Source: a virus
Length of the DNA stretch: 64,000 nucleotides
Reading direction: 5' to 3' (one strand)
Virus record (IMG/VR): IMGVR_UViG_3300043313_001192
Coordinates: 25,598 to 89,597 of that record
A program made the translations under genes and the position numbers. The notes beneath the pieces are model-generated. The model was given only the letters and a program-made list of their open reading frames with translations, was not told the DNA's origin and ran no database searches. Position 1 is the first letter of the stretch, and each line of letters opens with the position of its first letter. Positions 1 to 64,000 of the stretch are shown here, one piece after another.

Positions 1-371
1 TCGCCCCCGTCGCCCCTGTCCTGTGCTCATGGTGCGACGCGCCTGCTACCCGCAACCTGGCCACCGCACTGGACCACGCGTGTGAGGCTCACTTCCTGCA
101 GTGGTTCGGTCCGAACCTCCCGACCGTCGACGGCGCCGACGTGCACCCGGACGCGTGCCCGCATGACACGTCCGACGCCACGCGCCTGCCCGGCGACACC
201 GTCGCGTCCGCATGGGAGTGCGACCAGTGCGGCCACCTCCGCCCGTTCACGCGCGAGGACTACGTGTTCTGCAACGCCTCGCCGTGGACGCCCCGCGCGC
301 CGGAGGGCATCTCGCGCCTCGCGTGGATGCTCACGCCGCGCGAGGCGCGCCTCGCGCACTACGCCGCCTGA
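1..371 (+). CDS. 5'-truncated zinc-ribbon-like protein
   Basis: The frame is open from the window edge and ends at TGA 369-371, so the gene starts outside the window; an internal GTG at 141 is less likely to be the start. The visible part has two CxxC pairs (CSWC, CDQC) separated by about 65 residues, which suggests a small zinc-binding fold. It ends in an Arg/Ala-rich helix. Third positions are strongly G/C, as in the genes that follow. I do not recognise the family, and the function is unknown. Confidence 0.6.
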   Translation, partial: APVAPVLCSWCDAPATRNLATALDHACEAHFLQWFGPNLPTVDGADVHPDACPHDTSDATRLPGDTVASAWECDQCGHLRPFTREDYVFCNASPWTPRAPEGISRLAWMLTPREARLAHYAA

Positions 372-376
372 TCCCA

Positions 377-409
377 CCCGCTCACGCGGGGCGCCATCCG
401 GCGCCCCGC
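377..409 (+). promoter_or_regulatory. competing hairpins in intercistronic gap (attenuator-like)
   Basis: Two mutually exclusive stems share bases: CCCGC/GCGGG (377-381 with 386-390) and the longer perfect GCGGGGCGCC/GGCGCCCCGC (386-395 with 400-409, ATCC loop). The next start codon is 25 bases downstream, behind a GAAAGG ribosome site. The same arrangement, with the same ATCC loop, recurs at 1197-1234, so it is probably functional, as a terminator, attenuator or processing element. Confidence 0.45.
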
Positions 410-433
410 ACCCTGCCCCGAAAGGCCCCCGTC

Positions 434-781
434 ATGACCCGCACTGCCCCCGTTCACGCCGCCACCCGCGACGAGATTCTCGCGACCCGCACCGGGTCCC
501 TCGCGACCTACTCCGCCACGTCCGACAACGGGCAGGCGTACGCCGTGGTCGGACCGGTACCGGGCGACCCCGACCGGATCTATGTGATCGGCCGCGCGGG
601 CACAGCGTCCGCCGGTCTGGTCATTCTGGTCACCCGCACCGGCCGCGTGGACGTGCCCGGCAAGGGCGCACAGGTGCGCGTCCGGTTCGACTTCCCGCGT
701 GACACCAATGACGCGGGTGGGACCCTCGCGTTCGACGCGGGTCACGTGGGAGGCGTCGCCCCGCGCGTGCTCTTCGGCTGA
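434..781 (+). CDS. hypothetical protein, 115 aa
   Basis: The ATG at 434 is chosen because AAAGG lies 8 bases upstream and a hairpin fills the space before it; the same frame is open further upstream. The protein is soluble and beta-rich, with alternating short hydrophobic stretches (IYVIGRAG, LVILVTRTGRV). It has no cysteine pairs and no membrane segment. It is followed at once by a strong terminator, so it is the last gene of the unit that enters from the left. Family not recognised. Confidence 0.7.
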   Translation: MTRTAPVHAATRDEILATRTGSLATYSATSDNGQAYAVVGPVPGDPDRIYVIGRAGTASAGLVILVTRTGRVDVPGKGAQVRVRFDFPRDTNDAGGTLAFDAGHVGGVAPRVLFG

Positions 782-800
782 CACCGGGCACGCGCGGCAC

Positions 801-833
801 GCGCCCCGGATCCCGTGGGGGGATCCGGGGCGC
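801..833 (+). terminator. strong hairpin terminator
   Basis: Perfect 14-bp stem, GCGCCCCGGATCCC with its complement, and a 5-base loop, directly after the stop codon at 781. There is no T-tract, as is common in high-G+C actinobacterial and phage terminators. Confidence 0.7.
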
Positions 834-858
834 CGACGCGTCCGGCGCGAGGGCAGCT

Positions 859-971
859 ACTGACGTTTACGCAGGGCGCCGTACGCCGCGCCCCGACCCG
901 GTTTGACGCAACGTTGTTGTGTCCTGTAGGCTGACGTAGTCAGCCCAACCCGAACCCCCCTTGGAGTCCTC
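859..971 (+). promoter_or_regulatory. promoter cassette 1 (16-mer, promoter, start-site dyad, leader)
   Basis: The 16-mer ACTGACGTTTACGCAG is at 859-874. The promoter is TTGACG (903-908), 18-base spacer, TAGGCT (927-932), preceded by CTG. The dyad CTGAC-GTA-GTCAG (931-943) overlaps the end of the -10 and reaches past the predicted start near 938-939. The leader ends in GGAG ahead of ATG 972. The centre of the 16-mer is about 72 bases upstream of the predicted start. Confidence 0.75.
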
Positions 972-1196
972 ATGTCGAACCTCACCGCTGCCCTGCCCGT
1001 CACCGTCGCCGTCTCGGAGCGTGGCGCCGTGCTCATCGAGTCGGGCACCCGCACGGTCGCGATGTCGCCGTTCAGCGAGCGGGCACGCCGCCTCACCCTC
1101 GACTTCGGACCGGGGACCTACGTCCTCGCCACCGACGTCGACGTCGAGGACCTGCCCACCACGGTCGCCGACGACCTCGCCGACGCCCTCGCCTGA
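972..1196 (+). CDS. hypothetical protein, 74 aa
   Basis: Small acidic protein, first gene of cassette 1, with GGAG 6 bases before the ATG. Its C-terminal half (LTLDFGPGTYVLATDVDVEDLPTTVADDLADAL, in parts) resembles the end of the 95-aa protein at 1651-1938 (VVDDLADELK), so the two are probably diverged paralogues. No known domain recognised; function unknown. Confidence 0.7.
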   Translation: MSNLTAALPVTVAVSERGAVLIESGTRTVAMSPFSERARRLTLDFGPGTYVLATDVDVEDLPTTVADDLADALA

Positions 1197-1234
1197 CCCG
1201 CTCGCCCCTCGCGGGGGAGCATCCGCTCCCCCGC
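1197..1234 (+). promoter_or_regulatory. second copy of competing intercistronic hairpins
   Basis: CCCGC (1197-1201) can pair with GCGGG (1211-1215), or GCGGGGGAGC (1211-1220) can pair perfectly with GCTCCCCCGC (1225-1234) around an ATCC loop. As at 377-409, a CTGCCTCGAAAGG-type ribosome site follows and then the next ATG (1258). With no promoter between the genes, this is more likely an attenuator or processing site than a simple end of transcription. Confidence 0.45.
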
Positions 1235-1257
1235 TCCCTGCCTCGAAAGGTTCCGCC

Positions 1258-1491
1258 ATGATCACCCTCACCCGCGAGTCCCCCACCTGCTACACGTTCA
1301 GCGCGCAGGAGGGCGACCTCACCGCCACCCTGGTCAAGTCCAGCGACAACGCCCGCTTCGGACAGGGCGCGTGGATGTGGAGCGTCGACGTCTGCGGCGC
1401 GCCTATCTCCACCGGGTCGGCTCCCTTCCGCGAGGCACGCGCCACGGTCGTCGCTGCCCTCGAATCCGTCGCCCCTGCCTTCACTGCCTGA
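1258..1491 (+). CDS. hypothetical protein, 77 aa
   Basis: Starts at ATG 1258 after GAAAGG, sharing the cassette 1 transcript with the gene at 972. It looks like a compact beta protein (TCYTFSAQEGDLTATLVK, WMWSVDVCGAP) with a C-terminal helix (ARATVVAALESVAPAF). No zinc pairs or membrane segment. Function unknown. Confidence 0.7.
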   Translation: MITLTRESPTCYTFSAQEGDLTATLVKSSDNARFGQGAWMWSVDVCGAPISTGSAPFREARATVVAALESVAPAFTA

Positions 1492-1538
1492 CGCCCCGCG
1501 CGCCCCGCGCGCCCCGACCCCGAAAGGGGGAAACAGCT

Positions 1539-1650
1539 ACTGACGTTTACGCAGGGCGCCCCCTCGCCCCCGCGCGACCCGGTTCGCGATTGTCGGGACA
1601 GTGAGGTAGACTGACGTAGTCAGCCCAAACCGAAACCCTCTGGAGTCACC
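1539..1650 (+). promoter_or_regulatory. promoter cassette 2
   Basis: 16-mer at 1539-1554; TTCGCG (1583-1588), 18-base spacer, TAGACT (1607-1612); dyad CTGAC-GTA-GTCAG at 1611-1623; leader ending in GGAG before ATG 1651. The stretch between -35 and -10 (GTCGGGACAGTGAGG) is nearly identical to that of the cassette at 6250. Confidence 0.75.
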
Positions 1651-1938
1651 ATGTCCCTCGCCCCCGCCACCGACGCCCCCGTCTGGTCCGTTGTCGACGC
1701 TGACGACCGGTTCCCCGGTCGCTTCGACGCCCACGTCACCGCGATCACGATGGGTGGGATCGAGTTCCGCGTCCGGATCACGCCCGGTGACCGGGACACG
1801 TACCTCGCCCCCGGCTTCACCGCCGATATCGACGGGGGACGCGGCCACCAGTGGACGCTGACGGTCCCCGGCGCGGGCCTCGACCGCCTCAAGGCTGCCG
1901 TGGTCGACGACCTCGCCGACGAACTGAAGGGGTGGTGA
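1651..1938 (+). CDS. hypothetical protein, 95 aa
   Basis: First gene of cassette 2, ATG with GGAG 7 bases upstream. The N-terminal two thirds is predicted beta (IEFRVRITPGDRDTYLAPGF, QWTLTVPG) and the end is helical (LKAAVVDDLADELKGW). The C-terminus resembles the 74-aa protein at 972-1196. It is followed 2 bases later by the next start, implying translational coupling. Function unknown. Confidence 0.72.
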   Translation: MSLAPATDAPVWSVVDADDRFPGRFDAHVTAITMGGIEFRVRITPGDRDTYLAPGFTADIDGGRGHQWTLTVPGAGLDRLKAAVVDDLADELKGW

Positions 1939-1940
1939 GC

Positions 1941-2195
1941 ATGAAGGTCACGCCCGCTCAACTCGACACGCTCCGCACGGCTATCGCGCCGCTCGACACC
2001 GACACGGTCCGCGCGCGGTACCGCGCGGGTGACTTCCCGCGCGCCGCTCTGGTCCAGGACCTCGACAAGCGCTACCGGTGGGACCTGCTGCACGCGGCCA
2101 CGGCAGGCACGACGATCGTCCCCGACCTGTACGACGCGGGATGCCACGACGCGCATATCGACACTGCCTTGCGCGCCGTGGTCACGCCCCTCTAG
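1941..2195 (+). CDS. hypothetical protein, 84 aa
   Basis: ATG two bases after the preceding stop, with GGGGTGG as the probable ribosome site. It is predicted to be mostly helical with charged surfaces (TVRARYRAGDFPRAALVQDLDKRYRWDLL) and has no membrane segment or zinc pair. It ends just before a hairpin with a T-run, so the unit is bicistronic. Function unknown. Confidence 0.7.
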   Translation: MKVTPAQLDTLRTAIAPLDTDTVRARYRAGDFPRAALVQDLDKRYRWDLLHAATAGTTIVPDLYDAGCHDAHIDTALRAVVTPL

Positions 2196-2242
2196 CGTCC
2201 CCGAACGTGGCGCGTGTGGGCTGACACTTCGCGCGCCACCCG

Positions 2243-2274
2243 AACCCCCGCTGTGACGACCCCGGCGGGGGTTT
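2243..2274 (+). terminator. intrinsic terminator
   Basis: AACCCCCGC pairs with GCGGGGGTT around a 13-base loop and is followed by T, closing the unit that began at cassette 2. Confidence 0.7.
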
Positions 2275-2303
2275 CGTGCGCCTGCTCGCGCCGGAGCGGA
2301 GCT

Positions 2304-2410
2304 ACTGACGTTTACGCAGGGCAGGCTGACCCGCGCCGATGTCCGATTTGCTTCCTGTCGGGAGGGTGGGATAGGCTGACGTAGTCAGCCCAACCACTCA
2401 AGGAGTCCCC
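2304..2410 (+). promoter_or_regulatory. promoter cassette 3
   Basis: 16-mer 2304-2319; TTGCTT (2348-2353), 18-base spacer, TAGGCT (2372-2377); dyad CTGAC-GTA-GTCAG 2376-2388; leader with AAGGAG before ATG 2411. The distance from 16-mer to -10 is the same as in cassettes 1 and 2. Confidence 0.75.
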
Positions 2411-2839
2411 ATGGCCACCACCTCGCCCCGCGCCTCGCGCCGCCCGACCACGCTCGCCACCACCGACCGCGACGAGGCTCTCAACGGCCTGTTCACGACC
2501 GCGCTGGAGGGTGGCATCGGCTACTGGTCCACGTGCTCGGTCTACCACTGGGGCATCGACGTCGACGGTCGGCTCCGCGAGGCCAAGGACTTCATCGCGG
2601 TCGTGGAGGACTCCGAGTCCGAGGACGGTCCGGAGTACGTGATCGACCGCCACGTGATCCGGATCGGCGCGGCGCGCCTGTACCGCCACCTGATCGGTCT
2701 GGGCGAGCAGGCCAACTCCTACCACCTCGCCGCGATGCGCGACTTCGCCCGTGGCAACTGGGGCGACCTCGACTACGACTCGGACACGGCCGACATGGTC
2801 GTCCAGTTCGGACTCTTCGGGGAGTTGGTCTACAACTGA
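2411..2839 (+). CDS. hypothetical protein, 142 aa
   Basis: Monocistronic, between cassette 3 and a textbook terminator. The N-terminus is Ser/Thr/Arg-rich and probably disordered (about residues 1-20). It is followed by an aromatic, acidic alpha/beta domain (GIGYWSTCSVYHWGIDVDG, DFIAVVEDSESEDGPEYVIDRHVI) and a C-terminal helical part. It looks like a conserved small actinophage protein, but I cannot attach a function. Confidence 0.75.
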   Translation: MATTSPRASRRPTTLATTDRDEALNGLFTTALEGGIGYWSTCSVYHWGIDVDGRLREAKDFIAVVEDSESEDGPEYVIDRHVIRIGAARLYRHLIGLGEQANSYHLAAMRDFARGNWGDLDYDSDTADMVVQFGLFGELVYN

Positions 2840-2856
2840 CCCACCCGCTCGGCCGC

Positions 2857-2894
2857 TCGGCCCGATCCCCGCGAGGGGGTCGGGCCGATTTTTT
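2857..2894 (+). terminator. intrinsic terminator with T-tract
   Basis: A 14-bp stem (TCGGCCCGATCCCC with its complement, GCGAG-type loop) followed by six T. This is the clearest intrinsic terminator in the window. Confidence 0.9.
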
Positions 2895-2907
2895 CGCCCT
2901 CCCCCTC

Positions 2908-3027
2908 ACTGACGTTTACGCAGAGCTGGTCCCTGGCCGCACGCCCGACGCGCGACCTCGATTCGCGTTGTGTCTGGAGGGTGTGCTAGGCTGACGTAGT
3001 CAGCCCCACCGAACAGAGGATCCCCCC
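2908..3027 (+). promoter_or_regulatory. promoter cassette 4
   Basis: 16-mer 2908-2923; TTCGCG (2962-2967); TGC-TAGGCT with the hexamer at 2987-2992; dyad CTGAC-GTA-GTCAG 2991-3003. The site lies one helical turn further from the -10 than in cassettes 1-3. The leader carries AGAGGAT before ATG 3028. Confidence 0.72.
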
Positions 3028-3531
3028 ATGAGCGTCGCCTTCTCCATCGAGTCCAACTTCACCGGCGCCTTCACCGCGCACTGCTACGACCTCGACCTCA
3101 CGCTCGGCCCGGTGGTCGGGCACGAGTCGATCCTCCCGCTGATCGCGGCGCACAAGGCGGAGTGCGACGAGTGCTCGGCCTACGGCATGTACTCGCAGGC
3201 CGTGCTCGACGTGGACGACACGCTCGACCTCAACGTCTCCAACCTCAACGCGCGCACCCTGCTGATCGCGCTCGGGCTGGACGATGAGGGTGACCTCTGC
3301 GGGACGCTCGACGGCGAGGACTTCCTCGGCCGGGTCCTGCTCGCGCTCGCCACCGACCGCGACGACTCGGGCGTGCCGTACGCGGTCGTCGGTGGCGCGG
3401 AGGTCGGCCAGTCCGGCGCGACCGTGATCGACTGCGGCCGGTCGGTGGGCTACTTCGCGGACCGGTTCGGCGCGCTGCACGCGCTCGCGCTGGAGGCGGT
3501 CCGGCTCGGCCGTGGGATCCAGTGGTCCTAG
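3028..3531 (+). CDS. hypothetical protein, 167 aa
   Basis: Monocistronic. It has a CDEC pair near residue 46, a long acidic middle (DVDDTLDLNVSNLNARTLL, DDEGDLCGTLDGEDFLGR) and a helical C-terminus. The even spread of hydrophobic residues suggests a folded soluble protein. The stop is followed by a hairpin shared with a convergent minus-strand gene. Family not recognised. Confidence 0.72.
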   Translation: MSVAFSIESNFTGAFTAHCYDLDLTLGPVVGHESILPLIAAHKAECDECSAYGMYSQAVLDVDDTLDLNVSNLNARTLLIALGLDDEGDLCGTLDGEDFLGRVLLALATDRDDSGVPYAVVGGAEVGQSGATVIDCGRSVGYFADRFGALHALALEAVRLGRGIQWS

Positions 3532-3545
3532 GCCGGACGCGCACC

Positions 3546-3580
3546 GACGCACCGGAGCCCCTCGCCGGGTCCGGTGCGTC
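3546..3580. terminator. bidirectional hairpin between convergent genes
   Basis: Perfect 11-bp stem (GACGCACCGGA with its complement) between the stop at 3531 (plus) and the stop at 3597 (minus), so it can serve both directions. Confidence 0.65.
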
Positions 3581-3596
3581 GTGCGTTCAGCTCCGG

Positions 3597-3803
3597 CTAG
3601 AAGTAGCCGGGCGTGTCCTTCTTGGGCGCGTCCATGTCGTCGCGGGTGTGCTCGCCCTTCTTCACCGGGTCCGCCTCGTCCTGCAGGTAATACTCCTGCT
3701 CGCGGGCGTTGGCGTGCTCGTGCCCCGGCTTCTGCGTCCGGGTGCCGGGGAGGTCGTCCCAGGAGTCCGGGTAGGTGCTGGCCTCGTTGCTCGACTGGCT
3801 CAT
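3597..3803 (-). CDS. small hydrophilic protein on the minus strand, 68 aa
   Basis: Third codon positions are almost all G/C, and AGAGGA sits 7 bases before the ATG (minus strand), which supports a real gene against the surrounding direction. The protein is highly charged and polar, with almost no hydrophobic core (SQSSNEASTYPDSWDDLP, KKGEHTRDDMDAPKKD), so it is probably disordered or an adaptor. Its 5' side shares the intergenic space with the 16-mer at 3878. Confidence 0.6.
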   Translation of the reverse strand: MSQSSNEASTYPDSWDDLPGTRTQKPGHEHANAREQEYYLQDEADPVKKGEHTRDDMDAPKKDTPGYF

Positions 3804-3877
3804 GACGGGTTCCTCTCGGGGGTGGTCCCTGCCCTTGCAGGGTACGCGCTCGCGGCGTGGTTAGCGATACACCAGGC

Positions 3878-4073
3878 ACTGACGTTTACGCAGGCCAGGC
3901 CCCGACGATCGGGAGCGTAGAGCCCCGACGATTGGTAGCGGACGCAACGGTGTGGTACGCTTACTTCAGTAAGCGAGACACCCGCTACGGATGCGAAACC
4001 GTGGGGTCTGACTGGAATCTCAGACCGGGGGTCCCGCTCACTCCCCCGCCACATCGACGCAAGGACACAGACC
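3878..4073 (+). promoter_or_regulatory. promoter cassette 5 with long leader
   Basis: 16-mer 3878-3893; TTGGTA (3932-3937), 18-base spacer, TACGCT (3956-3961) preceded by TGG; dyad GCTTAC-TTCA-GTAAGC 3959-3974. The leader is unusually long (about 105 bases) and contains a second hairpin, GGTCTGA/TCAGACC (4005-4026), before the ACGCAAGGACA ribosome site. This hairpin could regulate translation. Confidence 0.72.
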
Positions 4074-4412
4074 ATGACCGAGACCGTGACCCTCCTCCCG
4101 ACCGTGCGCATCCACCGCGTGCTGTTCCTTGAGGAGGACGTGTGGGAGGGCGACTTCCCCCGCGACAACGTCCGCACCGAGGACTTCGACTTCGACCCGG
4201 CCACCGAGACCGAGGAGGAGATTCTCGACGGCGCCGTGCGCGTGTTCGAGCGGGAGGGCCTGACGTTCTCGGCCACCGGCAACGACTGGGCCGCTAACCC
4301 TGACGGCACCGTGATCGTCAACTACGCCACCGCGCAGCGCGAGGAGGTCACCGGTCACCTCATCGGTTTCACCGACGAGCAGGCCGCGACGATCATCGAG
4401 CGGGTGGGCTGA
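4074..4412 (+). CDS. hypothetical protein, 112 aa
   Basis: Acidic protein (DFDFDPATETEEEILDGAVRVFEREGL) with an N-terminal beta stretch (VTLLPTVRIHRVLFLEEDVW). The organisation suggests a single alpha/beta domain. AAGGACA is 8 bases before the ATG. It is the only gene of cassette 5 and is followed by a strongly folded intergenic region. Function unknown. Confidence 0.72.
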   Translation: MTETVTLLPTVRIHRVLFLEEDVWEGDFPRDNVRTEDFDFDPATETEEEILDGAVRVFEREGLTFSATGNDWAANPDGTVIVNYATAQREEVTGHLIGFTDEQAATIIERVG

Positions 4413-4446
4413 TAGCGATCCTGCGCTGAGCCGCCTAGGCTGAGGC

Positions 4447-4580
4447 CCGTAGCCGCAAGTCCCCCCGACGACGCGGCTGCGGGTCCCTCGCGTGGTCGGG
4501 GTGCACCCCGGCTGCTGACCCGAGACAGCGCCGGAGGACTCCCTCCCAGGACGCCCCGTTTCCCCCACGCGAGGGATCCC
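4447..4580 (+). ncRNA. strongly structured intergenic segment
   Basis: No gene is visible. Three nested or adjacent foldable elements occur: CCCGTAGCCGC with GCGGCTGCGGG (4447-4488, one G-U pair); the perfect 14-bp palindrome CGGGGTGCACCCCG (4497-4510); and GGGTCCCTCGCGTGG (4481-4495) pairing across about 70 bases with CCACGCGAGGGATCCC (4565-4580). It may be a complex terminator or a structured RNA. I recognise no known RNA family. Confidence 0.35.
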
Positions 4581-4586
4581 CTCCCC

Positions 4587-4694
4587 ACTGACGTTTACGC
4601 AGAGCTGCCCGTCGCCGGGGCGTGCGCTGCGGGTGCGCTGTTGATCGTGGTGTGGTAGGCTTACGTCAGTAAGCCAACGACGTAAGGACACCCG
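4587..4694 (+). promoter_or_regulatory. promoter cassette 6
   Basis: 16-mer 4587-4602; TGG-TAGGCT with the hexamer at 4656-4661; dyad GCTTAC-GTCA-GTAAGC 4659-4674; leader CAACGACGTAAGGACA before ATG 4695. No good -35 hexamer, so the extended -10 and the upstream site may carry the activity. Confidence 0.72.
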
Positions 4695-4862
4695 ATGAAC
4701 GACCACCTCCGCCTCACCGCCCGCCTGATCGCCCTGCTGCTGGGCGTGCTGGCCGTGGCCCTCGCCCTGACCGGGGTCTACCTGATCGACTTCCGTAGCG
4801 ACTGCCACGACGACGGCGGGCACTTCAGCGTCGACGGCGCGACGGCGTGGTGTCGGTACTGA
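4695..4862 (+). CDS. small single-span membrane protein, 55 aa
   Basis: Begins at ATG 4695 after AAGGACA. The N-terminus is short and basic (NDHLRLTAR), followed by a membrane segment of about 20 residues (LIALLLGVLAVALALTGVYL). The polar, partly acidic tail has two cysteines (DCHDDGG, WCRY). The TGA overlaps the ATG of the next gene (TGATG), so the two are translationally coupled. A phage inner-membrane protein of unknown role. Confidence 0.65.
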   Translation: MNDHLRLTARLIALLLGVLAVALALTGVYLIDFRSDCHDDGGHFSVDGATAWCRY

Positions 4863-5317
4863 TGGGCACCCCGATCACCGGCCCGCGTGCCGACAAGCAT
4901 GGCAACCTGATCGCCCGCGAGGGACAAGACCGCTGCGGCTGCGGCGTCAAGTACTGGGAGAACGACCACTGCACCGACTGCGGCACGCACGTGCGGCACG
5001 CGATCCAGCCGGAACTGCCCGAGACCCCGAACCCGGTCATCGCGATGGTCGCCGCTGACGATGTCGAGCACGACCCGTGGGGCACCGCGATGGGCTGGGC
5101 GTTCGCGGTGGCCGAGAACCTGCACTTCCGCGCCGATGCGCCAGTGCCGGACTCGCTCGGCTACCGGCCCGCCATGGGCGCGACCGATATCGAGGACGAG
5201 GACTATCAGGCGACCATCATCGCCGAGGAGGATTACGACGTGGTCGTGCTGACCGAGGCTGCGGAGATGCTCAGCGTGTTCCTCGATGAATGCAAGCGGC
5301 TCGGGAAGGACTACTGA
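4862..5317 (+). CDS. zinc-ribbon-like protein, 151 aa
   Basis: ATG 4862 is chosen because it overlaps the preceding stop; an in-frame GTG at 4847 is the alternative. Residues about 23-45 hold CGCG and CTDC, which with nearby His (THVRH) could bind zinc. The rest is acidic and hydrophobic, ending in a helix (LTEAAEMLSVFLDECKRLG). Likely a small nucleic-acid or protein adaptor, but the function is not known. Confidence 0.7.
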   Translation: MGTPITGPRADKHGNLIAREGQDRCGCGVKYWENDHCTDCGTHVRHAIQPELPETPNPVIAMVAADDVEHDPWGTAMGWAFAVAENLHFRADAPVPDSLGYRPAMGATDIEDEDYQATIIAEEDYDVVVLTEAAEMLSVFLDECKRLGKDY

Positions 5318-5330
5318 AGGGAGGCCGGGA

Positions 5331-5369
5331 CACCGGCGCGCCAGCTGAAGGCCAGCTGGCGCGCGGTGG
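5331..5369 (+). terminator. hairpin terminator
   Basis: Perfect 12-bp stem GCGCGCCAGCTG (5336-5347) with CAGCTGGCGCGC (5353-5364), directly before cassette 7. Confidence 0.7.
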
Positions 5370-5375
5370 AACGTC

Positions 5376-5494
5376 ACTGACGTTTACGCAGGCACCGGCG
5401 GCCTGGCGCCGCGGCCGTCGGCCCTCGATGGCGTGACGGTCGGGAGGGTGTGGTATGCTGACGTAGTCAGCAAGACACAACGACGGAGGACGAG
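5376..5494 (+). promoter_or_regulatory. promoter cassette 7
   Basis: 16-mer 5376-5391, here extended leftwards to ACGTCACTGACGT, a 13-bp palindrome (5371-5383). TGG-TATGCT with the hexamer at 5454-5459; dyad CTGAC-GTA-GTCAG 5458-5470; leader ACAACGACGGAGGACG before ATG 5495. Confidence 0.72.
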
Positions 5495-5665
5495 ATGCCC
5501 AGCATGACCACGGCGGCCAAGCACGGCGGCGCGAACCTCGCGCTCGCCAAGGCGATGGTCGGCAAGCGCTCCAGCGGTGCCGCTGGTCCGCACGCCGACA
5601 AGCGTGCCAAGCGTGCCCGCACCCGCAGCGCGCAGCGCGCCCGCGTCCTGAAGGACTGGGCGTGA
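5495..5665 (+). CDS. small, very basic protein, 56 aa
   Basis: Starts at ATG 5495 after GGAGGACG. It is rich in Lys, Arg and Ala (KRAKRARTRSAQRARV), which suggests nucleic-acid binding. There is no hydrophobic core large enough for a globular enzyme. Its TGA overlaps the GTG of the following membrane-protein gene (GTGA), so the two are coupled. Possibly a DNA-coating or RNA-binding peptide; this is inference from charge only. Confidence 0.65.
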   Translation: MPSMTTAAKHGGANLALAKAMVGKRSSGAAGPHADKRAKRARTRSAQRARVLKDWA

Positions 5666-6045
5666 AGGAGGACGCTGCCTACAGCCTGGCGACCTGGATC
5701 GTGATGGTCGTGGGCTTCCTGATCGGCGGCGTGATGGGCGCCTTCAAGTCGCTGCTGGGATTCCTGGCCCTCGCTGCCGTGCTGGCCGTGGGCGCGCCGC
5801 TGGTCTACATCGCCGTGGTGGTGCTCTGGCTGACGGGCGTGACCGTGACCGCGTGCACGTCCGGACTCATCCGAGGGCTCACCGACTCCGAGGGTGGCCC
5901 GGTGGTCACCGGCGGCGTGCTGCTGATCGGTGCCACGCTGGTCGCGCTGACCGTCACCGGGAACGGGCTGCTCGCGCTCGCGATCGGGATCGGGCTGCCG
6001 GTCGGGTTCTGGTACTGGAAGCGCCCGACGATCACGGTGGCCTGA
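5662..6045 (+). CDS. multi-span membrane protein, 127 aa
   Basis: GTG start at 5662 overlaps the preceding stop, with AAGGA at 5651-5655. Three to four membrane segments are apparent: roughly residues 8-30, 31-60 (SLLGFLALAAVLAVGAPLVY), 80-100 and 101-118 (LLALAIGIGLPVGFWYW). There are no catalytic motifs. A membrane-acting role (transport or exclusion of other phages) is possible, but nothing in the sequence settles it. Confidence 0.7.
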   Translation: MKEDAAYSLATWIVMVVGFLIGGVMGAFKSLLGFLALAAVLAVGAPLVYIAVVVLWLTGVTVTACTSGLIRGLTDSEGGPVVTGGVLLIGATLVALTVTGNGLLALAIGIGLPVGFWYWKRPTITVA

Positions 6046-6050
6046 ACGCA

Positions 6051-6091
6051 CGAATCCCGGCTAGATACACGAGGTGCCTAGCCGGGATTCG
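6051..6091 (+). terminator. hairpin terminator
   Basis: Perfect 14-bp stem CGAATCCCGGCTAG (6051-6064) with its complement (6078-6091) and a 13-base loop, 6 bases after the stop. The 155 bases from here to the next 16-mer have lower G+C and no gene I can support. Confidence 0.7.
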
Positions 6092-6249
6092 CTCTGCCTT
6101 CACCGTCTTTGGTCTGGGCCGAAGCCCTTCACATCGACGGATCTGACTGCAGCCTTTGCCTTCACGCTCAAGGTCCCGAAGGACCGAGTGCTCTCCGGCT
6201 CTGGCAGGTCCCCAACATATCCAGCCCGCGCCGGAGCGCGCAACCCCTC

Positions 6250-6345
6250 ACTGACGTTTACGCAGCTCCCACCGTGGTGATTCGCGATCGTCGGGACGGT
6301 GTGGTACGCTTTCCTTGAAAGCGAACGACAACGACGGAGGACACC
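6250..6345 (+). promoter_or_regulatory. promoter cassette 8 (short spacing)
   Basis: 16-mer 6250-6265; TTCGCG (6281-6286), 18-base spacer, TACGCT (6305-6310) preceded by TGG; dyad GCTTTC-CTT-GAAAGC 6308-6322, a different stem sequence that still pairs perfectly; leader ACAACGACGGAGGACA before ATG 6346. The 16-mer is only 54 bases from the -10. Confidence 0.75.
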
Positions 6346-6888
6346 ATGCAGGACTTCTTCACCCACACCGAGGCGGACGCCGGTGCATGGGACCGCAACC
6401 ACCTGGAGGCCGACGACTTCAGCGACGCACCCTCGCGCGCCGAGGCCGAGGCGGATCTGGCTGCTGACGCCGCCGACGCCTATCACGCCGGTCCGGACAC
6501 GGTGGTCGGTTACGGCATCCGCTGCGCCCACTGCCACAACCGTCACGAGACCATCGCTGACGTCCGCTGGTGCAGCGACCTTCAGGCCGAGTACCGCGCC
6601 GAGGCGCTGGCCGAGCAGGCCGCCGAGGCTCGCGCGGAGCGCTACTTCGAGGAGGGTCCCGAGTCCTTCCAGATGATGCGTGCCGCCGAAGAGGCCCACG
6701 ATCAGGCCCGCGCGTGGAACGACCCGTGGATCACCGGCGAGCCGCCCGCGACCACCACGATCAACCACGGCAACAGCGGAGCCTGCGAGGGCGGGGCCTG
6801 CTCGTGGCACGACAAGTGCCGCAAGCACCGCGAGCAGGACGTCGCCAACGGCGACCGGCTCGGCAACTTCCGCGCCTACAACGACTGA
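6346..6888 (+). CDS. Cys/His-containing acidic protein, 180 aa
   Basis: ATG 6346 after GGAGGACA. Residues about 60-76 hold CAHCHNRHETIADVRWC, a plausible zinc site of the C-x2-C...C type common in actinophage proteins. A long helical, Glu/Ala-rich segment follows (EALAEQAAEARAERYFEEG), then a C-terminal cysteine cluster (CEGGACSWHDKC). Probably two metal-binding modules joined by a helix. Function unknown. Confidence 0.72.
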   Translation: MQDFFTHTEADAGAWDRNHLEADDFSDAPSRAEAEADLAADAADAYHAGPDTVVGYGIRCAHCHNRHETIADVRWCSDLQAEYRAEALAEQAAEARAERYFEEGPESFQMMRAAEEAHDQARAWNDPWITGEPPATTTINHGNSGACEGGACSWHDKCRKHREQDVANGDRLGNFRAYND

Positions 6889-6931
6889 GGTGCGGCCGGG
6901 CGCCTGGCCACGCGCCGAGCGTCAGAACGTC

Positions 6932-7046
6932 ACTGACGTTTACGCAGCTGGCCCCGCCTGGCCGCGGGTACGACTCCCGCCTGATAGCCCGACGTCTGGA
7001 CAGTGTGGTAAACTCTCCTTGTACGCAAACGACGAAGGGACACCCC
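6932..7046 (+). promoter_or_regulatory. promoter cassette 9 (dyad absent)
   Basis: 16-mer 6932-6947 with the ACGTCACTGACGT extension (6927-6939); GTCTGGACAGTG then TGG-TAAACT with the hexamer at 7009-7014; leader AAACGACGAAGGGACA. The start region has no convincing stem, so the dyad is not universal. Confidence 0.68.
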
Positions 7047-7523
7047 ATGAAGATCCACTCCGACTCGGTCGAGTCGCTCGACATCCGCAAGGCCGCGACG
7101 CTCGCCGCCGTCGACTTCACCCGCTTCGACCTGAAGGGCTCGCGCTCACGTGCGCAGGGCTTCGACATCCTCCTGACCGGCAACTCCGGCCGTCGCCAGA
7201 ACGGCGGCGCGGATGAGGCGGCGTCGTGGGACCAGTGGGGAATCTTCCTCGGTCACCTCTACCGGCTCGACCCGAACCTGAAGACGCCCTACTACATCGA
7301 CGGGGACCACTTCGTCTGGGTCACCGGCAACCGGTTCACCCCCGACTTCACCGCCGGTGACTGCCACCGCCGCCACCGGTGGGGGATGGGTCGCCCCGCG
7401 ATCACCGGGGCCTACTCGGTCGCCGAGTGCGAAGAGGGCAAGGACCCGTGCGGCGCGGTCCAGCGCTGGATCATCCACCGCCACGGCCAGCCCGCCGTCA
7501 CGTGGGCAGACCTCAACCGCTGA
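7047..7523 (+). CDS. conserved actinophage-type protein, 158 aa
   Basis: ATG 7047 after GAAGGGACA; the same frame is open upstream but lacks a ribosome site. The pattern LDIRKAATLAAVDFTRFDLKG, WDQWGIFLGHLYRLDP and CHRRHRWGMG recalls a family of unknown function common in mycobacteriophage- and gordoniaphage-like genomes. It carries several Trp and three Cys in the C-terminal half. The recognition is from memory of the family pattern, not a search. Confidence 0.72.
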   Translation: MKIHSDSVESLDIRKAATLAAVDFTRFDLKGSRSRAQGFDILLTGNSGRRQNGGADEAASWDQWGIFLGHLYRLDPNLKTPYYIDGDHFVWVTGNRFTPDFTAGDCHRRHRWGMGRPAITGAYSVAECEEGKDPCGAVQRWIIHRHGQPAVTWADLNR

Positions 7524-7539
7524 GCGAGGCGGCGCGCGG

Positions 7540-7683
7540 CTAGTAGTACCGGTGCCGGGTGCCGCCGACGGGCACGAACCAGAGGACCAGCCCGACGATG
7601 ATCAGGATCGCCCCGATGATCGTCAGCCAGTAGATGCCGAGCACCAGGCCGAGCACCAGCAGGATGAGACCGAGGATGACCAT
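7540..7683 (-). CDS. DUF6131-like small membrane protein, 47 aa
   Basis: Minus-strand reading gives a 47-residue protein with two membrane segments (VILGLILLVLGLVLGIYWL and TIIGAILIIVGLVLWFV) and a basic-aromatic tail (GGTRHRYY). This is the typical make-up of the DUF6131 family of actinobacteria and their phages. On the minus strand TAGGCT (7690-7695) ends 6 bases before the ATG, so the transcript is predicted to be leaderless. Function unknown. Confidence 0.75.
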   Translation of the reverse strand: MVILGLILLVLGLVLGIYWLTIIGAILIIVGLVLWFVPVGGTRHRYY

Positions 7684-7700
7684 GCCCGCAGCCTACCGCT

Positions 7701-7816
7701 ACTGACGTTTACGCAGCTTTCCCACTGTGGTGGTCTAGTCCCGACTGGCGCGTGTCCGGACACTGGTGTATTGTTCTTCTTGTAAGAACAACGACGGACC
7801 GACCGAAGGACACACC
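7701..7816 (+). promoter_or_regulatory. promoter cassette 10
   Basis: 16-mer 7701-7716; TATTGT (7769-7774); dyad TGTTCTT-CTTGT-AAGAACA 7772-7790, a stem with no sequence in common with CTGAC/GTCAG; leader ACAACGACGG then GAAGGACACACC before ATG 7817. The 16-mer also covers the expected -35 region of the divergent DUF6131-like gene. Confidence 0.72.
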
Positions 7817-8260
7817 ATGGACACCACGCACTACCTTGACCTCGTCGCGGGCGGCACCGACCACTTCACCGTGGAGTTCCACACCGACACCAAGCCTGCC
7901 GCTGCGCACAAGAGCAAGCGGCTCCGCAAGGTCGTCACGGCGGTCTGCATGACCGGCGCGTCCTACGCGAACCTGCGGGTGAACAAGGACAAGGAGACGG
8001 GTCCGCTGCCGTGGGGCACGTGGATGGACGGGGCCGAGCCGTTCGTGATCCAGCACAAGGGCAACGACTACGCCCGCCTGTACGTGATCGAGAACGGCGT
8101 GCGAGCGATCTACACCGTGGACGGCGAGGTCGTGAGCCGCGAGGACTACGAGTCCTTCCTGACGCCCTCGCAGCGCAACGCGCCGCGTCCGAACGGTGGC
8201 ACCATCACCGTCAAGATGAGCGGCGTGCGGCTGGTCGGAGAGCCAGCCTTCGGGCGCTGA
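7817..8260 (+). CDS. hypothetical protein, 147 aa
   Basis: ATG 7817 after GAAGGACA. The protein has a basic patch (KSKRLRKVV), mixed strands and helices (PFVIQHKGNDYARLYVIENGVRAIYTVDGEVV) and a flexible Pro/Asn-rich segment near residue 120. No zinc pairs or membrane segments. Single gene of its unit. Family not recognised. Confidence 0.72.
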   Translation: MDTTHYLDLVAGGTDHFTVEFHTDTKPAAAHKSKRLRKVVTAVCMTGASYANLRVNKDKETGPLPWGTWMDGAEPFVIQHKGNDYARLYVIENGVRAIYTVDGEVVSREDYESFLTPSQRNAPRPNGGTITVKMSGVRLVGEPAFGR

Positions 8261-8411
8261 GGCGCCCCCACAGACTCCGCCCCTCGATAGGCGGGGCTGC
8301 ACTTCCCAAGGACCCGGTGAGAGGAAGCCGCGCAAGCGGGGGAAGGCTCACCGGCGAGGACGGTGGCAGCGACCTAATCAGTGGTTCGACCACATGGGTA
8401 TCGAGTGACAC
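8261..8411 (+). ncRNA. candidate structured RNA or long 3' untranslated region
   Basis: No start codon with a ribosome site is present. The segment contains CCGGTGAG (8315-8322) pairing with CTCACCGG (8347-8354). Inside this is CCGC-GCAA-GCGG, a GNRA tetraloop hairpin flanked by purine-rich internal loops. Upstream, CCGCC/GGCGG can pair, and downstream GTGG-TTCGA-CCAC. A strong terminator follows at 8412. This looks like a folded transcript, but I recognise no family. Confidence 0.35.
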
Positions 8412-8441
8412 GTCCCGGCGCGCCCATGATCGCGCCGGGGC
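8412..8441 (+). terminator. hairpin terminator
   Basis: CCCGGCGCG (8414-8422) pairs with CGCGCCGGG (8431-8439), extended by a U-G and a G-C pair. It lies directly before cassette 11. Confidence 0.7.
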
Positions 8442-8463
8442 GTTACTCGTTCCGGCCCGAGCT

Positions 8464-8571
8464 ACTGACGTTTACGCAGGGCGGCCCGCGGCGGCCCAGG
8501 CGCGTTGGCTTGTGGCCGTAGGGACAGTGTGGTATGCTTACGCAGTAAGCAAACGACGAAGGGACACCCCC
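8464..8571 (+). promoter_or_regulatory. promoter cassette 11
   Basis: 16-mer 8464-8479; GGGACAGTG then TGG-TATGCT with the hexamer at 8533-8538; dyad GCTTAC-GCA-GTAAGC 8536-8550; leader AAACGACGAAGGGACA before ATG 8572. Confidence 0.75.
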
Positions 8572-9108
8572 ATGAGCCACTCCTCCACCCCCACCCGCAC
8601 GAACAAGTTCGGTGGCAAGTGCGCCGACTGCGGCGCGTGGGTCCTGCCCGGCGCAGGCACCCTGTCCGGCTCGCGCGGCGCATGGGTCACCCGGCACCTC
8701 GGCACCTGCCCGCCGCCCAAGGGCACCCCGACCAAGAACGCCGAGCCGGGCTACTACGTCCGCCCCGCCGACGGCCGCGCCGTGGTCGTGGTCGCGGGCA
8801 AGCGCCACCCCGAGCGCACCTACGGCAAGGTGCTCACCTTCCCGGCCGACGGCAGCCGCCCGTCGTGGGACTACGTGCGCGGCGCGGGCTACTCGGTCGC
8901 CGACCTGCGGCCGATGACCGCCGCCGACGCGGCCGAGATGGGCCTCTCGCACGGCTTCTGCATCCGCTGCTGCGCGCCCCTCGGTGGCGAGACGCTGAGC
9001 GCCGCCGTGTCCGCGCTCGTGGGCTACGGCGAGACCTGCGCCAAGCGGATGGGCTGGCCCTACCCGAAGGGCGTCGCGGCCCAGCGCGCCCGGCTCGCCG
9101 AGGGCTGA
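8572..9108 (+). CDS. DUF6011-type zinc protein, 178 aa
   Basis: ATG 8572 behind GAAGGGACA. An N-terminal zinc knuckle (KCADCGAW, residues 16-23) precedes a central basic domain. The C-terminal segment CIRCCAPLGGETLSAAVSALVG, followed by YGETCAKRMGW, has the spacing of DUF6011 (CxxCg..L....s...GyGp.Cg), a zinc module widespread in actinophages. The function of that family is unknown; nucleic-acid binding is plausible. Confidence 0.75.
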   Translation: MSHSSTPTRTNKFGGKCADCGAWVLPGAGTLSGSRGAWVTRHLGTCPPPKGTPTKNAEPGYYVRPADGRAVVVVAGKRHPERTYGKVLTFPADGSRPSWDYVRGAGYSVADLRPMTAADAAEMGLSHGFCIRCCAPLGGETLSAAVSALVGYGETCAKRMGWPYPKGVAAQRARLAEG

Positions 9109-9120
9109 GCCCCAGCCACT

Positions 9121-9151
9121 GGCCCCGCACCCCGAGAGGGTGCGGGGCCTT
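9121..9151 (+). terminator. intrinsic terminator
   Basis: GGCCCCGCACCC (9121-9132) pairs perfectly with GGGTGCGGGGCC (9138-9149), followed by TT. Confidence 0.8.
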
Positions 9152-9185
9152 CGCGCGCCCCAGGCCCGGCGGCCCGCGCAACGTC

Positions 9186-9310
9186 ACTGACGTTTACGCA
9201 GCTGCCCAACCCTCAAGCGCGCCTTCAGCGTTGCGCAGTTGTGCGTCGTCTGGACAGTGTGGTATGCTTACTTCAGTAAGCGACACAGAGACAACCGAAG
9301 GGAAACCCCC
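9186..9310 (+). promoter_or_regulatory. promoter cassette 12
   Basis: 16-mer 9186-9201 with the ACGTCACTGACGT extension (9181-9193); GTCTGGACAGTG then TGG-TATGCT with the hexamer at 9263-9268; dyad GCTTAC-TTCA-GTAAGC 9266-9281; leader ACAACCGAAGGGAAA before ATG 9311. Confidence 0.75.
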
Positions 9311-10198
9311 ATGAGCACCAAGACCGCCACCCGCCGCAAGCCGTCCGCCGCGAAGATCGCCGCCGCCGAGGAGCGCCTCGAAGCGATGCACGAGCAGTTG
9401 GTCGCCAAGACCGACGCGCTCGTCACGAGCGAGGGCTGGGCCGAGTACCTCGCGTTCGCCGCGCGGTTCCGTCAGTACTCGTTCCGCAACACGCTGCTGA
9501 TCCTGATGCAGATGCCGACCGCCACGCGGGTCGCGTCCTACCGGAAGTGGCTGGAGGTCGACCGGCAGGTCCGCAAGGGCGAGCGCGGCTTGCAGATCTT
9601 CGCCCCGATGACGCGCAAGCGCGAGGACGCGGACGGCAAGGAGCGGACCTACATCAGCGGCTTCCGGCTGGTCTCGGTCTTCGACGTCTCGCAGACCGAC
9701 GGCGAGGCCCTGCCCGAGGACCCGGCCACGCCGGTGCTGCTGGACGGCATGGCGCCCGAGGGTCTGTGGCAGTCGCTGGCCGAGATGGTCTTCGACGCTG
9801 GCTACACGCTGCGGGTCGCCGCCAGCGAGCACGGGGAGAACGGCTACACGAACCCGGTGGACAAGGTGGTGCAGGTGAGCGAGGGCCTCAGCGAGGCGCA
9901 GTCGTGCAAGACCCTGATCCACGAGGTCGCGCACATGCTGCTGCACTGCGACGACAAGGCCCTGACCGAGGACGCGATCCTTCACCGGAACGTGGCCGAG
10001 ATCGAGGCCGAGAGCGTGGCGCACATCGTGGCCATGGTGCACGGGCTGGCGAGCGACACCTACTCGATCCCGTACGTCGCGGGCTGGAGCAACGGCAAGA
10101 CCGAGGTGATCGCCGCCACGGCGGACCGCGTGCTCAAGACCGCGAAGACGATCCTCGCCAAGACCGAGGGCAACGGAGAGGAGGAGGACGCGGCCTGA
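9311..10198 (+). CDS. ArdC-like antirestriction protein with zinc-protease motif, 295 aa
   Basis: ATG 9311 follows GAAGGGAAA. Residues about 20-130 match the N-terminal ssDNA-binding domain of ArdC/DUF1738 proteins (YSFRNTLLILMQMPTATRVASYRKW, RKGERGLQIFAP). Residues 204-208 are HEVAH, the zincin signature of the C-terminal ImmA/IrrE-like metallopeptidase, with a downstream glutamate-rich helix (EIEAESVAHIVAMV) that could give the third ligand. ArdC proteins protect incoming DNA from restriction. In a phage this suggests early host-defence evasion, which is inference from the family. Confidence 0.82.
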   Translation: MSTKTATRRKPSAAKIAAAEERLEAMHEQLVAKTDALVTSEGWAEYLAFAARFRQYSFRNTLLILMQMPTATRVASYRKWLEVDRQVRKGERGLQIFAPMTRKREDADGKERTYISGFRLVSVFDVSQTDGEALPEDPATPVLLDGMAPEGLWQSLAEMVFDAGYTLRVAASEHGENGYTNPVDKVVQVSEGLSEAQSCKTLIHEVAHMLLHCDDKALTEDAILHRNVAEIEAESVAHIVAMVHGLASDTYSIPYVAGWSNGKTEVIAATADRVLKTAKTILAKTEGNGEEEDAA

Positions 10199-10211
10199 GC
10201 CGCACGGCACC

Positions 10212-10245
10212 AGAGCCCCGGCCCCGCAAGGGGTCGGGGCTCTTG
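10212..10245 (+). terminator. intrinsic terminator
   Basis: A 14-bp stem (AGAGCCCCGGCCCC, GCAA loop, one G-U pair) followed by TT. Confidence 0.8.
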
Positions 10246-10259
10246 CCTTGCCGGGGCCT

Positions 10260-10360
10260 ACTGACGTTTACGCAGAGCTGGCCCTGGTGGGCTCGTCTTG
10301 CTTCTGACTGCACGATGCTGTAGGCTTACATCAGTAAGCCAAACGACGAAGGGACAAGCA
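10260..10360 (+). promoter_or_regulatory. promoter cassette 13
   Basis: 16-mer 10260-10275; TTGCTT (10298-10303), 17-base spacer, TAGGCT (10321-10326); dyad GGCTTAC-ATCA-GTAAGCC 10323-10340; leader AAACGACGAAGGGACA before ATG 10361. Confidence 0.75.
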
Positions 10361-10585
10361 ATGAGCACCGTCACCGTGAGCAAGGCCGCGACGATCATCG
10401 CGAGCGCGGACGCGGCGTACGACCGCGAGGATCAGGCATGGTTCGATGCGCTCCCCACCGAGTCGCTCACGCTGCTGTGGGGCGTCGCCTGCGCCAACAT
10501 CTCCGGCGCGTCTTGGGACGATGAGGTCTACGACGCGCTCGCAGAGCGCGGGTGGTTCGACACGGAGGACGGGGAGGTGAACTGA
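10361..10585 (+). CDS. hypothetical protein, 74 aa
   Basis: First of three overlapping genes under cassette 13. Small, acidic and helical (TIIASADAAYDREDQAWFDALP, DDEVYDALAERGWFDTEDGE). The TGA overlaps the ATG of the next gene. No motif recognised. Confidence 0.7.
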   Translation: MSTVTVSKAATIIASADAAYDREDQAWFDALPTESLTLLWGVACANISGASWDDEVYDALAERGWFDTEDGEVN

Positions 10586-10872
10586 TGGCTGTCCGACTGA
10601 TGAACCAGAGCGAAGCCAAGCGCCCCACCGCGTCCGGCCACTGGCTAGGGTCCGAGATCTTCTACACCGAGGACGAGGACTTCTACACGATCCGCTTCCA
10701 CGCCCGCACCTACGACGGCATCAAGGTCACGTCCTCCTACACGACCGGGGAGATCAGGCTGACCGGGCAGGGGGGCTTCCTCAAGTCCGAGGTCAAGCGG
10801 CTCTTCCACCAGTTCGCGAGCCTCTACATCACCGAGGCCGACCTCGATGCTGTCCGCAAGGACGAGTCCTGA
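10585..10872 (+). CDS. hypothetical protein, 95 aa
   Basis: ATG 10585 lies inside the preceding stop (TGATG), with GGGGAGG about 9 bases upstream. Predicted alpha/beta protein with a basic C-terminal half (GGFLKSEVKRLFHQFASLYI). Translationally coupled on both sides. Function unknown. Confidence 0.72.
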   Translation: MAVRLMNQSEAKRPTASGHWLGSEIFYTEDEDFYTIRFHARTYDGIKVTSSYTTGEIRLTGQGGFLKSEVKRLFHQFASLYITEADLDAVRKDES

Positions 10873-10985
10873 TGGGCCAGAAGTGGTGGCCAGTGCACCA
10901 CGGTGCCCCCGCCGCCGGGCACGTCACCGCAGGTGGCTTCTGGCATCCGGGAGGGGGACACAACTGCTCCAAGTGCAAGGGCTAA
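10872..10985 (+). CDS. tiny Cys/His-containing protein, 37 aa
   Basis: ATG 10872 overlaps the TGA of the previous gene (TGATG) and the frame runs to TAA 10985. The peptide ends in HNCSKCKG and has several His and Trp (KWWPVHHG, GGFWHPGGGH), so metal binding is plausible. It is too short for a confident family assignment. The exact overlap with the preceding gene is the main support. Confidence 0.5.
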   Translation: MGQKWWPVHHGAPAAGHVTAGGFWHPGGGHNCSKCKG

Positions 10986-11026
10986 GGTCCGCCCCATGGA
11001 TCCCATGATCGCCTACCTCAAGCGTC

Positions 11027-11055
11027 GCGCCGCCCAGTTCATCACTGGGCGGCGC
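11027..11055 (+). terminator. hairpin terminator
   Basis: GCGCCGCCCAGT (11027-11038) pairs perfectly with ACTGGGCGGCGC (11044-11055), 5-base loop, ahead of cassette 14. Confidence 0.75.
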
Positions 11056-11078
11056 AGTCGTTTCGACAGCGCGGCGCC

Positions 11079-11224
11079 ACTGACGTTTACGCAGAGCTGC
11101 CCCAGTTGCCTGGCCGCGCATCCCTCCAACTTCAAGCATCTGTCGAGGTGATGGGGTAGACTAACGACATGAACTGAACACAACGACGCACGACATCAAC
11201 CGACACAACGACGAAAGAGACCAC
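11079..11224 (+). promoter_or_regulatory. promoter cassette 14 (no dyad)
   Basis: 16-mer 11079-11094; TAGACT (11157-11162). Instead of a dyad the start region leads into a long leader with three ACAACGAC-type repeats (to about 11215) and GAAAGAG before ATG 11225. Confidence 0.68.
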
Positions 11225-11947
11225 ATGAAGCGCATCATCTTTGCCCTGCTCGCCGCAGTGGTGCTGGTCGGGCTGTTCACGCCCAACGCCAGCGCCGCAT
11301 CCGGTGACAGCGCACGCAAGAAGAACGCGGCCTGCGTGACCAAGGCCGAGTACAAGAAGGTCAAGCGAGGGCACACGCTCAAGCAGGTCAAGAAGATCTT
11401 CGGCACCAACGGCCGTACGTCCTCCACGATGAACTCCTCCTACACCGAGTGGGTCTGGGGCGACTACGTCGAGGGCCACGACGAGTCCTACTGGGTCGAC
11501 GGCTACTGGTCCGAGTACGCCACCTGGATCGACGGCACCTGGGACGACGAGGGCAACTACACCGAGGGCCACTACGAGCCCGGCATGGTCGACGGCTACT
11601 GGGACTCCTACTACGTCGACGGCTACTGGGAGGACGACTACTCCTACAACGTCTCGCAGTGGGACTCCTTCCGCGACTACAAGAAGTGCAAGTCGTGGAA
11701 CCACGGACGTGGCCGCGTCGCGATCAACTTCGACAACTACTCCTCGCGCTACTCCGGCTACCGGGTCTACTCCAAGTACCCCAGCCGCCCGTGGATCTGG
11801 GACGCGCTGAACCTGCGCACCACCTCGCACGAGAGCATCCTCGGCGACAAGACGGTGCCGGACGCCGCGCACACCGGACCCTCGAACCACGACCACGAGG
11901 TGACGCCGGAACCGGCACAGCCCCCGCACAAGCAGCCGCAGCACTGA
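11225..11947 (+). CDS. secreted BLIP-like protein with YW repeats, 240 aa
   Basis: A clear Sec signal peptide (MKRIIFALLAAVVLVGLF...ASA, cleavage near residue 24). Residues about 37-64 (CVTKAEYKKVKRGHTLKQVKKIF) match the BLIP/SmpA-type helix-strand unit found in actinobacterial secreted proteins. A tyrosine/tryptophan/aspartate repeat follows at about residues 88-145, with VDGYW present three times, then a Pro/His-rich tail. It is predicted to be exported from the infected cell. A role at the cell surface, such as superinfection control, is possible but unproven. Confidence 0.75.
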   Translation: MKRIIFALLAAVVLVGLFTPNASAASGDSARKKNAACVTKAEYKKVKRGHTLKQVKKIFGTNGRTSSTMNSSYTEWVWGDYVEGHDESYWVDGYWSEYATWIDGTWDDEGNYTEGHYEPGMVDGYWDSYYVDGYWEDDYSYNVSQWDSFRDYKKCKSWNHGRGRVAINFDNYSSRYSGYRVYSKYPSRPWIWDALNLRTTSHESILGDKTVPDAAHTGPSNHDHEVTPEPAQPPHKQPQH

Positions 11948-11965
11948 TCCACCCGCACTCCACAG

Positions 11966-11992
11966 CCCCCGGCGCCACTGGCGTCGGGGGTT
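11966..11992 (+). terminator. intrinsic terminator
   Basis: CCCCCGGCGCC (11966-11976) pairs with GGCGTCGGGGG (11980-11990), 3-base loop, then TT. Confidence 0.78.
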
Positions 11993-12016
11993 CGTGCGTT
12001 CGAGGGGCAAGACGTC

Positions 12017-12127
12017 ACTGACGTTTACGCAGCTCCAGGGCCTGAAGCCCACCAGGCTGCTTGGGAACTGACGCTACCCTGTGATATGCTGACGTAGTCA
12101 GCAAGACAACGACGTAAGGACGAAGAC
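12017..12127 (+). promoter_or_regulatory. promoter cassette 15
   Basis: 16-mer 12017-12032 with the ACGTCACTGACGT extension (12012-12024); TTGGGA (12061-12066), 18-base spacer, TATGCT (12085-12090) preceded by TGA; dyad GCTGAC-GTA-GTCAGC 12088-12102; leader ACAACGACGTAAGGACG. Confidence 0.78.
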
Positions 12128-12448
12128 ATGACCTTCACCATCCCGCGCCCCGACTGGGTCACCGACCAGTCGATCGGCCGACGTGGCGAGTACGCCCAGT
12201 TCTGCATGTTCACCCGCGAGGGCAACGACGCCGTGGGCGCCATGGTGCTGGCGATCCTGAGCGACGCGGTGCGTCTGGGTCCGCCCCGCACCGTGGTGAT
12301 CGAGGCGATCCAGCAGGGTGTCCGCAACCTGACCGCACGCTTCCCCGAGGTGCACGACACCGAGCCCGAGTGGGCGATCGTGGACGCGGTGAACCACTAC
12401 CTCGAACTGCGCGAACTGCCCCGCACGAGCCGCGAGGAGCTGTTCTGA
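12128..12448 (+). CDS. hypothetical protein, 106 aa
   Basis: First of three overlapping genes of cassette 15. Helical protein (AVGAMVLAILSDAVRLGPPRTVVIEAIQQGVRNLTARF) with no metal or membrane motif. The TGA overlaps the next ATG. Function unknown. Confidence 0.72.
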   Translation: MTFTIPRPDWVTDQSIGRRGEYAQFCMFTREGNDAVGAMVLAILSDAVRLGPPRTVVIEAIQQGVRNLTARFPEVHDTEPEWAIVDAVNHYLELRELPRTSREELF

Positions 12449-12828
12449 TGAGCGACGCCCACATCGAGATCGACCCGCTGCTGTTCATGCAGGCCGTGGT
12501 CGATGACCACCTCGAACTGATCGAGTCGATCGAGGACGCAGGTGCCGCGTTCGGCCCGATGATCGGCATGCCCGGCATGGACGCTCTGGCCGGGAGCGTG
12601 GCCGACGTGGGCCGCGAGAAGGTCACCGAGGCCCAAGAGCACCTCGACATGCTGGTCGCCACCGATCCCACCTGGGAGCCCTGCTACGGCACGTGGTGCG
12701 AGATGGTCTACGAGGACACCGATCCTGAGGTCGGCGACATCCTGAGGTGCACGGTGCACAACTACACCGTGATCGCCGACGCCTACGTCTGCGAGGGCTA
12801 TCAGGCTCCGCCGTACACCGGGCCATGA
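12448..12828 (+). CDS. hypothetical protein, 126 aa
   Basis: ATG 12448 overlaps the previous stop (TGATG), and its own stop overlaps the next start (ATGA). The N-terminal half is acidic and helical (LFMQAVVDDHLELIESIEDAG). The C-terminal half is Cys/Tyr-rich (EPCYGTWCEMVYEDTDPEVG, LRCTVHNYTVIADAYVCEGY), possibly a metal or disulphide module. Function unknown. Confidence 0.7.
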   Translation: MSDAHIEIDPLLFMQAVVDDHLELIESIEDAGAAFGPMIGMPGMDALAGSVADVGREKVTEAQEHLDMLVATDPTWEPCYGTWCEMVYEDTDPEVGDILRCTVHNYTVIADAYVCEGYQAPPYTGP

Positions 12829-13115
12829 GCCGCACCAACGTCTACCGGGACGGCAAGGTGCACGTGATGGAGCGCAAGTGCGTCACGTGCATCTACCGGC
12901 CCGGCAACCTGATGCACCTCGAACCGGGCCGCAAGGACGGCATGCAGGCGGACGCGATCCGCGACGAGGGAGTGATCCCCTGCCACCAGACGATCCACGG
13001 CAGGCGCGAGCAGGAGAGCGTGTGCCGAGGGTTCTTCGATGTCGCCAAGCACGAGGGCCTGCTCGCTGTGGCCGAGCGCCTGGACATCATCGAGTTCACG
13101 CCCTGCGAGGAGTGA
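12825..13115 (+). CDS. Cys-cluster actinophage protein, 96 aa
   Basis: ATG 12825 overlaps the preceding stop. The pattern KCVTCIYRPGNLMHLEPGR, then IPCHQTI, SVCRGFFD and a terminal Cys is that of a widespread actinophage protein family with four conserved cysteines, expected to hold a metal or cluster. The family's function is not established as far as I know. Last gene of its operon; no clear terminator follows. Confidence 0.75.
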   Translation: MSRTNVYRDGKVHVMERKCVTCIYRPGNLMHLEPGRKDGMQADAIRDEGVIPCHQTIHGRREQESVCRGFFDVAKHEGLLAVAERLDIIEFTPCEE

Positions 13116-13152
13116 GCCCGACGCCGACGAGTTCTGTCGGTGGTCGCTGGTT

Positions 13153-13289
13153 CACTGACGTTTATGCAGAGCTGGCCCGAACCCCCTCCCCCGCCGGACG
13201 ATCCTTCTCGACCTGAGTTGGTGAATCCGGATTCCCCATGTTACGATTACGGAGTAATCGAGCATGACCACACGACGAAGGACGAAGAG
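13153..13289 (+). promoter_or_regulatory. promoter cassette 16 (variant site)
   Basis: The 16-mer at 13153-13168 has one change (TTTATGCAG for TTTACGCAG). TTGGTG (13218-13223), 18-base spacer, TACGAT (13242-13247) preceded by TGT; dyad CGATTAC-GGA-GTAATCG 13244-13260, again a new stem sequence; leader CACGACGAAGGACGAAGAG. The site lies two helical turns further upstream than in cassettes 1-3. Confidence 0.72.
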
Positions 13290-13640
13290 ATGACCACCAC
13301 CGAGGCCCCTGCGCCCGCCACCCCGACCACTCCGACCACGAAGGACAGCCGCATCGCGGACGTCACCGCAGTGCTCGCCAGCGTCGATCAGGGCGAGGCC
13401 CTGCGCGACCGCATCAAGGCGATGCAGGCCGAACTCAAGGTCCACGAGGACAACATCAAGGACGCGCTGGGCGAGGCCACCACCGGCGTCGACGGCAAGG
13501 GCAAGGTCGTGGTCCGCTACCCGGTCCGCAACCGCTCCGGACTGTCCAAGGAGAAGGTCAAGGACCGGCTCTCCCCGACCGACTACGCCGAGTGCGAGAC
13601 GGTCACCGAGTACCGGACGCTGCTGTACGGCGAGGGCTGA
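13290..13640 (+). CDS. hypothetical protein with coiled-coil segment, 116 aa
   Basis: ATG 13290 is chosen because the cassette leader ends directly before it; an ATG at 13264 lies inside the leader. A Pro/Thr-rich N-terminus precedes a helical segment (QGEALRDRIKAMQAELKVHEDNIKDAL), then a small beta region (GKGKVVVRYPVRNRSGL). The C-terminal layout recalls proteins found near phage recombination nucleases, but this is weak. Function unknown. Confidence 0.7.
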   Translation: MTTTEAPAPATPTTPTTKDSRIADVTAVLASVDQGEALRDRIKAMQAELKVHEDNIKDALGEATTGVDGKGKVVVRYPVRNRSGLSKEKVKDRLSPTDYAECETVTEYRTLLYGEG

Positions 13641-13643
13641 GCC

Positions 13644-14012
13644 ATGGCGATGTTCATGAACCGCAACGAGGTCGTGGAGACGCTGGCCTACTGCGGCGAT
13701 CAGGTGGAGGACGTGCCCAACCTCTACGAGGGCGCTCGCGTGCTCTACTCGCTGATGGAGTGGGTCGACTCCCACTCCGACGGCTGGCCGTACTGGCAGC
13801 CACCGCAGCGCGCTGCCAGTCGGCTGATCGAGGCCCTGCACAGCCGGAACTTCGCGCTCCGGTTCGGGGAGGAGCGGGACGGTTCGCCGCTGGCCGACGT
13901 GACCGACGCGGAACTGGCCGCGTGCCTGCGCCCGATCAAGTCGTTCCTGACCAAGCAGGAGGTCAACTGGCACGCCGACCTGCCGTGGGCTGCCCTGTTC
14001 CCTGCTGCTTGA
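13644..14012 (+). CDS. hypothetical protein, 122 aa
   Basis: ATG 13644, three bases after the previous stop, same transcript. Helical protein with many aromatic residues (VLYSLMEWVDSHSDGWPYWQPP) and a C-terminal helix (CLRPIKSFLTKQEVNWHADLPW). No motif recognised. Confidence 0.7.
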   Translation: MAMFMNRNEVVETLAYCGDQVEDVPNLYEGARVLYSLMEWVDSHSDGWPYWQPPQRAASRLIEALHSRNFALRFGEERDGSPLADVTDAELAACLRPIKSFLTKQEVNWHADLPWAALFPAA

Positions 14013-14110
14013 GCCTGTCGAGAGAGGATGGATCTAGCCCGGCTCCCGCTGCAGTCCCCCCACTGCCGGGAGTCGGGTCTAGTCTGTCCCCAGCGACGAA
14101 GGGACGAGCG

Positions 14111-14314
14111 ATGTACGTGCATCGAGACAAGCGTGGCGGGGTCACTCTGACACCCGACGAGGCCGAGGTCTGTGACCTGTTCCTGATGCTGGTCATCGAG
14201 GGCGAGGACATTCCGCACGCGGCCCAGTACGCGCTGAGCACGATGGTGCTGCCCGACCCGACGTTCGCTGCCTGGCTGAGCCTGGGGATGCTCTCGCACG
14301 AGCGAGCTGACTGA
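14111..14314 (+). CDS. hypothetical protein, 67 aa
   Basis: ATG 14111 after CAGCGACGAAGGGACG. A promoter without a 16-mer is likely just upstream (TAGTCT at 14080-14085 after an inverted GGCTCCCG/CGGGAGTC). The protein is acidic and helical (DEAEVCDLFLMLVIEGEDIPHAAQYAL). Its TGA stop lies inside the 16-mer of the next cassette (14310-14325). Confidence 0.68.
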   Translation: MYVHRDKRGGVTLTPDEAEVCDLFLMLVIEGEDIPHAAQYALSTMVLPDPTFAAWLSLGMLSHERAD

Positions 14315-14414
14315 CGTTTACGCAGGCTGAGCCGCATCGTCACGAGGCGCTGTGTCCACTCGTTGTGGTAAACTGTCCCTAGACAGAACGACGAAACGAC
14401 CAAAGGACACACCC
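14310..14414 (+). promoter_or_regulatory. promoter cassette 17
   Basis: 16-mer 14310-14325, overlapping the stop codon of the previous gene; TGG-TAAACT with the hexamer at 14369-14374; dyad CTGTC-CCTA-GACAG 14373-14386; leader AACGACGAAACGACCAAAGGACA. Confidence 0.74.
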
Positions 14415-14600
14415 ATGGACCCGAACGCTGCACTCGCCGCCGCACGACAGGCCACCGAGGACTTCGAGAACGCCACCTCGATCTCGCAGGAGTTGGACGC
14501 CGCCGAGCGGCTGGCGAGCAACTTCACCGCACTGGACCACTGGCTCTCGCAGGAGGGCTTCCTGCCCGGCGCGTGGGCAATCGCAGGGGAGCGTGGCTGA
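14415..14600 (+). CDS. hypothetical protein, 61 aa
   Basis: Small helical protein (LAAARQATEDFENATSISQ, LDAAERLASNFTALDHWLSQ). TGA overlaps the next ATG, so it is coupled to the zinc protein downstream. Function unknown. Confidence 0.68.
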   Translation: MDPNAALAAARQATEDFENATSISQELDAAERLASNFTALDHWLSQEGFLPGAWAIAGERG

Positions 14601-14749
14601 TGGAGCCGTACTGCGCCGACTGCGGGCTGAGCCTGCACGCGCAGGCCGAGAAGGCGATCGCCTCCGGTGAGTGGCAGATGGTCTGGGCCGACATGGACGG
14701 CTCGTGGATCTGCCCGCAGACCGGCAACGAGCACCGGCCGCAGGACTAG
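14600..14749 (+). CDS. small zinc-knuckle-like protein, 49 aa
   Basis: ATG 14600 overlaps the preceding stop and TAG is at 14747-14749. CADC near the N-terminus and WICPQTGNEH near the end could form one zinc site across a short helix. The stop overlaps the stop of the convergent minus-strand gene. Confidence 0.62.
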   Translation: MEPYCADCGLSLHAQAEKAIASGEWQMVWADMDGSWICPQTGNEHRPQD

Positions 14750-14994
14750 GCCGAGGCCGAGTCCTGCATCTTGTTCAGGCGCTCCTGCAGTTCAGCGATC
14801 TGGCTCTGGATGCGCTCCGCATCCACGCGACCACGTGGCTTCGGCTCGACACCTTCCAGCGTCGCCTGCTGGGCGTAGAGCGCGTCGAAGCGCTCCTGGT
14901 TCTCGTTGATGAGAAGCTGCGTGGCCTTGTAGCGCGCCCTGTTGGCTGCGCGCACCTGCGCCTTGTGCTTCTCGGGATCTGATCTGGTGACCAT
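14746..14994 (-). CDS. basic coiled-coil protein, 82 aa
   Basis: Minus strand, with the leader AACGACAAAGGACA before its ATG, the same leader type as the plus-strand cassettes. The first half is basic and helical (EKHKAQVRAANRARYKATQLLI), the second a heptad-like coiled coil (DAERIQSQIAELQERLNKMQ). The opening sequence resembles a small protein family common in actinophages. Possible DNA-binding dimer; inference only. Confidence 0.72.
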   Translation of the reverse strand: MVTRSDPEKHKAQVRAANRARYKATQLLINENQERFDALYAQQATLEGVEPKPRGRVDAERIQSQIAELQERLNKMQDSASA

Positions 14995-15071
14995 GGTCTG
15001 GGGTCCCCTGTCCTTTGTCGTTCCCCACTGCTGACGAGAGAGCCTCTGCTCGACTCATGTTCTGCACTGCC

Positions 15072-15100
15072 AGTCTATGCAAACACAGCCGCGTTCACAA
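15072..15100 (-). promoter_or_regulatory. minus-strand promoter for the coiled-coil gene
   Basis: On the minus strand TTGTGA (15095-15100), 17-base spacer, TAGACT (15072-15077), and then a short dyad ACTG-G-CAGT at the start. The 16-mer at 15109-15124 begins 9 bases upstream of this -35, in the orientation opposite to that used for plus-strand promoters. Confidence 0.65.
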
Positions 15101-15108
15101 CACCACAC

Positions 15109-15393
15109 ACTGACGTTTACGCAGACAGGGCTGTACCCGCAACCATGTTGGGGCAAACACCGAGGCTGTGCGAGGCTCAGCCTGCTGAGCCGCTACGCCT
15201 TGCTGAGCAGGGGTTCCCTGCCAGCAGATTTGTGTCGGACCCCTGCCCTAGGGTTGCCCTGTTAGGCAAACCCACAGGGACAGAACAGACTAGACCAGTT
15301 CGTGCCCACCCGCCCCTCGATTATGGAGTGGCGCAATGGTGTGGTAGGCTCTGGGTACAGAGCCAGACAAGTGAACGACGAAAGGACACGCAC
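15109..15393 (+). promoter_or_regulatory. promoter cassette 18 (distant site)
   Basis: 16-mer 15109-15124. The plus-strand promoter lies 235 bases away: TTATGG (15321-15326), 18-base spacer, TAGGCT (15345-15350) preceded by TGG; dyad GGCTCTG-GGTA-CAGAGCC 15347-15364; leader GAACGACGAAAGGACA before GTG 15394. The 16-mer here may serve the divergent minus-strand promoter. I see no gene in the 200 bases between. Confidence 0.65.
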
Positions 15394-16731
15394 GTGAGCA
15401 CCAAGAGCACCGCCGTGATGATGCAACTCGCCACGGCCGACGGGGATTCCAAGCAGCAGATGGTGGTCTTCGCCAACAAGGCGGTCTACCGACGCAGCCT
15501 CACCGAGGGCACCCGCACCCGCTGGCGCTACGCCAGCGTGGGCGACCTGCCTACGTGGGTCGAGGGCTACGTCAACCTGACCAAGGCCGCGCCCACGCCG
15601 ATGAGCATCAGCCACGGCGCCACCCTGATGGAGGTCACCGAGGACGAGGCCACCGAGGCCGAGGGCGGCGCGTTCCCGCGCAACGTGGGGCTGCGCTACT
15701 CCCGCGTGATCGACGCGATGGACGCGGACCCGACCAGCAACGTCCCCACGCCGGACGTGAAGCAGTACGTGCAGGACTGGATCGACGCACACAGCCGCGA
15801 CGACAACGCGTGGATCGACACCCACGTGCACAGCGCTGGCACCGCCGTGGTCAAGCCTGCCGCGCCCGAGCCTGAGCCCGAGCCTGAGCCCGAGGTCAGC
15901 GTGGCCACCACGACGGGCGGCTGGACCTACCCCGAAACCAAGGGCGGCTACATCACCCGGCCCAACGGGACCAAGTACAAGGTCCGCAAGATCGACGGCA
16001 CGCCCGACGTGCAGGTGATCCGCGAGGCTCGCCCCGACCGCGAGCACGTGTTCCTGTTCGGTGAGCCGGGGACCGGCAAGACGGCGCTGGTCGACTCCGC
16101 ATTCGGGGACGATCTGGTGACCATGCTGGGCACCGAGGACACCGAGGTCGCGGACTTCATCGGCGGCTACACCGTGCGCGGTGGCGGGTCCTACGGCTGG
16201 ACGGACGGCGCGCTCACCGAGGCGATGGAGCGCAAGGTCCCGCTGTTCATTGACGAGATTGGGGTGATCGCTCCCAAGGTGCTCACCACCGTGTTCTCGG
16301 TGATGGACGGCCGCGACGAGATTCGGATCACCGCGAACCCCGACCGGGGCATCGTGACCGCTGGGCACGGCTTCATGGTGCTGGCAGCCACGAACCCGCA
16401 CGCCCCCGGCGTGCGCCTCTCCGAGGCTCTGCTGAGCCGGTTCGCGATCCACTTGGAGGTCGGCTCGGACTACTCCGTGTGCCGCGAGATGGGTGTGCCG
16501 GACGTGCTGGTCACCGCAGCCGAGAACCTCGACAAGCGCCGCAGCACTGGCGAGATTGGCTGGGCACCGCAGATGCGCGAGTTGCTCCGCGCCAAGGCGC
16601 AGTGGACCAAGCGCGGGGACACGTTCGCGATCCGCAACCTGATCAGCGGCGCACCCGAGGACGACCGCGAGGTCGTGGCCGAGGTCATGGCCCGCACCAC
16701 CGGGAAGAAGTTGACCGGGCTGGTGCTCTGA
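15394..16731 (+). CDS. MoxR-type AAA+ ATPase, 445 aa
   Basis: GTG 15394 is the only start positioned behind the cassette leader AAAGGACA. An N-terminal part of about 190 residues ends in a Pro/Glu linker (EPEPEPEPE). The AAA+ core follows: Walker A GEPGTGKT (223-230), Walker B PLFIDEI (FIDEI 285-289), sensor-1 LAATNPH and an arginine finger in LLSRF. The arrangement fits the MoxR/CbbQ/CobS class. Such ATPases act with a VWA-domain partner in maturing or remodelling metalloproteins and complexes, and the partner is encoded next. The phage target is unknown. Confidence 0.85.
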   Translation: MSTKSTAVMMQLATADGDSKQQMVVFANKAVYRRSLTEGTRTRWRYASVGDLPTWVEGYVNLTKAAPTPMSISHGATLMEVTEDEATEAEGGAFPRNVGLRYSRVIDAMDADPTSNVPTPDVKQYVQDWIDAHSRDDNAWIDTHVHSAGTAVVKPAAPEPEPEPEPEVSVATTTGGWTYPETKGGYITRPNGTKYKVRKIDGTPDVQVIREARPDREHVFLFGEPGTGKTALVDSAFGDDLVTMLGTEDTEVADFIGGYTVRGGGSYGWTDGALTEAMERKVPLFIDEIGVIAPKVLTTVFSVMDGRDEIRITANPDRGIVTAGHGFMVLAATNPHAPGVRLSEALLSRFAIHLEVGSDYSVCREMGVPDVLVTAAENLDKRRSTGEIGWAPQMRELLRAKAQWTKRGDTFAIRNLISGAPEDDREVVAEVMARTTGKKLTGLVL

Positions 16732-16736
16732 GACTT

Positions 16737-16830
16737 CCGGCCCGCGCTGTTGCAAGCGCGGGCCGGGGGACCGTTCACAGTGAACGGCTCTGTAGTGCTG
16801 GCGCCAGTCCGCGTTCGGGCTGGCGTCAGC
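16737..16830 (+). terminator. three tandem hairpins
   Basis: CCGGCCCGCGCT/AGCGCGGGCCGG (16737-16766) is a perfect terminator-like stem. It is followed by CCGTTCAC-A-GTGAACGG (16771-16787) and GCTGGCGCCAG/CTGGCGTCAGC (about 16798-16830). Three stems in a row between the ATPase and the VWA gene could tune their expression ratio. Confidence 0.6.
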
Positions 16831-16843
16831 CAGGAGAGCAGCT

Positions 16844-17012
16844 ACTGACGTTTACGCAGGACAGCGCGACGTGCGCGAGGGGCGCAGGACGTGGCAAGAT
16901 CAGCAGTGCCGAGGGATGCACCGATTAGGTAATGACGAGCCAGTGGTGTAAACTGAGGTTACGAGGTCAGGGTGACTCCCCGACACAGACAGAACGACGA
17001 AAGGACACGGCC
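16844..17012 (+). promoter_or_regulatory. promoter cassette 19
   Basis: 16-mer 16844-16859; TTAGGT (16925-16930), 18-base spacer, TAAACT (16949-16954). Only a weak dyad (CTGA...TCAG, 16953-16970). Leader GAACGACGAAAGGACA before ATG 17013. Site-to-promoter distance is longer than usual (104 bases). Confidence 0.65.
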
Positions 17013-18842
17013 ATGGGCCACATCTTGTACGGCAAGGTCGAGAGCACTGTGAACAAGAGCGACGACGACTGGTACGGCGTCGCGGCGCAGGTCGGCAAGT
17101 TCACGAACAAGCGTGCGCACCGCAGCGATATCACTGCTGTCGTGTCCAGCACTGCTGGCATGGGCGCTCCCGCGTGCTTCATCCCGAGCCTTGCCGAGAT
17201 GCACATCAACACCGAGGCCGCTCCCATGGGTCCTCCCGACAAGGTCAATCTGGACGACCGCATGTGGATGCTCACCTACGCCCCGAGCGTGGGCGCGTGC
17301 ACCCACGAAGCGGCACACGCCCGCCACACGCACTGGGACCCCCGCGACCTGATGGAGAACTACGAGGCCACCCGCAAGATGGTCGACGTGATCACCACGC
17401 TGGAAGAGCCGCGCATCGAGGCGCAGGCGCTGCGCTTCCACCCTGACTCGCGTCCCTTCCTGCGAGGCTGCGCGATGGAGATTGTCGGGCGCGACTTCAA
17501 GATCAGCGACACCCGCTACGGCGCGGCGACTGCTGCTGGTCTGCTGCTGGCCCGCGTGGATGCCAAGGTGCTGACCAAGGCCGAGGCGCGTACGTTCCGC
17601 CGCGATATCGCTGCGGTGCTGGGCGACACGCTGGACGAGTTGGAGCCGCTGTGGCAGCGCTTCCTGCGTCTGCACGACCACGACTACGCGGGCATGGTCG
17701 AGGTTGCCGCCGCATGGCTGGACGTGCTGGGCGAGGACCCCGAGGACGAGTCCGATATGGCGGGCGAGTCGATGATGGGCGAGAGCCTGTCCGGCGAGGG
17801 CGAGGGCGAGGGCGAGGGCTCTGGCAAGGGCGAGGGCGAGGGCGACGAGTCCGAGGGCGAGGCGTCCGGCTTCGGGGACAAGATCATGGGCAAGGTGCAC
17901 ATCACCGAGTCCAAGATGGACAAGGAGGTCACCGAGGCTCGCGGCGAAGAGCGCGCCGAGCGTCGTCGCGCCGAGTCCAAGGCCGACGCCGAGCGCCGCA
18001 AGTCTGCCGAGGGTCCGCACGCCGAGGCGTTCACGCACACCGGGCTGCACGGCTACTCACCGGACGGGTTCGCGCACTACTCGCACTCGCGTCCCCCGAC
18101 CGCCGACGAGCGTCGTGCGGCCAAGATGCTGGCCCGCTCGTTGGAGAAGATCGACTACCGGGACCGGGCCGTGACCAAGGTCCGCAGCGTGGTTCCTCCC
18201 GGCCGTCTGGTCGGGCGGGCTGCGGTGCAGGCCGACGCGATGATCGAGCAGGGCCGGGACGCCTCTGGTGTCGAGGTCTGGTCGGGCAAGCGCCGCAAGC
18301 GGGTCGAGTCCACGCCGCTGACGATCGGGTTCCTCGGGGATATCTCGGGGTCGATGAACGCGGCCATGGAGCCGCTGGCATCGAGCCAGTGGGTGCTGAG
18401 CACCGCAGGCGCGCACGTGGACGCCAAGGTCGCCAGCGTGCACTTCGGTGACCGGGTGCACGGCATCACGCCCGCTGGGGTCCGCGAGAAGGACGTGCGG
18501 CTGTTCGCTCCCTACGACGGCAGCGAGGCGTTCAAGGACGCGGCGCTGGCGATCGACAAGGAACTGAACCTGCTGGACGGGCGGGGTGCTCGCATCCTGT
18601 TCATCGCCAGCGATGGGCAGTACGTGAACGGCACCGATATGGCCTACGCCCGCACGTGGATGCCGCTCGCCAAGCGCAAGGGTGTCGCGGTGATCTACCT
18701 GAACTTCCTCGGGTCGATGAACCCCACCGGCGTGGGCGGTGCCAAGGTGATCGACTGCGTCCGCAAGTCGCCCGCCGAGGTCGCCGCGCTGTGCGGCAAG
18801 GCCGCACTCGCGGAGGTCCGCAAGATCGACCAGCGGGTCTAG
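17013..18842 (+). CDS. VWA-domain protein with HEAAH motif, 609 aa
   Basis: N-terminal region (about 1-240) carries HEAAH at residues 98-102, a zincin-type HExxH signature. A low-complexity Gly/Glu stretch (about 262-290) and a highly charged coiled segment follow. The C-terminal VWA domain (about 430-600) has the MIDAS motif DISGSM at 443-448. This resembles the CobT/VWA partner of MoxR ATPases; such peptidase-like domains joined to VWA domains occur in uncharacterised bacterial proteins. It is encoded directly after the MoxR gene but from its own promoter. It may deliver a substrate to the ATPase. Whether the HEAAH site is catalytic is unknown. Confidence 0.82.
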   Translation: MGHILYGKVESTVNKSDDDWYGVAAQVGKFTNKRAHRSDITAVVSSTAGMGAPACFIPSLAEMHINTEAAPMGPPDKVNLDDRMWMLTYAPSVGACTHEAAHARHTHWDPRDLMENYEATRKMVDVITTLEEPRIEAQALRFHPDSRPFLRGCAMEIVGRDFKISDTRYGAATAAGLLLARVDAKVLTKAEARTFRRDIAAVLGDTLDELEPLWQRFLRLHDHDYAGMVEVAAAWLDVLGEDPEDESDMAGESMMGESLSGEGEGEGEGSGKGEGEGDESEGEASGFGDKIMGKVHITESKMDKEVTEARGEERAERRRAESKADAERRKSAEGPHAEAFTHTGLHGYSPDGFAHYSHSRPPTADERRAAKMLARSLEKIDYRDRAVTKVRSVVPPGRLVGRAAVQADAMIEQGRDASGVEVWSGKRRKRVESTPLTIGFLGDISGSMNAAMEPLASSQWVLSTAGAHVDAKVASVHFGDRVHGITPAGVREKDVRLFAPYDGSEAFKDAALAIDKELNLLDGRGARILFIASDGQYVNGTDMAYARTWMPLAKRKGVAVIYLNFLGSMNPTGVGGAKVIDCVRKSPAEVAALCGKAALAEVRKIDQRV

Positions 18843-18856
18843 CCCGCACCCAAGCC

Positions 18857-18931
18857 GGGGTCCGGCTCACCGGCTCGTCACCGGGCGCGTGAGGTCGTTA
18901 CGTCCTTTCGTCCCTCACCGAGCCGGACCCC
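18857..18931 (+). terminator. branched hairpin terminator or structured RNA
   Basis: GGGGTCCGGCTC (18857-18868) pairs perfectly with GAGCCGGACCCC (18920-18931). GTGAGG and CCTCAC pair inside the 51-base loop, giving a branched fold just after the VWA gene. Confidence 0.6.
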
Positions 18932-18979
18932 TCTCCACCAGCACCACCCAACGACACAACGACACGAACGGAGCACGGC

Positions 18980-19174
18980 ATGTTGAACACAACGATCAGA
19001 GGCTGGCAGGTGGTCTTCGGACTGCGTTGCCGGTGGGGCTTCCGAGCCGCTGACGGCACGGAGGTCTGGCGGCAGCGCGGCATCGCGCTGGCGGTGCTGC
19101 AGGAGGACACGATGATGTTCCTGCTGCGGGTGCCCTACACACTGCGCACCTACCCAGGAGTGGTGTGGTCATGA
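18980..19174 (+). CDS. hypothetical protein, 64 aa
   Basis: ATG 18980 after ACGGAG, behind a leader with ACAACGACACAACGACAC repeats but without a 16-mer or obvious promoter, so it may depend on read-through. Basic N-terminal half (RGWQVVFGLRCRWGFRA) and hydrophobic C-terminal half (FLLRVPYTLRTYPGVVW). The TGA overlaps the ATG of the WGR gene. Confidence 0.6.
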   Translation: MLNTTIRGWQVVFGLRCRWGFRAADGTEVWRQRGIALAVLQEDTMMFLLRVPYTLRTYPGVVWS

Positions 19175-19512
19175 GCACACCCGACTTCCGCGATCAGGAC
19201 CCGGTCTGGGTTCGGTACGCCGAGCTGACCGGTGGCGGGCACGACAAGTTCTACGAGCTGACCATCCACCTGCACGACGACGGCACCTTCTACGTCCAGA
19301 AGCGGTGGGGCCGACGCCCCGACGCGGGCGGCGGGCAGATCAAGGTGGAGCCGTACCAGTCGCTGAACGCAGCGCAGACGGTGAGCCTGAACATGCTGGG
19401 CGAGAAGATCGCCAAGGGCTACCGGGAGACCGAGCGTCCGCACGGCGCCGGGCAGCGGGTCTTCCGCGAGGTCGGGCACGACTTCTACGCCGACGGTGAC
19501 GAGGCGTTCTAG
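19171..19512 (+). CDS. WGR-domain protein, 113 aa
   Basis: ATG 19171 overlaps the previous stop (ATGA), with CAGGAG upstream. Residues about 26-86 fit the WGR fold: a strand with KFYELTIHL, FYVQKRWGRRP (W46-G47-R48), a Gln-rich turn (GGGQIKVEPY), then a helix and IAKGYRE. WGR domains bind nucleic acid or protein in PARPs, MolR and DNA-repair proteins. Here the domain is almost the entire protein. Its role in the phage is unknown. Confidence 0.78.
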   Translation: MSTPDFRDQDPVWVRYAELTGGGHDKFYELTIHLHDDGTFYVQKRWGRRPDAGGGQIKVEPYQSLNAAQTVSLNMLGEKIAKGYRETERPHGAGQRVFREVGHDFYADGDEAF

Positions 19513-19520
19513 CCGCATCG

Positions 19521-19546
19521 ACCGGCCGCCGCCAGGCGGCCGGTTC
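19521..19546 (+). terminator. hairpin terminator
   Basis: ACCGGCCGCC-GCCA-GGCGGCCGGT (19521-19544) followed by TT. Confidence 0.78.
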
Positions 19547-19559
19547 CGGCAGTAACGTC

Positions 19560-19671
19560 ACTGACGTTTACGCAGCCTGGCGCCGACCTGGTGGGCTGGG
19601 CCTGGTTTGCCTGATGACCTAGATGGTGTAGACTGTTCTCAACAGCCCAACGACGACAAGGACACACTGAC
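19560..19671 (+). promoter_or_regulatory. promoter cassette 20
   Basis: 16-mer 19560-19575 with the ACGTCACTGACGT extension (19555-19567); TTTGCC (19606-19611), 17-base spacer, TAGACT (19629-19634); dyad CTGTT-CTC-AACAG 19633-19645; leader CAACGACGACAAGGACA. The last cassette with an intergenic 16-mer; it drives at least the operon 19672-20943. Confidence 0.75.
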
Positions 19672-20136
19672 ATGGCTACTGCCTTCACACCGCCCGAGGG
19701 GTTCGAGCCCCCGGAGATCACGCTGGACAACATGCGTGATGGCTCGTATGAGCGCGAGGAGGCTGCCTTCCTCGAACGGCTCGCCGACCGCGCCAAGATG
19801 AACGGCACCAGCCCGCTGCTCGGCGAGGTGGTGCGCTGGCAGCGTGCCGACGGCTACGCGCAGTACATGGTCTGGCAGACCAAGCCGCTGCAACTGATCC
19901 ACCTCAACCTGCTCGACGGCTACTCGATCGAGCCCGCGCTGATCCGGGGACTCCGGGTCGCCGACATCCACGCCATGGTGCAGCAGGCCGCGCGCATGCG
20001 TGAGTTCTTCACCGCCAAGATCGTCATCGACGAGCCCGGCGTGGTCTGCGGAGGCTGCGGCGTCACCATCCACGACGTCGCCCGCGATGTCGTGACCTGC
20101 GTGATCTGCGGGCACCAGACGGAGGTGTCGCGATGA
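19672..20136 (+). CDS. protein with C-terminal zinc ribbon, 154 aa
   Basis: First gene of the longest left-arm operon. The body (about 1-120) is helical and acidic (EEAAFLERLADRAKMNG, DIHAMVQQAARMREFF). The end is a zinc ribbon, CGGCGVTIHDVARDVVTCVICGH. Possible nucleic-acid binding. The ATGA overlap links it to the next gene. Confidence 0.73.
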   Translation: MATAFTPPEGFEPPEITLDNMRDGSYEREEAAFLERLADRAKMNGTSPLLGEVVRWQRADGYAQYMVWQTKPLQLIHLNLLDGYSIEPALIRGLRVADIHAMVQQAARMREFFTAKIVIDEPGVVCGGCGVTIHDVARDVVTCVICGHQTEVSR

Positions 20137-20372
20137 GCGACCAGACCTACACCCAGGATCAGGTCAGCGCGGCGCTGAACAAGGCCGCCGACGACATCAT
20201 CGAAGCCACCGAGGCCGAGGACGAGGGGCTGCGCGACGCGCTGAACCTGCTGGTCAACGCCGTCGGCTCCTACCTCTGGGACGGCGCTGAAGACCTGGAG
20301 CAGGTGGCAGCGAAGAACTACGACGCCGACCTCGACTCGATCGTCGGCTGGATCGCGCAGGGCATCCGATGA
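20133..20372 (+). CDS. acidic helical protein, 79 aa
   Basis: ATG 20133 overlaps the previous stop. Strongly acidic and helical throughout (NKAADDIIEATEAEDEGL, AEDLEQVAAKNYDADLDS). Could mimic nucleic acid or pair with a basic partner, but nothing specific shows this. Confidence 0.7.
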   Translation: MSDQTYTQDQVSAALNKAADDIIEATEAEDEGLRDALNLLVNAVGSYLWDGAEDLEQVAAKNYDADLDSIVGWIAQGIR

Positions 20373-20641
20373 GCGAGCCGCCCCGCGACCGAGTCAAGAA
20401 CCCCTCGATCAACTTCCCGCAGACGCCGGAGGAGGCGCAGCGCGCCATCATCCAGCAGGTCCGCCGGATGCTGTTCGAGGAGCACAGCGCTGGCTACTCG
20501 CCGCTGACCAGGACGCGCACCGACGACGCTGGCCTGGGCACCACCCGCAGGCCCCAGCAGACCAAGTGGCTCAACGACGCGAGCGACCTGATCGGTGCCA
20601 TCATCGGCGACAAGCTGGACGAGATCGAGGCGGTGATCTGA
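20369..20641 (+). CDS. hypothetical protein, 90 aa
   Basis: ATG 20369 overlaps the preceding stop. Pro/Arg/Thr-rich N-terminal half with a helix (EAQRAIIQQVRRMLFEEHSAG), then a short C-terminal helix. The TGA overlaps the next ATG. Function unknown. Confidence 0.7.
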   Translation: MSEPPRDRVKNPSINFPQTPEEAQRAIIQQVRRMLFEEHSAGYSPLTRTRTDDAGLGTTRRPQQTKWLNDASDLIGAIIGDKLDEIEAVI

Positions 20642-20943
20642 TGGCGGACTGGATCGTGATCGGCACCTCGATGGTCGTCGAGGACGAGCCGGACGGCGAG
20701 GCCGCCATCAACCGCGCCCAGGACATGAGCGGCTGGAACTGGGAGGCGATCCCGGCGGTGGAACTGAACCCGCTGGTCCACTACGCGAACGTGCTGGAGG
20801 CAGCCCAGGAGGCCCAGGACGCTGCGTACGGCGACTCCAACGACGACGAGATCGACCTGCTCCGCAACGCGCTGGAGATGGCGCTGAGCGCGCTGCACCT
20901 CGAACTGCCCGAGCCCCGCGACCCGGACGACGAAGACGCGTAG
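20641..20943 (+). CDS. acidic protein, 100 aa
   Basis: ATG 20641 lies inside the preceding TGA. N-terminal strand (DWIVIGTSMVVEDEP), then Ala/Glu/Asp-rich helices (VLEAAQEAQDAAYGDSNDDE) and an acidic tail. It directly precedes the sigma-like gene, 11 bases upstream of it. Confidence 0.7.
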   Translation: MADWIVIGTSMVVEDEPDGEAAINRAQDMSGWNWEAIPAVELNPLVHYANVLEAAQEAQDAAYGDSNDDEIDLLRNALEMALSALHLELPEPRDPDDEDA

Positions 20944-20954
20944 GTTAGATAACC

Positions 20955-21554
20955 ATGGACGGCATCCGGGATGGCTTCGGCGACGACCCCACGGTCGATG
21001 AGGTGCTGGCGGACGAGGAGGAGTTCCTGGTCCGCAACGCCCGGCACGCCCTGGTCAAGAAGATGGGCCGGGGCTTCCCCGCCGGGGCGGACGAGGACGC
21101 TGTCCAGGAGGCCCGCATTGCGGCCTGGCAGTCCTGGGAGAAGAACCACAACCGGGCCTACCTGAACATCGCTGCCCGGCAGCGGCTGATGGCCCATGTC
21201 TTTCGGGACCAGTGGTTCGGCACCAAGCCGACCGCACACGAGAAGGATCCGATCCGCCGGGCCAACCGCTCCAGCTTCGATGACCCGGACAACGGCATTG
21301 ACGTTCTGGTGGACTCGGCGACCTGGGTGGACCAGGTCCTTCTGGGCTACCACCACGGCGAGATCCACCAGGCGCTGGACGCACTGACGTTTACGCAGAG
21401 GGAGTACGTGGTGCTGCGCTTCTGGGGTGGGATGTCGGACACCGAGATCGCTGCGCACCAGGGCAAGACACGGGGCGGAGTGTCCTCGGTGTGGCACAAG
21501 AGCATCCGCCCGGCCCTCGCCTCTCAGTTGGAGTTGCTGAGCGACCTGTGCTAA
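20955..21554 (+). CDS. sigma-70-family-like factor, 199 aa
   Basis: ATG 20955, 11 bases after the previous stop. Residues about 45-90 (AVQEARIAAWQSWEKNHNRA, YLNIAARQRLMAHVFRDQWF) look like sigma region 2. Residues about 136-190 (LDALTFTQREYVVLRFWGGM, SDTEIAAHQGKTRGGVSSVW) match sigma region 4, the helix-turn-helix that reads -35 elements and is touched by activators. Size and layout suit an ECF-type sigma or a sigma-like regulator. Residues 144-148 (LTFTQ) are encoded by a perfect copy of the 16-bp regulatory site in frame. It probably redirects host RNA polymerase; the promoter it reads is unknown. Confidence 0.75.
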   Translation: MDGIRDGFGDDPTVDEVLADEEEFLVRNARHALVKKMGRGFPAGADEDAVQEARIAAWQSWEKNHNRAYLNIAARQRLMAHVFRDQWFGTKPTAHEKDPIRRANRSSFDDPDNGIDVLVDSATWVDQVLLGYHHGEIHQALDALTFTQREYVVLRFWGGMSDTEIAAHQGKTRGGVSSVWHKSIRPALASQLELLSDLC

Positions 21555-21595
21555 ACTGTTCCTAGGAACAGACCAACGACGAAGGACGAACTGAC
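21383..21595 (+). promoter_or_regulatory. promoter cassette 21 (site inside the sigma-like gene)
   Basis: Exact 16-mer at 21383-21398 within the coding sequence. The promoter for the next operon is TGC-TAAACT with the hexamer at 21552-21557, overlapping the end of the sigma-like gene, with the perfect palindrome CTGTTCCTAGGAACAG (21556-21571) at the start site and leader CCAACGACGAAGGACG before ATG 21596. The site is 168 bases from the -10, so it may act differently from the others. Confidence 0.65.
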
Positions 21596-21943
21596 ATGAC
21601 TGACCTGCCCCGCAACGAGCACGGCGAGATCGACTGCTCCGCTTCCTACGGTGAACTCTGGTTCGTGAAGATCCAGTACAACACCGACAGCGAGAACCGC
21701 GAGATCGCCGAGGACGACGAGAAGACGTTCGAGGAGTCGGTGACCTACCACGGCCCGTTCTTCAGCCAGCAGGAGGCTGCTGACTGGTGCAACGCCTACC
21801 CCGAGGACCCCGACGTCCACGACATGTACGTGTGGAACATGAACGCGGTCCGGCCCGACGGCAAGCCCCCGATCACCAAGGAGACCGTGGCGTACGCCGA
21901 CGGCGAGTCCGCTGCCCGTGCCGACCTGGGGCTGAAGGCATGA
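21596..21943 (+). CDS. hypothetical protein, 115 aa
   Basis: First gene after cassette 21. Acidic alpha/beta protein (GELWFVKIQYNTDSENRE, HGPFFSQQEAADWCNAYPED). The ATGA overlap with the next gene shows translational coupling. Function unknown. Confidence 0.72.
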   Translation: MTDLPRNEHGEIDCSASYGELWFVKIQYNTDSENREIAEDDEKTFEESVTYHGPFFSQQEAADWCNAYPEDPDVHDMYVWNMNAVRPDGKPPITKETVAYADGESAARADLGLKA

Positions 21944-22347
21944 TCACGCTGCCTGCCCTGGTCAAGGACGTGTCCGGCCAGTACTACGGCGGAGCGTTCT
22001 GGGACAGCGCCGACTACCGCATCAAGATCGTGACGCTCGACGGCTCCGGGGAGAACTTCCGGATGACCGTGGAGTCCGCCAGCGGCGGTGAGGTCGGCAC
22101 CTACGAGTTCGGTATCGCCGAGGCCGAGGGCATCGCCCGGATGGCCTCCACCGACCACGGGCTCGGCGGCTACGAGGACGACTGGGCCATCCCCTCCGGG
22201 ATGGGCCGGACGCTGTCCTGGAGCCTGCCCACCGTCATGGATCACCTGGTCGTCCTGGAGCAGGACGTCATCGACGAGATCGCCGACTGGCTGGAGTACG
22301 CCACGGGTCAGAAGACCTGGACCGGCGGGGACGAGTGGGAGTTCTGA
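21940..22347 (+). CDS. hypothetical protein, 135 aa
   Basis: ATG 21940 overlaps the preceding stop. Beta-rich N-terminus (QYYGGAFWDSADYRIKIV, ENFRMTVESASGGEVG) and helical C-terminus (LVVLEQDVIDEIADWLEYATG). TGATG overlap with the next gene. Function unknown. Confidence 0.72.
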   Translation: MITLPALVKDVSGQYYGGAFWDSADYRIKIVTLDGSGENFRMTVESASGGEVGTYEFGIAEAEGIARMASTDHGLGGYEDDWAIPSGMGRTLSWSLPTVMDHLVVLEQDVIDEIADWLEYATGQKTWTGGDEWEF

Positions 22348-22580
22348 TGGGCACCTTCATCCGCAGCGCCGAGCACATCATGGCTTCAGTTGCTGACGCT
22401 GTCGACGCCATCGACGACGGCGACATCGACATCCACACCATCAGCCTGGTGCTCAACGGCCAGCACGGGGAGTTCGATCTCCGCATCGAGGCCACCGACG
22501 ACGACATGGAAGACCGGCTGTGGACCGGCATCGCGCACCGCGGTGGCGGCATCACCGATCTCGGAGAGGTAGTGGACTGA
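22347..22580 (+). CDS. acidic protein, 77 aa
   Basis: ATG 22347 overlaps the preceding stop. Very acidic (ADAVDAIDDGDIDIHTIS, RIEATDDDMEDRLW). Coupled to the tiny gene that follows. Function unknown. Confidence 0.68.
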   Translation: MGTFIRSAEHIMASVADAVDAIDDGDIDIHTISLVLNGQHGEFDLRIEATDDDMEDRLWTGIAHRGGGITDLGEVVD

Positions 22581-22699
22581 TGGACATCCAGATCACCACC
22601 AGCGACCCGGCGGAGATCAACGTCGAGGAGATCGAGCGAGCGCTCCTGAACCTCGACTACTTCGTCGGCAAGATCACCGTCGTCGAAAGGGTGGAGTGA
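22580..22699 (+). CDS. tiny acidic protein, 39 aa
   Basis: ATG 22580 and TGA 22697-22699 both overlap neighbouring genes (TGATG at each end). Acidic helix (INVEEIERALLNLDYFVG). Tight overlaps on both sides and consistent codon use support it despite its size. Confidence 0.58.
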   Translation: MDIQITTSDPAEINVEEIERALLNLDYFVGKITVVERVE

Positions 22700-22911
22700 T
22701 GGTGCTGCCACTGACGATCACCGTGGTCGCCTGCCTGGTGGTCGGCTACCTGGTCAAGCCGGTGATCGAGCGCGACGCCCACAACATCCCGCAGCCGATC
22801 CCGCACCGGATGGTGGTGGCAGCTCGGCTCTCGATGCTGGCCGCCATCATCATCGGCGGTTGGTCGGCCTTCGTGCTGGCCACCATCGCCCTGAAGAACT
22901 GGATCGCTTGA
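22699..22911 (+). CDS. two-span membrane protein, 70 aa
   Basis: ATG 22699 overlaps the previous stop, with AAAGGGTGGAG upstream. Two membrane segments (LPLTITVVACLVVGYLV and LSMLAAIIIGGWSAFVLATI) joined by a short basic/proline loop. Its stop lies inside the next promoter's -35. Unknown membrane role. Confidence 0.7.
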   Translation: MVLPLTITVVACLVVGYLVKPVIERDAHNIPQPIPHRMVVAARLSMLAAIIIGGWSAFVLATIALKNWIA

Positions 22912-22967
22912 CAACAACCCTGTGATACCCTGTTATCACGAAACGACGCAACGACAAGGAGAACGAC
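22908..22967 (+). promoter_or_regulatory. consensus-like promoter with dyad, no 16-mer
   Basis: TTGACA (22908-22913), 17-base spacer, TGTTAT (22931-22936), the best sigma-A match in the window. The same stretch also contains TGA-TACCCT and a dyad GTGATA-CCCTGT-TATCAC (22922-22939) like the cassette dyads, then leader AAACGACGCAACGACAAGGAG. It drives the operon 22968-25365. Confidence 0.75.
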
Positions 22968-23831
22968 ATGGCACGTGTCACGCACGTGAAGAAGGCGCAG
23001 CAGCGCTACGAGACCGTCCCCGTCATCGACGAGGCCACCGGGGAGCCCAAGCGCACCCAGGTGATGAAGGGCGGTGAGCCCAAGATGACCCGCGCCAAGA
23101 CCGGTCGCCCGGCCCGGCCGGTGTTCATGACCGTCACGGTCCAGGACAAGACCAAGCCGTTGCCCAACTACACCTGCGACTTCTGCCACCAGGAGATCGA
23201 GGTGGGCACGCCCTACAAGCACATCACCCCGAAGAGCGGACCGTACGGCGGGCGCAAGCGCACCCGGCACGAGGGCTGCCCGTCGTGGAACGTCTGGGAG
23301 TACTCGAACTCCTGGAGCGCCCGGATCGCCCAAGCCACCGCGGACTTCGATGTCTCCGAGGTCGACGACCCGGAGCAGGTCCAGGAGGGTCTCGACGACG
23401 TGGCGGCTGCCATCAAGGAGCTGGCCGAGGAGTCCCGTGAGACCGCGGGCAACATCGAGGACGGCTTCGGTCACCCGACGTCGCAGTCGGAGGAGGCCGA
23501 GCAGCGTGCCGACGACCTGGACGGCTGGGCTGACGAGATCAGCGGTGTCGACATCCCGGAGCTTCCCGAGCCCGAGCCGCGGTGGTTCATCACCAACGGT
23601 GACGGGGTGGCCTCGGACCTGTTCGAGGAGGACGGCTACGACAGCGAGATGGATGCCCAGCAGGCGCTGGACAGCCAGCGTGAGGACGACCAGCCGGGCT
23701 CCAGCGACGAGCCGGACGACGGCTTCGAGGTCGAGGAGATCACCCCGGAGGAGCCGTCCGAGGAGCAGCTGAACGACTGGCGCTCCGAGGTCGAGGACGC
23801 CTGCTCCATCGTCTTCGAGAGCCCCGTCTGA
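22968..23831 (+). CDS. conserved zinc-binding actinophage protein, 287 aa
   Basis: ATG 22968 after AAGGAGAACG. Basic N-terminus (ARVTHVKKAQQRYETVPVID), then a zinc site CDFCHQEIEVG with a later HEGC (about residues 70-105). A helical segment follows, and then a long acidic tail (DGYDSEMDAQQALDSQRED, EVEEITPEEPSEEQ). The N-terminal sequence resembles a family found repeatedly in actinophages, with no assigned function. Confidence 0.75.
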   Translation: MARVTHVKKAQQRYETVPVIDEATGEPKRTQVMKGGEPKMTRAKTGRPARPVFMTVTVQDKTKPLPNYTCDFCHQEIEVGTPYKHITPKSGPYGGRKRTRHEGCPSWNVWEYSNSWSARIAQATADFDVSEVDDPEQVQEGLDDVAAAIKELAEESRETAGNIEDGFGHPTSQSEEAEQRADDLDGWADEISGVDIPELPEPEPRWFITNGDGVASDLFEEDGYDSEMDAQQALDSQREDDQPGSSDEPDDGFEVEEITPEEPSEEQLNDWRSEVEDACSIVFESPV

Positions 23832-24082
23832 TGGCCGCCGTGGAGATCACCGTGACCCGCTCCGCCGGAGACGACCGGGCGGTCACGGTGCTCATCGACA
23901 CCGACTTCGAGCCCGACGCCAGTGACGGTGGACCTGGGCTGCGCATCCTGCTCAACGACGACGAGACGTACACCGGTAAGGCGTACGACCTGGGTGCGCA
24001 CCATGCCGCCGGGGCCAGGCGCCTGGTCGTCGAGCTGGACGACATCGCCTATGACGTCACTGACGAAACGAAGGAGGGCTGA
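23831..24082 (+). CDS. hypothetical protein, 83 aa
   Basis: ATG 23831 overlaps the previous TGA. Small beta-rich acidic protein (VEITVTRSAGDDRAVTVLID, ARRLVVELDDIAYDVTDE). Function unknown. Confidence 0.7.
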   Translation: MAAVEITVTRSAGDDRAVTVLIDTDFEPDASDGGPGLRILLNDDETYTGKAYDLGAHHAAGARRLVVELDDIAYDVTDETKEG

Positions 24083-24083
24083 G

Positions 24084-24305
24084 ATGGCTGAGCCAGCTGA
24101 GCTGAAGACCTACCAGGTCGAGGTGCTCGTCGAGGTGAAGATGGCCGGTGACGAGAACGCCGCGTACACCGCGGTCGACGAGATCATGCAGCGTGCCTGG
24201 GACACCGATGACGGTCGCACCTGGGTCAAGCCCAAGTGGCACTTCGAGATGCTGGAGGGCTGCGTCGCCGACATCACGCCCGATGACGAAACGGCGGCCA
24301 GCTGA
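24084..24305 (+). CDS. hypothetical protein, 73 aa
   Basis: ATG 24084 with AAGGAGGG upstream. Single alpha/beta unit (LKTYQVEVLVEVKMAGDENA, AAYTAVDEIMQRAWDTDDG). TGATG overlap with the alpha-CTD-like gene. Function unknown. Confidence 0.7.
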   Translation: MAEPAELKTYQVEVLVEVKMAGDENAAYTAVDEIMQRAWDTDDGRTWVKPKWHFEMLEGCVADITPDDETAAS

Positions 24306-24661
24306 TGGCCAGGCAGCTGGACCTCACCGTCTTCGAGCCCGGCGACACCGTCGGGACCATGTCCCAGGACGGCCGGGTGGCGCTGTGGACGATCTCGGTC
24401 GACGGCAGCCTGGTGCGAGCTGACAACCGGCTGTTCGGGAACGTCACTGGGTTCACCCTGGAGACCCGCATCGAGGAGCTTGACCTTCAGGTGCGCACCT
24501 TCAACCTGCTCAAGCGCGAGGGCATCAACACCGTCGGTGACCTACTGACGTTTACGCACGAGAACGACGACGACGCGATGCTCCAGATCCGCAACATGGG
24601 TGCCAAGAACGTCACCGAAATCCGGGAGTGGGCCGCCAAGCTGAGGAGTGAACGCCCATGA
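24305..24661 (+). CDS. RNA polymerase alpha-CTD homologue, 118 aa
   Basis: ATG 24305 inside the preceding TGA. Residues about 1-50 form a short beta-rich leader domain. Residues about 56-113 align with the C-terminal domain of the RNA polymerase alpha subunit (IEELDLQVRTFNLLKREGIN, LQIRNMGAKNVTEIREW). By alignment with E. coli alpha the DNA-contact residues R265, N268, G296 and K298 correspond to R64, N67, G99 and K101, all present. The alpha-NTD is absent. A free alpha-CTD could compete for, or bridge, activators and upstream DNA. Residues 81-85 (LTFTH) are encoded by a near-perfect copy of the 16-bp regulatory site. Confidence 0.8.
   Translation: MARQLDLTVFEPGDTVGTMSQDGRVALWTISVDGSLVRADNRLFGNVTGFTLETRIEELDLQVRTFNLLKREGINTVGDLLTFTHENDDDAMLQIRNMGAKNVTEIREWAAKLRSERP
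24544..24559 (+). repeat. 16-mer copy (1 mismatch) inside the alpha-CTD-like gene
   Basis: ACTGACGTTTACGCAC differs from the consensus only in the last base. It is read in the same codon phase as the copy in the sigma-like gene (Leu-Thr-Phe-Thr). No promoter of the cassette type follows closely. Confidence 0.8.
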
Positions 24662-24885
24662 GCGACGAGAAGCAGCTGCCGCCGGGGGAGCAACGGTTCA
24701 TCGCCAAGAAGCAGGTGGACGGTCGCCGGACCACCTGGAACGTCTATGACCGTGAGCAGGCCAGCAAGCCCGGCCAGGTACCAGGCTTCGGCGTGGTCGC
24801 GTCCGGGTTCACTGACGAAACCAGCTGCCAGGCTGAAGCTGACCGTCTCGCCGCATTCATCACCGGGGAGGGCACCGATGTCTGA
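24658..24885 (+). CDS. hypothetical protein, 75 aa
   Basis: ATGA overlap with the alpha-CTD-like gene. Small beta/helix protein (EQRFIAKKQVDGRRTTWNVY, SCQAEADRLAAFITGEG), with the character of short phage proteins that bind a partner. Function unknown. Confidence 0.68.
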   Translation: MSDEKQLPPGEQRFIAKKQVDGRRTTWNVYDREQASKPGQVPGFGVVASGFTDETSCQAEADRLAAFITGEGTDV

Positions 24886-25156
24886 CATGTACCTCACCGA
24901 CAACGACGCCACCAACGCGCGCCAGGACCAGCGGAACGCACGGTCGCGCCAGGACGCACTGCTGACCACCGCGGTCTACGCCCGTGACGCCCAGGTGGGT
25001 GCCGGTGAGTTCGTCGAGCTGGTCGACATGCTCGGTCTCGACGAGGAGCTGCTCGATGCCCTCAAGCGGCGCCCGAAGCTGGTCACGATCGTCACTGACG
25101 TTCGAGCGACATCGGTCGAGCTGGCAGCTGGCACGACCAGGGCGGACGGACGGTGA
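24878..25156 (+). CDS. hypothetical protein, 92 aa
   Basis: ATG 24878 (GGGGAGGG upstream) overlaps the previous gene by 8 bases. Polar N-terminus (NDATNARQDQRNARSRQD), then helices (EFVELVDMLGLDEELLDALK). Function unknown. Confidence 0.66.
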   Translation: MSDMYLTDNDATNARQDQRNARSRQDALLTTAVYARDAQVGAGEFVELVDMLGLDEELLDALKRRPKLVTIVTDVRATSVELAAGTTRADGR

Positions 25157-25365
25157 CCCGCGGGGAGCTGGTTGCGGTCACGGTCGCCACGGTGATCGGG
25201 GTCGGCGGGTTCATCGCGGTCGTCCGGGCGGCCTGGCGGGAGCTGCGCCAGGCTCCTGGAGCTGAGCCGGGCTGCGTAAACGTCAATGACGTCACGGTCG
25301 ACCAGGTGCCTGGCGGCCAGCTGCCCGACGGCCAGCTCGACGAGACCGTCGGTCGGGTGGAATAA
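25153..25365 (+). CDS. single-span membrane protein, 70 aa
   Basis: GTG 25153 overlaps the preceding stop (GTGA). Membrane segment at about residues 5-25 (ELVAVTVATVIGVGGFIAVV), then a basic stretch and a Gln/Asp-rich tail. An inverted near-copy of the 16-mer (25272-25287) lies within the tail-coding part. Last gene of the operon. Confidence 0.65.
   Translation: MTRGELVAVTVATVIGVGGFIAVVRAAWRELRQAPGAEPGCVNVNDVTVDQVPGGQLPDGQLDETVGRVE
25272..25287 (-). repeat. inverted 16-mer copy (1 mismatch)
   Basis: On the minus strand it reads ATTGACGTTTACGCAG. It overlaps the palindrome ACGTCAATGACGT. It is the only copy facing left, at the right end of the region that contains the site. Confidence 0.75.
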
Positions 25366-25507
25366 CGTCACTGACTTTTCTGCTGTAGCTAGCACCGTTG
25401 CGGCAGCTCTGATCGACCAACGATCGACATCCGGTTGATCGGTCGGATAGAGTAGTACAAATCAACCATCAACGATCAGCACCATCAACGACATGAAGGA
25501 CAGCACC
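25366..25507 (+). promoter_or_regulatory. promoter region with GATCGAC and ATCAAC repeats
   Basis: Begins with a degraded site (ACGTCACTGACTTTTCTGC). It holds GATCGACC and GATCGAC in tandem, an inverted pair GGTTGAT/ATCAACC (about 25432-25467) spanning TAGAGT and TACAAA (possible -10s), and a leader with three ATCAAC/ATCAACGA copies before AAGGACA. Probably operator plus promoter of the gene at 25508. Confidence 0.45.
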
Positions 25508-25984
25508 ATGAGCAGATTCATCACCGTCCAGGTCGGTTGCGACTGGGCCGAGTGCGAGACCATCGCCCCTGAAGGCGAGGGCATCGTCATCGAGAAGACG
25601 GTCGCCATCGACGGCAAGCAGGCACGGGCGTTCCTGGTGTGCAAGAAGCACCTCGACGAGTTCGAGGCGGTCGTGCTGCCGTTGATGCAGGCGGGCGTCA
25701 AGGTCGAGGCCCCCAGCTCGGGACGGTCGCGGAAGAGCAACGGAACGTCATCGACATCCACAGCTCCGCCGGTCGTCGTCGACGAGGGTGGATCCCATCC
25801 GTCGCTGGTCTGCAAGATCGACGACTGTGACCGTCACGGTCGCCCGCTGAAGAACCGCACCGGGATGGCCCAGCACGTCATCAAGGCGCACGGGTACGCG
25901 GACCTCTCCGCCTACGAGGCGCAGTACGGCACGGTCGCCTCGACGCCGCGCAAGTCACCATCACCGTCACCATCCACCAGCTGA
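25508..25984 (+). CDS. zinc-finger protein, 158 aa
   Basis: ATG 25508 with AAGGACA upstream; an ATG at 25493 lies in the leader. N-terminal domain with Cys at about 11, 16 and 45 (CDWAEC, FLVCKKHLDEFE), then a Ser/Thr-rich linker (about 70-95). A C2H2-like finger follows, CKIDDCDRHGRPLKNRTGMA, continued by QHVIKAHGY, and the tail is Ser/Pro-rich. Likely a DNA-binding protein; it precedes the HTH gene by 18 bases. Confidence 0.74.
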   Translation: MSRFITVQVGCDWAECETIAPEGEGIVIEKTVAIDGKQARAFLVCKKHLDEFEAVVLPLMQAGVKVEAPSSGRSRKSNGTSSTSTAPPVVVDEGGSHPSLVCKIDDCDRHGRPLKNRTGMAQHVIKAHGYADLSAYEAQYGTVASTPRKSPSPSPSTS

Positions 25985-26002
25985 ACGTCCCAGGAGGACA
26001 CC

Positions 26003-26755
26003 ATGAGCACCCAGACCCACTACGAACGAGCCGCTGCGGTCGCCGATGAACTGCTCGCCGCGCACGAGCGTGGTGAGTCGGTCTCCGCGATGGCCGAGGA
26101 GCACGGTCTCCGTCGCGAGGCGATCGCCTCCGAGCTGTCCAAGCACGGCATCGGCGCACCGTCGCCTGCCCGTGAGGCGGTCCTGGAGTACGTCCGCAAG
26201 AACCCCGGCCTGTCGGTCGACGACCTGTCGCTGCGGTTGGACCTGAGCAAGTCATCGGTCTCCCGCTACCTGCGCGGTACCCCCGAGCACCGGTTGGTCG
26301 TGTCCCGCAAGGTCTCGCCGACCCAGAAGTTCACCGACGCACAGATGGCGGATGCTCTTCGGGCTGCCTTCCGGCAGTTGGACGATCGGTCGAAGGGCCT
26401 GAGTCGGAAGCGGTACCGCGAGCTGATGGAGGGCCAGAACGTGCCCGCCGCGGCCACGTTCATCCGTCGCTACGGGACCTGGTCGGAGGCGTGTCGGTTG
26501 GCCGGGGTCACCGCGGCGAAGGCCCGCCGGGAGAACTACGTCCAGGACTGGTCCAACCAGGACATCGTGGACGCGGTCGCCGAGTTCGTGAACACCACGG
26601 ACCTGCTCAGCTACCACGCTTACGCAGCGTGGGCGCGCGAGCACGACAAGCCGTCGGGTCCCCTCCTCGTCCAGCGGTTGGGCGGTTGGGCCAAGGCGAA
26701 GACCCTGGCCATGTCCCAGTTCTCGACCGAGGACCGAACGGTCGCGGTCGCCTAG
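26003..26755 (+). CDS. HTH regulator with homing-endonuclease-associated repeats, 250 aa
   Basis: ATG 26003 after CAGGAGGACACC. Residues about 5-50 and 55-95 look like two helix-turn-helix units (VSAMAEEHGLRREAIASELS; LSVDDLSLRLDLSKSSVSRY). Residues about 110-165 and 183-240 are two copies of the homing-endonuclease-associated repeat (FTDAQMADALRAAF...GTWSEACRLAG; WSNQDIVDAVAEFV...GGWAKAKTLA). No nuclease domain is present, so it is probably a pure DNA-binding protein. It ends the left arm and is a candidate controller of the left-arm promoters; this is inference. Confidence 0.77.
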   Translation: MSTQTHYERAAAVADELLAAHERGESVSAMAEEHGLRREAIASELSKHGIGAPSPAREAVLEYVRKNPGLSVDDLSLRLDLSKSSVSRYLRGTPEHRLVVSRKVSPTQKFTDAQMADALRAAFRQLDDRSKGLSRKRYRELMEGQNVPAAATFIRRYGTWSEACRLAGVTAAKARRENYVQDWSNQDIVDAVAEFVNTTDLLSYHAYAAWAREHDKPSGPLLVQRLGGWAKAKTLAMSQFSTEDRTVAVA

Positions 26756-26774
26756 AGCCCTTTCGGTAGAGGGG

Positions 26775-26825
26775 CAGCAGCCCCGTCTCACGGTCGCCAT
26801 GTCCTCTGAGGCGGGGCTGCTGTTT
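26775..26825. terminator. strong terminator at the convergence point
   Basis: CAGCAGCCCCGTCTC (26775-26789) pairs with GAGGCGGGGCTGCTG (26808-26822, one G-U) and TTT follows. The next 300 bases hold no gene I can support. They are rich in GGTCG/CGATCG repeats and contain CGTCAGTGACG (near 26960), a palindrome related to the ACGTCA-n-TGACGT sites. Confidence 0.75.
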
Positions 26826-27132
26826 GCCCAGGTCAGACGGTCACGGTTGACGGTCTCGGTACCCTCACGCACGGGACTTCGTCGCGGTCGGAAGGGTGCC
26901 GATCGCTGGCGATCGGTCGCATCGGCGAGCTGGCGGCCAGCTGGGCGGCCCAGCCGTTTCGTCAGTGACGTTTCGGTTCAACGGTCGCCTGGCGGCCCAG
27001 CTCGCCGCGGCAGCTCAGCTCGATCGGTCGCCGGGGGTTACCGGTCGGTCGCCGATAAGTACCATTATGTAAGCCTGATAACGCCTCAAAGCGGACACGG
27101 TCGACCCGTGGACGACGGAATCAGTTGTATGT

Positions 27133-27657
27133 CTAACCCTTATGAGCGGTTGACGGGCGGCTGACGGTCGGGTCGCCGACGGTCAGATCCGTGGCTCTGA
27201 GCGTCCCGGAGATCACCACCGGGTCTGTGCCCCGCCAGAGAGCTGCGGCGGCGCACAGGGCGTCCAGACGGTCGTTCACGGCGGTTTTCCCAGCGGTCGC
27301 CTCGGCACGGTCGGCCTCGTCCTCGGCGATCGCGGCGCGGATCGCGTCCCACTCACCGTCGTGACGGGGCACCATCATCACCTCCAGGCGCACCACGTAG
27401 AGCCCCGACGGGCTGTCCGGGTGGTTCATCGACCAGGCGATCTCGGTGCTGGTATAGCCGTGGGCATCCATGTACCGCTGGCCTGCCGCGACCAGGCGCT
27501 CCCGGACACGGTTGACCATGTCCGGGTCGGCCGCGTGCTCACGCAGGAGCTGCTCGGTGCTGGTCCAGCGGTGCAGCTCGGGCTCGGCGCGCAGCGATCG
27601 CGGTCGCCGTCGGGCGCTGCCCGGCGGGCCGTAGTCGTAGTCCGTGAAGCCACCCAC
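27133..27657 (-). CDS. hypothetical protein, 174 aa
   Basis: Start taken as GTG at 27657 because the upstream gene ends at 27674; the frame stays open further but would overlap that gene. The protein is mainly helical (TEQLLREHAADPDMVNRVRE, AIAEDEADRAEATAGKTAVN) with a central beta part (SGLYVVRLEVMMVPRHDGE). No recognisable motif. Last leftward gene, converging on the left arm. Confidence 0.65.
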   Translation of the reverse strand: MGGFTDYDYGPPGSARRRPRSLRAEPELHRWTSTEQLLREHAADPDMVNRVRERLVAAGQRYMDAHGYTSTEIAWSMNHPDSPSGLYVVRLEVMMVPRHDGEWDAIRAAIAEDEADRAEATAGKTAVNDRLDALCAAAALWRGTDPVVISGTLRATDLTVGDPTVSRPSTAHKG

Positions 27658-27673
27658 GGCCTCAGCGTAGGGC

Positions 27674-28300
27674 TCAGCGGTGTGCTGCGCAGCGCAGTTC
27701 GGACTGGTCCTCGTTGATGAACACCGGCCACACGTCAGCGGTCTCCCGGCACCGGCTGATCCCGCAGACACGGGCGCCCTCGATCCAGCTGAACCGTCGC
27801 TCCAGCTCCTGCTCGGCCCAGGCGGGGTTGCTCAGCGCAGCTCGGCGCTTGGACAAGTGCGTGCTGAACGCTCTCAGCCCAGTCAGGAACGGGTGTCGTC
27901 CGTGGTCCTTGCGGTCGATCGGCAGCCGTTGGTTCCAGTAGCGGTTCGGCCGGTCGATGTCAGCAATCGCGTGGAACTCGACACACGGACAGGTCGGGTG
28001 CACCACCGTGGTCTGCGTCCGCGCCTCCCGGTCCATCATCTTGGTCTCGGTCTGGAAGCCGCGGTCCGGCATTGCCCCCACACAGCCATCGAGCGCAGCA
28101 CTCACGGTCACCTCCAAGCCACCGATGCTTCGGGGGAACGGCGGTGGTACGCGGTACGCACCGCCGATCGACTCACCGTGATAGCGGTCGAGGTGGCCGC
28201 ACGTGCAGATCTTGAACCAGTTGTGGTAGCCAGCTCGCTCGCGCTTCCTGGTGAAGAAATCCTGTCCGAAACTGTTCTTGACCTCGTCCGAGATGCCCAT
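27674..28300 (-). CDS. Cys/His-rich protein, 208 aa
   Basis: Start taken as the ATG at 28300, downstream of a minus-strand promoter (TTGTAT 28362-28367, 18-base spacer, TATGAT 28338-28343); longer forms from 28378 are less likely. It contains CTCGHLDRYHGE, HPTCPC and C-terminal pairs (CGISRC, LRCAAH), so it probably holds two zinc sites. Basic middle region. Function unknown. Confidence 0.66.
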   Translation of the reverse strand: MGISDEVKNSFGQDFFTRKRERAGYHNWFKICTCGHLDRYHGESIGGAYRVPPPFPRSIGGLEVTVSAALDGCVGAMPDRGFQTETKMMDREARTQTTVVHPTCPCVEFHAIADIDRPNRYWNQRLPIDRKDHGRHPFLTGLRAFSTHLSKRRAALSNPAWAEQELERRFSWIEGARVCGISRCRETADVWPVFINEDQSELRCAAHR

Positions 28301-28337
28301 CCGGTGTGCCAATCTGATCGAAGGTTGGTGTGATCTT

Positions 28338-28367
28338 ATCATAGTCAAACCACGGTCGTACATACAA
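28338..28367 (-). promoter_or_regulatory. minus-strand promoter
   Basis: TTGTAT, 18-base spacer, TATGAT (minus strand), in a locally A+T-richer patch (28310-28480) of this G+C-rich window. The 265 bases between this and 28745 hold no gene I can support; they contain two copies of TAGGGTTAGTCCTC (near 28628 and 28664) and one TCACCTGTCGCTC element (28590-28602). Confidence 0.55.
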
Positions 28368-28745
28368 ACCAGATTCATACCAGTAAATCAAGCAGGAGAC
28401 GGCCCAGGGGACGGCCCAGCCTGCGCCCAGCCTGAACCATTCGCGCAACTCATAGGACAAAGTGAAAAACGAGGGTGCCGAGTGGTGAGCTGGGGCGATA
28501 ACAATGGGTCCGACCGACCCCTTTTTCCTGCGAGATCCCTGTCCCGACCGCTGGGCCGCACCCTGCTTTGGTGTCCGTTTCCTCCCTAGTCACCTGTCGC
28601 TCCACCAGCCGTCTCCCCCACTGTCGTTCCTAGGGTTAGTCCTCGCACCTCAGACCACCCGCTCGTAGGGTTAGTCCTCCACCGTTGCGTCCGACCACAC
28701 CGTTGCATCATTCTCCCCCGACTCCGCCGAAACTCTGCTCGACAC

Positions 28746-29126
28746 TCAGACCAGCCGCACCCCGTCGAACCGATGCGCCTTCCCTCGCCAGCGCGCGCCC
28801 GCCGCCACCAGCTCTTCGCGCAGCACCTCACGCATCAGCGCCTTGCTCCTCGGCAACGCCTCGCGCTCGGTGAACAGCAGCCACGTACGCAGCGACACCT
28901 CCACGTTCATCATCGTCGCCTCCCCACCCTCGGCGACCTCCACGCAGTCCTCCACCCACTCCCGCAGCACCGTCGTGATCACCGCCCGGTCCCGGTCGCG
29001 CTTGGCCTCCGTCACCGCCACCCAGGCCCCGTCCCGGATCACCCACTCGGTCCCGTCCGCCACATTCACCAGCCGGTAGTGCTCGGGGTGCCGGGTCCGC
29101 ACCCACACCTCCACCAGATCAGTCAT
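28746..29126 (-). CDS. hypothetical protein, 126 aa
   Basis: ATG at 29126 with AGGAGA 5 bases upstream (minus strand). Short beta N-terminus (DLVEVWVRTRHPEHYRLVNV, DGTEWVIRDGAWVAV), then helices (RDRAVITTVLREWVEDCVEV) and a basic end. Resembles small phage proteins of unknown function. The GAGCGACAGGTGAATCCCC element lies about 45 bases upstream. Confidence 0.7.
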   Translation of the reverse strand: MTDLVEVWVRTRHPEHYRLVNVADGTEWVIRDGAWVAVTEAKRDRDRAVITTVLREWVEDCVEVAEGGEATMMNVEVSLRTWLLFTEREALPRSKALMREVLREELVAAGARWRGKAHRFDGVRLV

Positions 29127-29219
29127 CTGTCTCTCCTCACACGTTGTCGTCCGTCTCGCCCCACACTGGGGATTCACCTGTCGCTCAACCTAGCGACCGT
29201 CCGCCGCGCTAGGCTCTCC

Positions 29220-29515
29220 CCCGCTCGGCAGGACTGGCTCGGCAAGTCGGGGCGAGGCTTGAGTTGGCATGGCAGGGCTGTTGCGGTTCGGCAGGGTGCG
29301 GTGTGGTGAGGTCCGCCGTGGTGAGGCGGGGCAGGGCAGTCAAGGCTTGGTGCGCCCCGGCACGGTTTGGCTGGGCAGCCGCGACTCGGTGCGGCTCGGC
29401 ACGGCTAGGCATGGTGAGGCAGGCGGGGTCCGGCAGGGCACGGCAGCGTTTGGCAGGGCATGGCAGGCACGACTAGGCATGGCAAGGTGAGGCGTGGCGA
29501 GGCGCGGGGGAACCC
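29220..29515 (+). repeat. degenerate pentanucleotide array, G-rich on plus strand
   Basis: About 300 bases in which GG recurs nearly every 5 bases (GGCAN/GGTGN type, for example GGCATGGCAGGGC and GGCACGGCAGCG). It is not coding by codon pattern. It is the reverse complement in type of the 3.5-kb array at 42.4-45.9 kb. It lies between the divergent genes at 28746 (minus) and 29553 (plus). Confidence 0.85.
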
Positions 29516-29552
29516 GCTCGCCCGCTTCCACCCTGCTGTGTACTCTTCTCCC

Positions 29553-29948
29553 ATGGGAGGGAGCAAGCGCGGCACCGTATTACGGTCCCTGACCTGCCAC
29601 TACTGCGGTGGCAAGGCCGGGACCGAAGACCACGTCGTGCCCCGCGCCGACCTCCCGCGGCCCCTCTCGGTGTTGCCCTACTGGTTCCGCAGCCAGTTCA
29701 CCGTCCCGAGCTGCAAGGACTGCAACAACGCCAAGAGCTGGTTCCGCAGCGACTGCGCCTGCCAGCACTGCACCTGGGTTTGGGGCACCGCCCGCGCGCT
29801 GTTCCTGCCCGAGGGCTACACCGAGCGCGGCTGGATCGCGGTCCAGAAGAACCCGACCATCGCAATGCCCCTCGCGGTCCCGCGCCCTGACCGGAGCGCC
29901 TACCCCGGCACTCGGTCGGACCGCGAGTCCCAGGCCCTGTCGAACTAG
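29553..29948 (+). CDS. HNH endonuclease, 131 aa
   Basis: ATG 29553; TACTCT lies 6 bases upstream, so the message is probably leaderless. CHYC (15-18) and CKDC (54-57) form the zinc pair of an HNH fold. D26-H27 in TEDHVVPRA and the N58-N59-A-K stretch occupy the catalytic positions. A second cysteine group (CACQHC, 68-73) follows. Stand-alone HNH proteins serve as homing or packaging-associated nucleases in phages. It sits next to the small G-rich array, which could be its target or a trace of its mobility. Confidence 0.75.
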   Translation: MGGSKRGTVLRSLTCHYCGGKAGTEDHVVPRADLPRPLSVLPYWFRSQFTVPSCKDCNNAKSWFRSDCACQHCTWVWGTARALFLPEGYTERGWIAVQKNPTIAMPLAVPRPDRSAYPGTRSDRESQALSN

Positions 29949-29991
29949 TCACCGCCCGCCGCCGCGACTAGCTCGGCAGGGCCGCTCGCGT

Positions 29992-30222
29992 CTACAGCCG
30001 GTACTTCACCGCCTGGTAGCCGTAGGTCACCTCGGCGTCGATCTCGACCGTGTAGTCCTTGGACTCCAGCACCGAGCGGAACGCCTGCACCGCCATCTCG
30101 GACGCCTTCTCCAGGTCACCGATCGAGACTCGGCGCCCACCCAGCTCACCGTCGATCTCCAGCTTCGCCATCTTCGGCCACTCGTCGGCTGTCACCTTCG
30201 CCGCCTTCGCCACGCTGATCAC
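29992..30222 (-). CDS. hypothetical protein, 76 aa
   Basis: GTG at 30222 with GAAGGATGGA upstream is preferred. Small acidic/basic mixed protein with a helical centre (GDLEKASEMAVQAFRSVLES) and a beta end (DYTVEIDAEVTYGYQAVKY). Has its own promoter with an embedded palindrome just upstream. Function unknown. Confidence 0.68.
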   Translation of the reverse strand: MISVAKAAKVTADEWPKMAKLEIDGELGGRRVSIGDLEKASEMAVQAFRSVLESKDYTVEIDAEVTYGYQAVKYRL

Positions 30223-30274
30223 TCCATCCTTCGTCACTTCGTCGGCCCCCCACAGTGGCGAGCCCAGATTCCCC

Positions 30275-30305
30275 ACTATATCAGAAACTCGCGAGTTATC
30301 CAGAA
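30275..30305 (-). promoter_or_regulatory. minus-strand promoter with palindromic operator
   Basis: Minus-strand TATAGT (30275-30280) with TTCTGG (30300-30305) 19 bases upstream. Between them is the perfect 12-bp palindrome AACTCGCGAGTT (30286-30297), in the position of a repressor operator. Confidence 0.6.
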
Positions 30306-30713
30306 CTACCGCCCACCCCACATCCGGTTGACCTCGTCCAGCACCGCGACCGGCGCCCGCCCGGCCTCGTTCGAGGTGTACCGCACCACCCGCCAGCCCA
30401 GCGCCTCGATCTCCCGGTGCCGCCGATGGTGCTTGGCCCACGCCTCCTGCGGTCCGTGGAACTCCAGCCCGTCGACCTCGATCCCGAGCTTGCGCCCGGC
30501 GAGCCCGAAGTCCAGGTAGTACCTCCCCACCCGCACCTGCCGCCGCAGTCCCTTCAGCGCGGGCCAGCGCTCGGGCGACCCCTGGTACGCCGTCCACAGC
30601 ACGTCCTCGCTCGGCCCCACCCACGGGCTCCCCGCAGGCACCCCCGCCTTGCGCGCCACCCGGCCCCGCACCATCCGGGGTCGTGTCCGCACCACCCGTC
30701 GTCGGCGAGCCAT
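30306..30713 (-). CDS. DUF559/Vsr-like nuclease, 135 aa
   Basis: ATG at 30713; minus-strand TAGCGT ends 6 bases before it, consistent with a leaderless message. An Arg-rich N-terminus (1-22) leads into a restriction-endonuclease-like fold: YYLDFGLAGRKLGIEVDGLE, with D68, E79 and D81 in PD-(D/E)xK-like positions, then EFHGPQEA and a basic helix (KHHRRHREIEALGWRVVRYT). This matches the DUF559/very-short-patch-repair-like group. Substrate unknown; nicking or mobility functions are possible. Confidence 0.75.
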   Translation of the reverse strand: MARRRRVVRTRPRMVRGRVARKAGVPAGSPWVGPSEDVLWTAYQGSPERWPALKGLRRQVRVGRYYLDFGLAGRKLGIEVDGLEFHGPQEAWAKHHRRHREIEALGWRVVRYTSNEAGRAPVAVLDEVNRMWGGR

Positions 30714-30726
30714 GCGTCCACGCTAC

Positions 30727-30744
30727 GGGATTCACCTGTTGCTC
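30727..30744. repeat. GGGATTCACCTGTTGCTC element
   Basis: Nearly identical to GGGATTCACCTGTCGCTC at 29169-29186. Its core TCACCTGTCGCTC is also at 28590-28602. All three lie in promoter-containing gaps upstream of, or near, minus-strand genes, so it may be an operator or part of a promoter class. Confidence 0.5.
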
Positions 30745-30783
30745 CCGGCCCGCTCGCTGTCGAAACCCTCTAGTGTTCTACCT

Positions 30784-31122
30784 ATGCGCGCCACCCTCTC
30801 GGGCCTGCTCACCGGTCTCCTCTCCGGTCTCCTCGCCCTGTCCCTGCTCACCGCCCTGACCATGCTCGCCGCGTCACCCGCCGACGCCCGGTCCGGTCCC
30901 GACCGCCGAGCCTGCGTCACCGGCCGCGAGTACGCCCGCGTCCACGTCGGCGCTCCCGCGTGGCGAGCCGTTCGGATCCTGGACGGCCGCGGATCCCCCG
31001 GTGACCTGGGTCAGGTCTACCGCCTGTGCCGGGGCGGGCACGTGGTCGTCGCCTTCTCCGGCGTCCCCGCGATCGTCACCCTCAAGTACCGCCTCGCCGC
31101 TGGCTCCGACCCCTGGGGCTAG
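30784..31122 (+). CDS. secreted BLIP-like protein, 112 aa
   Basis: ATG 30784; TAGTGT ends 7 bases upstream, so probably leaderless. Signal peptide (about 1-35: ATLSGLLTGLLSGLLALSLL, ending ...ADA). The mature part starts with ACVTGREYARVHVGAPAWRA, the same unit as the secreted protein at 11225 (ACVTKAEYKKVKRG...). It then has a beta segment (GQVYRLCRGGHVVVAFSG). It lacks the YW repeat. Exported protein of unknown target, transcribed against its neighbours. Confidence 0.72.
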   Translation: MRATLSGLLTGLLSGLLALSLLTALTMLAASPADARSGPDRRACVTGREYARVHVGAPAWRAVRILDGRGSPGDLGQVYRLCRGGHVVVAFSGVPAIVTLKYRLAAGSDPWG

Positions 31123-31129
31123 TCCGCCC

Positions 31130-31447
31130 CTAGCCCTTGAGCACGGCCCGCCCCGCTACCCGGTAGGCCCCTGCCGCCACCGGGTTGTCCCGCTCGTTGG
31201 TCCGGGCCAGCACCTGCAGCTTCTTGGCCAGCCGCTGCCGCAGCCGTGCCTCGCTGCGCTCGACGTAGGCGTCGACCACCTCGACCAGCTCGTCGGCCAG
31301 GTGCGCCTTGAACGCCTCGGCCGCGTCCGACTTGGAGTCCCAGGTCCCGCACGAGCACTGCGCCACGTAGGGCCGGACCCACTGCAGCTCGTGGGTCCCG
31401 AGCACCGCGACCAGTCCGGTGGTCAGCTGGTCCGGCTCAGCCATCAC
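31130..31447 (-). CDS. hypothetical protein, 105 aa
   Basis: Starts at ATG 31447 or 31444, overlapping the previous gene's stop. CSCG near residue 32 and a long helix (DELVEVVDAYVERSEARLRQ). Last gene of a compact leftward operon that begins at 34103 or further right. Function unknown. Confidence 0.68.
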   Translation of the reverse strand: MMAEPDQLTTGLVAVLGTHELQWVRPYVAQCSCGTWDSKSDAAEAFKAHLADELVEVVDAYVERSEARLRQRLAKKLQVLARTNERDNPVAAGAYRVAGRAVLKG

Positions 31448-31631
31448 TGTCCCGCGTCCGCCAGCCGGGCTCCCCGCACACCGTGCAGACCACCGAGTCG
31501 AACGTCGTGACGGGGTACGCCCTGGACCCCCACACCGTCTGCCACCGGTGCGCCTTGTCGAAGGTCATCCCCAGGACGTGCACCCGCACCCAGCAGATCG
31601 AGCCCCGGTTCATCATCGGCAGCTTCTTCAT
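31437..31631 (-). CDS. small CxxC protein, 64 aa
   Basis: ATG at 31631 overlaps the stop of the upstream gene (ATGA). Beta-rich N-terminal half (ICWVRVHVLGMTFDKAHRWQ) and one CTVC pair near residue 49. Function unknown. Confidence 0.66.
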   Translation of the reverse strand: MKKLPMMNRGSICWVRVHVLGMTFDKAHRWQTVWGSRAYPVTTFDSVVCTVCGEPGWRTRDSDG

Positions 31632-31846
31632 CCCTTACCCACGACCTCGTCGATCTGCTCCACGATGTGCACCAGCGCCATGAACGCGTCGTGGAAGTTG
31701 ATCTCCCGGAACGCGGGCGGCAGGTGCTCCTGGCCGGTCTTGAAGTCCTCGGGCCGCAGCGCGTCCGCCGCCGCCACCAGCTCGCGGACCCGCTGCAGCC
31801 GTGCCGCGTCACCGTCCGCGTCGAGCGTGATCGCCAGCGGGCTCAT
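31628..31846 (-). CDS. hypothetical protein, 72 aa
   Basis: ATG at 31846 overlaps the upstream stop (ATGA). Helical protein (ARLQRVRELVAAADALRPED, MALVHIVEQIDEVVG). Part of the operon. Function unknown. Confidence 0.66.
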   Translation of the reverse strand: MSPLAITLDADGDAARLQRVRELVAAADALRPEDFKTGQEHLPPAFREINFHDAFMALVHIVEQIDEVVGKG

Positions 31847-32058
31847 GGACCCATCAGCTCCCTGGCCAGGTCGAGCACCTTGGCCGACAGCTCCTGGCGG
31901 ACCCGGACCTCGGCCATGTGCGCGGCGTAGTCCGCGACCACCCCGTCCACGTCGAGCACCCCGCGCAGGTGCCGGATCGCCCCCATCAGCGACTCGACGT
32001 CGTCGACCCGGATGTTCCTCTCCAGCACGACGGTCAAGGTGTGGTAGCTGTCGGTCAT
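31843..32058 (-). CDS. hypothetical protein, 71 aa
   Basis: ATG at 32058 overlaps the upstream stop. Opening strand (YHTLTVVLERNIRVDDVESL), then two helices (EVRVRQELSAKVLDLARELM). Function unknown. Confidence 0.66.
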   Translation of the reverse strand: MTDSYHTLTVVLERNIRVDDVESLMGAIRHLRGVLDVDGVVADYAAHMAEVRVRQELSAKVLDLARELMGP

Positions 32059-32600
32059 CGCTGCTCCCCGTGTGTGATCTCCAGGTGCCGCTGATCGTTG
32101 CGCAGGCACCGGCCTCCTCGGTCCAGCACGCACTCCTCCTCACCCACGGTGAGTGACACGTCCGGGGACGGCGGACCACCCACCACGCCACCAGGAGCCA
32201 GCTCACCCTTGCGCTTCCCGACCGCCAGCGCGTCCCCGTCGTCAGGATCCAGGTGCGTCGCCGCGTCCCACAGCGCCCCTCCACGGATGTCCTCACCGCC
32301 GCGTTCGTCGAACCGGAGCCCCGCCTGCTGGCGTAGCTCGTCCGCCGCCCGGTGCAGGATCTCCAGCCGCGCCGCCTGCTCGGCCGCATCCACGATCGCC
32401 GCCACCGCCGGGGCCAGCGCCGCCACCTGGTTCAGGTCGGCCACCACCTCCATCACCGCCGAGGGGTCCACCGTGCTGGGCGTCCGTTCGAGCATCGCCA
32501 GCACCGCGTCGGCGATCTCCCGTGGGGTCTCGGACCGGCTGAGCCCGTCACCGATCCGGCGTGCGACCAGCCGGGTCATCCCCTCGTACCGCGGGCTCAC
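32055..32600 (-). CDS. hypothetical protein, 181 aa
   Basis: ATG at 32600 overlaps the upstream stop. N-terminal helical domain (AVLAMLERTPSTVDPSAVME, VAAIVDAAEQAARLEILHRA). Flexible Gly-rich middle and a C-terminal part with two Cys (CVLDRGGRC). Function unknown. Confidence 0.68.
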   Translation of the reverse strand: MSPRYEGMTRLVARRIGDGLSRSETPREIADAVLAMLERTPSTVDPSAVMEVVADLNQVAALAPAVAAIVDAAEQAARLEILHRAADELRQQAGLRFDERGGEDIRGGALWDAATHLDPDDGDALAVGKRKGELAPGGVVGGPPSPDVSLTVGEEECVLDRGGRCLRNDQRHLEITHGEQR

Positions 32601-32776
32601 AGCACCATCACGATCCCGTACACCACAGCAGCCATCGCGTTGATCATCATCGTGTTGTCGGCCTCCAGCCGTTCTTGATCCATCCCGCCCGGCTCGCGCA
32701 GGTGGTGCATCCCGAGCACGTCACCGGCTGCCATCGACCCGAAGAGCACCCCGAGGATCATGGTCAGGTAGGGCAT
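32597..32776 (-). CDS. small membrane protein, 59 aa
   Basis: ATG at 32776. Two membrane segments (YLTMILGVLFGSMAAGDVLG and MINAMAAVVYGIVMVL) with a charged loop between them (REPGGMDQERLEADN). Stop overlaps the next start. Unknown membrane role. Confidence 0.66.
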   Translation of the reverse strand: MPYLTMILGVLFGSMAAGDVLGMHHLREPGGMDQERLEADNTMMINAMAAVVYGIVMVL

Positions 32777-32814
32777 GGATGGACAATAGCGGTTCCCCAC
32801 TGGAGAATCTGCCC

Positions 32815-33051
32815 ATGTCCGAGACCGGGGGCGACTGCGAGACCTGCGAGCACCCGATGGACCCGCACGCGATGATCCCCACTGCCGAGGATCCTCGTGA
32901 GGGTGGGGTGATGCTGTGCCCGGTGCCCGGCTGCCTGTGCTTCGCCACCTGGTCGGTGCCGCCGTTCAGCGAGCGCGGCGCGGTCCTGGTCCCCGACACC
33001 GAGGAGCTGGCCGCGATGCGCGCCTTCGTGCAGAAGATCCACCTGAACTAG
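32815..33051 (+). CDS. small zinc-site protein on the plus strand, 78 aa
   Basis: ATG 32815 with GGAGA 7 bases upstream; an in-frame ATG at 32779 is the alternative. CETC (8-11) with HPMDPHAM, and CPVPGCLC (about 36-43), give a plausible zinc site. It opposes the direction of its neighbours, and its stop overlaps the stop of the convergent gene at 33048. Function unknown. Confidence 0.64.
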   Translation: MSETGGDCETCEHPMDPHAMIPTAEDPREGGVMLCPVPGCLCFATWSVPPFSERGAVLVPDTEELAAMRAFVQKIHLN

Positions 33052-33194
33052 CCGCCGTCGTCAGCCAGCCCGCCCACGATCGAGACCATCGCGTGCCCGA
33101 GCCCGTAGGCCACGCCCACCACGAAGCCGACCAGCACCAGCACACACCCCAGGAACAGGGCAGCCTGAAGCAGCCCCCGCGTCGTGATCCGCAT
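33048..33194 (-). CDS. single-span membrane protein, 48 aa
   Basis: ATG at 33194 overlaps the TGA of the upstream gene. Basic start (RITTRG) and one membrane segment (LLQAALFLGCVLVLVGFVVG). Overlap and codon use support it. Confidence 0.62.
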   Translation of the reverse strand: MRITTRGLLQAALFLGCVLVLVGFVVGVAYGLGHAMVSIVGGLADDGG

Positions 33195-33385
33195 CAGGCG
33201 GCAGGATCGCCTGTGTGCCCGCGCAGCGTGTCGACCAGGCACCGCAGCCTCATCAGCCGGATCTGCCGCGCCCGGTTGGTCTCCAGCCGCAGCTCGGCCT
33301 GCAGTCCGGCGTCCAGCTCAGTCAGCAGGAACGACGTGTCAGGTGGGACCCGCGGGACGGGTGTGGTGTCCATGGTGAGGACCAT
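33194..33385 (-). CDS. hypothetical protein, 63 aa
   Basis: ATG at 33385 (or 33373). Helical, Leu/Arg-rich C-terminal half (LLTELDAGLQAELRLETNRA, RQIRLMRLRCLVDTLRGHTG). Function unknown. Confidence 0.62.
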   Translation of the reverse strand: MVLTMDTTPVPRVPPDTSFLLTELDAGLQAELRLETNRARQIRLMRLRCLVDTLRGHTGDPAA

Positions 33386-33410
33386 GCTGCCACCCAGCAG
33401 CGAACACCCG

Positions 33411-34103
33411 CTAGGGCAGCGGCGTCCCCGGCTCCACGACGATCTCGGCGTCCACCGCCGCCTCGGCCTCAGCCGCCGCGTCAGCTTCGGCCGCAGCCTG
33501 AGCCTCGGAGAGGATCGTGACCGCCTCGGTGTGTGCGTCCTTGAGCGCGTCCAGCCGGTCCCGGATCACCGCGGTGATGTCGACGGTGGCGATCTGCGCG
33601 TCCACCCGGACGTCGACGCCGCGCACGTAGCCGGTCCGGTCCAGGATCTCCGAGGCAGCCTTGGCGCGCACACCCATCGGGGAGTCCTCGTCGTCCATCG
33701 CGATCTCCAGGACACGGGTCGCCTTCGGCACCAGCCGGGTCAGGTTGGCCGAGGTCTCCTTGGCCACCGCCTCGGCCAGCTCGGGCGGGGCGTAGTAGTC
33801 CACCCCCATCTGGCGCGCGTGCTCCAGGCAGTACCGGGACTTGGTCGGGTCGGCCAGCAGCACCTCGCACTGGATCCGCTTGGCCCCGGAGTAGTAGCCG
33901 ATCCCGTCCTCGGAGTTGCGGTTGAACATGCACGCCCACGGGTTGAAGGTGCGCGCCTCCCAGGGCAGCCCCGCGTAGTAGTCCAGGTCGCTCTGGGTCA
34001 GCGGCCGGGCCGGGAGCCACGGGCGCGGCGCACCGGCGCTCGTCGTCCCCTCCTCAGACTCGGGGAACGGCGAGGGCTCCATCCCCAGCGGTTCGCTTGT
34101 CAT
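33411..34103 (-). CDS. hypothetical protein, weak similarity to small terminase subunits, 230 aa
   Basis: ATG at 34103. N-terminal third is Pro/Ser-rich, then an aromatic segment with two Cys (FNPWACMFNRNSEDG, IQCEVLLADPTKSRYCLEHA). Residues about 127-170 (KATRVLEIAMDDEDSPMGVR, AKAASEILDRTGYVRGVDVR) have the helical pattern often seen in phage small terminase subunits. The C-terminus is an Ala/Glu-rich helix. No large terminase gene is in view, so this stays a weak suggestion. Confidence 0.6.
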   Translation of the reverse strand: MTSEPLGMEPSPFPESEEGTTSAGAPRPWLPARPLTQSDLDYYAGLPWEARTFNPWACMFNRNSEDGIGYYSGAKRIQCEVLLADPTKSRYCLEHARQMGVDYYAPPELAEAVAKETSANLTRLVPKATRVLEIAMDDEDSPMGVRAKAASEILDRTGYVRGVDVRVDAQIATVDITAVIRDRLDALKDAHTEAVTILSEAQAAAEADAAAEAEAAVDAEIVVEPGTPLP

Positions 34104-34190
34104 AGCTGAAAGATACCAACCTTGGGATCGTTTGCACCCGTCCAGTGGTTGCAGTTTTCCACAGGTTTTCCCACAGCCTGTGCGCTCAGC

Positions 34191-34367
34191 TCAGCCCGAT
34201 CCACCGCATCGGGACACCGAGTAGAACCAGGACAGCTCGCGCAGCTCGGCCACCTTGCGCTGCGCGGACCACACCGCCGCGGTGTCAGAAGACGGGTCAC
34301 GTTCGCGCGCGGCGAGCACCGCCGCCCAGATCTCGGCGCGGCTCGCGGCGCCGTAGCCGTGGTTCAC
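34191..34367 (-). CDS. hypothetical protein, 58 aa
   Basis: GTG at 34367 overlaps the stop of the upstream gene (GTGA) and the frame ends at TGA 34191-34193. Compact helical protein with aromatic residues (AEIWAAVLAARERDPSSDTA, VAELRELSWFYSVSRC). Codon use matches neighbours. Function unknown. Confidence 0.62.
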   Translation of the reverse strand: MNHGYGAASRAEIWAAVLAARERDPSSDTAAVWSAQRKVAELRELSWFYSVSRCGGSG

Positions 34368-34735
34368 GTCTCCGCGGAATCGTTGCCTGCGCCGTTGTCC
34401 TCGTGCTGCCGCGGACCGTCTTCATCGCCGGTGCGCCGGAACGTCACCGGCGTCCCGAGCAACTTGTAGATCTCCTGGGCCTTGTCGGCGTCGATCGCTA
34501 CCCAGAGCCACTTGTCGCCCCACGGACTCATCATCTCGATGTGGAAGTCCTCACCGACGATCCCGGCCAGAACGTCAACGGCCTCCCCGTCACCGGTGGC
34601 CTCCTCCAGCTGCTCCAGGACCTCGGCGTCCAGCTCGGGCTCCTTGCCGTAGTCCTCGGCGCTCTCCTGGGTGGTCACCATCACCGTCGGCTCCCCGGCC
34701 TGATCGGCCAGTCCGTGCCGCTGCTGCTCGCTCAT
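34364..34735 (-). CDS. hypothetical protein, 123 aa
   Basis: ATG at 34735 overlaps the stop of the primase-helicase gene (ATGA), so it is translated from the replication operon. Acidic (LDAEVLEQLEEATGDGEAVD), with a small alpha/beta core (EDFHIEMMSPWGDKWLWVAI, AQEIYKLLGTPVTFRR). May be an accessory to the primase-helicase; inference from position. Confidence 0.68.
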   Translation of the reverse strand: MSEQQRHGLADQAGEPTVMVTTQESAEDYGKEPELDAEVLEQLEEATGDGEAVDVLAGIVGEDFHIEMMSPWGDKWLWVAIDADKAQEIYKLLGTPVTFRRTGDEDGPRQHEDNGAGNDSAET

Positions 34736-37017
34736 ATGAGTCTCCCGCCAACCATCAGTTTCCTCTTCTTGTCGTAGGTCATCCGCAGGGTCCGGCAGGT
34801 GTTCTCCAGCTCGTCGCGGACTGCTGCCTTGCTGAGCTTGGGTGCATCCTCACCGGCGAACATCACCCAGGTGTTGAACGAGACCACCATGTCGGCGTGG
34901 CTGAACGTGTCGATCGCACTGCCGGTGACCTCCAGGCAGGCGCCGGACCACTTCGCGAAGATGTTGTGCTTGGCTCGTTCATCGGTGGCGGTCTCGGCCC
35001 ACGCCGTGGTGTCGCCCCAGCCGTGCTCGGCCCACGACTTGGCGCCCTCCAGCATCCAGGCCAGCGCCAGCCGCAGCTCGGCCGGTTGCCGGGTGATCTG
35101 CGACCTCAGGTCAGGGATCACCTCGCGCTCGCTCATGCTGTACTCGAAAGGGAAGAACTTGAGTCGCCGCCAGACCGCCTCGTCGGGGATCTCCAGCGCG
35201 TGGTTGGTGCTGAGCCACAGCGAGCACTCCGGCACGAAGGAGATCTCCTCCTTGCCGTAGGGCAGCCGCCCCGAGAGCGAGTCGCCACCGGAGAGCGACT
35301 TGAGCATCGGCAGGTTCACCTCGGCCTTCATCGGCGGCTCGGAGAACGTCAGCACCCGCTGGCCCACGATCGCGGCCACCGAGAAGTCCGGGTTGCCCTT
35401 GTCACCGAAGAGCAGGTTGTGGCTCATCGCCTTGCCGTAGGAGCCGACCACCTTGAGCAGGATCTCCGAGAACGTGGACTTGCCCGAGCGGGTGGGTCCC
35501 TTCAGCACGAAGACCGCGTCCACGTCCCCGTCCACACCGCGGCGTCCGTACAGCGAGGCTCCGGCCGCGCGTTGCAGCAGCCGGAGGTTGTCGGGTCCCA
35601 TCTGGTGTTCCAGGTCGGTGACGAACTTGTGGAACCAGCGCCCGGCCCCACCCTCGGAGGCCACGTCCCACAGGTGCTTGAACTCCCCACCCGGCCCGTC
35701 GTCGTACGGCGCCCCCAGTGCCTTCGAGACCCGCCGGGTCCGGGCGTCCAGCTCGCATTCACCTGTCCGCAGATTCACCAGCCGCCCGATCCCGGCCGTC
35801 ACCGGCAGCCCGGCGATCCAGCCCTCGGCGTCCCAGTTCAACGCTGAGGGCACCAGCACCCGTTCGTCGGACTGCAGGTCACCGAGGATCGAACTCGTCG
35901 GTCGCTGCTGGGCCTTGCCCGCCCACTTGAACGCGTCCTTGGACAGGGTGTCCTTGCCGTCCAGCTTGGACTGCCTGCCCTCGGCCAGGTGCACGTCGGG
36001 CATGTCCATGCAGTAGGACTTCAGCATCGTCTCCGACCGCTCCGGGCCACCCCAGCCGGACTCGGTCCAGACCCGCCAGGCCAGCCCTGGTGTGTAGAGC
36101 ATCTTGTCGCCGTGGGTGTCGATCAGCCGCCGCACATCGCCCCGTCGGGTGTACGTCCTGGGATCGCCGCCCACCAACGGTGTGCCGGGCCTTGTGCGCC
36201 ACGGGTCGTCGCGGTCGATCCGGGCGACGTCGTCGACCAGCCCGGCCGCGGTCAGGCGCATCATCAGCGCCGAGGTGGCATCGGTCAGTCCGGCGATCGG
36301 GTCGACCAGCACCTTTGAGCCACCGGACCACTCATAGCCCGGTCGTGGGGCCAGCACCGCGAACGCGCCGTCACCGAGCACCCAGACCCCGGTGACCAGC
36401 TCGATCTCGGTGCGCCCTCCCATGACTGCGTCGGACTCCCCGATCCGGAAGAACCAGTGCTGCCCGCCCGAAGGCGTCGTCTGGGTGAGCACGTGCCCAG
36501 TCATCTTGAACCTGGCCCTGGTCATCTCGGCGTGCTCGCCGACGTCGAGGACCACGATCTTGGACTCCGAGCCGGTCAGCACCGCCAGCCCGATCCAGCC
36601 CGCCTTGACGCGGAGGTCACTGGCCGGGAAGACCCGCTCGACGTCCTCCTCGACCCGAGCCACGCCCAGCCCCGAGACGAGGTGCTTGCCCCAGGTGGTG
36701 CAGGCTTCGCCTTCCTTGCAGCAGCAGCCGACCAAACCAGCTCCGGCGGCACCGGGTACGGCGGCGACGGGCATCCAGACCGGCGCGATCGCCCAGCCGA
36801 ACTGGCTGATGTAGCCCTTCGCCCAGCGCCACAGGTTCTTGACCGCGTCCGGGATCGGCGGCTCGGCGGCTGGCGGTGGCACTCCCGGAGGAGTCGGCAC
36901 ACGCGGCGGTGTCGGTGGGCCACCCACCACACCGCTCCCACCGGGCGCTGGTGGCGGTCCCGGTGTCGACGGCGTGCCTGCTCCTGGTGGAGGCGGCGTG
37001 ACCCCACTCACGGTCAC
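34732..37017 (-). CDS. AEP primase with D5/SF3 helicase (P4-type), 761 aa
   Basis: GTG at 37017 is chosen because it overlaps the stop of the preceding primase gene (GTGA); the frame stays open to 37119. A Pro/Gly-rich N-terminus (1-55) precedes an AEP-like domain (about 60-260: KIVVLDVGEHAEM, TPSGGQHWFFRIGE). A D5_N-like region follows, and then an SF3 helicase with Walker A GPTRSGKST (about 507-515), a B-type motif (VLTFSEPP) and motif C-like ECSLWLSTNHA. The acidic residues of the AEP site look reduced (LDVGEH), so it may rely on the neighbouring primase for synthesis. Main replication protein of the phage. Confidence 0.85.
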   Translation of the reverse strand: MTVSGVTPPPPGAGTPSTPGPPPAPGGSGVVGGPPTPPRVPTPPGVPPPAAEPPIPDAVKNLWRWAKGYISQFGWAIAPVWMPVAAVPGAAGAGLVGCCCKEGEACTTWGKHLVSGLGVARVEEDVERVFPASDLRVKAGWIGLAVLTGSESKIVVLDVGEHAEMTRARFKMTGHVLTQTTPSGGQHWFFRIGESDAVMGGRTEIELVTGVWVLGDGAFAVLAPRPGYEWSGGSKVLVDPIAGLTDATSALMMRLTAAGLVDDVARIDRDDPWRTRPGTPLVGGDPRTYTRRGDVRRLIDTHGDKMLYTPGLAWRVWTESGWGGPERSETMLKSYCMDMPDVHLAEGRQSKLDGKDTLSKDAFKWAGKAQQRPTSSILGDLQSDERVLVPSALNWDAEGWIAGLPVTAGIGRLVNLRTGECELDARTRRVSKALGAPYDDGPGGEFKHLWDVASEGGAGRWFHKFVTDLEHQMGPDNLRLLQRAAGASLYGRRGVDGDVDAVFVLKGPTRSGKSTFSEILLKVVGSYGKAMSHNLLFGDKGNPDFSVAAIVGQRVLTFSEPPMKAEVNLPMLKSLSGGDSLSGRLPYGKEEISFVPECSLWLSTNHALEIPDEAVWRRLKFFPFEYSMSEREVIPDLRSQITRQPAELRLALAWMLEGAKSWAEHGWGDTTAWAETATDERAKHNIFAKWSGACLEVTGSAIDTFSHADMVVSFNTWVMFAGEDAPKLSKAAVRDELENTCRTLRMTYDKKRKLMVGGRLI

Positions 37018-38411
37018 GGGTCCGGGGTCCCGTGCATCGTCGTGGTGAACGGGCTCTCCAGAGCCTCCAGCTCCCGCTCCCGGCCCCACTGCTCCATCCA
37101 GCCCGTCTCTTCCCGCCATGGCCCCGAGAGCCTCCCCACCACCATGTCGCTGTCGCCCTCACTGCCTACGTCGATCCGCCGACGCGCCTCGTCCTCATCA
37201 CCTGCACAGGCCAGGTCGACCCAGGCACGCCACTTGCTGATCACCCCGACGCCAGCAGCCGTGCCCCGACGCCCAGAACCCCGTAGTCCGGACGCGAACC
37301 CGGTCGCGGGGGAGTCCGAGTAGACCACCAATAGGTTCGGCATGTCGTCGTAGACCACGGCGGACCGCTCACCGGCGTCGAACCCGCTGCTTGAGCCCGC
37401 GTCGTCGAGCTTGCCCGGACGCTCCCAGATCTGTTCGCGTCCGGCGGGGTCCGGGCCGGACACGCACCGCCACCCGAAGGGCACCAGCACGTCCTCCCAG
37501 CCCAGCACTTCGTCGGCGATCCTGTCCAGGTCTCCGAGCACTGGGCCAACGCTGGTCCACTCCCCCTCGTCCCCGCCTCCAGCCACCTGGTCGGTGTAGC
37601 CGGGCGAGTAGCGCTCCAGCAGCGCGTCCAGCAGCGCACCCCGGTCCAGCTCGGGATCCAGCCGGGGGATCTCCAGAACGTCACTGACGTGGCTGCCCAG
37701 AGCGTCAATGACGTTTTCCAGGCTGAGACGGCCGTCCCAGCTCTTGGACGAGCCCGGCCAGCGGATCACACCGGAGGGTCGGGCCGAGTCCTCGTCCGGC
37801 CCGGCGCGCCAGTTCAGGGTGCCCGGCATCCGCATCACCCGCGTGGTGTCCCAGACCCGGTCGATCTTCTTGACCGAGGTCTCCCCGACCCAGCCGACCA
37901 GTGCTCGGACAAGGCGCGAAGCGTCCACCCCTGGCACCGGTTCCCGCAACGGGATCCAGTACTGCACGCCCCACCCGGAGCCGATCACCAGGCTCGCCTC
38001 GGACAAGTCCGGGCCGAGGCACATGTCGACCACGTCGATCGCCTCGCCGATGTAGCTGAAGTAGTCCGACCCTTCGCGGCCGGGTGCCTGGCAGTCGACG
38101 TCGAGCCACAGCGCGCCAGCGTGCCCGCGCAGGGCCGCACCACCACGCGGGTAGGGACGCTTCCGTGTGCCGTGCGGTTTCTCCACCAGCCCGACGCAGC
38201 CCATGTAGACCTCGCGGCCCTGCTCGGACCACCAGGCCAGCTGCTTGATCGTGTCCGGGGCGAGCAGGGTGGCCACGTCCCAGTGCTGGGCGTGCCACTT
38301 CCCACGGGGGCTCTTGATGGAGACCTCGACCAGCTCACGATCCGCCGCCCATCCGTAGAGTCCCATGAGCACCCTGCGGGCGCTCTCAGGCGTGTGGTCC
38401 ACCTCGGTCAT
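37014..38411 (-). CDS. AEP-type DNA primase, 465 aa
   Basis: ATG at 38411 behind AAGGACGGAGAGACG. Residues 101-152 contain the two catalytic AEP motifs: LWLDVDC (D104, D106) and a glycine-turn motif IGSGWGVQYW (SGWG at 145-148). RVMRMPGTLNWR (191-202) fits the third motif region of prim-pol/RepA-like proteins. The C-terminal half is acidic and without a helicase. It overlaps the primase-helicase gene, so the two are made together and may form one complex. Two ACGTCA-n-TGACG palindromes lie within it (37678-37690, 37703-37713). Confidence 0.8.
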   Translation of the reverse strand: MTEVDHTPESARRVLMGLYGWAADRELVEVSIKSPRGKWHAQHWDVATLLAPDTIKQLAWWSEQGREVYMGCVGLVEKPHGTRKRPYPRGGAALRGHAGALWLDVDCQAPGREGSDYFSYIGEAIDVVDMCLGPDLSEASLVIGSGWGVQYWIPLREPVPGVDASRLVRALVGWVGETSVKKIDRVWDTTRVMRMPGTLNWRAGPDEDSARPSGVIRWPGSSKSWDGRLSLENVIDALGSHVSDVLEIPRLDPELDRGALLDALLERYSPGYTDQVAGGGDEGEWTSVGPVLGDLDRIADEVLGWEDVLVPFGWRCVSGPDPAGREQIWERPGKLDDAGSSSGFDAGERSAVVYDDMPNLLVVYSDSPATGFASGLRGSGRRGTAAGVGVISKWRAWVDLACAGDEDEARRRIDVGSEGDSDMVVGRLSGPWREETGWMEQWGRERELEALESPFTTTMHGTPDP

Positions 38412-38528
38412 CGTCTCTCCGTCCTTGGCCCCGGCACGCGTGGAGCACAGGTCAACGCTCACGGCTTGGGCAGAAACAACACTACAGCGGATGGTCAGGA
38501 GCAACCATCTGACTACAGCGCTGTTTCA

Positions 38529-38714
38529 TCAGCCGGATCGCTTGCGACCACGCTCCTTGTACAGCCAGGCGTACTCGGTCCGCCGCTGCTCGGGACTCAT
38601 GTGCAGGTACCGCTGCACCCGCACCGAGCGGGTCGTCATCACCCGCGACCAGGCCGTCAGCCAACCACTGGGGTATCGACGGTGCATCACACGGGTCTGC
38701 GCCAGGATGCCCAT
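38529..38714 (-). CDS. small basic protein, 61 aa
   Basis: ATG at 38714, 9 bases after the preceding stop. Arg/Tyr-rich (VMHRRYPSGWLTAW, RRTEYAWLYKERGRKR), likely nucleic-acid or protein binding. The ribosome site is weak, so confidence is moderate. Confidence 0.55.
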   Translation of the reverse strand: MGILAQTRVMHRRYPSGWLTAWSRVMTTRSVRVQRYLHMSPEQRRTEYAWLYKERGRKRSG

Positions 38715-38723
38715 CTGAGGAAT

Positions 38724-39311
38724 CTAGAGATTGCGGTTCAGCTGGATGGTCAGGTCGGCACCCGGCGCAGCGACGGAGCCGACCTTCTCGACGAGCGCCA
38801 CGACGTAGGTGTTCACCGGATGGTCGGCGATGAAGTCGTCTGGACCGAGGGTCACCGAGACGTTCCAGCCTGCGGGGATGACCAGCTTCCCGGTCTTGAG
38901 GATGCTGGTCTGGGTGCCTGAGTTGTAGGTCGGGCCACTCAACGTCGCGCCCACCACCAGGTCCACCTCGATGTCGGCGTCGGCCGCGGTGAGCAGACTG
39001 GCCTTGGCTCCCATGAAGGCGGAGGACCGCTCGGTCAAGTTCCAGATCAGCGGCATCAGGAGCTTGTTGTCGGCGACCAGGTTGCCGGGCGCGTACCAGG
39101 TGTTGGCCACCAGCCGGGCCTGCTCGATCGAGCCCTGCGGCGCGGTCAGCCCGGCCAGGATCAGCTCCAACTGGATCAGCCGGTTGTGCAGGTCCAGGGC
39201 GGCGCGGTTGACGTCGTTGTGTAGCTCGGAGTGCGACGGGTCCATCAACGGCGACGTGGTGTCCACGTTCGTGGGCAGGTCGTAGGCGAACTCCCCTGGG
39301 GTGACCGTCAT
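38724..39311 (-). CDS. probable tail-fibre-associated structural protein, 195 aa
   Basis: ATG at 39311. N-terminal helical region (ELHNDVNRAALDLHNRLIQL) and a beta-rich C-terminal half (DIEVDLVVGATLSGPTYNSG, LVIPAGWNVSVTLGPDDFIA, ADLTIQLNRNL), the pattern of small beta-sandwich virion appendage proteins. No strict match to a named family. It lies beside a glycosyltransferase. Confidence 0.66.
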   Translation of the reverse strand: MTVTPGEFAYDLPTNVDTTSPLMDPSHSELHNDVNRAALDLHNRLIQLELILAGLTAPQGSIEQARLVANTWYAPGNLVADNKLLMPLIWNLTERSSAFMGAKASLLTAADADIEVDLVVGATLSGPTYNSGTQTSILKTGKLVIPAGWNVSVTLGPDDFIADHPVNTYVVALVEKVGSVAAPGADLTIQLNRNL

Positions 39312-39343
39312 CCTGTCAGGTTACTTAAACACTGGGTGCTGGT

Positions 39344-40303
39344 CTATGCGCCGTCGAGGACCGCCACCAGGTGCTCGTTGTCCCAGGTGTGCGCCGCAGT
39401 CATGTAGTCACCTGGGCGGACCTTGACCCCCAGCGCCCGCGTCGCCATCCCGCGTGCCTCGACCCAGCGTTCCTGGCCGACGTAGAGATCCACCAGATCG
39501 ACCACAGCATCACGCCGACCGGGATCCTCGGCCACCGCCTTGAGCAGCCACCGCTCCGGGTAGTGGTCCATCTTGGCCAGGTAGCGGTACGCCTCGGCGC
39601 GCTCCGCGGACCAGGTCGCCTGTGGCATTCCCAGGTAGGAGACGAAGGTGTCCCGCGCGATCTCCCAGCGGCCGACGAAGAAGTACTCGCGCGCCAGGTA
39701 GAACCGCTGCCGCGGATTGTCCCGCTCCTCCTTGACCGCCAGCTCCAGCAGCTCCAGGTAGGACCCGCGCGACTTGGTGTCATCGGCGTAGTGCTCGATG
39801 CCGAACCCGCCCGCCACTGCCGGGACCTCCAGGTCACCGCGACTGGCCGAGGGCACCAGCACCTCGTGCACCGCACCGTGCCAGGCCCAGCCCTCCCGCG
39901 AGAAGCACCGGTCCGCGGTGAACGAGACGTCCGGCACACCGGGCTCCACCCAGTTCCAGACGTAGTGGTAGCTCCACCGGCGCGCGGACGGGTCCTCGGC
40001 GATCGTCGCCTCCAGTGCTGCGCGCCAGCCGGGCACCAGCACCTCGTCGGCGTCCAGGGTGATCACCACGTCGACCTCGGGCGGCAGCAGCGCCAGCCCC
40101 GCGTTGCGGGCCAGGTCGAAGCGCCACGGCGCGACGTGGATCGGGGTCACGTCGATGTCCAGGTCACTGGCCAGCTCGACGGTGCCGTCAGTGCTGCCGG
40201 TGTCCGCGATCTGCAGCAGGTCCGCATCGTCCGCCGAGGCCGCCCACCGGGGCAGGTTCGCCTCCTCGTTGAGGGTGATCGTGTGCACCGCGATGACGCT
40301 CAA
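39344..40303 (-). CDS. GT2-family glycosyltransferase, 319 aa
   Basis: ATG at 40303. GT-A fold signatures: VHTITLNEEANLPRW at the N-terminus, IADTGSTDGT (32-41), and ITLDADEV with the metal-binding DAD at 84-86. Residues about 185-319 are helical repeats like TPR units (FYLAREYFFVGRWEIARDTF, DLVDLYVGQERWVEARGMAT), common in this glycosyltransferase subgroup. It could glycosylate virion proteins or modify the host surface; the acceptor is unknown. ATGA overlap with the next gene. Confidence 0.85.
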   Translation of the reverse strand: MSVIAVHTITLNEEANLPRWAASADDADLLQIADTGSTDGTVELASDLDIDVTPIHVAPWRFDLARNAGLALLPPEVDVVITLDADEVLVPGWRAALEATIAEDPSARRWSYHYVWNWVEPGVPDVSFTADRCFSREGWAWHGAVHEVLVPSASRGDLEVPAVAGGFGIEHYADDTKSRGSYLELLELAVKEERDNPRQRFYLAREYFFVGRWEIARDTFVSYLGMPQATWSAERAEAYRYLAKMDHYPERWLLKAVAEDPGRRDAVVDLVDLYVGQERWVEARGMATRALGVKVRPGDYMTAAHTWDNEHLVAVLDGA

Positions 40304-40485
40304 CTCGGCCTCGGTCCGGGGTTGGTGTTGCCGATCTTCTGGTTCATCGCCAGCCAGCAGGCATCGCCTTCGGCACCCTGCTGGTCGTGCGCGGGGTAGT
40401 CGTCACCGAACCAGCGTCGCCACCACGAGCGCACCGGCAACGGCTCCCCACAGATCAGGCAGGTCCGTACCTCGGGCACCACCAC
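40300..40485 (-). CDS. small zinc-knuckle protein, 61 aa
   Basis: Starts at one of three consecutive GTG codons (40485, 40482, 40479), overlapping the TAG of the upstream gene. CLICGEPLPVRSWWRRWFGD near the start and a later CW give one probable metal site. Stop overlaps the glycosyltransferase start in the other order (ATGA). Confidence 0.6.
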   Translation of the reverse strand: MVVPEVRTCLICGEPLPVRSWWRRWFGDDYPAHDQQGAEGDACWLAMNQKIGNTNPGPRPS

Positions 40486-40712
40486 TACCTGCGCCTGGCG
40501 ATCAGCGTGTTGACGTAGTCGACCACCTCGTCGATGTCCACGGCGTTCTCGACGATCTGAGTCAGGTCGGCGGTCTCCTCCTCGGACAGCGGAGCTAGCG
40601 GCGCGCGCTGCTTCGGGGGCCGCTCCTGCACCGTGGTGCTCGGGTTGGCGGCAGCTTGCTCGGGGCTGACGTACTGGCCGGACTCTGCGGACCGGCTGCG
40701 ACTCTTCGGCAT
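40485..40712 (-). CDS. hypothetical protein, 75 aa
   Basis: ATG at 40712 after GAAGGAGAGACAC. Polar, Ser/Arg/Gln-rich N-terminal half (PKSRSRSAESGQYVSPEQAA), then an acidic helix (LTQIVENAVDIDEVVDYVNT). Divergent from the collagen-like gene at 40812. Function unknown. Confidence 0.66.
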   Translation of the reverse strand: MPKSRSRSAESGQYVSPEQAAANPSTTVQERPPKQRAPLAPLSEEETADLTQIVENAVDIDEVVDYVNTLIARRR

Positions 40713-40811
40713 GTGTCTCTCCTTCGTTCGATGGCCACCTCGCTGCTGTGTCCATGAGGTTCTCAGACCACTACAGTGTTGGACAGTTGCTCGAACGTAA
40801 AGGGGTTCCCC

Positions 40812-41423
40812 GTGCCACTGATCTTCACTGAAGACCTGCTCTGGCCCGCAACGCTGGAGAACGCCTCGGAGCGACAAATCCTCGTTGCCCTCTACAAGAA
40901 ACAAGAAAGGCTGGAGATCCTCGTGACCGAACTCAGTCAGGCAGTGGAACAGCTCAAGACGTCGGTGGCCGATCTGGCCGACACCGTCAACTCTCAGGTC
41001 GAGCCGCTCCAGGAAGCCCTGGCTGCGGCCCAGCAGGCGCTGGACGACTTCACCGTGGCCGACCTCGCCGAGGACGCCGACTTCCAGGCCGAGATCGACA
41101 CCCTGAAGTCCGACGTGCAGTCCAAGGTCCAGGAGGCCCAGGACGCGGCCAACCAGATCCAGGCGTCGGTCCAGCAGATCCAGACGGTCCGCGACGACAT
41201 CGAGAACCAGACCAGCGGTGAGGGGGGCGAGGGTGAGGTGCCCGGTGGTGAGACCGGTGCCACCGGACCCACCGGACCCGACGACGTCGGCGGTGCCACC
41301 GGTCCGACCGGCGGCGAGGAGACCGGCGCCACCGGCCCCACGGGTCCCACCGGCAGCGAGCCGCACCCGGACCAGACCCTCCCCGGTGACCTGCCGGAGG
41401 AGCAGGCCCCGACAAACCCCTAG
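40812..41423 (+). CDS. coiled-coil/collagen-like protein, 203 aa
   Basis: GTG 40812 with AAAGGGG upstream. A long coiled coil at about residues 20-135 (ELSQAVEQLKTSVADLADTV, AQDAANQIQASVQQIQTVRD) precedes a Gly-X-Y stretch (about 140-190: [24 protein letters not shown]) and a Pro-rich tail. Trimeric fibre architecture, as in virion decoration or tail fibres. It runs against the surrounding genes and the other collagen-like tail genes, so it may have a separate promoter and timing. Confidence 0.74.
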   Translation: MPLIFTEDLLWPATLENASERQILVALYKKQERLEILVTELSQAVEQLKTSVADLADTVNSQVEPLQEALAAAQQALDDFTVADLAEDADFQAEIDTLKSDVQSKVQEAQDAANQIQASVQQIQTVRDDIENQTSGEGGEGEVPGGETGATGPTGPDDVGGATGPTGGEETGATGPTGPTGSEPHPDQTLPGDLPEEQAPTNP

Positions 41424-41508
41424 AGCCCCATCGGGAGCGGCCCAGCTCCTGGTGGGAGATCATCCGGGGCTGGGTCCGCTACTGCGTCCGCGTCGTGCGT
41501 GGTCGCGT

Positions 41509-41709
41509 CTAGGTTGTTCGCATCGGGCAGTCGCTCGCGTGCCAGCCGTACTCACCGCAGTGGGTGCCGTCGGGGAACTTCGTCCCCGGACACGCGCGGA
41601 CCTTGCGCAGATCCTCGCGCTCGCGTTCCTCGGCGTACGCCGCCTCTGCTTCTTCGTCGCGGCGTCGGTACTCCTCGGCGAAGTCCGGGTCGTCGTAGTA
41701 GGAACTCAC
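41509..41709 (-). CDS. Cys-containing protein, 66 aa
   Basis: GTG at 41709 overlaps the preceding TGA (GTGA). Charged helix at the N-terminus (FAEEYRRRDEEAEAAYAEER), then three Cys/His positions (ACPGTKF, THCGEYGWHASDC) typical of a small metal site. Function unknown. Confidence 0.62.
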   Translation of the reverse strand: MSSYYDDPDFAEEYRRRDEEAEAAYAEEREREDLRKVRACPGTKFPDGTHCGEYGWHASDCPMRTT

Positions 41710-41885
41710 CGGCGCGCGAGGTCCGCCACGCAGACGTAGTTGCCGGGCGTGCCCATCGGCTTGCCGCACATCGCGCAGTGCGTCGTCGGACCCTCGGTAC
41801 CGAGATGTTCGGGGCAGACGTAGTGCGAGTCGATGTTCTTGACGTGCCCGCCCTTGGCGCAGTGGCCGTACTTGCGTCGTGCCAT
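41706..41885 (-). CDS. small multi-Cys zinc protein, 59 aa
   Basis: ATG at 41885 overlaps the TGA of the upstream gene. Six Cys/His-rich positions in 59 residues (HCAKGGHVKN, YVCPEHLG, HCAMCGKPMG, YVCVAD), probably two zinc knuckles. Function unknown. Confidence 0.66.
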   Translation of the reverse strand: MARRKYGHCAKGGHVKNIDSHYVCPEHLGTEGPTTHCAMCGKPMGTPGNYVCVADLARR

Positions 41886-42352
41886 CAGCCCGCCTTGTTG
41901 TCGCCAGCGATGTCGTCCAGGATCTCCTCGACGAAGCCCTCCATGTGCTGGTAGCGCTTCTTGAAGGTGGTCCAGTCGCGGCGCATCTGCTTCATCATCA
42001 GCTCGCGCTGGATCGGGTCCAGGATGATCTCCTCGATCGGCTCGTAGGTCGACGTCGGCGAACCGTCCGCCTCGCGCCGTACCCAGAACGCCCGGAGGTC
42101 GGCACGCTTGTTGCCGATGTCCGCCTTGTACTTCACCCGCAGCAGGTTCCCCGCCTCGTGCAGCCGCCACTTCCGCGCCGCCTCGGTGTCGTCCCAGGTG
42201 AACCGATGGTGCAGCGGGTGGTCGGGATCAGCAGCTTCCTCGACCACCACCTCGGGCGTCAGCGTGCCGCGCTTCTCGCGGATCTCCAGCAGCACGTCGC
42301 GCAGGTTGTTCGGCGTCTGGCCCTCAGTGGCCTCGTCGGTTCCGTTCGTCAT
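41885..42352 (-). CDS. conserved phage protein, 155 aa
   Basis: ATG at 42352. Contains HRFTWDDTEAARKWRLHEAG and NLLRVKYKAD, a pattern seen in a widespread phage family of unknown function. Helical, basic centre and acidic ends. It is the first gene after the 3.5-kb pentanucleotide block, so its transcript either starts at the block's edge or passes through it. Confidence 0.72.
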   Translation of the reverse strand: MTNGTDEATEGQTPNNLRDVLLEIREKRGTLTPEVVVEEAADPDHPLHHRFTWDDTEAARKWRLHEAGNLLRVKYKADIGNKRADLRAFWVRREADGSPTSTYEPIEEIILDPIQRELMMKQMRRDWTTFKKRYQHMEGFVEEILDDIAGDNKAG

Positions 42353-42394
42353 TGCGTCCCTCCCGTTTCAGGTTGGTGAATCGTACCTCACCAC

Positions 42395-45300
42395 CTCTGT
42401 TCCGTCAGCAGCTTGCCGTGCCTGCCGAACCGCGCCTTGCCGCACCCACCTATCCATGCCGGTCCCAGCCTCACCACGCCTGCCTTGCCCGGCCGCGCCT
42501 AGCCTTCTCACACCGCGCCTGCCCCACCATGCCGAGCCTGTCCACACCTCACCCAGACGGGCCTGCCCAGCCACGCCTTGCCTTGCCGCACCTGACCGTG
42601 CCACGGCTGCCTGGCCGCACCACACCCAGTCGTGCCAGATCCCGCCTAGCCATCCCCTGCCTGCCTCGCCCTGCCTGACCGCACCCCACCATGCCTAGCC
42701 CCACCGCGCCTGCCATGCCGTACCAGACCTTGCCGAGCCAACCGGGCCTGCCTTGCCAAGCCAACCGCACCTAGCCCTCCGCGCCGCGCCTGTCCATGCC
42801 TAGCCCTGCCTGCCGCGCCATGCCGTACCGGAAGCTACCGGGCCGGAACACGCCGGGCCGCACCTAGCCATGCCCTGCCGAGCCTGCCTACCGTGCCGTG
42901 CCGTACCGGGCCTAGCCCCGGTCGACCATGCCTTGCCTGCCAAGCCCAACCCGGCCATGCCTAACCCTGAGCACCGCGCCACGCCTGCCTGACCAAGCCG
43001 CGCCTGACCGAACCAAGCCCCGCCGAGCCCACCTCGCCTGCCGGGCCTGGCCGTGCCTGGCCTAGCCGCACCTATCCATGCCCCGCCTGCCAAGACCCGC
43101 CGTGCCGTGCCATCGGTACCGAGCCCTACCAAACCACGCCTGCCGCGCCGTGCCAGGTGCTGCCGTGCCGACCACGCCTAACCTTGCCCCGCCTGCCCCG
43201 CCATGCCCAGTCGCACCCTGCCGCGATCGCCATGCCCAGCCGTGCCGTTCCTGCCATGCCGGACCTCGCCCTCCCGGCCATGTCGTGCCCTGCCCCGCCT
43301 GCCCTGCCGAGACTGGCCGAGCCATGACATGCCTTGCCTCGCCTGGCCGTGCCGAGCCCGGACCCGCCTGCCTTGCCATGCCGGGCCGGGCCGTGCCTAG
43401 CCGACCTAGCCTTGCCTGCCGTGCCCCGCCTAGCCTGACCGAGCCATACCCCGCCTGCCCAGCCACTCCTTGCCGTGCCTTGCCATCCGCGCCTCGCCTG
43501 CCGAACCGGACCCCGCCTTACCCAGCCACACCGACCAAACCTCGCCTGCCAAACCTGGCCTTGCCGTGCCACACCAAGACGAACCTGGACATGCCCACAC
43601 GTGCCCTGCCGACCCGAACCACACCGAGCCATGCCTGCCGCGCCACGCCTTGCCTTGCCATGTCAACCGGGCCTGGCCCTGCCGCCCGCGCCTTGCCACG
43701 CCTGCCCGACCACACCACGCCTTGTCCTGCCCACCATGTTCCGCCTGCCGGGCCTAGCCCTGCCTTGCCAGACGATCCTGGCCGCGCCTGCCCTGCCTTG
43801 AGCGCCTTGCCTCGACCCGCCGTGCCAGGACTGCCGGACCGTACCGTGCCCAGCCTCACCACGCCGTGCCTAGCCGCAGCTGCCGGACCGTGCCTTGCCC
43901 AGCCACTCCATCCGTACCTAGCCTGCCGCGCCCTGCCTTGGCCCGCCACGACCCGCCCGGACTCGCCCCGCCTAGTCATGCCTGCCCAGCCGAACCACAC
44001 CTAGCCTGACCATGCCCTGACCTGCCTGCCGAGCCACGCCGTACCGCGGAAGCCACGCCGATGCCTTGCCCCGCCTGCCCCGCCGCACCTAGCTGCACCG
44101 CACCAAGACCCGCCTGCCGCGCCTGGCCGAACCTTGAATGCCTTGCCCTCCGCGCCGCACCGAGACACACCTGCCCAGCCCCGTCGTGCCATGCCTGACC
44201 GCGCCCCGCCTGACCAAGCCTGCCTTGCCGAACCGGGCCGCACCATCCTCGCCATGCGGTGCCGTGCCCCGCCTTGCCTGCCGTGCCGCGCCCTGCCAAA
44301 CCTAGCCAAGTCGTGCCCTGCCATGACGAGCCGTGCCGGACCTGCCTCACCACGCCCAGCTCCGCCGAACTCCCCGAGCCCAGCCATGCCTGCCACACCC
44401 GGCCTTGCCACACACTGCCGCGCCCACCGATCCTGGCCGCGCCCAGCCGTGCCTGCCCGGCCCCGCCGCACCTCGCCATGCGCTGCGATACCACGCCACG
44501 CCCTCCGCGCCTGCCTGGCCCAGCCACACCGTCCCGTGCCACGCATCCCAGACCACGCCATGCCTGCCTCACCTAGCCCTGCCAAGCCCGGCCAATCCTG
44601 GGCGTGCCGGGCCGAGCCAAGCCTGCCGGACCAAGACGTGCCATCCCCTGCCGTTGCCATGCCTGGACCTGCCGCACCGAGCCACGCCTGCCTGACCGCA
44701 CCAGACCCGGCCGCACCCTGCCTAGACCACCGCGCCATGCCTGCCAGGCCCTGCCTCGTGAAGCCCAGCCCCGCCTCGCCGTGCCCAGCCAATCCGCGCC
44801 TGCCCCACCGATCCAAGCCCTGCCTTGCCTAGGCAAACCACGCCTGCCTGGCCTAGCCGGACCAAGCCGAACCCCGCCTACCCCGACCCGCCTGCCGGAC
44901 CGCACCTTGCCGTCCGCGCCGCGCCCAACGATGCCCAGCCACGCCTGCCGAACCGTGCCACGTCGTACGCCGCCAAGCCGGACCCAACCTGCCTCGCCAC
45001 ACCCAGCCTGACCGTGCCCCGCTTCACCGCGCCTGCCGCGCCTCGCCCACCAAGCCATCCTCGCCGGGACGCATCGCACCTCGCCTGCCGCGCCACGTCA
45101 TGCCACAGCTCGCCGCGACGTACCAAGCCTCGCCTGCCATGCCTCGCCTCGCCTCGCCTAGCCCAGCTCGCCATGCCCAGCCCGGCCTGCCGGGCCGCAC
45201 CGAACGATGCCGAAAGCCACCAAGCCCACCATCCCGAGCCGCACCACGCCTGCCACGCCCCTCCGAGCCTGACCACACCATGCCCTTCCTCGCCTGCCGT

Positions 45301-45898
45301 GCCCGACCCTGCCAACCACTCCTAGCCCTGTTCACCATGCGATGCCTGCCCGGCCGGACCGGACCGCGCCGTACCCGCCCCTGCCAATCCCTGCCTAGCC
45401 CTGCCTGCCACGCCGTGCCCAACCAAGCCCGGCCGGTCCCTGCCATCCCTTGCCATGCCAAGCCTGCCGTGACCCGCCTTGCCACGCCCCGCTTGCCCCG
45501 ACGCGCCTGGCCTTGCCTAGCCTGCCGAACCGTGCCCAACCGAACCAACCGCACCGTGCCCGGCCAACCCTGACCGCGCCAAGCCTGCCAAGCCCCGACA
45601 CGACTAGCCATCCCGCGCCTTGCCCACCACGCCTGCCAGACCAAGCCAAGCCGTACCATCCGCGCCTTGCCGCCCACGCCGTGCCGCGCCCCGCCTGCCA
45701 TGCCGTGCCGCGCCTCACCGCGCCAAGCCTCATCACGCCATGCCCAGCCCAGCCTGCCGGACCTGGACCCGCCGTGCCGTGCCTAGACCTGCCTGCCATG
45801 CCGCGTCGACCGGGCCAAGAATCCCATGCCCCGCCCCGCCTAGCCTGCCCCGCCGAGTGCTGCCCTGCCGCGCCTAGCCTTGCCATCCGTGCCAGGGC
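42395..45898. repeat. 3.5-kb degenerate pentanucleotide array
   Basis: The plus strand is an almost unbroken run of CC-starting pentamers (CCTGC, CCGTG, CCTAG, CCATG, CCGAG and so on); the minus strand reads GGNNN with GG every 5 bases. The open frames in it are by-products of a period that is not a multiple of 3 and contains few stops: they occur in all frames and read as Gly/Ala/Arg or Pro/Cys/Leu low-complexity peptides. No gene, tRNA, promoter or terminator can be supported inside. It separates the leftward tail genes from the leftward middle genes. Confidence 0.92.
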
Positions 45899-45955
45899 AC
45901 AGAACGAGGCAGGACACCCCCCACGGGTCCTGCCTCGTCCGGCTCTGATGTGCTG

Positions 45956-46624
45956 CTACTTGATCTCCACCGAGCGGGTCGGGTCGATCATGAAGGTGCC
46001 CATGTCGCCCTTCTTCTCCGGACGCCACTCGCCGACGCCCACACCCAGGCCACCGGCCTCGATCAGCGAGAGCACCGACTCCCTGGTCAACATGGACTTC
46101 ACGTAGGTCACTTCGAGGGTCGTCGACCACTCGGTGAACTGCGGCCGGTAGCGCAGGTCGGTGCCGCCGTTGCCGACGCGCACGACGTCCTCACGCATGA
46201 TCGGCTCGCCCTCGATCCGGACCATCATCTGACCCTCGACCTTGGACATCTCGCCGCTGAAGAACAGCGTCTGCCGGAGGCTGACCATGGTCACCGACTT
46301 GTCGAAGAACCGGGCCGCGGAGACGGTCGCGGCCTTGAACGCGATCGACGGGAAGCCGTAGCCGCCGTCGTCCATCTTGTAGGCCGCGGCCTCGTAGTCG
46401 CCCTCGGGATCCTTGGGCGCCTTCGGGCTCTTGCGGCCCTGCATCGCGTCGAGCATCTGACGCTTCGCCTTCTCCGAGAACTTGTGCATGATCAGCGGCG
46501 CGGATCCGACGATCGGGATCAGCAGCGTCTCGGTGCCGATCCGGGAGATCTCGATCGCCGGGGCGCTGTCGTCAGCTGCGGGAGGAGGAGTCGCTGCGGT
46601 CTTCTTGGCAGGCTTCGTGGCCAT
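45956..46624 (-). CDS. conserved phage protein, RAMP-like ending, 222 aa
   Basis: ATG at 46624 behind AAGGACGGAACGACAC. After a Lys/Pro/Ala-rich start comes a folded domain: LLIPIVGSAPLIMHKFSEKA, GGYGFPSIAFKAATVSAARF, MREDVVRVGNGGTDLRYRPQ, and a Gly-rich end VGVGEWRPEKKGDMGTFM. This resembles a family common in actinophages. The Gly-rich closing loop recalls Cas7/RAMP-type RNA-binding proteins, but I regard that as only suggestive. Function unknown. Confidence 0.72.
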   Translation of the reverse strand: MATKPAKKTAATPPPAADDSAPAIEISRIGTETLLIPIVGSAPLIMHKFSEKAKRQMLDAMQGRKSPKAPKDPEGDYEAAAYKMDDGGYGFPSIAFKAATVSAARFFDKSVTMVSLRQTLFFSGEMSKVEGQMMVRIEGEPIMREDVVRVGNGGTDLRYRPQFTEWSTTLEVTYVKSMLTRESVLSLIEAGGLGVGVGEWRPEKKGDMGTFMIDPTRSVEIK

Positions 46625-46716
46625 GTGTCGTTCCGTCCTTGAGGTTGTGTTCCCCACCTTGGGGAATCAGGTGACGGCAACGTAGCACAGGGCCTAGACC
46701 ATGGTGTGGAGGTTGG

Positions 46717-47643
46717 TCACGACCAGTAGGAATAAGTCACTCTCAAGATGAAGTTCCCGGCCGGTGCGTCCACCGAGTAGCCGTAGTAGGCGGGGTTCGT
46801 GGTCGGTCCCGGCCCCAGGGTGATCCCGCAGAACGAGCTGTACGTGATGACGGTGGCCGCCCAACTGGTGATGTCGACCTCGAAGTAGGAGGAGTAGGTC
46901 AGGTCCTTGCGGGTGCGGGCGGGTTTCGTGTCCGCTGCACCCCACGTGCTGGGCTTGGTGGTCTGGTTGTAGAAGTCGCCGACCATCACGGTGCCACCGG
47001 CCTTGTCGTACCACCACGCCCAGCCCGCGTTGCAGTCGAAGATCACCTTGGAGACCACCGCACCAGCAGGGAAGGTCGGGTTGAAGTACAGCAGCGACTT
47101 CCGGTTGCCGTGCGTGGCCGAGTAGTAGCCCTGGTGCACCGCACCGTCGTGCCCGGAACCGCTGATCTTGTTGCCCGCACCGTTGTACGCCTGGGTCCAA
47201 CCGACGTAGAAGTTCGTGGTCGTGGTCTTCTGGGTCTGCACCGTGACCGTCGCGGTCTCCGCGGACGAGGAGGACGCATGCGTGGTCGAGCCGGTGAACT
47301 TGGCGTAGAACTTGGTGGAAGCAACCGGTGTCGTGCTGATGGTGGCAGTGCCACCGCCAGACGGTGCCGCCGCGGTAGCAAACTTCACCCAGGCGCCGGA
47401 GGAGCTGAAGTAGTAGAACTCGAAGTTGCCGCCGTTGCGCCCGGTGGTGCTGGCCGTCAACGTGAACGAGGAGCCCTTGTGCACCACGGTGGCCGACTTG
47501 GTGCACGTGGTCGTGGTGCTGATCAGTGAGGTGCCGACACCCTCTTTGAGCGACTCGTACGTCGGGACCTGCCACACAGACGCAGCGAACCGCCACACCG
47601 CCCCGTCCCAGACCCGGATCGTGCCGGGTGCATAGCTGGTCAT
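46717..47643 (-). CDS. minor tail/receptor-binding-type protein, 308 aa
   Basis: ATG at 47643. Short start typical of phage fibre tips (GTIRVWDGAVWRF), an Ig-like domain at about 42-135 (TCTKSATVVHKGSSFTLTAS, TKFYAKFTGSTTHASS), then a large aromatic beta domain (about 140-308) with Trp/Tyr-rich strands. Likely exposed at the tail tip and involved in host binding; inference from architecture and its place among tail genes. Overlaps the next gene by 4 bases. Confidence 0.72.
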   Translation of the reverse strand: MTSYAPGTIRVWDGAVWRFAASVWQVPTYESLKEGVGTSLISTTTTCTKSATVVHKGSSFTLTASTTGRNGGNFEFYYFSSSGAWVKFATAAAPSGGGTATISTTPVASTKFYAKFTGSTTHASSSSAETATVTVQTQKTTTTNFYVGWTQAYNGAGNKISGSGHDGAVHQGYYSATHGNRKSLLYFNPTFPAGAVVSKVIFDCNAGWAWWYDKAGGTVMVGDFYNQTTKPSTWGAADTKPARTRKDLTYSSYFEVDITSWAATVITYSSFCGITLGPGPTTNPAYYGYSVDAPAGNFILRVTYSYWS

Positions 47644-49970
47644 GCTGCTCCTATCTTCGCGGCACCGGGCAGGTAGATCACGATCACCCGGTCCCGGTAG
47701 ACAGTGGCGTTAGGGCCTCCGTGGCTGTACTCGGTGCGGATCATGTACTTGGTCCCCGCGGTCACCGTCACGATCGAGAACGTGGTGTAGGGAGTCCGGC
47801 TGGGCACGGTGTCGGAGGAAGAGATCGCCACGTCTCCAGCGAACCCGACGTAGCTACCACCCAACCCGTCGTCGCTCACATCGCTGTAGGTCCCGCAACG
47901 CATCAACAGATAGTCGTCATAATCCGCACGCCCCACCCCGGTGGAGATGGCGATCATCACGCCGTCGGACGGTGGTGTGGTCACCACCCGGTAGGCGTTC
48001 GGCACAGCGGCGTACCCAGAGGCCAGCAGCGGCACGTTGTTGGCGGTCACACCCATGTAGCCGCCGGTCATCACCGTGATCTGGGACTGCTTCACCGAGG
48101 TGTCCAACCACTGACTGAACATCGGCCAGGCAGCGAACGGGAAACCCAGGTCGGCTGGTTGTGGGTCGACGCCAGGGTCCCCGGACCACAGGAACTGCGG
48201 TGGCACCGCGGCCTCTTCCGGAAGCAGTCCCAGCATCCGGTCGACGTAGCTGCGTGAGGTCACGTCACCGGCCTGCTCGGGCGGATCCTTCACGGGTCCG
48301 ATCCGCATCGGCACCACCGGGTCGATGTCGGGTGGGCTGACCTCTGAGGTGATGACGTCCGAGGCCGTGACCGTGCCGTCGGACTTCACCCACCCGGTCT
48401 CCAGACCGTCAGCCAGTCGCAGCTCGCGTGGAGACCTGATCACCTCGTGGGTGTCGACCAGCACTTGCCCGGCCGTGCAGGCGATGAACGGACGGAAGAG
48501 CACCGTGGTGGGCAACGGGTTGACCGCCGCCTCCACCGCAGCAGACGTACCGACAGCGGGCTCGGCCCCGTCACCGTGCGCGATGACACCGGCCACCTCG
48601 TCCCAGGACGGCTCGACGGTGTAGTAGCTGGAGGTCGAGTTGTGCGGCTCGCCGTCCCACACGAACGTCTCGTCCCCGATCGAAGCGGTGGTGCCGTCGA
48701 AGTAGGTGCGTCCGTTCGGCAGCGGCGCCTGCCCGACCCGGAGCATCACGTTGTCCAGGTAGGCCCGCGTACCCGCCACCGGCGTCTTGGCGGCGAGCCC
48801 TACGAAGAAGCTGTGGGTGCTGCCGTCGTCCGGTGCAGTCATCTTCACCTCGGCGTAGACCCACCGGTCCTTGGCGGTGATCGTGGGACCAGCGCTGTTG
48901 AAGAGGTACTGCAGGTTGACGTCCGGGCTCCCGGCAGGGACGTAGACCTGGGCCGACAGCGTCAACAGCGAGCCCGGTGGCACCTCCTCGGTGCCGATGA
49001 CGCAGTTGCTGTGCGTGGTCCCTGCGTCCAGGTTGGGCCAGGTCACCTTGACCGACTGGGCACCGGAGTAGTGCTGCTCGGTGGCGTACTCCACGACGGC
49101 GACTGTCCCAGCACCGAAGGCTGGGTTGGAGTGCCAGTCGGGTCCGGTACCTGCGGTGGGCGACGCATCCTCCGCACTGGGCTTGGTGACCAGGTTCCTG
49201 GACACCAAGATGCCGGTCTCCTTGGCCGGGACGATCGGCACCTGGTTGGCGCACACCACCTGACCGAGCAGCGTGTGGTCGGCGTCGTAGCACAGCCAGC
49301 CCATCGACATCGTGGCCGAGCTGCCCAGCGCCGAGACCCGTGCACTGTTGCGGTACAGGCTGGCCTCGGAGATCGGGATCGGGTCACCGTTCCAGTAGAT
49401 CGAGCCGCCGGTGCCGATCTGCCAGCCACCGCCGATGGTCGGGCCGGGCAGCTCGGCGATGAAGGTGGACGGTGCGCTCCGCTGCTCCCACAGCTCGCGG
49501 GTGTACTGCCACCACGAGGTGAGCGAGACGTCGTTGCCGCCATCAGGTGGCGCTCCATGGGTGTGGTCGGAGCGAGCCACCGTGCTCGCCGTACCGTCGG
49601 CGGCGACGTCACCAGGAAGCTTGGTGGGTGTGACCGCCCCGAACTTCGCATCCAACGTCACCAGGCTGGTGTCGTGCAGCCCGTCGTCGGTGACCGTGGC
49701 TGCCATCGACCCGGTGGAGCGGAAGTCCAGCTTGCTGCGCTGGGCACGGGCAGCTCCATCGTCGGCCACGGTGGTGTAGTTCCGGCCTCCGGTCCAGGCG
49801 GTGCCGTCCCAGTACTTCAGCGCCCCTGGCGTCGCTGAGTCGTCGAACCAGAGCTGGCCCTTGACCGGGGCGGTCGGCGGCGTGCCCCGGTTCTCGGCCC
49901 GCGCGTTGATCAGCTGGTTGTGCCGCAGGTCGATGTCGGTGGCGAACCACTCCGCTGCCGGGGCCGTCAT
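47640..49970 (-). CDS. minor tail / tail-fibre protein, 776 aa
   Basis: ATG at 49970 overlaps the stop of the upstream gene (ATGA). N-terminal fibre motif (TDIDLRHNQLINARAENRG, KGQLWFDDSATPGALKYWDG) as in many siphophage fibre proteins, followed by an adhesin-like shaft. A jelly-roll-like carbohydrate-binding region at about 275-430 (VAVVEYATEQHYSGAQSVKV, STHSFFVGLAAKTPVAGTRA) and a further beta domain complete it. Probable receptor-binding component. Confidence 0.76.
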   Translation of the reverse strand: MTAPAAEWFATDIDLRHNQLINARAENRGTPPTAPVKGQLWFDDSATPGALKYWDGTAWTGGRNYTTVADDGAARAQRSKLDFRSTGSMAATVTDDGLHDTSLVTLDAKFGAVTPTKLPGDVAADGTASTVARSDHTHGAPPDGGNDVSLTSWWQYTRELWEQRSAPSTFIAELPGPTIGGGWQIGTGGSIYWNGDPIPISEASLYRNSARVSALGSSATMSMGWLCYDADHTLLGQVVCANQVPIVPAKETGILVSRNLVTKPSAEDASPTAGTGPDWHSNPAFGAGTVAVVEYATEQHYSGAQSVKVTWPNLDAGTTHSNCVIGTEEVPPGSLLTLSAQVYVPAGSPDVNLQYLFNSAGPTITAKDRWVYAEVKMTAPDDGSTHSFFVGLAAKTPVAGTRAYLDNVMLRVGQAPLPNGRTYFDGTTASIGDETFVWDGEPHNSTSSYYTVEPSWDEVAGVIAHGDGAEPAVGTSAAVEAAVNPLPTTVLFRPFIACTAGQVLVDTHEVIRSPRELRLADGLETGWVKSDGTVTASDVITSEVSPPDIDPVVPMRIGPVKDPPEQAGDVTSRSYVDRMLGLLPEEAAVPPQFLWSGDPGVDPQPADLGFPFAAWPMFSQWLDTSVKQSQITVMTGGYMGVTANNVPLLASGYAAVPNAYRVVTTPPSDGVMIAISTGVGRADYDDYLLMRCGTYSDVSDDGLGGSYVGFAGDVAISSSDTVPSRTPYTTFSIVTVTAGTKYMIRTEYSHGGPNATVYRDRVIVIYLPGAAKIGAA

Positions 49971-50167
49971 GCAACCACCCGCTGCAGCCTGTCGCACACA
50001 CAGACCTCGTCGTCACAGAACCCGTACTGTGGCGCCATCGTCGTCACCCGGTGCTCACGCACCAGCTGGCGCCCGTGGTGGGTGTGTCCGCACTTGCAGG
50101 GGTAGCCCGGCGTCACGGCGATCCAGTGCTCTTGGACCGTCCTGACGATGTCGTTGACGTTGCTCAT
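49967..50167 (-). CDS. Cys/His protein between tail genes, 66 aa
   Basis: ATG at 50167 overlaps the stop of the upstream gene. PCKCGHTHHG and FCDDEVCVCDRL give five Cys and several His, a likely zinc site. Placed within the tail operon. Function unknown. Confidence 0.66.
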   Translation of the reverse strand: MSNVNDIVRTVQEHWIAVTPGYPCKCGHTHHGRQLVREHRVTTMAPQYGFCDDEVCVCDRLQRVVA

Positions 50168-50658
50168 GACAGGTAGGCCGTTCCGGCGATCGGCTCGGAG
50201 AAGTCGATGCTCAGGTTGTCGTTGTTCGTGTAGGTGACCGCGCCGCGCACGGTGTTCCCCGCGGTGTTGATCACGCGCACCTGTGGCTCGTAGTGCATCA
50301 GGTGCATGATCGACCAGCGCGTCGCCGCGGTGGTCTGCTGGTGCTCGTAGTACGAGGGCGCTCCGCCCTCTCCGTAGATCGGCAACCAGGCAGTGCCGTT
50401 CCAGACGAACGTCGGCTGAGGCACCAGCACTGGTGGCGTCTTGATCCAGAGGTCGCCAGGTGCCACATCGAGCACTGGTACGCCCGCCTGCACGTAGGCG
50501 TGCACCGAGCGACCTTGAGGTCCCTGCGGCCCGACCGGACCGATGCCGTCGGCAACCACGATCAGATCGACGTCGGCGGTGGCCAGCTCAAGGTCGAGCG
50601 CTGCGGTGCTGGGACGCACCGCGACGCTCTGCTGGGCTGCACCACCGATGTCGACCAC
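50164..50658 (-). CDS. tail protein with short collagen-like stretch, 164 aa
   Basis: ATG at 50658. N-terminal beta/helix unit (LDLELATADVDLIVVADGIG) ending in GPVGPQGPQG, then PTFVWNGTAWLPIYGEGG (a fibre motif shared with the gene at 51504) and a beta C-terminal domain. Probably a short fibre subunit of the tail tip. Confidence 0.72.
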   Translation of the reverse strand: MVDIGGAAQQSVAVRPSTAALDLELATADVDLIVVADGIGPVGPQGPQGRSVHAYVQAGVPVLDVAPGDLWIKTPPVLVPQPTFVWNGTAWLPIYGEGGAPSYYEHQQTTAATRWSIMHLMHYEPQVRVINTAGNTVRGAVTYTNNDNLSIDFSEPIAGTAYLS

Positions 50659-50672
50659 TGCTCAGTCCTTCC

Positions 50673-50936
50673 TCACACCTCGGGCGAGGTCGCGCCCGAG
50701 GCCGGTCCGGCGACCACGTTGCCGTCCTGCATCTTGGAGACCACTGTGTTCCAGGGTGTCACCTGGGACTCCACCCAGAACGCGGCACCGGCGGTGACCG
50801 CGCCGATGATCAGCGAGCAGATCGCGACCACGTCCTTGTCCAGGGTGTCGATCAGTCCGAGCCCACCGTTGATCACTCCGAGCGCGGCCAGGATCGAGTA
50901 CACGATCACCACCGGGCGATTGGTCTTCTCGTTCAT
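50673..50936 (-). CDS. holin, 87 aa
   Basis: ATG at 50936. Short charged start (NEKTNRP), two membrane segments (VVIVYSILAALGVINGGLGL and VAICSLIIGAVTAGAAFWVE) and a polar C-terminal tail (SKMQDGNVVAGPASGA). This is the usual shape of actinophage holins, and it sits directly after the lysin gene. Holins form membrane lesions that release the lysin. Confidence 0.78.
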   Translation of the reverse strand: MNEKTNRPVVIVYSILAALGVINGGLGLIDTLDKDVVAICSLIIGAVTAGAAFWVESQVTPWNTVVSKMQDGNVVAGPASGATSPEV

Positions 50937-50938
50937 CA

Positions 50939-51364
50939 CTACCTCCCTGCTGTCTTCCGCGCCGCTGCCTTCTTGGCGGGCGGCCTGCGGTGCGGAATGG
51001 TGACCTCGTTGATGTCCCAGGCCCAACCCGCGTACTTCAACTTCGGCCAGTGACGGCCGAACCAACCGATCGGCCGGGTCGCGACGCGACCCCACCCGTC
51101 GGCGTCCGTGGAGCGCACCCGACCACCGCCCATCGAGATGGCGATGTGGCCGAATCCGCGCGAGCCGCCGAGCCAGTAGACCGCCGCACCGCGCGGTGGC
51201 TTCTTGTCCCGGTGCCTGTCGTTGGCGTTGCGCCAGGCCGTGGCGGCGTCGGGGTAGCGCGGTGGGATCCCGGCCCACTGACGGGACTGCTGCAGGCACA
51301 TCCCTGGCGCGTTGCGAGTGTCGGCCTGCGCGGTGCGCGCAGTCGTGGCCGCGTTGTTGGCCAT
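50939..51364 (-). CDS. CHAP/NlpC-like peptidase lysin, 141 aa
   Basis: ATG at 51364 overlaps the stop of the tiny gene upstream (ATGA); an extra Met lies just before. C23 in PGMCLQQSRQWAG and H73 in GFGHIAISMGGGRVRS are in the positions of the Cys-His pair of CHAP/NlpC-P60 cell-wall peptidases. Only the catalytic domain is present, with a basic Ala/Lys tail (RRPPAKKAAARK) in place of a binding domain. It should cleave peptide bonds of peptidoglycan at the end of infection. The adjacent holin supports this. Confidence 0.78.
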   Translation of the reverse strand: MANNAATTARTAQADTRNAPGMCLQQSRQWAGIPPRYPDAATAWRNANDRHRDKKPPRGAAVYWLGGSRGFGHIAISMGGGRVRSTDADGWGRVATRPIGWFGRHWPKLKYAGWAWDINEVTIPHRRPPAKKAAARKTAGR

Positions 51365-51492
51365 CACGTCCTCTTCTCGTCGTCGTCCTCGGTGGCCGGG
51401 TCGTGCGGCTCGGTGGCGTGACGGTCCTGCCGGTCGGGCTGCGGCGGCTCGTCGACCGGCTCTTCCTTCTGCCAGGGTGTGCGGCTGCTCAT
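51364..51492 (-). CDS. tiny charged protein upstream of lysin, 42 aa
   Basis: ATG at 51492 (with GAGAGGAACGCCC upstream on the minus strand) to TGA overlapping the lysin start. Almost entirely charged and Pro-rich (WQKEEPVDEPPQPDRQDR, TEDDDEKR). Coupling to the lysin suggests a translational leader or regulator of lysis; inference. Confidence 0.6.
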   Translation of the reverse strand: MSSRTPWQKEEPVDEPPQPDRQDRHATEPHDPATEDDDEKRT

Positions 51493-51503
51493 GGGCGTTC
51501 CTC

Positions 51504-52919
51504 TCATCCGTCTGCGGGGAAGCTGATGTTGGCGAGTGAGGCCCAGACCGCGCCGGTCATCGCGAGGTTCAGCTTCACGGTGCCGTCGGTCATGATGTTG
51601 ATCCGGCTTGCCGGGTCGGTAGAGGTGGGCACGCTGACGTGCTGGTTGCCACCAGGCCGGTAGCCAGCAGGCAGGGTGAAGAGGGTGGCGCCCACGGTGA
51701 CGGTGCCCGGCTTGAGCATCCCGCGCAGGTAGACGACGCCGCCGATCCTGCGGTAGCCCGCGGGCTCCCAGGTCGGGACGCTGTAGTTGGTCCAGCTGCT
51801 CAGCAGCGTGGGGGCGATCCAGGTGGTGTCGTCGAGCCCGGCGGTCCCGACCAGCATCCAGCTGGTGCCGAGCCGCACGTAGTAGCGTCCGGTGTCGGTC
51901 TCATAGATCGTGTTCCCCTCGACCACCCAGACAGGCCGGGTGGTCGAGGTGCACGAGACGAATCCGCTGGCTGTCTGCCAGCCGTACGCGCCGGACCAGA
52001 AGTGCAAGAACCCGGTGTTCTGGTTGGCGTACAGCTGACCCAGCGACAACGGGACCGGGTAGTTGAAGATGCCGCCGATCCCGGCCGCAGCGAACGAGGA
52101 CCAGGACTGGGTCCAGGTCCCGATGGCCGCATTGCTCGGCGGGATGGCGCTTTGGACCTGCAGCTGCCCGCGGTGAGTGACACCCTCCCGCACGTAGACC
52201 TGGGTGTTGCGGTCCACAGCCGCAGTGACGTTGGCGTCGGACGCTCGCGCCCAGACACCGGTCGAGGCAACCCAGACGCCGTTCTCACCGCCCTGGCTCT
52301 GGAAACCCAGCAGCACCCGGTCACCGGCTTCGGTCAGCACGTCGTCGACGAGCTGGAGCCCGGTGAGCGTGACGTTGCTCCCGACAGTGCTGGCCGCGCG
52401 CACCGGCGCCAGCAACGGGCCGGTCAACCCGGCCATCCCCGCAGGTCCGGTAGCACCAGTCGGCCCGAGAGCACCCGTCCCGGTGGGGCCAGTCGCTCCG
52501 GTGGGTCCGGTAGCTCCGGTGGGTCCTAGTGCACCGACCGGACCGGGCGCCCCCACACCGGCAGGTCCGGTGGGACCAGTCGGACCGGACGGACCGATGA
52601 TCATGTTCTGCCAGGCTGCACCGTCCCAGGTCCGCACCATCCGCGGCGGTCCGGGACTCACCCAGATGTCACCGGTACCAGGCTCGGACGGTGCGCTGGT
52701 GGACTCGGTGACAGCGATGCCTTCACCGGTCAGTCCCACCGGTCCAGGAGGTCCGGGCGCACCGACCGGACCATCGCTGCCCAGGACCATGTTCAGCCCG
52801 TCCTGAGCGGGCAAGGACAAGTCCAGTGTGGGTGCCTGGCTCGGCAGGAGTTCGATGGCCAGTGTGGTGTCGTTGGGTGGGATGATGAGGCTGACATCCC
52901 ATCCGGTGGCCTCTGACAT
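51504..52919 (-). CDS. minor tail protein with collagen-like segment, 471 aa
   Basis: ATG at 52919. N-terminal beta unit, then collagen-like Gly-X-Y stretches at about 50-65 ([13 protein letters not shown]) and 108-165 ([26 protein letters not shown]). A phage shaft/tip region follows, with fibre motifs ([26 protein letters not shown]) and a C-terminal beta domain ([20 protein letters not shown]). Trimeric fibre architecture; probable tail-tip or host-contact protein. Confidence 0.78.
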
Positions 52920-52922
52920 TGC

Positions 52923-53210
52923 TCACCCTCCTGCTGGAGGGTCCGGGATGTTCAGGGCTTGCACAGCGGTCAGGATCTTGCCGTCGTTGATCACGTCGTC
53001 ACGGGCTCCGGTGTCCGGGTTCTGGTTGACCGTCGCGGTGTCCTCGGCGTACGACCAGTCGTCGTCCCACCCAGGTTGGGAGGCGAACTCCCACTTGCGC
53101 ATGGCGACCCAGGTCTGCGGATCCGGGATGCCCTCGCTCGCTGCACACGCAGCGATCCGGCTCATCAGGCTGCTGCTGTTCACGATCTCAGTGACTGTCT
53201 GATAGCTCAT
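52923..53210 (-). CDS. conserved tail-region protein, 95 aa
   Basis: ATG at 53210 with AGGAGAAG upstream. Helical N-terminus (TVTEIVNSSSLMSRIAACAA), aromatic middle (TWVAMRKWEFASQPGWDDDW) and a short C-terminal helix. This pattern occurs near tail genes in other actinophages. Possibly a tail chaperone or minor tip component; function not known. Confidence 0.7.
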   Translation of the reverse strand: MSYQTVTEIVNSSSLMSRIAACAASEGIPDPQTWVAMRKWEFASQPGWDDDWSYAEDTATVNQNPDTGARDDVINDGKILTAVQALNIPDPPAGG

Positions 53211-53379
53211 TCACTTCTCCTCTAGCGTCTCGGGTGAGGTCTTCTACCTGGAGCTTGAGGGTGGCGATCTCCATCTTCAGGTCGCTGTTCTCCACGGTCA
53301 GGTGGGCTACGCGTCGCTCGGCACCCGCAGCGATCTCGGCGATCCGCTGGAGGTAGATGTTCTCTAGCTCTTCGTTCAT
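53188..53379 (-). CDS. coiled-coil protein, 63 aa
   Basis: ATG at 53379. Single long coiled coil (ELENIYLQRIAEIAAGAERR, LTVENSDLKMEIATLKLQVE). Ends 23 bases inside the next gene. Likely a bundle-forming virion or assembly factor. Confidence 0.66.
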   Translation of the reverse strand: MNEELENIYLQRIAEIAAGAERRVAHLTVENSDLKMEIATLKLQVEDLTRDARGEVNELSDSH

Positions 53380-53401
53380 GCGAGCAGTCCTTAGGTGTCC
53401 A

Positions 53402-56400
53402 TCAGGTCGAGTAGGTTGAACCGCAACCGAGGTTCGCGTTTTGGGCTACTCCACCCATGGCACTGGTGAGGTAGAAGGACCCATTCGTGTTGCAGTAGAT
53501 CTGACACAGCCCCGCAGCGGAGACAGCAGGGAAGGGCGTGTTCAGGATCGGTGCCCATGTGGTGTCGGACATGGTGCCGCACAGTGTGTCGGTGGTGTTG
53601 CCGTTGACACTGCTGCCCGCAACTGCCGCACCCGTCCGGACGAAGTTGAGGTTCCCCGAAACCTGACGCCCAGCCCTGCGCCACGCCTGACTTGAGACGC
53701 TCCATCCGGTCGCTGGGTTCACTAGGGTGGATCGGCTCTCTTCTCCACCCGCCGATCCGGCAACCACGATGTTGCCAGTAACGAACCTGACCGCTCCGGA
53801 GTCACCATTCTTCACAGCGACCAAGATCCAGTTGTTCGGGACGGAGAAGTCTGAGGTGTAGTTCGTGACCCGGAAGTTGGCGGGGATGGAGGTGACAGGA
53901 CCTCCATAGGGGATCTCGTACCAGAGCGCATCCCAGTTGTCCATGTGAATCCCCGCTGCCACGACGGACCGGGGAAGCGCACCCCCGAAGTTGGCGATCG
54001 CGGTGCCGAGGGGAGGCATGGTGATGTCGAAGTTGCCGTCAGTGGTGAAGTTCAGCCCGCGCCCCATCGAGATCAGCACGAACCGTGCCGTCCACTTGAT
54101 GTTGTACCCGGTGTCCATGATCTGTGCGCCACCACCGATGATCTGGGACTGAGACCTGATCGAGTAGTAGAGCTGCTCGAACGCCTTGCCGGACAGCGAG
54201 GTGGCACCCGAGCCTCCGACGTCGAGAGCCTCCAGGTGCGCGTAGCCGTCACCGGTGAGCTTGATCTTCGGCAGTGACCCGGTGCCGATGGCGTTGGACT
54301 CGATCGAGGCTGGAGCCTGAGCGACGAAGCTCGTGTTCAGTGGCGGTGGGCCGCTGCCGCCGGTGAAGATCGGGGTATCGACACTCAGCACCGTGGCCAG
54401 GTCGGCAGGCTGCTGGTTCTGTCTGATGAAGTCGGTGCGGACCGGGGTCGTCGCCATCCGGGTCAGGAAGAACCGGAACGAGTTCACGTCATCGACAGTG
54501 CGGGTCGTACCGCGCCCGGCAGCAGGGTCAGGCAGACCAGGCACCGTCACGGTGAGCCGGGACCGCTTCTTCATCGTGATCGAGGAGTACACCGAGGCGT
54601 TCGACTCCTGGATAGTCCCTGCCGAGTCGTACCAGGTGAACGTTCCCCACCAGATCGGTGAGTCGGTCGATGCCCAGGTGATCGGCGTGTAGTTGTACAG
54701 CTGAGGACCGTCAGTAGCCGGTGCGACCGTGAACCTGGTGAAGGCACCGGTAGCTAGATCACCACACGCACCGACGGACCGGGTAGCCGGAACCGCTGGG
54801 AACTCCAGGTCGGGCAGCCGCACCGGAGACGCAGCGTCGTTGAAGACGTAGTTGTTCACCGTCCCGTGCAGCACCCAGATGTCTCGGTCGACGGCCTCGA
54901 AACCCATCCGTTGTGAGGACCCGTAGGTGACGCCGATCAGGGTCTCGTCCTGGGCGAAGAACGAGGACGCGATCACCTTGTTCGCGCTCGGGGTGATCGT
55001 GGTGTCGGTGAACGCCAATGTGCTCAGGGTGATGTCTCCCTGCGGCCATGCGAGCCACATGTTCCGCTTGGCTTGGCAGACCATGTGCGCGCGGGTAGCA
55101 CCGGTCGCGGAGAAGCACCGTCCGATGGGCCACTGCCAGAACCAGGAGAAGGTGCCGTCTTGGCGTTCGGCCTTCTTGATGGGAGCACGGGTGCCATCGG
55201 TGAGCATCGCTGAGTCGTCCCAGCTGGTGAGCATCATCTTCTCGTCGCGTGCCGCGACGTACCCCGGATCACGGAAGAGTGCCCTGGTCACCTGTCGCTC
55301 AAGCCCGCCGACCACGATGGCGGTGCTCTGCTCGAACGTGTACTGGGAGTTGGTGGCGCCGTCAGAGTTCGTGACCCTCGGCGGACGCCAGATGGTATCG
55401 GCCTTCCTGAGCACGCCATTGTCGAAGAACGTGTTCGCGGTCCTGAACGAGCCCGAGGATTCGGCACTGTCCAGATGCAGACCGTAGAACGGGTCGCACC
55501 ACTGACCCCGCGCGAATGTAGAGGAGGGGTAGTCAGTACCCAACGAGGGACCGCTGGTAGCACCCACGGTCTGGGTCTGCAGGATGGTCTTGGACCCCAT
55601 CGCGAAGGTGGACTGGCCTCTCACCTCCATGCCCTGGCTGACCGTGAGCCCGCGTGCGATGAGAACCGCGTCGATCAACGGCGTCTTCTGCGGGTCGTTG
55701 GGCAGGTCCACCCGCACCGAGACGCCATCGGGGCCGTACTGCTTGAGCCCGTCGCTGGACAGCTCCATCCGCTGCCCGGACTCTGCGGTCTTGAGCTTGC
55801 CCAGGATGGCCAGGTCAGCGTCGATCTTGGCACCCGTGATCTGCAGTGCGTCCACGACGTTGGTGTAGATGTAGCCATCATTGATGTCTGCATCGACGAC
55901 TTGGCGCAGGACTGCCGAACCAGCAGTACCGGGAGCAGCCAGGTTGAACCCGCCACCGATCTTGCCGTCCTTGGCGATGATCCGCACGTAGTAGATGAAC
56001 GAGTTGTCCTTGACCAGGAAGTCGCCGTTGGCCAGCTGTTCACGGATGGTGTAGGAGGACGAGGTGGTCTCGATCTGCTTGGTGGTCGAGTCAGGGGTGA
56101 ACGTAGCTCCGGCAGTAGAGCAGTGCACCTCGTAGGTCACCGTGTCGTGGTTGAGGATCGCAGGCCACTTGATCCCCAGCGAGGAGATAGAGCCGGTCAC
56201 CACCGGTGTGGGCGAGGACGCCGGTGCGAGGGCATCGAGGGTGGCTGCGGTGTACCCCGCGTCAGCCTTGGCCTGAGCTGCTGCGGTGTCGGCAGCCACC
56301 TCTTCGGGGGAGGGAGAGTAGAACGTCGCGTTCTGACCCAGCTCCAGCTGTGGCTGGAAGATGTAGATGTCACCAGCGGCACCGGTGAGATCGAAGTCCA

Positions 56401-59400
56401 CGAAGCAGTAGGTGGCGTTGACCGAAGTGACCCTCGACCTGACGTAGCCCTTCTGCCAGGCCGACGTGGCTGTGAAGGCGGTTACGTCCTGGTCGTTGAT
56501 GTCGACGGCGAATCCGTAGTTGGTGCCAGTGGCCGACTTGTACCAGAACGAGACCGTGTGCCAGCCGATCTGCTTGACCTCGAAGGCGCGGTAGATCCTG
56601 TTAGTAGCCGCTGGTGCGTAGAGCCGGATCACCGTCTCGTTGATCGGAGTGCTGGTTCCAGGGGTGTTGTAGGGGCCAGGGACCGAGCTGACAGTCGAGG
56701 TCGTCTGACCTGCGCCCATCCATGCGTACCGGACGTTGCTGTCCTGGAACGTCCGAGACTTGGTGAACAGGTTGGTCCCACCGACCGTCACCCGAACGGC
56801 GTCGTCGCCGAGCACCACGTCTACCCAGGAGCCGGTGCCGAGTGCACTCGCGCGCCTGAGTCTGTTGCTCTGGTCGGTGACTACCCACAGGTCACCGACA
56901 GCAGTAGCGGTAGGAGTGGCAGCGAACGCTGCGTAGAAAGTCGAGACCTTGGTGTTGACCTGGGTCTGCAGCGTGGTCACCGTGCTCTGCGGTGCTGCGT
57001 TGTACGCCTGGATCTCCTGGTCGGTGGCAGCCCTGAACGAGAGCTGGTCGAAGACGATGTTCTTGGTCCCGTCCCCGATGCCGGAGTAGTTGCCCATCAG
57101 GTAGGTGACGTAGTTCGTGAAGGTGCCGGTCGCACCCACAGGTCGACGCATCACCTGAGAGACCCGGTACCACTTGCCAAGAGTAGGAGCGGGGACCGCA
57201 ACAGCCAGGTTGAGTGTCGTTCTGTTGGGAGTGAGTCCCAGCCAGTCGAGGAGGAGACCTGCACCCGCGATCGTTCCGGAAACGAGACAGAAGTCCATGG
57301 TGCACATCACGTAATCGGTGTTCGACTGCTCTCCCATCAGGCCAGTGCCGGTTGAGCCGCTTGCTCCGTAGACACCAGACTGGCCACCGGCAGTGACGTT
57401 GAATCTGATGGCGTTCGGAGCAGTCAGGGTTGTCGTGGTCTCTCTGACACCCGAGCCGCCGTAGGCGACGTACCCGTTCGGGAGCGCTGCAGCAGCAGGC
57501 CAGTTGTCGAAGAGCGGGTTGTTGCTCCAGTTGTCCATCAGAATGGCTGCGTTGGCAGTCGACTGAGCCGCAGCGATCGCACTGTCCTGGACGCCCACCC
57601 AGCCACCGGTGCCAGAGGCACTGGCTCGGGAGAGCCTGTTGCCGTTCGCCGTGTCCACCCACAGGTCGCCGATGGCGGTCGCTGTCGGGGCGGTGGCGCT
57701 GTAGAAGGTGGTGATCTTGCCGTTGACCTGGGTCTGCAGTGTGTCGACGGTTCCTTGCGAGGCGGCGTTGTACGCCTGGATCTCCTGGTCCGTCGCTGCT
57801 CGTGCAGAGAACTGGTCGAAGATGATGTTCTTGGCCGTGACCGTTCCGAACCCGCCGTAGCCACCCATCACGTAGCCCTCCATGTAGGAGAACGTTCCGG
57901 TGAAGGTAGCTGGGCGCTTGATGGTCCGAGTGACTCGATACCACTTGTTCAGGGCCGGTGATGGCACAGCAGTAGCCAGCAGAATGTTGGCTTCGCCGTA
58001 GGCAGCCACGGTGTTGACCCATCGGACCAGATGCCCAGCGCCAGTCAGGTCACCAGAGACCAGCATGAAGTCGATGGTCACGGTCACGTAGTCGAGATTC
58101 GGCAGTCCAGACCACGAGCCGGTCGAGGCGAAATACCCGGACCCACCTGCAGTGAGGTTCCACCGCACTGCGTAAGGATTCGTACGCGTCAGCGTGGTCT
58201 CCTTGACCACAGTGCCTGATGCTCCGGAATACCCAGTCGGCAGGGCCTGTGCGGTAGGCCAGTCATCGAACATCGGGTTGGTCGTCTGAGAGTCCTGTAG
58301 AGACGCAGCGGTAGCAGCACTCATCGCGCTCGCGCTGTCCTGGACCAGCACCCAGTTGCTAGCACCCACTGCGGTAGCTCGGGAGAGCCTGTTGCCGTTC
58401 CCGGTGTCCACCCAGAGGTCGCCGACAGAGAGCGCTACAGGAGCCGAGGTCTGGTAGAAGGTGACGATCTTGGTGGACGCCAACGCAGAGGCGTCCGCCC
58501 CAGCAGTGATCTCGTTGAGGCTGATGTTCGCGACCGCCTGCATCGGCGTGCCGGTCGAGGGTGCGTAGTTGGTCAGGAACCCGATCTGCACCGTGGCCGT
58601 CGCCATCGGGAACTGGGTCGTCGCGGACGACGGCCCACCGCCGGGCAACGCGCCCTTGACTGTCCGCCCGGAGAAGCGTGTCCAGGTCGTCGGGCCATCA
58701 GCGAGAGCCGCGCCAATGTACATGAACGAGCCACCCGAGGAGGCGTTGGACACCTGCGTACCAGCCGGGATCGCCGGTCCAGCCCACGGCACCCGGAGCG
58801 TGATCACGTTGCCGCTGATCGCCCCGTCGGCGTAGCTGTCATAGCCGTAGTGGTTGCGGGAATAGGTGTTGGCTGGCCACGCCTTCCCGCCAGGATCGAC
58901 ATAGTTCCAGAAGATGAAGGCGCGCAGGTGTGTGCTCGACCCGACTGCATTGCTCCAGTTCGCAGCTGAGGTCAGCGTCACCGTGGTCGCACCAGGGTTC
59001 AACGCGACAGCAAGTGTGGTCAAGGTGTTCGGCTGCGCCATGTAGTGGTTCGGGCCGATGGCGAGGCCATAGGCGTCGTAGGGAGACAGGTAGGAGTAGA
59101 ACTTGGCGGTGCCGGAGACCTGCCGGTAGTCGTAGGCGAACTCGTAGATCTGGTTCGGATCGACCGGGATCAGCTCGTCCATGGTTCGCTGCGTCGCGCC
59201 AGCAGGGAACTGGAACGAGCCCACTGCACCGGTGGGGGCATCAGACTTGCTGTACGTGGTGATCGAGAAGTTGGTGTTGTTGCCCAGCATTCCCGTGCCG
59301 TTGGTGACCAGGTTCAAGCCACGCGACTGCACGTAGGACTGCATCGTTGCCGCCAGCGCCTGGTCTTGGTTGACCACCCAGGCAGAACCCGTCCAGCGAT

Positions 59401-62400
59401 AGAGCTTGTTGCCGTCGTCGGTGTCGAACCACAGGTCACCGTCGTCTCCCGCGAGCATCCCTGTGGGAGCACTGGTCTGGAAGAAGGACCTGACCTTGCC
59501 ATCAGCAGTCGACTGAGCAGTACCCGCAGCAGCCAGGGCGCTCGACGCAGTGCTCTGCGCAGCGGTCGCGGCTGCGTAGGAGGAACTCTTAGCGACAGCC
59601 GTGTAGGCGAAGGTCGCGTTCGAGTAGGTGATCTTGTTGGTGGTGTACAGCTCCATGTTCACCAAGTAGGTGGGCTCGGTGATGGCCCATGGAGCGAGCG
59701 GGGTGGCGACCACCGGTACTGCAGGCGCTGCTGATCCAGTGGTCACCTGCGCGTAGTAGGGAGTGACCGCAGTGATGCTGACACCTGGTGCGCCAGTGCC
59801 ACCAGTCGAGCCGGTTGCTCCGGTCCTGCTCACCGTCCAGGCGAACTTCTTCGTGAAGGCCACCCCATCGACCGTGACGGGGATGGTCAGCTCACCGCTC
59901 GTGGCCACCAGTGCGGTGGTCACGGTGACGGTGACGGTAGCTGTCGTTGTGGCGTTGTTGGTGATCGCCGTGGTGAGCCCGGTGACTTGTCCGGTGATCG
60001 TCCCGATCGTCGCCGGGAAGAGCGTCGCTGCCTTGTAGGCGATCACCTGCGCAGTAGTGCTCCCGGCCACCGCGGCTGTCTCCGTGCCGGGGAACACCTG
60101 TGCTTCGTTGGTGAGGATCACCGTGTAGGCATCAGCACCAGCAGGGCCTTGTGGGCCAGTGCCACCAGTACCGCCGGTCGCACCGTTGAGGACCTTCGCG
60201 ACCGTGAGCGTGTCAGCTACCCCGGCACCGTTGCTCATCCGCACCGCGATGGTGCTGGCCGTCATCGTGCTACCGGTGATGGTCACGACATTTCCGGCAA
60301 TCGACACACCCGCCGGAAGTGACGTGGAGAATGCCGCACCGTTGACGCTGTAGTCCCACACCGTGATCGTGGTGTTCACCGGCGTGCCCGTGACCACGGC
60401 AGTCGCAGGTGTGGTCGCACCCCCAGCTGCAGGAGAGGTCAGCGCCTGAGAGGTAGAGGTCAGCGTGATCGTGGCAGCGTTGGCTCCCGGCACTCCTTGC
60501 GGACCCTGGATCAGAGACCACTCGTAGTCAGTCGTGATGACCGACTCGGTGGGCGTCGTCTTGTTGTAGGCGATGCCCATGTAGGTCATGCCGACCGGGG
60601 AGTCGTTGATCCCAGCGCCCAGCACTGACGTGGCGTACTTGATCCAGGTGTAGGTAGCTTGACCGTTAGGCCCGATGGGGCCTTGCACTCCCTGGTTACC
60701 TTGCGGTCCTTGGGTGGAACTCCATTCGTAGTCGGTGTAGATGCTGGACTCAGTGGCCGTGGTCTTGTTGTACGCGATGCCCAGGTACGGCTTGCCAGCA
60801 GGCAGATCGCTCATCCCCGTGGTGGGAGTATCCGCGTACTTGACCCAGGTGTAGAGCTGTTGCCCGTTTGGCCCGATCGGTCCCTGTACGCCTTGGGATC
60901 CGGTGTAGCTCACCGACCAGGCGAACGTCTTGGTGAAGGTGATCCCGCCCACGGTGATCGGGACCGTCAAGGTGCCGCTGGTGGTGACCAGTGCGGTAGT
61001 CACCGTGACTGTGAAGCCAGCAGTGGCTGTGCCGTTGTTGGTCAGTGCCGTAGACAGGCCGGTGACCTGACCGGTGATCGTGCCAATCGTGGCGCTCTGC
61101 TGGACCGTGCCCTTGTAGGCGATCACCTGGCTGGTGGTCGATCCCGCGAGCGCGGCTGTGGTGGAACCGGGGAACACTTGAGCTTCGTTGGTCAGCAGGA
61201 TGGTGTACGCATCTGCGCCCGCAGGACCAGTGCTGCCAGTACCACCAGTCGGGCCTGTGCCACCTGTTGCACCGTCGAGGACCTTGGCGACCGTCATGGT
61301 GTCGGTCACACCAGAGACCCCGGTGGCGCGCACAGCGATCGTGCGGGCGGTCATCGTGGCACCGGTGATGGTCGCTACGTTGCCCGCGAGAGACACGCCC
61401 GCGGGTGCCGTGCCGCTGAACACACCACCATCGACTGAGTACGTCCAGCCCGAGATGGTGGTGTTGGTCGCCGAGCCGGTGATCGTGCTCGTGGCTGGGG
61501 TGGTCACCAAAGAAGCGAAGGTGAAGTTGTCCCACCTGACAGAGTTGACCCCGTATCCGTAGAAGCCGTGTCGCGTGCCGGTGTGTGTGGCATCGGTAGT
61601 GGTGAGGACCACCACGTCGTTGATCTTGGCTTGGAGAGTCGACCCGGCTGCTGTGACCGAGATCTTGTCGCCCGAGACGACCGTGGCAGTGGAAGTTACC
61701 AAGCTTGTGTAGGTCTCAGCACCTGCCGGACCCGCGACCCTGTAGAACTGCACGGTTCCGTTGGCATTGGCGACCAATAGGTAGCCGTTCAGATTGGTCA
61801 AGTTGCGCCGGAACGACAGTCCTCCGCCAATCCCCGCTCCGCTGATGACGTAAGAGATGTTGATATCTGAACTGCCACACTCCACGTCCGCGTAGGAATG
61901 TCCTCCCGTGGCACCTGCCGTAGCGAGGTACGCCTTGCCGCCGCTCACTCCCCACACTGCGCTGTTGTCATTGCGCCACGCTTGTCCACCGGTCTCGGTG
62001 GTGCCGAGCGAGGTGGCCGAGTCGGCACGAGTGAACGAGTCGAGGATCGTGGGGGCCGGTGAGGCGAGCGCCTGGGTCGTCGCGACCAGGTCGACGGTGG
62101 AAGCAGCAGCACCGGTGGCGCCCGTGTTGCCCGTGGCACCGGTGAAAGCCAGCGCCCAGGTGAAGACCTGGTTGAACGTGATGCCACCCACGGTCACCGG
62201 GATGGTGAACGTGCCCGTAGCGGTGGCAAGTGCCGTGGTGACTGTGAACGTGATCAGTGGTGCAGTGGTCCCGTTGTTGGTCACCGCAGCGGTGATGCCG
62301 GTAGCGCCTCCGGTGATCGTCCCGACCGTCGCAGTCTGCGCCGTGGTGCCCTTGTAGGCGATGACCGTGGTGGTCGCCGTCGTTGCCAGTGCGTTGGTGA

Positions 62401-64000
62401 GCCCAGCAGCAAAGCTCTGGGACTCGTTGGACAGCAGCACCGTGTACGCGTCAGCACCCGCCGGGCCAGTTGCTCCGGTGCCACCAGTGGAACCGGTCGC
62501 GCCATCAGAGACCTTCGCCACGGTCAACGTGTCCATGGCACCTGAGGCAGTGATCGCCCTGACCGCGATGGTCTTCGCGGCCATGGTCGCGCCAGTGATG
62601 GTGACCGTGTTGACCGATCGGACCACACCAGGAGGAGCTGTCGTGACCCAGGCGGCACCGTCCACGCTGTAGGCCCAGCCAGCTGTGGAGTCAGGGATCG
62701 TCGTGTTCGTAGGCGTGCCCGTGATCACAGCAGTCGCGGGAGTGGTGGCCCCACCGGCCGCTGGTACCGCGAGCACCTGTGTCGTGGCGGTCAGGTCGAC
62801 CATCGTCGCGGGAGTACCAGGGATGCCTTGCGGTCCTTGGATGAGCGACCACTCGTAGTCAGTGGTCACTGAACTCTCAGCGGGCGTGGTCTTGTTGTAC
62901 GCGATACCCATGTAGGTCTTGCCAGCGGGCAAGTCGTTCAGCCCAGCACCGAGCACGCTGTCGGCGTACTTGATCCAGGTGTACGTCGGCTGGCCGTTCG
63001 CACCAGCTGGACCCTGGATACCCGTGTTGCCCTGGGGGCCTTGGATCAGCGACCACTCGTAGTCGGTGTAGACCGAGGACTCAGTCTGGGTCAGCTTGTT
63101 GTAGGCGATGCCCATGTAGACCTTGCCCGCAGGAAGGTCGTTCATGCCAGTGGTCGGGGTGTCCGCGTACTTGACCCAGGTGTAGGTGGGCACCCCGTTG
63201 GCGCCGGTAGGACCTTGGATGCCCTGGGAGCCTTGTGGTCCTTGCGCACCCTGAGGACCCTGGATCAGCGACCACTCATAGTCGGTGGTGATGATCGACT
63301 CAGTCGCAGTCGTCTTGTTGTAGGCGATGCCGATGTAGGTCTTGCCCGTGGGGTCGTCACTGATCCCTGCTCCAAGCACGCTCGTGGCGTACTTGATCCA
63401 GGTGTAGGTGGGCTGTCCGTTGGCTCCCGTGGGTCCCTGGACACCCTGGTTGCCTTGAGGTCCCTGGATCAGAGACCAGTCATAGTCGGTGTAGAGACTC
63501 GACTCGACGGCGCTCGCCTTGTTGTACGCCAGACCCATGTAGACCTTGCCCGCAGGCAGATCGTTCATCCCGGTCGTGGGAGTGTCGGCATACTTCAACC
63601 ACGTGTAGGTGGGCTGACCGTTGGGACCAATCGGTCCTTGGATGCCCTGTGATCCAGTGGCACCAGCAAGGCTGAGTGACCACACGAAGGTCTTGGTGAA
63701 GGACTTGCCATCCACTGTCAGCGGGACCGTCAGGGTGCCGTTGACCGTGGTCAGTGCGGTGGTGACCGTGACCGTGAAGCCTGCGGTGCTCGTCCCGTTG
63801 TTGGTCAGTGCAGTCGTCAGCCCAGAGACTTGGCCGGTGATCGCACCGATGGTGGCCGGGATCTGCACGCCGCCCTTGTACGCGACGATCTGACTGGTGA
63901 CGCTGGTGGCGATGGCAGCCGTCGTCGTGCCTGCGAAGGTCTGCGCCTCGTTGGTCAGCAGCACCGTGTAGGCATCTGCACCGGCGGGGCCAGTGGGGCC
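53402..64000 (-). CDS. giant modular minor tail protein, truncated at the right edge
   Basis: Open to the window end, so the N-terminus is missing; at least 3,532 residues are visible. Ig-like modules (TAGFTVTVTTAL...GTLTVP...TKTFVWSL type) recur several times and are separated by Gly-X-Y linkers (GATGSTGGTGATG). There are six copies of a module of about 55 residues ending TDYEWSLIQGPQG. Later come at least four GDLWVDTxNGNRLSR repeats, an Fn3-like unit, a prophage tail-protein-like segment (IYTNVVDALQITGAKIDADL) and a beta-rich C-terminal receptor-type domain (FYLTSAMGGVAQ). Probably the central fibre/tip protein at the host-contact end. Confidence 0.88.
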   Translation of the reverse strand, partial: GPTGPAGADAYTVLLTNEAQTFAGTTTAAIATSVTSQIVAYKGGVQIPATIGAITGQVSGLTTALTNNGTSTAGFTVTVTTALTTVNGTLTVPLTVDGKSFTKTFVWSLSLAGATGSQGIQGPIGPNGQPTYTWLKYADTPTTGMNDLPAGKVYMGLAYNKASAVESSLYTDYDWSLIQGPQGNQGVQGPTGANGQPTYTWIKYATSVLGAGISDDPTGKTYIGIAYNKTTATESIITTDYEWSLIQGPQGAQGPQGSQGIQGPTGANGVPTYTWVKYADTPTTGMNDLPAGKVYMGIAYNKLTQTESSVYTDYEWSLIQGPQGNTGIQGPAGANGQPTYTWIKYADSVLGAGLNDLPAGKTYMGIAYNKTTPAESSVTTDYEWSLIQGPQGIPGTPATMVDLTATTQVLAVPAAGGATTPATAVITGTPTNTTIPDSTAGWAYSVDGAAWVTTAPPGVVRSVNTVTITGATMAAKTIAVRAITASGAMDTLTVAKVSDGATGSTGGTGATGPAGADAYTVLLSNESQSFAAGLTNALATTATTTVIAYKGTTAQTATVGTITGGATGITAAVTNNGTTAPLITFTVTTALATATGTFTIPVTVGGITFNQVFTWALAFTGATGNTGATGAAASTVDLVATTQALASPAPTILDSFTRADSATSLGTTETGGQAWRNDNSAVWGVSGGKAYLATAGATGGHSYADVECGSSDINISYVISGAGIGGGLSFRRNLTNLNGYLLVANANGTVQFYRVAGPAGAETYTSLVTSTATVVSGDKISVTAAGSTLQAKINDVVVLTTTDATHTGTRHGFYGYGVNSVRWDNFTFASLVTTPATSTITGSATNTTISGWTYSVDGGVFSGTAPAGVSLAGNVATITGATMTARTIAVRATGVSGVTDTMTVAKVLDGATGGTGPTGGTGSTGPAGADAYTILLTNEAQVFPGSTTAALAGSTTSQVIAYKGTVQQSATIGTITGQVTGLSTALTNNGTATAGFTVTVTTALVTTSGTLTVPITVGGITFTKTFAWSVSYTGSQGVQGPIGPNGQQLYTWVKYADTPTTGMSDLPAGKPYLGIAYNKTTATESSIYTDYEWSSTQGPQGNQGVQGPIGPNGQATYTWIKYATSVLGAGINDSPVGMTYMGIAYNKTTPTESVITTDYEWSLIQGPQGVPGANAATITLTSTSQALTSPAAGGATTPATAVVTGTPVNTTITVWDYSVNGAAFSTSLPAGVSIAGNVVTITGSTMTASTIAVRMSNGAGVADTLTVAKVLNGATGGTGGTGPQGPAGADAYTVILTNEAQVFPGTETAAVAGSTTAQVIAYKAATLFPATIGTITGQVTGLTTAITNNATTTATVTVTVTTALVATSGELTIPVTVDGVAFTKKFAWTVSRTGATGSTGGTGAPGVSITAVTPYYAQVTTGSAAPAVPVVATPLAPWAITEPTYLVNMELYTTNKITYSNATFAYTAVAKSSSYAAATAAQSTASSALAAAGTAQSTADGKVRSFFQTSAPTGMLAGDDGDLWFDTDDGNKLYRWTGSAWVVNQDQALAATMQSYVQSRGLNLVTNGTGMLGNNTNFSITTYSKSDAPTGAVGSFQFPAGATQRTMDELIPVDPNQIYEFAYDYRQVSGTAKFYSYLSPYDAYGLAIGPNHYMAQPNTLTTLAVALNPGATTVTLTSAANWSNAVGSSTHLRAFIFWNYVDPGGKAWPANTYSRNHYGYDSYADGAISGNVITLRVPWAGPAIPAGTQVSNASSGGSFMYIGAALADGPTTWTRFSGRTVKGALPGGGPSSATTQFPMATATVQIGFLTNYAPSTGTPMQAVANISLNEITAGADASALASTKIVTFYQTSAPVALSVGDLWVDTGNGNRLSRATAVGASNWVLVQDSASAMSAATAASLQDSQTTNPMFDDWPTAQALPTGYSGASGTVVKETTLTRTNPYAVRWNLTAGGSGYFASTGSWSGLPNLDYVTVTIDFMLVSGDLTGAGHLVRWVNTVAAYGEANILLATAVPSPALNKWYRVTRTIKRPATFTGTFSYMEGYVMGGYGGFGTVTAKNIIFDQFSARAATDQEIQAYNAASQGTVDTLQTQVNGKITTFYSATAPTATAIGDLWVDTANGNRLSRASASGTGGWVGVQDSAIAAAQSTANAAILMDNWSNNPLFDNWPAAAALPNGYVAYGGSGVRETTTTLTAPNAIRFNVTAGGQSGVYGASGSTGTGLMGEQSNTDYVMCTMDFCLVSGTIAGAGLLLDWLGLTPNRTTLNLAVAVPAPTLGKWYRVSQVMRRPVGATGTFTNYVTYLMGNYSGIGDGTKNIVFDQLSFRAATDQEIQAYNAAPQSTVTTLQTQVNTKVSTFYAAFAATPTATAVGDLWVVTDQSNRLRRASALGTGSWVDVVLGDDAVRVTVGGTNLFTKSRTFQDSNVRYAWMGAGQTTSTVSSVPGPYNTPGTSTPINETVIRLYAPAATNRIYRAFEVKQIGWHTVSFWYKSATGTNYGFAVDINDQDVTAFTATSAWQKGYVRSRVTSVNATYCFVDFDLTGAAGDIYIFQPQLELGQNATFYSPSPEEVAADTAAAQAKADAGYTAATLDALAPASSPTPVVTGSISSLGIKWPAILNHDTVTYEVHCSTAGATFTPDSTTKQIETTSSSYTIREQLANGDFLVKDNSFIYYVRIIAKDGKIGGGFNLAAPGTAGSAVLRQVVDADINDGYIYTNVVDALQITGAKIDADLAILGKLKTAESGQRMELSSDGLKQYGPDGVSVRVDLPNDPQKTPLIDAVLIARGLTVSQGMEVRGQSTFAMGSKTILQTQTVGATSGPSLGTDYPSSTFARGQWCDPFYGLHLDSAESSGSFRTANTFFDNGVLRKADTIWRPPRVTNSDGATNSQYTFEQSTAIVVGGLERQVTRALFRDPGYVAARDEKMMLTSWDDSAMLTDGTRAPIKKAERQDGTFSWFWQWPIGRCFSATGATRAHMVCQAKRNMWLAWPQGDITLSTLAFTDTTITPSANKVIASSFFAQDETLIGVTYGSSQRMGFEAVDRDIWVLHGTVNNYVFNDAASPVRLPDLEFPAVPATRSVGACGDLATGAFTRFTVAPATDGPQLYNYTPITWASTDSPIWWGTFTWYDSAGTIQESNASVYSSITMKKRSRLTVTVPGLPDPAAGRGTTRTVDDVNSFRFFLTRMATTPVRTDFIRQNQQPADLATVLSVDTPIFTGGSGPPPLNTSFVAQAPASIESNAIGTGSLPKIKLTGDGYAHLEALDVGGSGATSLSGKAFEQLYYSIRSQSQIIGGGAQIMDTGYNIKWTARFVLISMGRGLNFTTDGNFDITMPPLGTAIANFGGALPRSVVAAGIHMDNWDALWYEIPYGGPVTSIPANFRVTNYTSDFSVPNNWILVAVKNGDSGAVRFVTGNIVVAGSAGGEESRSTLVNPATGWSVSSQAWRRAGRQVSGNLNFVRTGAAVAGSSVNGNTTDTLCGTMSDTTWAPILNTPFPAVSAAGLCQIYCNTNGSFYLTSAMGGVAQNANLGCGSTYST

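Follow-up and report, generated by a model that had tools for sequence, protein, structure and literature searches.

Background

Known phage strategies include supplying a sigma factor and modifying or cleaving the C-terminal domain of the host RNA polymerase alpha subunit (alpha-CTD). The alpha-CTD is also the point of contact in class I activation, where an activator bound to DNA brings in the polymerase by way of this domain. For CRP in E. coli, class I cooperativity amounts to 105 with the site centred at -71.5 and to 19 at -82.5, as against 1.27 at -76.5 and 0.99 at -66.5; the maxima lie at -61.5, -71.5/-72.5 and -82.5, and the effect is nil half a turn off (PMC6301791). Phage T4 redirects the host polymerase via sigma region 4 and the alpha-CTD, using MotA/AsiA and Alt/ModA (PMC2988021). 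In Cluster K mycobacteriophages, a short repeated element, SAS/ESAS, stands ahead of many small genes and adjoins their translation start (PMC3203893). Proteins carrying a C-terminal alpha-CTD behind an unrelated N-terminal region are encoded by Bacillus phage Goe8 (QDP42789) and Microbacterium phage Atraxi (gp24); we found no characterisation of either. Finally, four IMG/VR contigs (L042, L045, L046 and L053) carry fusions of sigma4 with an alpha-CTD.

The phage locus described here shares part of its organisation with each of these systems. Its repeated 16-mer resembles the CRP class I site in being centred near -62/-72/-82 and in its dependence on helical phase, but the activator, the DNA site and the host group are different and the present system is known by its geometry. 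As in T4, the host polymerase would be redirected via sigma region 4 and the alpha-CTD. However, T4 modifies the host alpha-CTD and remodels the host sigma factor, whereas this phage encodes an alpha-CTD and a sigma factor of its own. The 16-mer is, like SAS/ESAS, a short element repeated ahead of many small phage genes, but it lies far upstream, in helical phase with the -10 element. Since over 80 bp separate it from the start codon, identification of the 16-mers as SAS/ESAS elements was rejected. The Goe8 and Atraxi proteins have the same domain arrangement as our 118-aa protein, with N-termini unrelated to its own, and neither is known to be connected with a repeated promoter site. The four fusions combine the same two modules in one virus but as a single polypeptide without sigma2, whereas the locus studied here has a complete ECF-like sigma factor and a separate alpha-CTD.

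The phage and its closest relative

The window (64,000 nucleotides, G+C content 66.6%) comprises bases 25598-89597 of a 176,996-base (177-kb) IMG/VR virus record, IMGVR_UViG_3300043313_001192. A nucleotide search matched no cultured phage. The DNA polymerase is most similar to the enzymes of Actinomycetia phages (47% for DSL-LC01, 43-46% for Microbacterium and Arthrobacter phages), and by this criterion the phage is of actinobacterial type. A second record, IMGVR_UViG_3300043313_001352 (114 kb), has most genes of the region in common with it and is called the related phage below. The features of the locus are collected in Table 1.

Table 1. Features of the sigma/alpha-CTD locus and its 16-mer promoters (positions are those of the window)
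Feature	Position	Strand	Remarks
Array of 16-mers (19) in intergenic regions ahead of small genes	859..16859	+	nearly all with an in-phase TANNNT -10 at 39-72 bp
16-mer ACTGACGTTTACGCAG of the promoter preceding the sigma gene cluster	19560..19575	+	-10 TAGACT at 19629, gap 53
ECF-like sigma factor gene, 199 aa	20955..21554	+	sigma2 at about residues 45-87, sigma4 at about 135-185; Pfam, PHROG, NCBIfam
Exact 16-mer in the sigma4 coding sequence (LTFTQ)	21383..21398	+	exact copy in the related phage too
Cassette-type promoter TGTGC-TAAACT with palindrome CTGTTCCTAGGAACAG	21547..21567	+	end of the sigma gene
Cassette-type promoter without 16-mer	22921..22939	+	ahead of the gene run 22968-25365, which includes the alpha-CTD gene
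Stand-alone RNA polymerase alpha-CTD protein, 118 aa	24305..24661	+	own N-terminal region 1-50, alpha-CTD 52-108; PF03118, PDB RpoA
16-mer with 1 mismatch in the alpha-CTD coding sequence (LTFTH)	24544..24559	+	2 mismatches in the related phage
16-mer with 1 mismatch, sole minus-strand copy	25272..25287	-	
Degenerate 16-mer, 3 mismatches	25370..25385	+	part of the promoter for genes 25493-26755; its -10, TAGAGT, follows after 62 bp
Candidate activator binding the 16-mer (250-aa multi-HTH protein)	26003..26755	+	Pfam HTH and HNH_repeat matches

The 16-mer promoters have a class I-like geometry

The 16-mer is present in 20 exact copies and three copies with one mismatch, all of them between positions 859 and 25272 of the window. 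All but one are on the plus strand, and the orientation agrees with that of the promoter in nearly all cases. Downstream of the 16-mers lies an extended -10 element of the form TRTGN-TANNCT, accompanied by little or only a poor -35. The gaps between 16-mer and -10 measure 39-45, 52-53, 61-64 and 72-74 bp in the two phages, with one at 89 bp. They cluster near 42/52/62/73 bp, with Rayleigh R values of 0.66 and 0.83 at 10.5 bp. This periodicity of about 10-10.5 bp was reached in none of 20,000 trials with uniform gaps, to be read with the reservation that some cassettes may be duplicates, so that the gaps are not fully independent. Seven orthologous promoters differ in their gap between the two phages: five by about whole turns (+12, +9, -10, +22 and +10) and two by other amounts (+7 and -15). 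An earlier note on this DNA had described the 16-mers as phased, and both the periodicity and the predominance of whole-turn differences between orthologues agree with this. Such differences also constitute a natural spacing experiment.

If transcription is taken to start at the conserved purine, which lies 12 nt past the first T of the -10, the 16-mer centres fall near -62/-72/-82/-93, on one face of the helix and between about -60 and -95. As far as it can be read from the sequence, this geometry is of the class I activator type, and we infer class I-like activation at these promoters. The palindrome at the -10 was also considered as an RNA hairpin. This was rejected because the presumed start lies at its second arm, so that the palindrome would not be transcribed whole.

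A candidate protein for 16-mer binding

Among the viral contigs searched, the 16-mer is repeated only in these two phages, to which it appears to be specific. A host transcription factor was considered as its binder and found to be unsupported: the genome hits were 48 single, scattered occurrences, with no multi-copy contig. None of the bacterial contigs scanned contains a repeated 16-mer, which makes a phage-encoded binder likelier than a host one. We regard the binder as probably encoded by the phage itself. By association, the most likely candidate is the multi-HTH protein (Table 1), which is found only in the two 16-mer-carrying phages and whose copy in the related phage is 93% identical (dN/dS 0.23).

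The 199-aa protein is a divergent ECF-like sigma factor

The 199-aa protein had been noted for a helix-turn-helix of the region 4 type, which Pfam recovers (Sigma70_r4_2, E=1.4e-5; Sigma70_r4, E=3.7e-5) together with Sigma70_r2 (E=0.002). It also matches the PHROG RNA polymerase sigma factor family (E=3.6e-8) and two NCBIfam models, SigE-fam_strep (TIGR02983, E=1.5e-12, residues 46-189) and sigma70-ECF (TIGR02937, E=1.1e-9, residues 33-185). Its sigma-like nature is therefore confirmed but not its reduction to region 4, as the TIGR02983 match takes in sigma2 as well. The curated cut-offs are narrowly missed (38.1 against 42.9 bits for TIGR02937, 25.1 against 25.7 bits for Pfam r4_2); the genome search gave an r4_2 score of 27.4, above the cut-off. 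Scores slightly under the curated thresholds mark the protein as divergent, and by these profiles it is a full-length sigma factor of the ECF type (sigma2 and sigma4). In common with the ECF families TIGR02937 and TIGR02983 (SigE family), it has sigma2 and sigma4 without sigma3 in about 200 aa and a near full-length profile match. Unlike them, it is encoded by a phage, scores below the curated cut-off and has no recognised anti-sigma partner.

The orthologue in the related phage is 95% identical and the dN/dS of 0.10 indicates that the gene is under strong purifying selection. No match was obtained by tblastn against cultured phages. AlphaFold models built from two-row alignments reached a pLDDT of 49 for the sigma protein and 42 for the alpha-CTD protein, and were uninformative because there are too few relatives. 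The best Foldseek matches of the sigma model were SigK, FliA and SigmaS, none of them significant (E of about 1-3). The search for a sigma-dependent promoter class recognised none; on the minus strand, only a weak GATTCCCCAA-type motif was seen, which is not assignable as a repeated promoter class. The sub-threshold scores and the lack of a recognised target promoter class would also suit a DNA-binding regulator, or an anti-sigma-like decoy, that is no longer a sigma factor. We consider this quite improbable for a protein that matches the full sigma2-sigma4 length and evolves under strong purifying selection.

The 118-aa protein is a stand-alone alpha-CTD

RNA_pol_A_CTD (PF03118) matches residues 52-108 of the 118-aa protein with E=4.6e-16 and 58.7 bits (cut-off 23.8), and the RpoA CTDs of the PDB align to the same residues with E values down to 1.7e-10. 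Profile searches found neither an alpha-NTD nor any other domain in the 118 aa, in agreement with the earlier description of the protein, and this is the sole alpha-CTD of the 177-kb record. By homology it is a true RNA polymerase alpha-CTD, placed behind an N-terminal region of its own of about 50 aa. The equivalents of the six DNA-contact residues are all present: R64, N67 and K70 for R265, N268 and K271, N97 for N294, G99 for G296 and K101 for K298. Four of these (R265, N268, G296 and K298) had already been recognised and are correctly placed. The related phage retains five of the six, G99 being replaced by S. The two orthologues are 76% identical, with a dN/dS (0.46) that points to purifying selection and ranks above those of the HTH protein (0.23) and the sigma factor (0.10).

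The protein nevertheless departs from RpoA in several respects beyond the missing alpha-NTD and its separate N-terminus. In RpoA alignments, a 4-aa insertion falls where the activator-contact (287) determinant of E. coli sits. In addition, the acids at 259/261, the sigma4-contact patch of the E. coli domain, correspond to EELD in the window protein and are neutralised to EQLN in its relative. This loss weakens the case for a conserved direct bridge between alpha-CTD and sigma4.

Intragenic 16-mers and promoter layout

The sigma and alpha-CTD genes each contain a 16-mer within their coding sequence, kept in the related phage (Table 1). These copies connect the two proteins with the phased 16-mers, as had been proposed. 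They are read in the same frame (LTFT) and both encode Phe by TTT, which accounts for 1.8% of the Phe codons of the genome. The rare codon and the retention in the related phage show that the intragenic copies are maintained at the DNA level. There is no TANNNT within 110 bp downstream of the alpha-CTD copy, and the gap from the sigma copy to the promoter at 21547 is 153 bp, identical in both phages. Two intragenic copies so placed, together with the single 16-mer on the minus strand, would be natural if the 16-mer were the site of a nucleoid-like, replication or antitermination factor without special relation to the sigma factor and alpha-CTD. Such an element would hardly be expected to keep helical phase with the -10, to shift by whole turns between orthologues and to share the orientation of the promoter in nearly all copies; we regard this explanation as very improbable.

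The intragenic copies bear also on the possibility that the alpha-CTD has a general DNA-binding or host-takeover role, acting for example on host activators or UP elements and unrelated to the 16-mers, while the sigma factor acts alone. The Goe8 and Atraxi proteins, with their unrelated N-termini, are precedents for this, and the relative has not kept the sigma4-contact acids. However, both phages carry the 16-mer within both genes, and the sigma/alpha-CTD pair is confined, among the phages tested, to those with the 16-mer regulon. We hold this alternative to be unlikely.

A 16-mer promoter precedes the sigma gene, and a cassette promoter without a 16-mer, at 22926, precedes the alpha-CTD gene (the best match upstream of that promoter has 7 mismatches). 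With this layout, the alpha-CTD could act first, and the sigma factor, itself made from the 16-mer regulon, could come into play afterwards. Further downstream, the gap of 62 bp at the degenerate 16-mer, ahead of the genes that include that of the HTH protein, is also found in the related phage.

The free alpha-CTD might act as a dominant-negative protein, titrating 16-mer-bound (or host) activators and shutting the cassette promoters, with the sigma factor directing the polymerase to later ones. The class I geometry makes an alpha-CTD the expected contact, a protein without alpha-NTD cannot assemble into the polymerase, and both genes come after the cassette array. Yet it is the activator-contact surface that is broken by the insertion and the DNA-contact residues that are kept, although a pure sink has no need of DNA binding, and the gene's own promoter lacks a 16-mer. 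A dominant-negative role is possible, if rather unlikely.

A putative system directed at the host RNA polymerase

Our preferred reading, put forward tentatively and as something short of probable, is that the phage activator, the free alpha-CTD and the ECF-like sigma factor are regulators, directed at the host RNA polymerase, of a class I-like phage regulon. The phage would reprogram the host enzyme with small parts of its own rather than replace it. A phage protein bound to the 16-mer, most likely the HTH protein, may recruit the host holoenzyme via an alpha-CTD-type contact. The stand-alone alpha-CTD would act as a DNA-binding protein at the roughly twenty 16-mer promoters, competing with or replacing the host alpha-CTD beside the activator, with a helping or inhibiting effect. 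As its family suggests, the ECF-like sigma factor would bind the host core enzyme and guide it to additional phage promoters. Its action may follow that of the alpha-CTD, in the order allowed by the promoter layout.

In favour of this reading we count the domain identities, the gap periodicity, the whole-turn changes, the conserved DNA-contact residues and the intragenic 16-mers. We also count the contrast with DSL-LC01 (see below), the fusions in other viruses, the lack of repeated 16-mers in the bacterial contigs scanned and the lack of a detectable beta-subunit-type RNA polymerase in the phage. Against it, we count that the alpha-CTD evolves faster than the sigma factor and the HTH protein, that the relative lacks the sigma4-contact acids, that the 287 determinant is interrupted by the 4-aa insertion and that the promoter of the alpha-CTD gene has no 16-mer. 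That no sigma-dependent promoter was recognised and that the system occurs in only two phages also count against it. The transcription switch suggested in the earlier note is accordingly upheld in part, as to the protein identities, the 16-mer link and the class I geometry, but with a whole ECF-like sigma factor (TIGR02983) in place of region 4 alone. Its contrast with takeover by a phage polymerase stands with regard to the beta-subunit type; a T7-type enzyme was also looked for and not found, in a search that lacked a working positive control.

A stronger form of our reading, in which the free alpha-CTD is the obligatory trans partner of the phage activator at the roughly twenty phased promoters and the sigma factor is the next stage, seems doubtful and decidedly unlikely. 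If true, a detached piece of RNA polymerase would make the host holoenzyme answer a phage-specific upstream site. An alpha-CTD of the phage's own, beside an ECF-like sigma factor and a class I-like regulon, offers a ready-made system in which to ask whether this domain can work when detached from the polymerase.

Relatives and other viral contigs

In the open-access literature searched, we came upon no account of a free alpha-CTD encoded by a phage; a review of 224 jumbo phages treats phage sigma factors and, in the passages covered, makes no mention of a phage-encoded alpha-CTD. When phage records were searched by tblastn with the alpha-CTD, most hits fell on contigs without annotation and possibly of bacterial origin; these were left out. 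Other viral contigs, whose viral origin is that assigned by IMG/VR, carry stand-alone alpha-CTDs or the sigma4-alpha-CTD fusions. The fusions indicate that phages couple these modules elsewhere too and suggest a wider class of viral proteins directed at RNA polymerase, for which the literature searched likewise gave no description.

Five cultured relatives lack the alpha-CTD and have no convincing sigma4, with one weak match in Pumpernickel. DSL-LC01 provides a relative without the sigma factor, the alpha-CTD and the 16-mer apparatus. It contains no 16-mer, and its approximately 25 cassette promoters are near-consensus (TGTTATAAT). Judged from this single contrast, the pattern is what one would expect of a 16-mer system that makes up for weak promoters. 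The cassette layout and the ribosome-binding leader are common to DSL-LC01 and the window phage.

Palindromes at the cassette promoters

Each cassette promoter carries a palindrome with a loop of 3-5 nt spanning the -10 element and the inferred start site. The same arrangement is present in the cassettes of the cultured relative DSL-LC01. The arms covary from promoter to promoter (GGCTGAC/GTCAGCC, CGCTTAC/GTAAGCG, CGCTTTC/GAAAGCG, TTGTTCTT/AAGAACAA) and between orthologous promoters (GTGATA/TATCAC versus GTGGTA/TACCAC). A role as an RNA hairpin is ruled out, provided that the inferred start site is correct, because this site falls within the palindrome. One cassette promoter is followed by a stretch, GAGACACCCGCTACGGATGCGAAACCGTGGGGTCTGACTGG, common to the related phage IMGVR_UViG_3300043313_001352. 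It lacks a start codon at the usual place and is possibly a small RNA.

Other repeats and genes

Close to several minus-strand gene starts lies another repeated motif, which reads GATTCCCCAAC or GATTCACCAAC and is in some cases palindromic with GTGGGGAAT. The MoxR-vWA gene pair is kept in both the related phage and DSL-LC01, and the collagen-rich ORF probably encodes a tail fibre. In five other IMG/VR viral contigs (L042, L044, L045, L046 and L053), sigma-70 region 4 is joined to an alpha-CTD in one protein; these fusion proteins gave no matches to sigma2 or alpha-NTD.

Location of the features (window positions unless stated)
Feature	Position	Remark
-10 palindromes	1607-19650	
Cassette promoter and GAGACACCCGCTACGGATGCGAAACCGTGGGGTCTGACTGG	3878-4020	
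MoxR-type AAA+ ATPase gene, then vWA/CobT-like gene	15394-18842	
Second motif, examples	46659, 81333, 42373	minus-strand gene starts
4406-aa ORF rich in collagen repeats	53402-66622	extends past window
Phage-encoded TROVE-domain (Ro60-like) protein	L009:2233-3897 (genome 110033-111700)	L009, phage genome stretch outside window

Follow-up and report, generated by a model that had tools for sequence, protein, structure and literature searches.

A 3.5-kb block of degenerate GGYNN repeats in a viral genome is probably the guide-RNA array of a VIPR system

The block of GG-rich short repeats described here, which occupies 3.5 kb of a 64,000-nucleotide stretch (the window) of a 177-kb IMG/VR virus record, is in our judgement (probability about 0.93, from sequence) the guide-RNA (vrRNA) array of a VIPR (Viral Interference Programmable Repeat) system. 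This reading is based on the GGY/NN grammar of the block, on a Vipr homologue recognized by both sequence and fold, on their conserved, co-oriented linkage, on a 1-nt-skip signal in related arrays together with the motifs decoded from the window's own guides, and on the presence of the same features in the published VIPR system (PMC13142463). The latter was described in April 2026, in a preprint that is the sole paper on VIPR we found, and CRISPR guide recognition is proposed to descend from it. In the preprint, Vipr is a RAMP protein and vrRNAs are made of alternating GGY and NN motifs; the NN base-pair with DNA, and each unit passes over one base of the target, usually the wobble base of a codon. 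The code and the resulting repression were shown for SUSP1, which has four vrRNAs, each with a 3' tail (PMC13142463).

Table 1. Position of the putative VIPR locus, selected guides and a second array in the window
Feature	Position	Strand	Basis
Candidate vap: conserved partner gene, 155 aa, FTWDDTEAA motif	41885..42352	-	phrog_15946; relatives beside arrays
Putative vrRNA array, ~720 GGYNN units, ~68 GGCA-ended guides	42395..45898	-	unit parse, GGCA segmentation, shuffle control
Guide 60, A[IM]VGLGGTGAY[IM]L[DE], reverse-strand decoding	42815..42884	-	decoding, genome match
Guide 39, [IM]YG[DE]RGVGKSA	43928..43982	-	decoding, L279 match
Guide 29, TRFTLAHE[CW]AHV, reverse-strand decoding	44395..44453	-	decoding, IMG/VR matches
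vipr, 233 aa, predicted RAMP-fold guide-RNA-binding protein	45956..46657	-	PDB 36pp match, model fold, phrog_4652
Small array, same GGYNN units and GGCA breaks	29227..29505	+	unit-pattern score; 5' of HNH-like gene

Repeat grammar of the block

Parsed into units on the minus strand, the block consists of ~720 back-to-back GG[C/T]NN units, 610 of them 5 nt and 113 of them 4 nt long, the latter accounting for a mean period of ~4.84. G occupies the first position of 95% and the second of 90% of the units, position 3 is C (72%) or T (21%), and positions 4 and 5 are near random. Identity at lag 5 was 0.518, compared with 0.331 ± 0.007 in dinucleotide-preserving shuffles, and the periodicity analysis gave no peak at lag 3 in the block (0.245). 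A unit model scored 922 over the block, ≤12 in 100 shuffles and 6–9 in the flanking genes, and set the extent of the block at ~42413 to 45893. An earlier account made from the letters only (the sequence-only reading) had therefore located the block almost exactly, and its periodicity of GG or CC at about 5 bases over ~3.5 kb, its prediction of a period of 5 and not 3, and its view that the block does not read as protein are all borne out, there being no 3-base frame. The GGNNN unit that it proposed was correct in the paired G and the approximate length; it overlooked the pyrimidine at position 3 and the 4-nt units.

GGCA makes up 68 of the 113 4-nt units and splits the block into ~68 segments, typically of 8–13 units each; the median before a GGCA is 9 units, some segments being shorter (5–7) and one having 17. 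The same punctuation is found elsewhere: in 234 other blocks, the distance from one GGCA to the next peaks sharply at 39, 44, 49, 54, 59 and 64 nt, that is, at 5n+4. An internal 4-nt unit is present in 38 of 69 segments of the window array, as against 172 of 1208 elsewhere. Such internal units, which include GGTG, GGAT and GGTT but seldom begin with GGC, occur in the window array at about four times the frequency seen in other arrays. In guide 29, an internal GGTG still supplies an NN that makes sense, namely for the first His of HExxH, and in this single case the unit is read as GGNN without the Y.

Most NN are common to the two members of the adjacent pairs 11/12 (45299–45405), at an offset of 3 units, and 40/41 (43836–43923), at an offset of 1 unit; each pair reflects either one target sampled in overlap or a partial duplication. 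Near-identical direct repeats with unique spacers were absent from the block. Rfam gave no match in the window, and none at E<0.1 between 41800 and 46700, hammerheads included.

A conserved locus of vipr, array and partner gene

The block had been described as gene-free, which is true of the block itself, but it lies within a conserved three-part locus together with both flanking genes. The product of the upstream gene matched a single PDB chain, 36pp_D ('SUSP1 Vipr protein'), with an E-value of 1.2e-5, or 3.2e-12 when a profile of 44 sequences was used. Its AlphaFold2 model (pLDDT 91.8) was matched by Foldseek to Csm3-type RAMPs of CRISPR effector complexes (E 1e-5, probability 1.0), and its C-terminus carries a conserved glycine-rich motif, GxGVGEWRPEK. 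As judged from sequence and predicted structure, the protein is a Vipr homologue of the ancestral RAMP kind. Translation more likely starts from the internal ATG at 46624. The gene is the only vipr in the 177-kb record, and its family, phrog_4652, has no assigned function in PHROGs. The same is true of phrog_15946, to which the product of the downstream partner gene belongs; the model of this protein (pLDDT 84.7) had no match in the PDB. The partner gene recurs beside arrays and is a candidate vipr-accessory (vap) gene, with no match made to vap1-6. Searches of Pfam, PADLOC and NCBIfam with both genes adjoining the array returned nothing useful and no cas family.

The degenerate pattern with one GGCA break was found in at least 120 stretches of IMG/VR and at least 117 stretches of bacterial genomes, although many of the bacterial matches that lack a scored block are probably chance or coding matches and not all are true arrays. 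Related blocks are present in 31 phage records, comprising mycobacteriophages of the Cheoctovirus group and Gordonia phages, and in the loci examined from this set GG lies on the sense strand of the neighbouring genes. A megablast search with the first 25 kb found no match among known phages. In ~100 loci of viruses and prophages, block, vipr and partner gene recur together in one orientation. Of the 197 loci that have a block, the fetched flank included vipr in 136 and the partner gene in 109, and orientation was shared in all 170 block–vipr pairs. The gene order is vipr, array, partner in the window and in phages Ecliptus and Pipp; Quico and Donkeykong have the array ahead of vipr. Since these isolate phages and UmaThurman were sequenced independently and carry such a block beside the same genes, features of this kind do not arise from faulty assembly, and the check on sister phages suggested by the sequence-only reading has a positive answer. 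In three of them a 'hypothetical protein' call covers the array (Donkeykong gp48, L005 5978–6364; UmaThurman gp40, L006 4986–5309; Pipp gp43, L289 3111–3380), and these are probably spurious gene calls over vrRNA arrays. Our analysis also places vipr genes and short arrays in isolate phages that have laboratory hosts, namely mycobacteriophages and Gordonia phages, whose annotation gives them as hypothetical proteins or omits them.

At 3481 nt with 68 GGCA, as it stands in the metagenomic record, the window array is by far the longest among roughly 235 examined and more than twice the length of the next (1586 nt, 30 GGCA), the median in the sample being 275 nt and some of the other arrays being cut by locus ends. 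VIPR arrays may therefore reach the size of CRISPR arrays inside a virus.

Reading code of related arrays

The code was tested on related arrays, a guide being defined as the series of NN from one GGCA to the next. The search covered ~2.4 Mb of fetched DNA in which array regions were masked. With low-complexity guides removed, a filter picked after an unfiltered test in which such guides scored in the controls too, five matches at E<0.01 were obtained with a skip of 1 nt. Skips of 0, 2 or 3, two shuffled controls and guides with their units in reverse order gave none. The best matches are in-frame and cover full segments from GGCA to GGCA, and GGCA therefore marks the ends of guides in related arrays. 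One guide from Mycobacterium szulgai (L220 3514–3696) falls on the vipr gene of another phage (L041) with 2 mismatches in 26 bases and on those of Quico and Donkeykong with 3 in 26, which by its sequence is a case of VIPR against VIPR. Other guides of related arrays match in-frame DPPYNVAYEG, presumably a methyltransferase motif, GKNVVMIAHSKI and NKAIDVFSQYKF. Taken as sequence matches, these results support the 1-nt-skip code on related arrays; GGCA as a guide-end rule, in turn, lets guides be extracted from sequence.

Candidate targets of the window guides

The guides of the window were decoded by reading NN as codon positions 1 and 2, on either strand. For guides 29, 39 and 60 the decoded motifs (Table 1) are ones that we take to be, respectively, the ImmA/IrrE metalloprotease motif, the P-loop of a Sak4-like ATPase and a ThiF/E1-like motif. 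Nine units of guide 29 were matched exactly in eight IMG/VR contigs, in every case in-frame in a gene with RFTLAHECAH. Over all 24 bases these matches have 3–4 mismatches and the G+C content is lower (0.48–0.59), for which reason the viruses concerned are probably those of other hosts; with ≤3 mismatches allowed, guide 29 had no match in four genomes. Guide 39 agrees at 21 of 22 bases with an in-frame site in a Sak4-like ATPase gene (L279), read as IYGERGVGKS, whereas a second 9-unit match (L278) looks like chance. Over a whole-IMG/VR search we estimate that the former match would by itself be near chance; what gives it weight is that decoding of the guide had revealed the P-loop ahead of the search. 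For guide 60, one of 395 genomes from the class to which Gordonia belongs has an in-frame site in a ThiF-like gene that agrees at 26 of 28 bases; the reversed control gave none, and IMG/VR had no exact 10-unit match.

Exact IMG/VR scans with guides 60, 46, 31 and 51 gave no match, no exact full-length target of any window guide was found in the searches run, and no convincing self-target turned up elsewhere in the 177-kb record of the virus itself. For the window guides, the 1-nt-skip reading thus consists of decoded motifs and partial matches only, and the genes matched by guides 29, 39 and 60 are likely to be homologues of the predicted targets.

Proposed mechanism and alternatives

In the mechanism that we propose, the array would be transcribed leftwards, probably with vipr and the partner gene, and Vipr subunits, with their RAMP fold, would line up on each guide. 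GGY would be bound by the protein and remain unpaired, and each NN would pair with two bases of the double-stranded DNA target, after which one target base would be skipped. One 5-nt unit would then correspond to one target codon with the wobble base ignored, as we infer from the SUSP1 code (PMC13142463). The 4-nt GGCA would close each guide, with processing at or near it, and the next guide would begin directly, so that 3.5 kb would hold ~68 guides. The likely outcome would be that genes belonging to rival phages or mobile elements are bound and transcriptionally silenced. The array could conceivably also be an accumulating memory in the manner of a CRISPR array, which takes up copies of rivals' DNA as new guides at its GGCA boundaries and so gives one large virus dozens of targets; the ~68 guides and the two adjacent, register-shifted similar pairs (11/12 and 40/41) hint at this, and we put it forward tentatively, as the less probable side of the question. 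Guide acquisition becomes testable through the arrays of close relatives.

With GG every 4–5 nt on one strand, (GGNNN)n could form many two-tetrad G-quadruplexes and act as a barrier to transcription or replication, yet such a barrier has no need for a pyrimidine at position 3, for GGCA breaks at 5n+4 or for a RAMP gene alongside, nor does it predict that NN should spell protein motifs of other genes; we consider it highly improbable. Much the same low credence is due to a microsatellite of 5-nt units without function, which slippage would have expanded and mutation worn down. The tandem period near 5 and a few similar segments (such as guides 11/12, 40/41 and 45/61) are in its favour, but GG is kept at 90–95% while NN is close to random, and the same grammar stands beside the same genes in distant viruses. 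Of the roles suggested in the sequence-only reading, a structured non-coding RNA of the minus strand was the right class, namely VIPR guide RNAs beside vipr; the quadruplex barrier, replication origin, packaging site and recombination substrate found no support, the spacing of GG being explained as the scaffold of Vipr-bound vrRNA. A TRAP-like 11-subunit ring, an annealing-protein ring and rut sites were weighed before the match to Vipr was obtained and were then dropped.

A different question is whether the VIPR array is aimed at genes or defences of the host and not at competing phages. The best match of guide 60, a ThiF-type gene in a bacterial genome that may belong to the host or its defences, would fit this, but the gene types indicated by guides 29 and 39 occur in phages, and the targets of phage-borne VIPR are, in the preprint, mostly satellites and prophages (PMC13142463). 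We regard host-directed interference as unlikely, and silencing of rivals' genes as the likely function of this locus.

Comparison with known systems

The locus shares with other VIPR loci a Vipr RAMP homologue, a GGY/NN tandem region beside vipr on the same strand and guides of comparable length, typically 8–13 units here against 9–16 repeats in VIPR. It resembles most closely VIPR type II (Escherichia phage SUSP1 and a Pseudomonas fulva prophage; PMC13142463, PDB 36pp), with which it has in common the Vipr homologue, GGY/NN vrRNA units, and a minimal phage-borne locus of vipr, partner gene and array; the 1-nt-skip code is supported on related arrays. In contrast to the four separate RNAs of type II, the window has ~68 guides in one continuous 3.5-kb array, in which guides end in GGCA and internal 4-nt units are frequent; its partner gene was matched to no published vap. 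The invariable 3' tail of type II is also missing, as the guides directly abut with only GGCA constant between them and leave no room for a tail. The preprint (PMC13142463) also names staggered arrays, in which vrRNAs overlap; these are likewise continuous multi-guide arrays and possibly of the same architecture. Unlike in VIPR arrays interspersed with hammerheads, no hammerhead was matched between the guides of the window locus by Rfam at E<0.1. Class 1 CRISPR effectors (Cas7/Csm3 RAMPs) share the RAMP fold and a multi-guide array and, by analogy, a protein filament on a guide RNA with periodically unpaired positions; the block differs from them in lacking CRISPR repeats and spacers, in having two adjacent genes without cas families and in its 5-nt unit with a predicted non-contiguous code.

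Other features of the window

The second, small array of the window (Table 1) has no vipr beside it and could, we suggest, be served in trans by the vipr of the record. The small gene directly 3' of it (29553–29948, plus strand) is HNH-endonuclease-like (phrog_10378, E 1.2e-5). A 423-bp tandem repeat (62838–63649; 1.9 copies, 78% matches) lies inside a 3520-aa open reading frame (53402–63964, minus strand). On the plus strand, 9239–10198 encodes an ArdC-like anti-restriction protein that also has an IrrE/M78 peptidase domain, and 15145–18842 encodes an AAA_5 (MoxR-like) ATPase and, after it, a protein weakly similar to CobT; the two resemble a cobaltochelatase pair, here carried by a phage.
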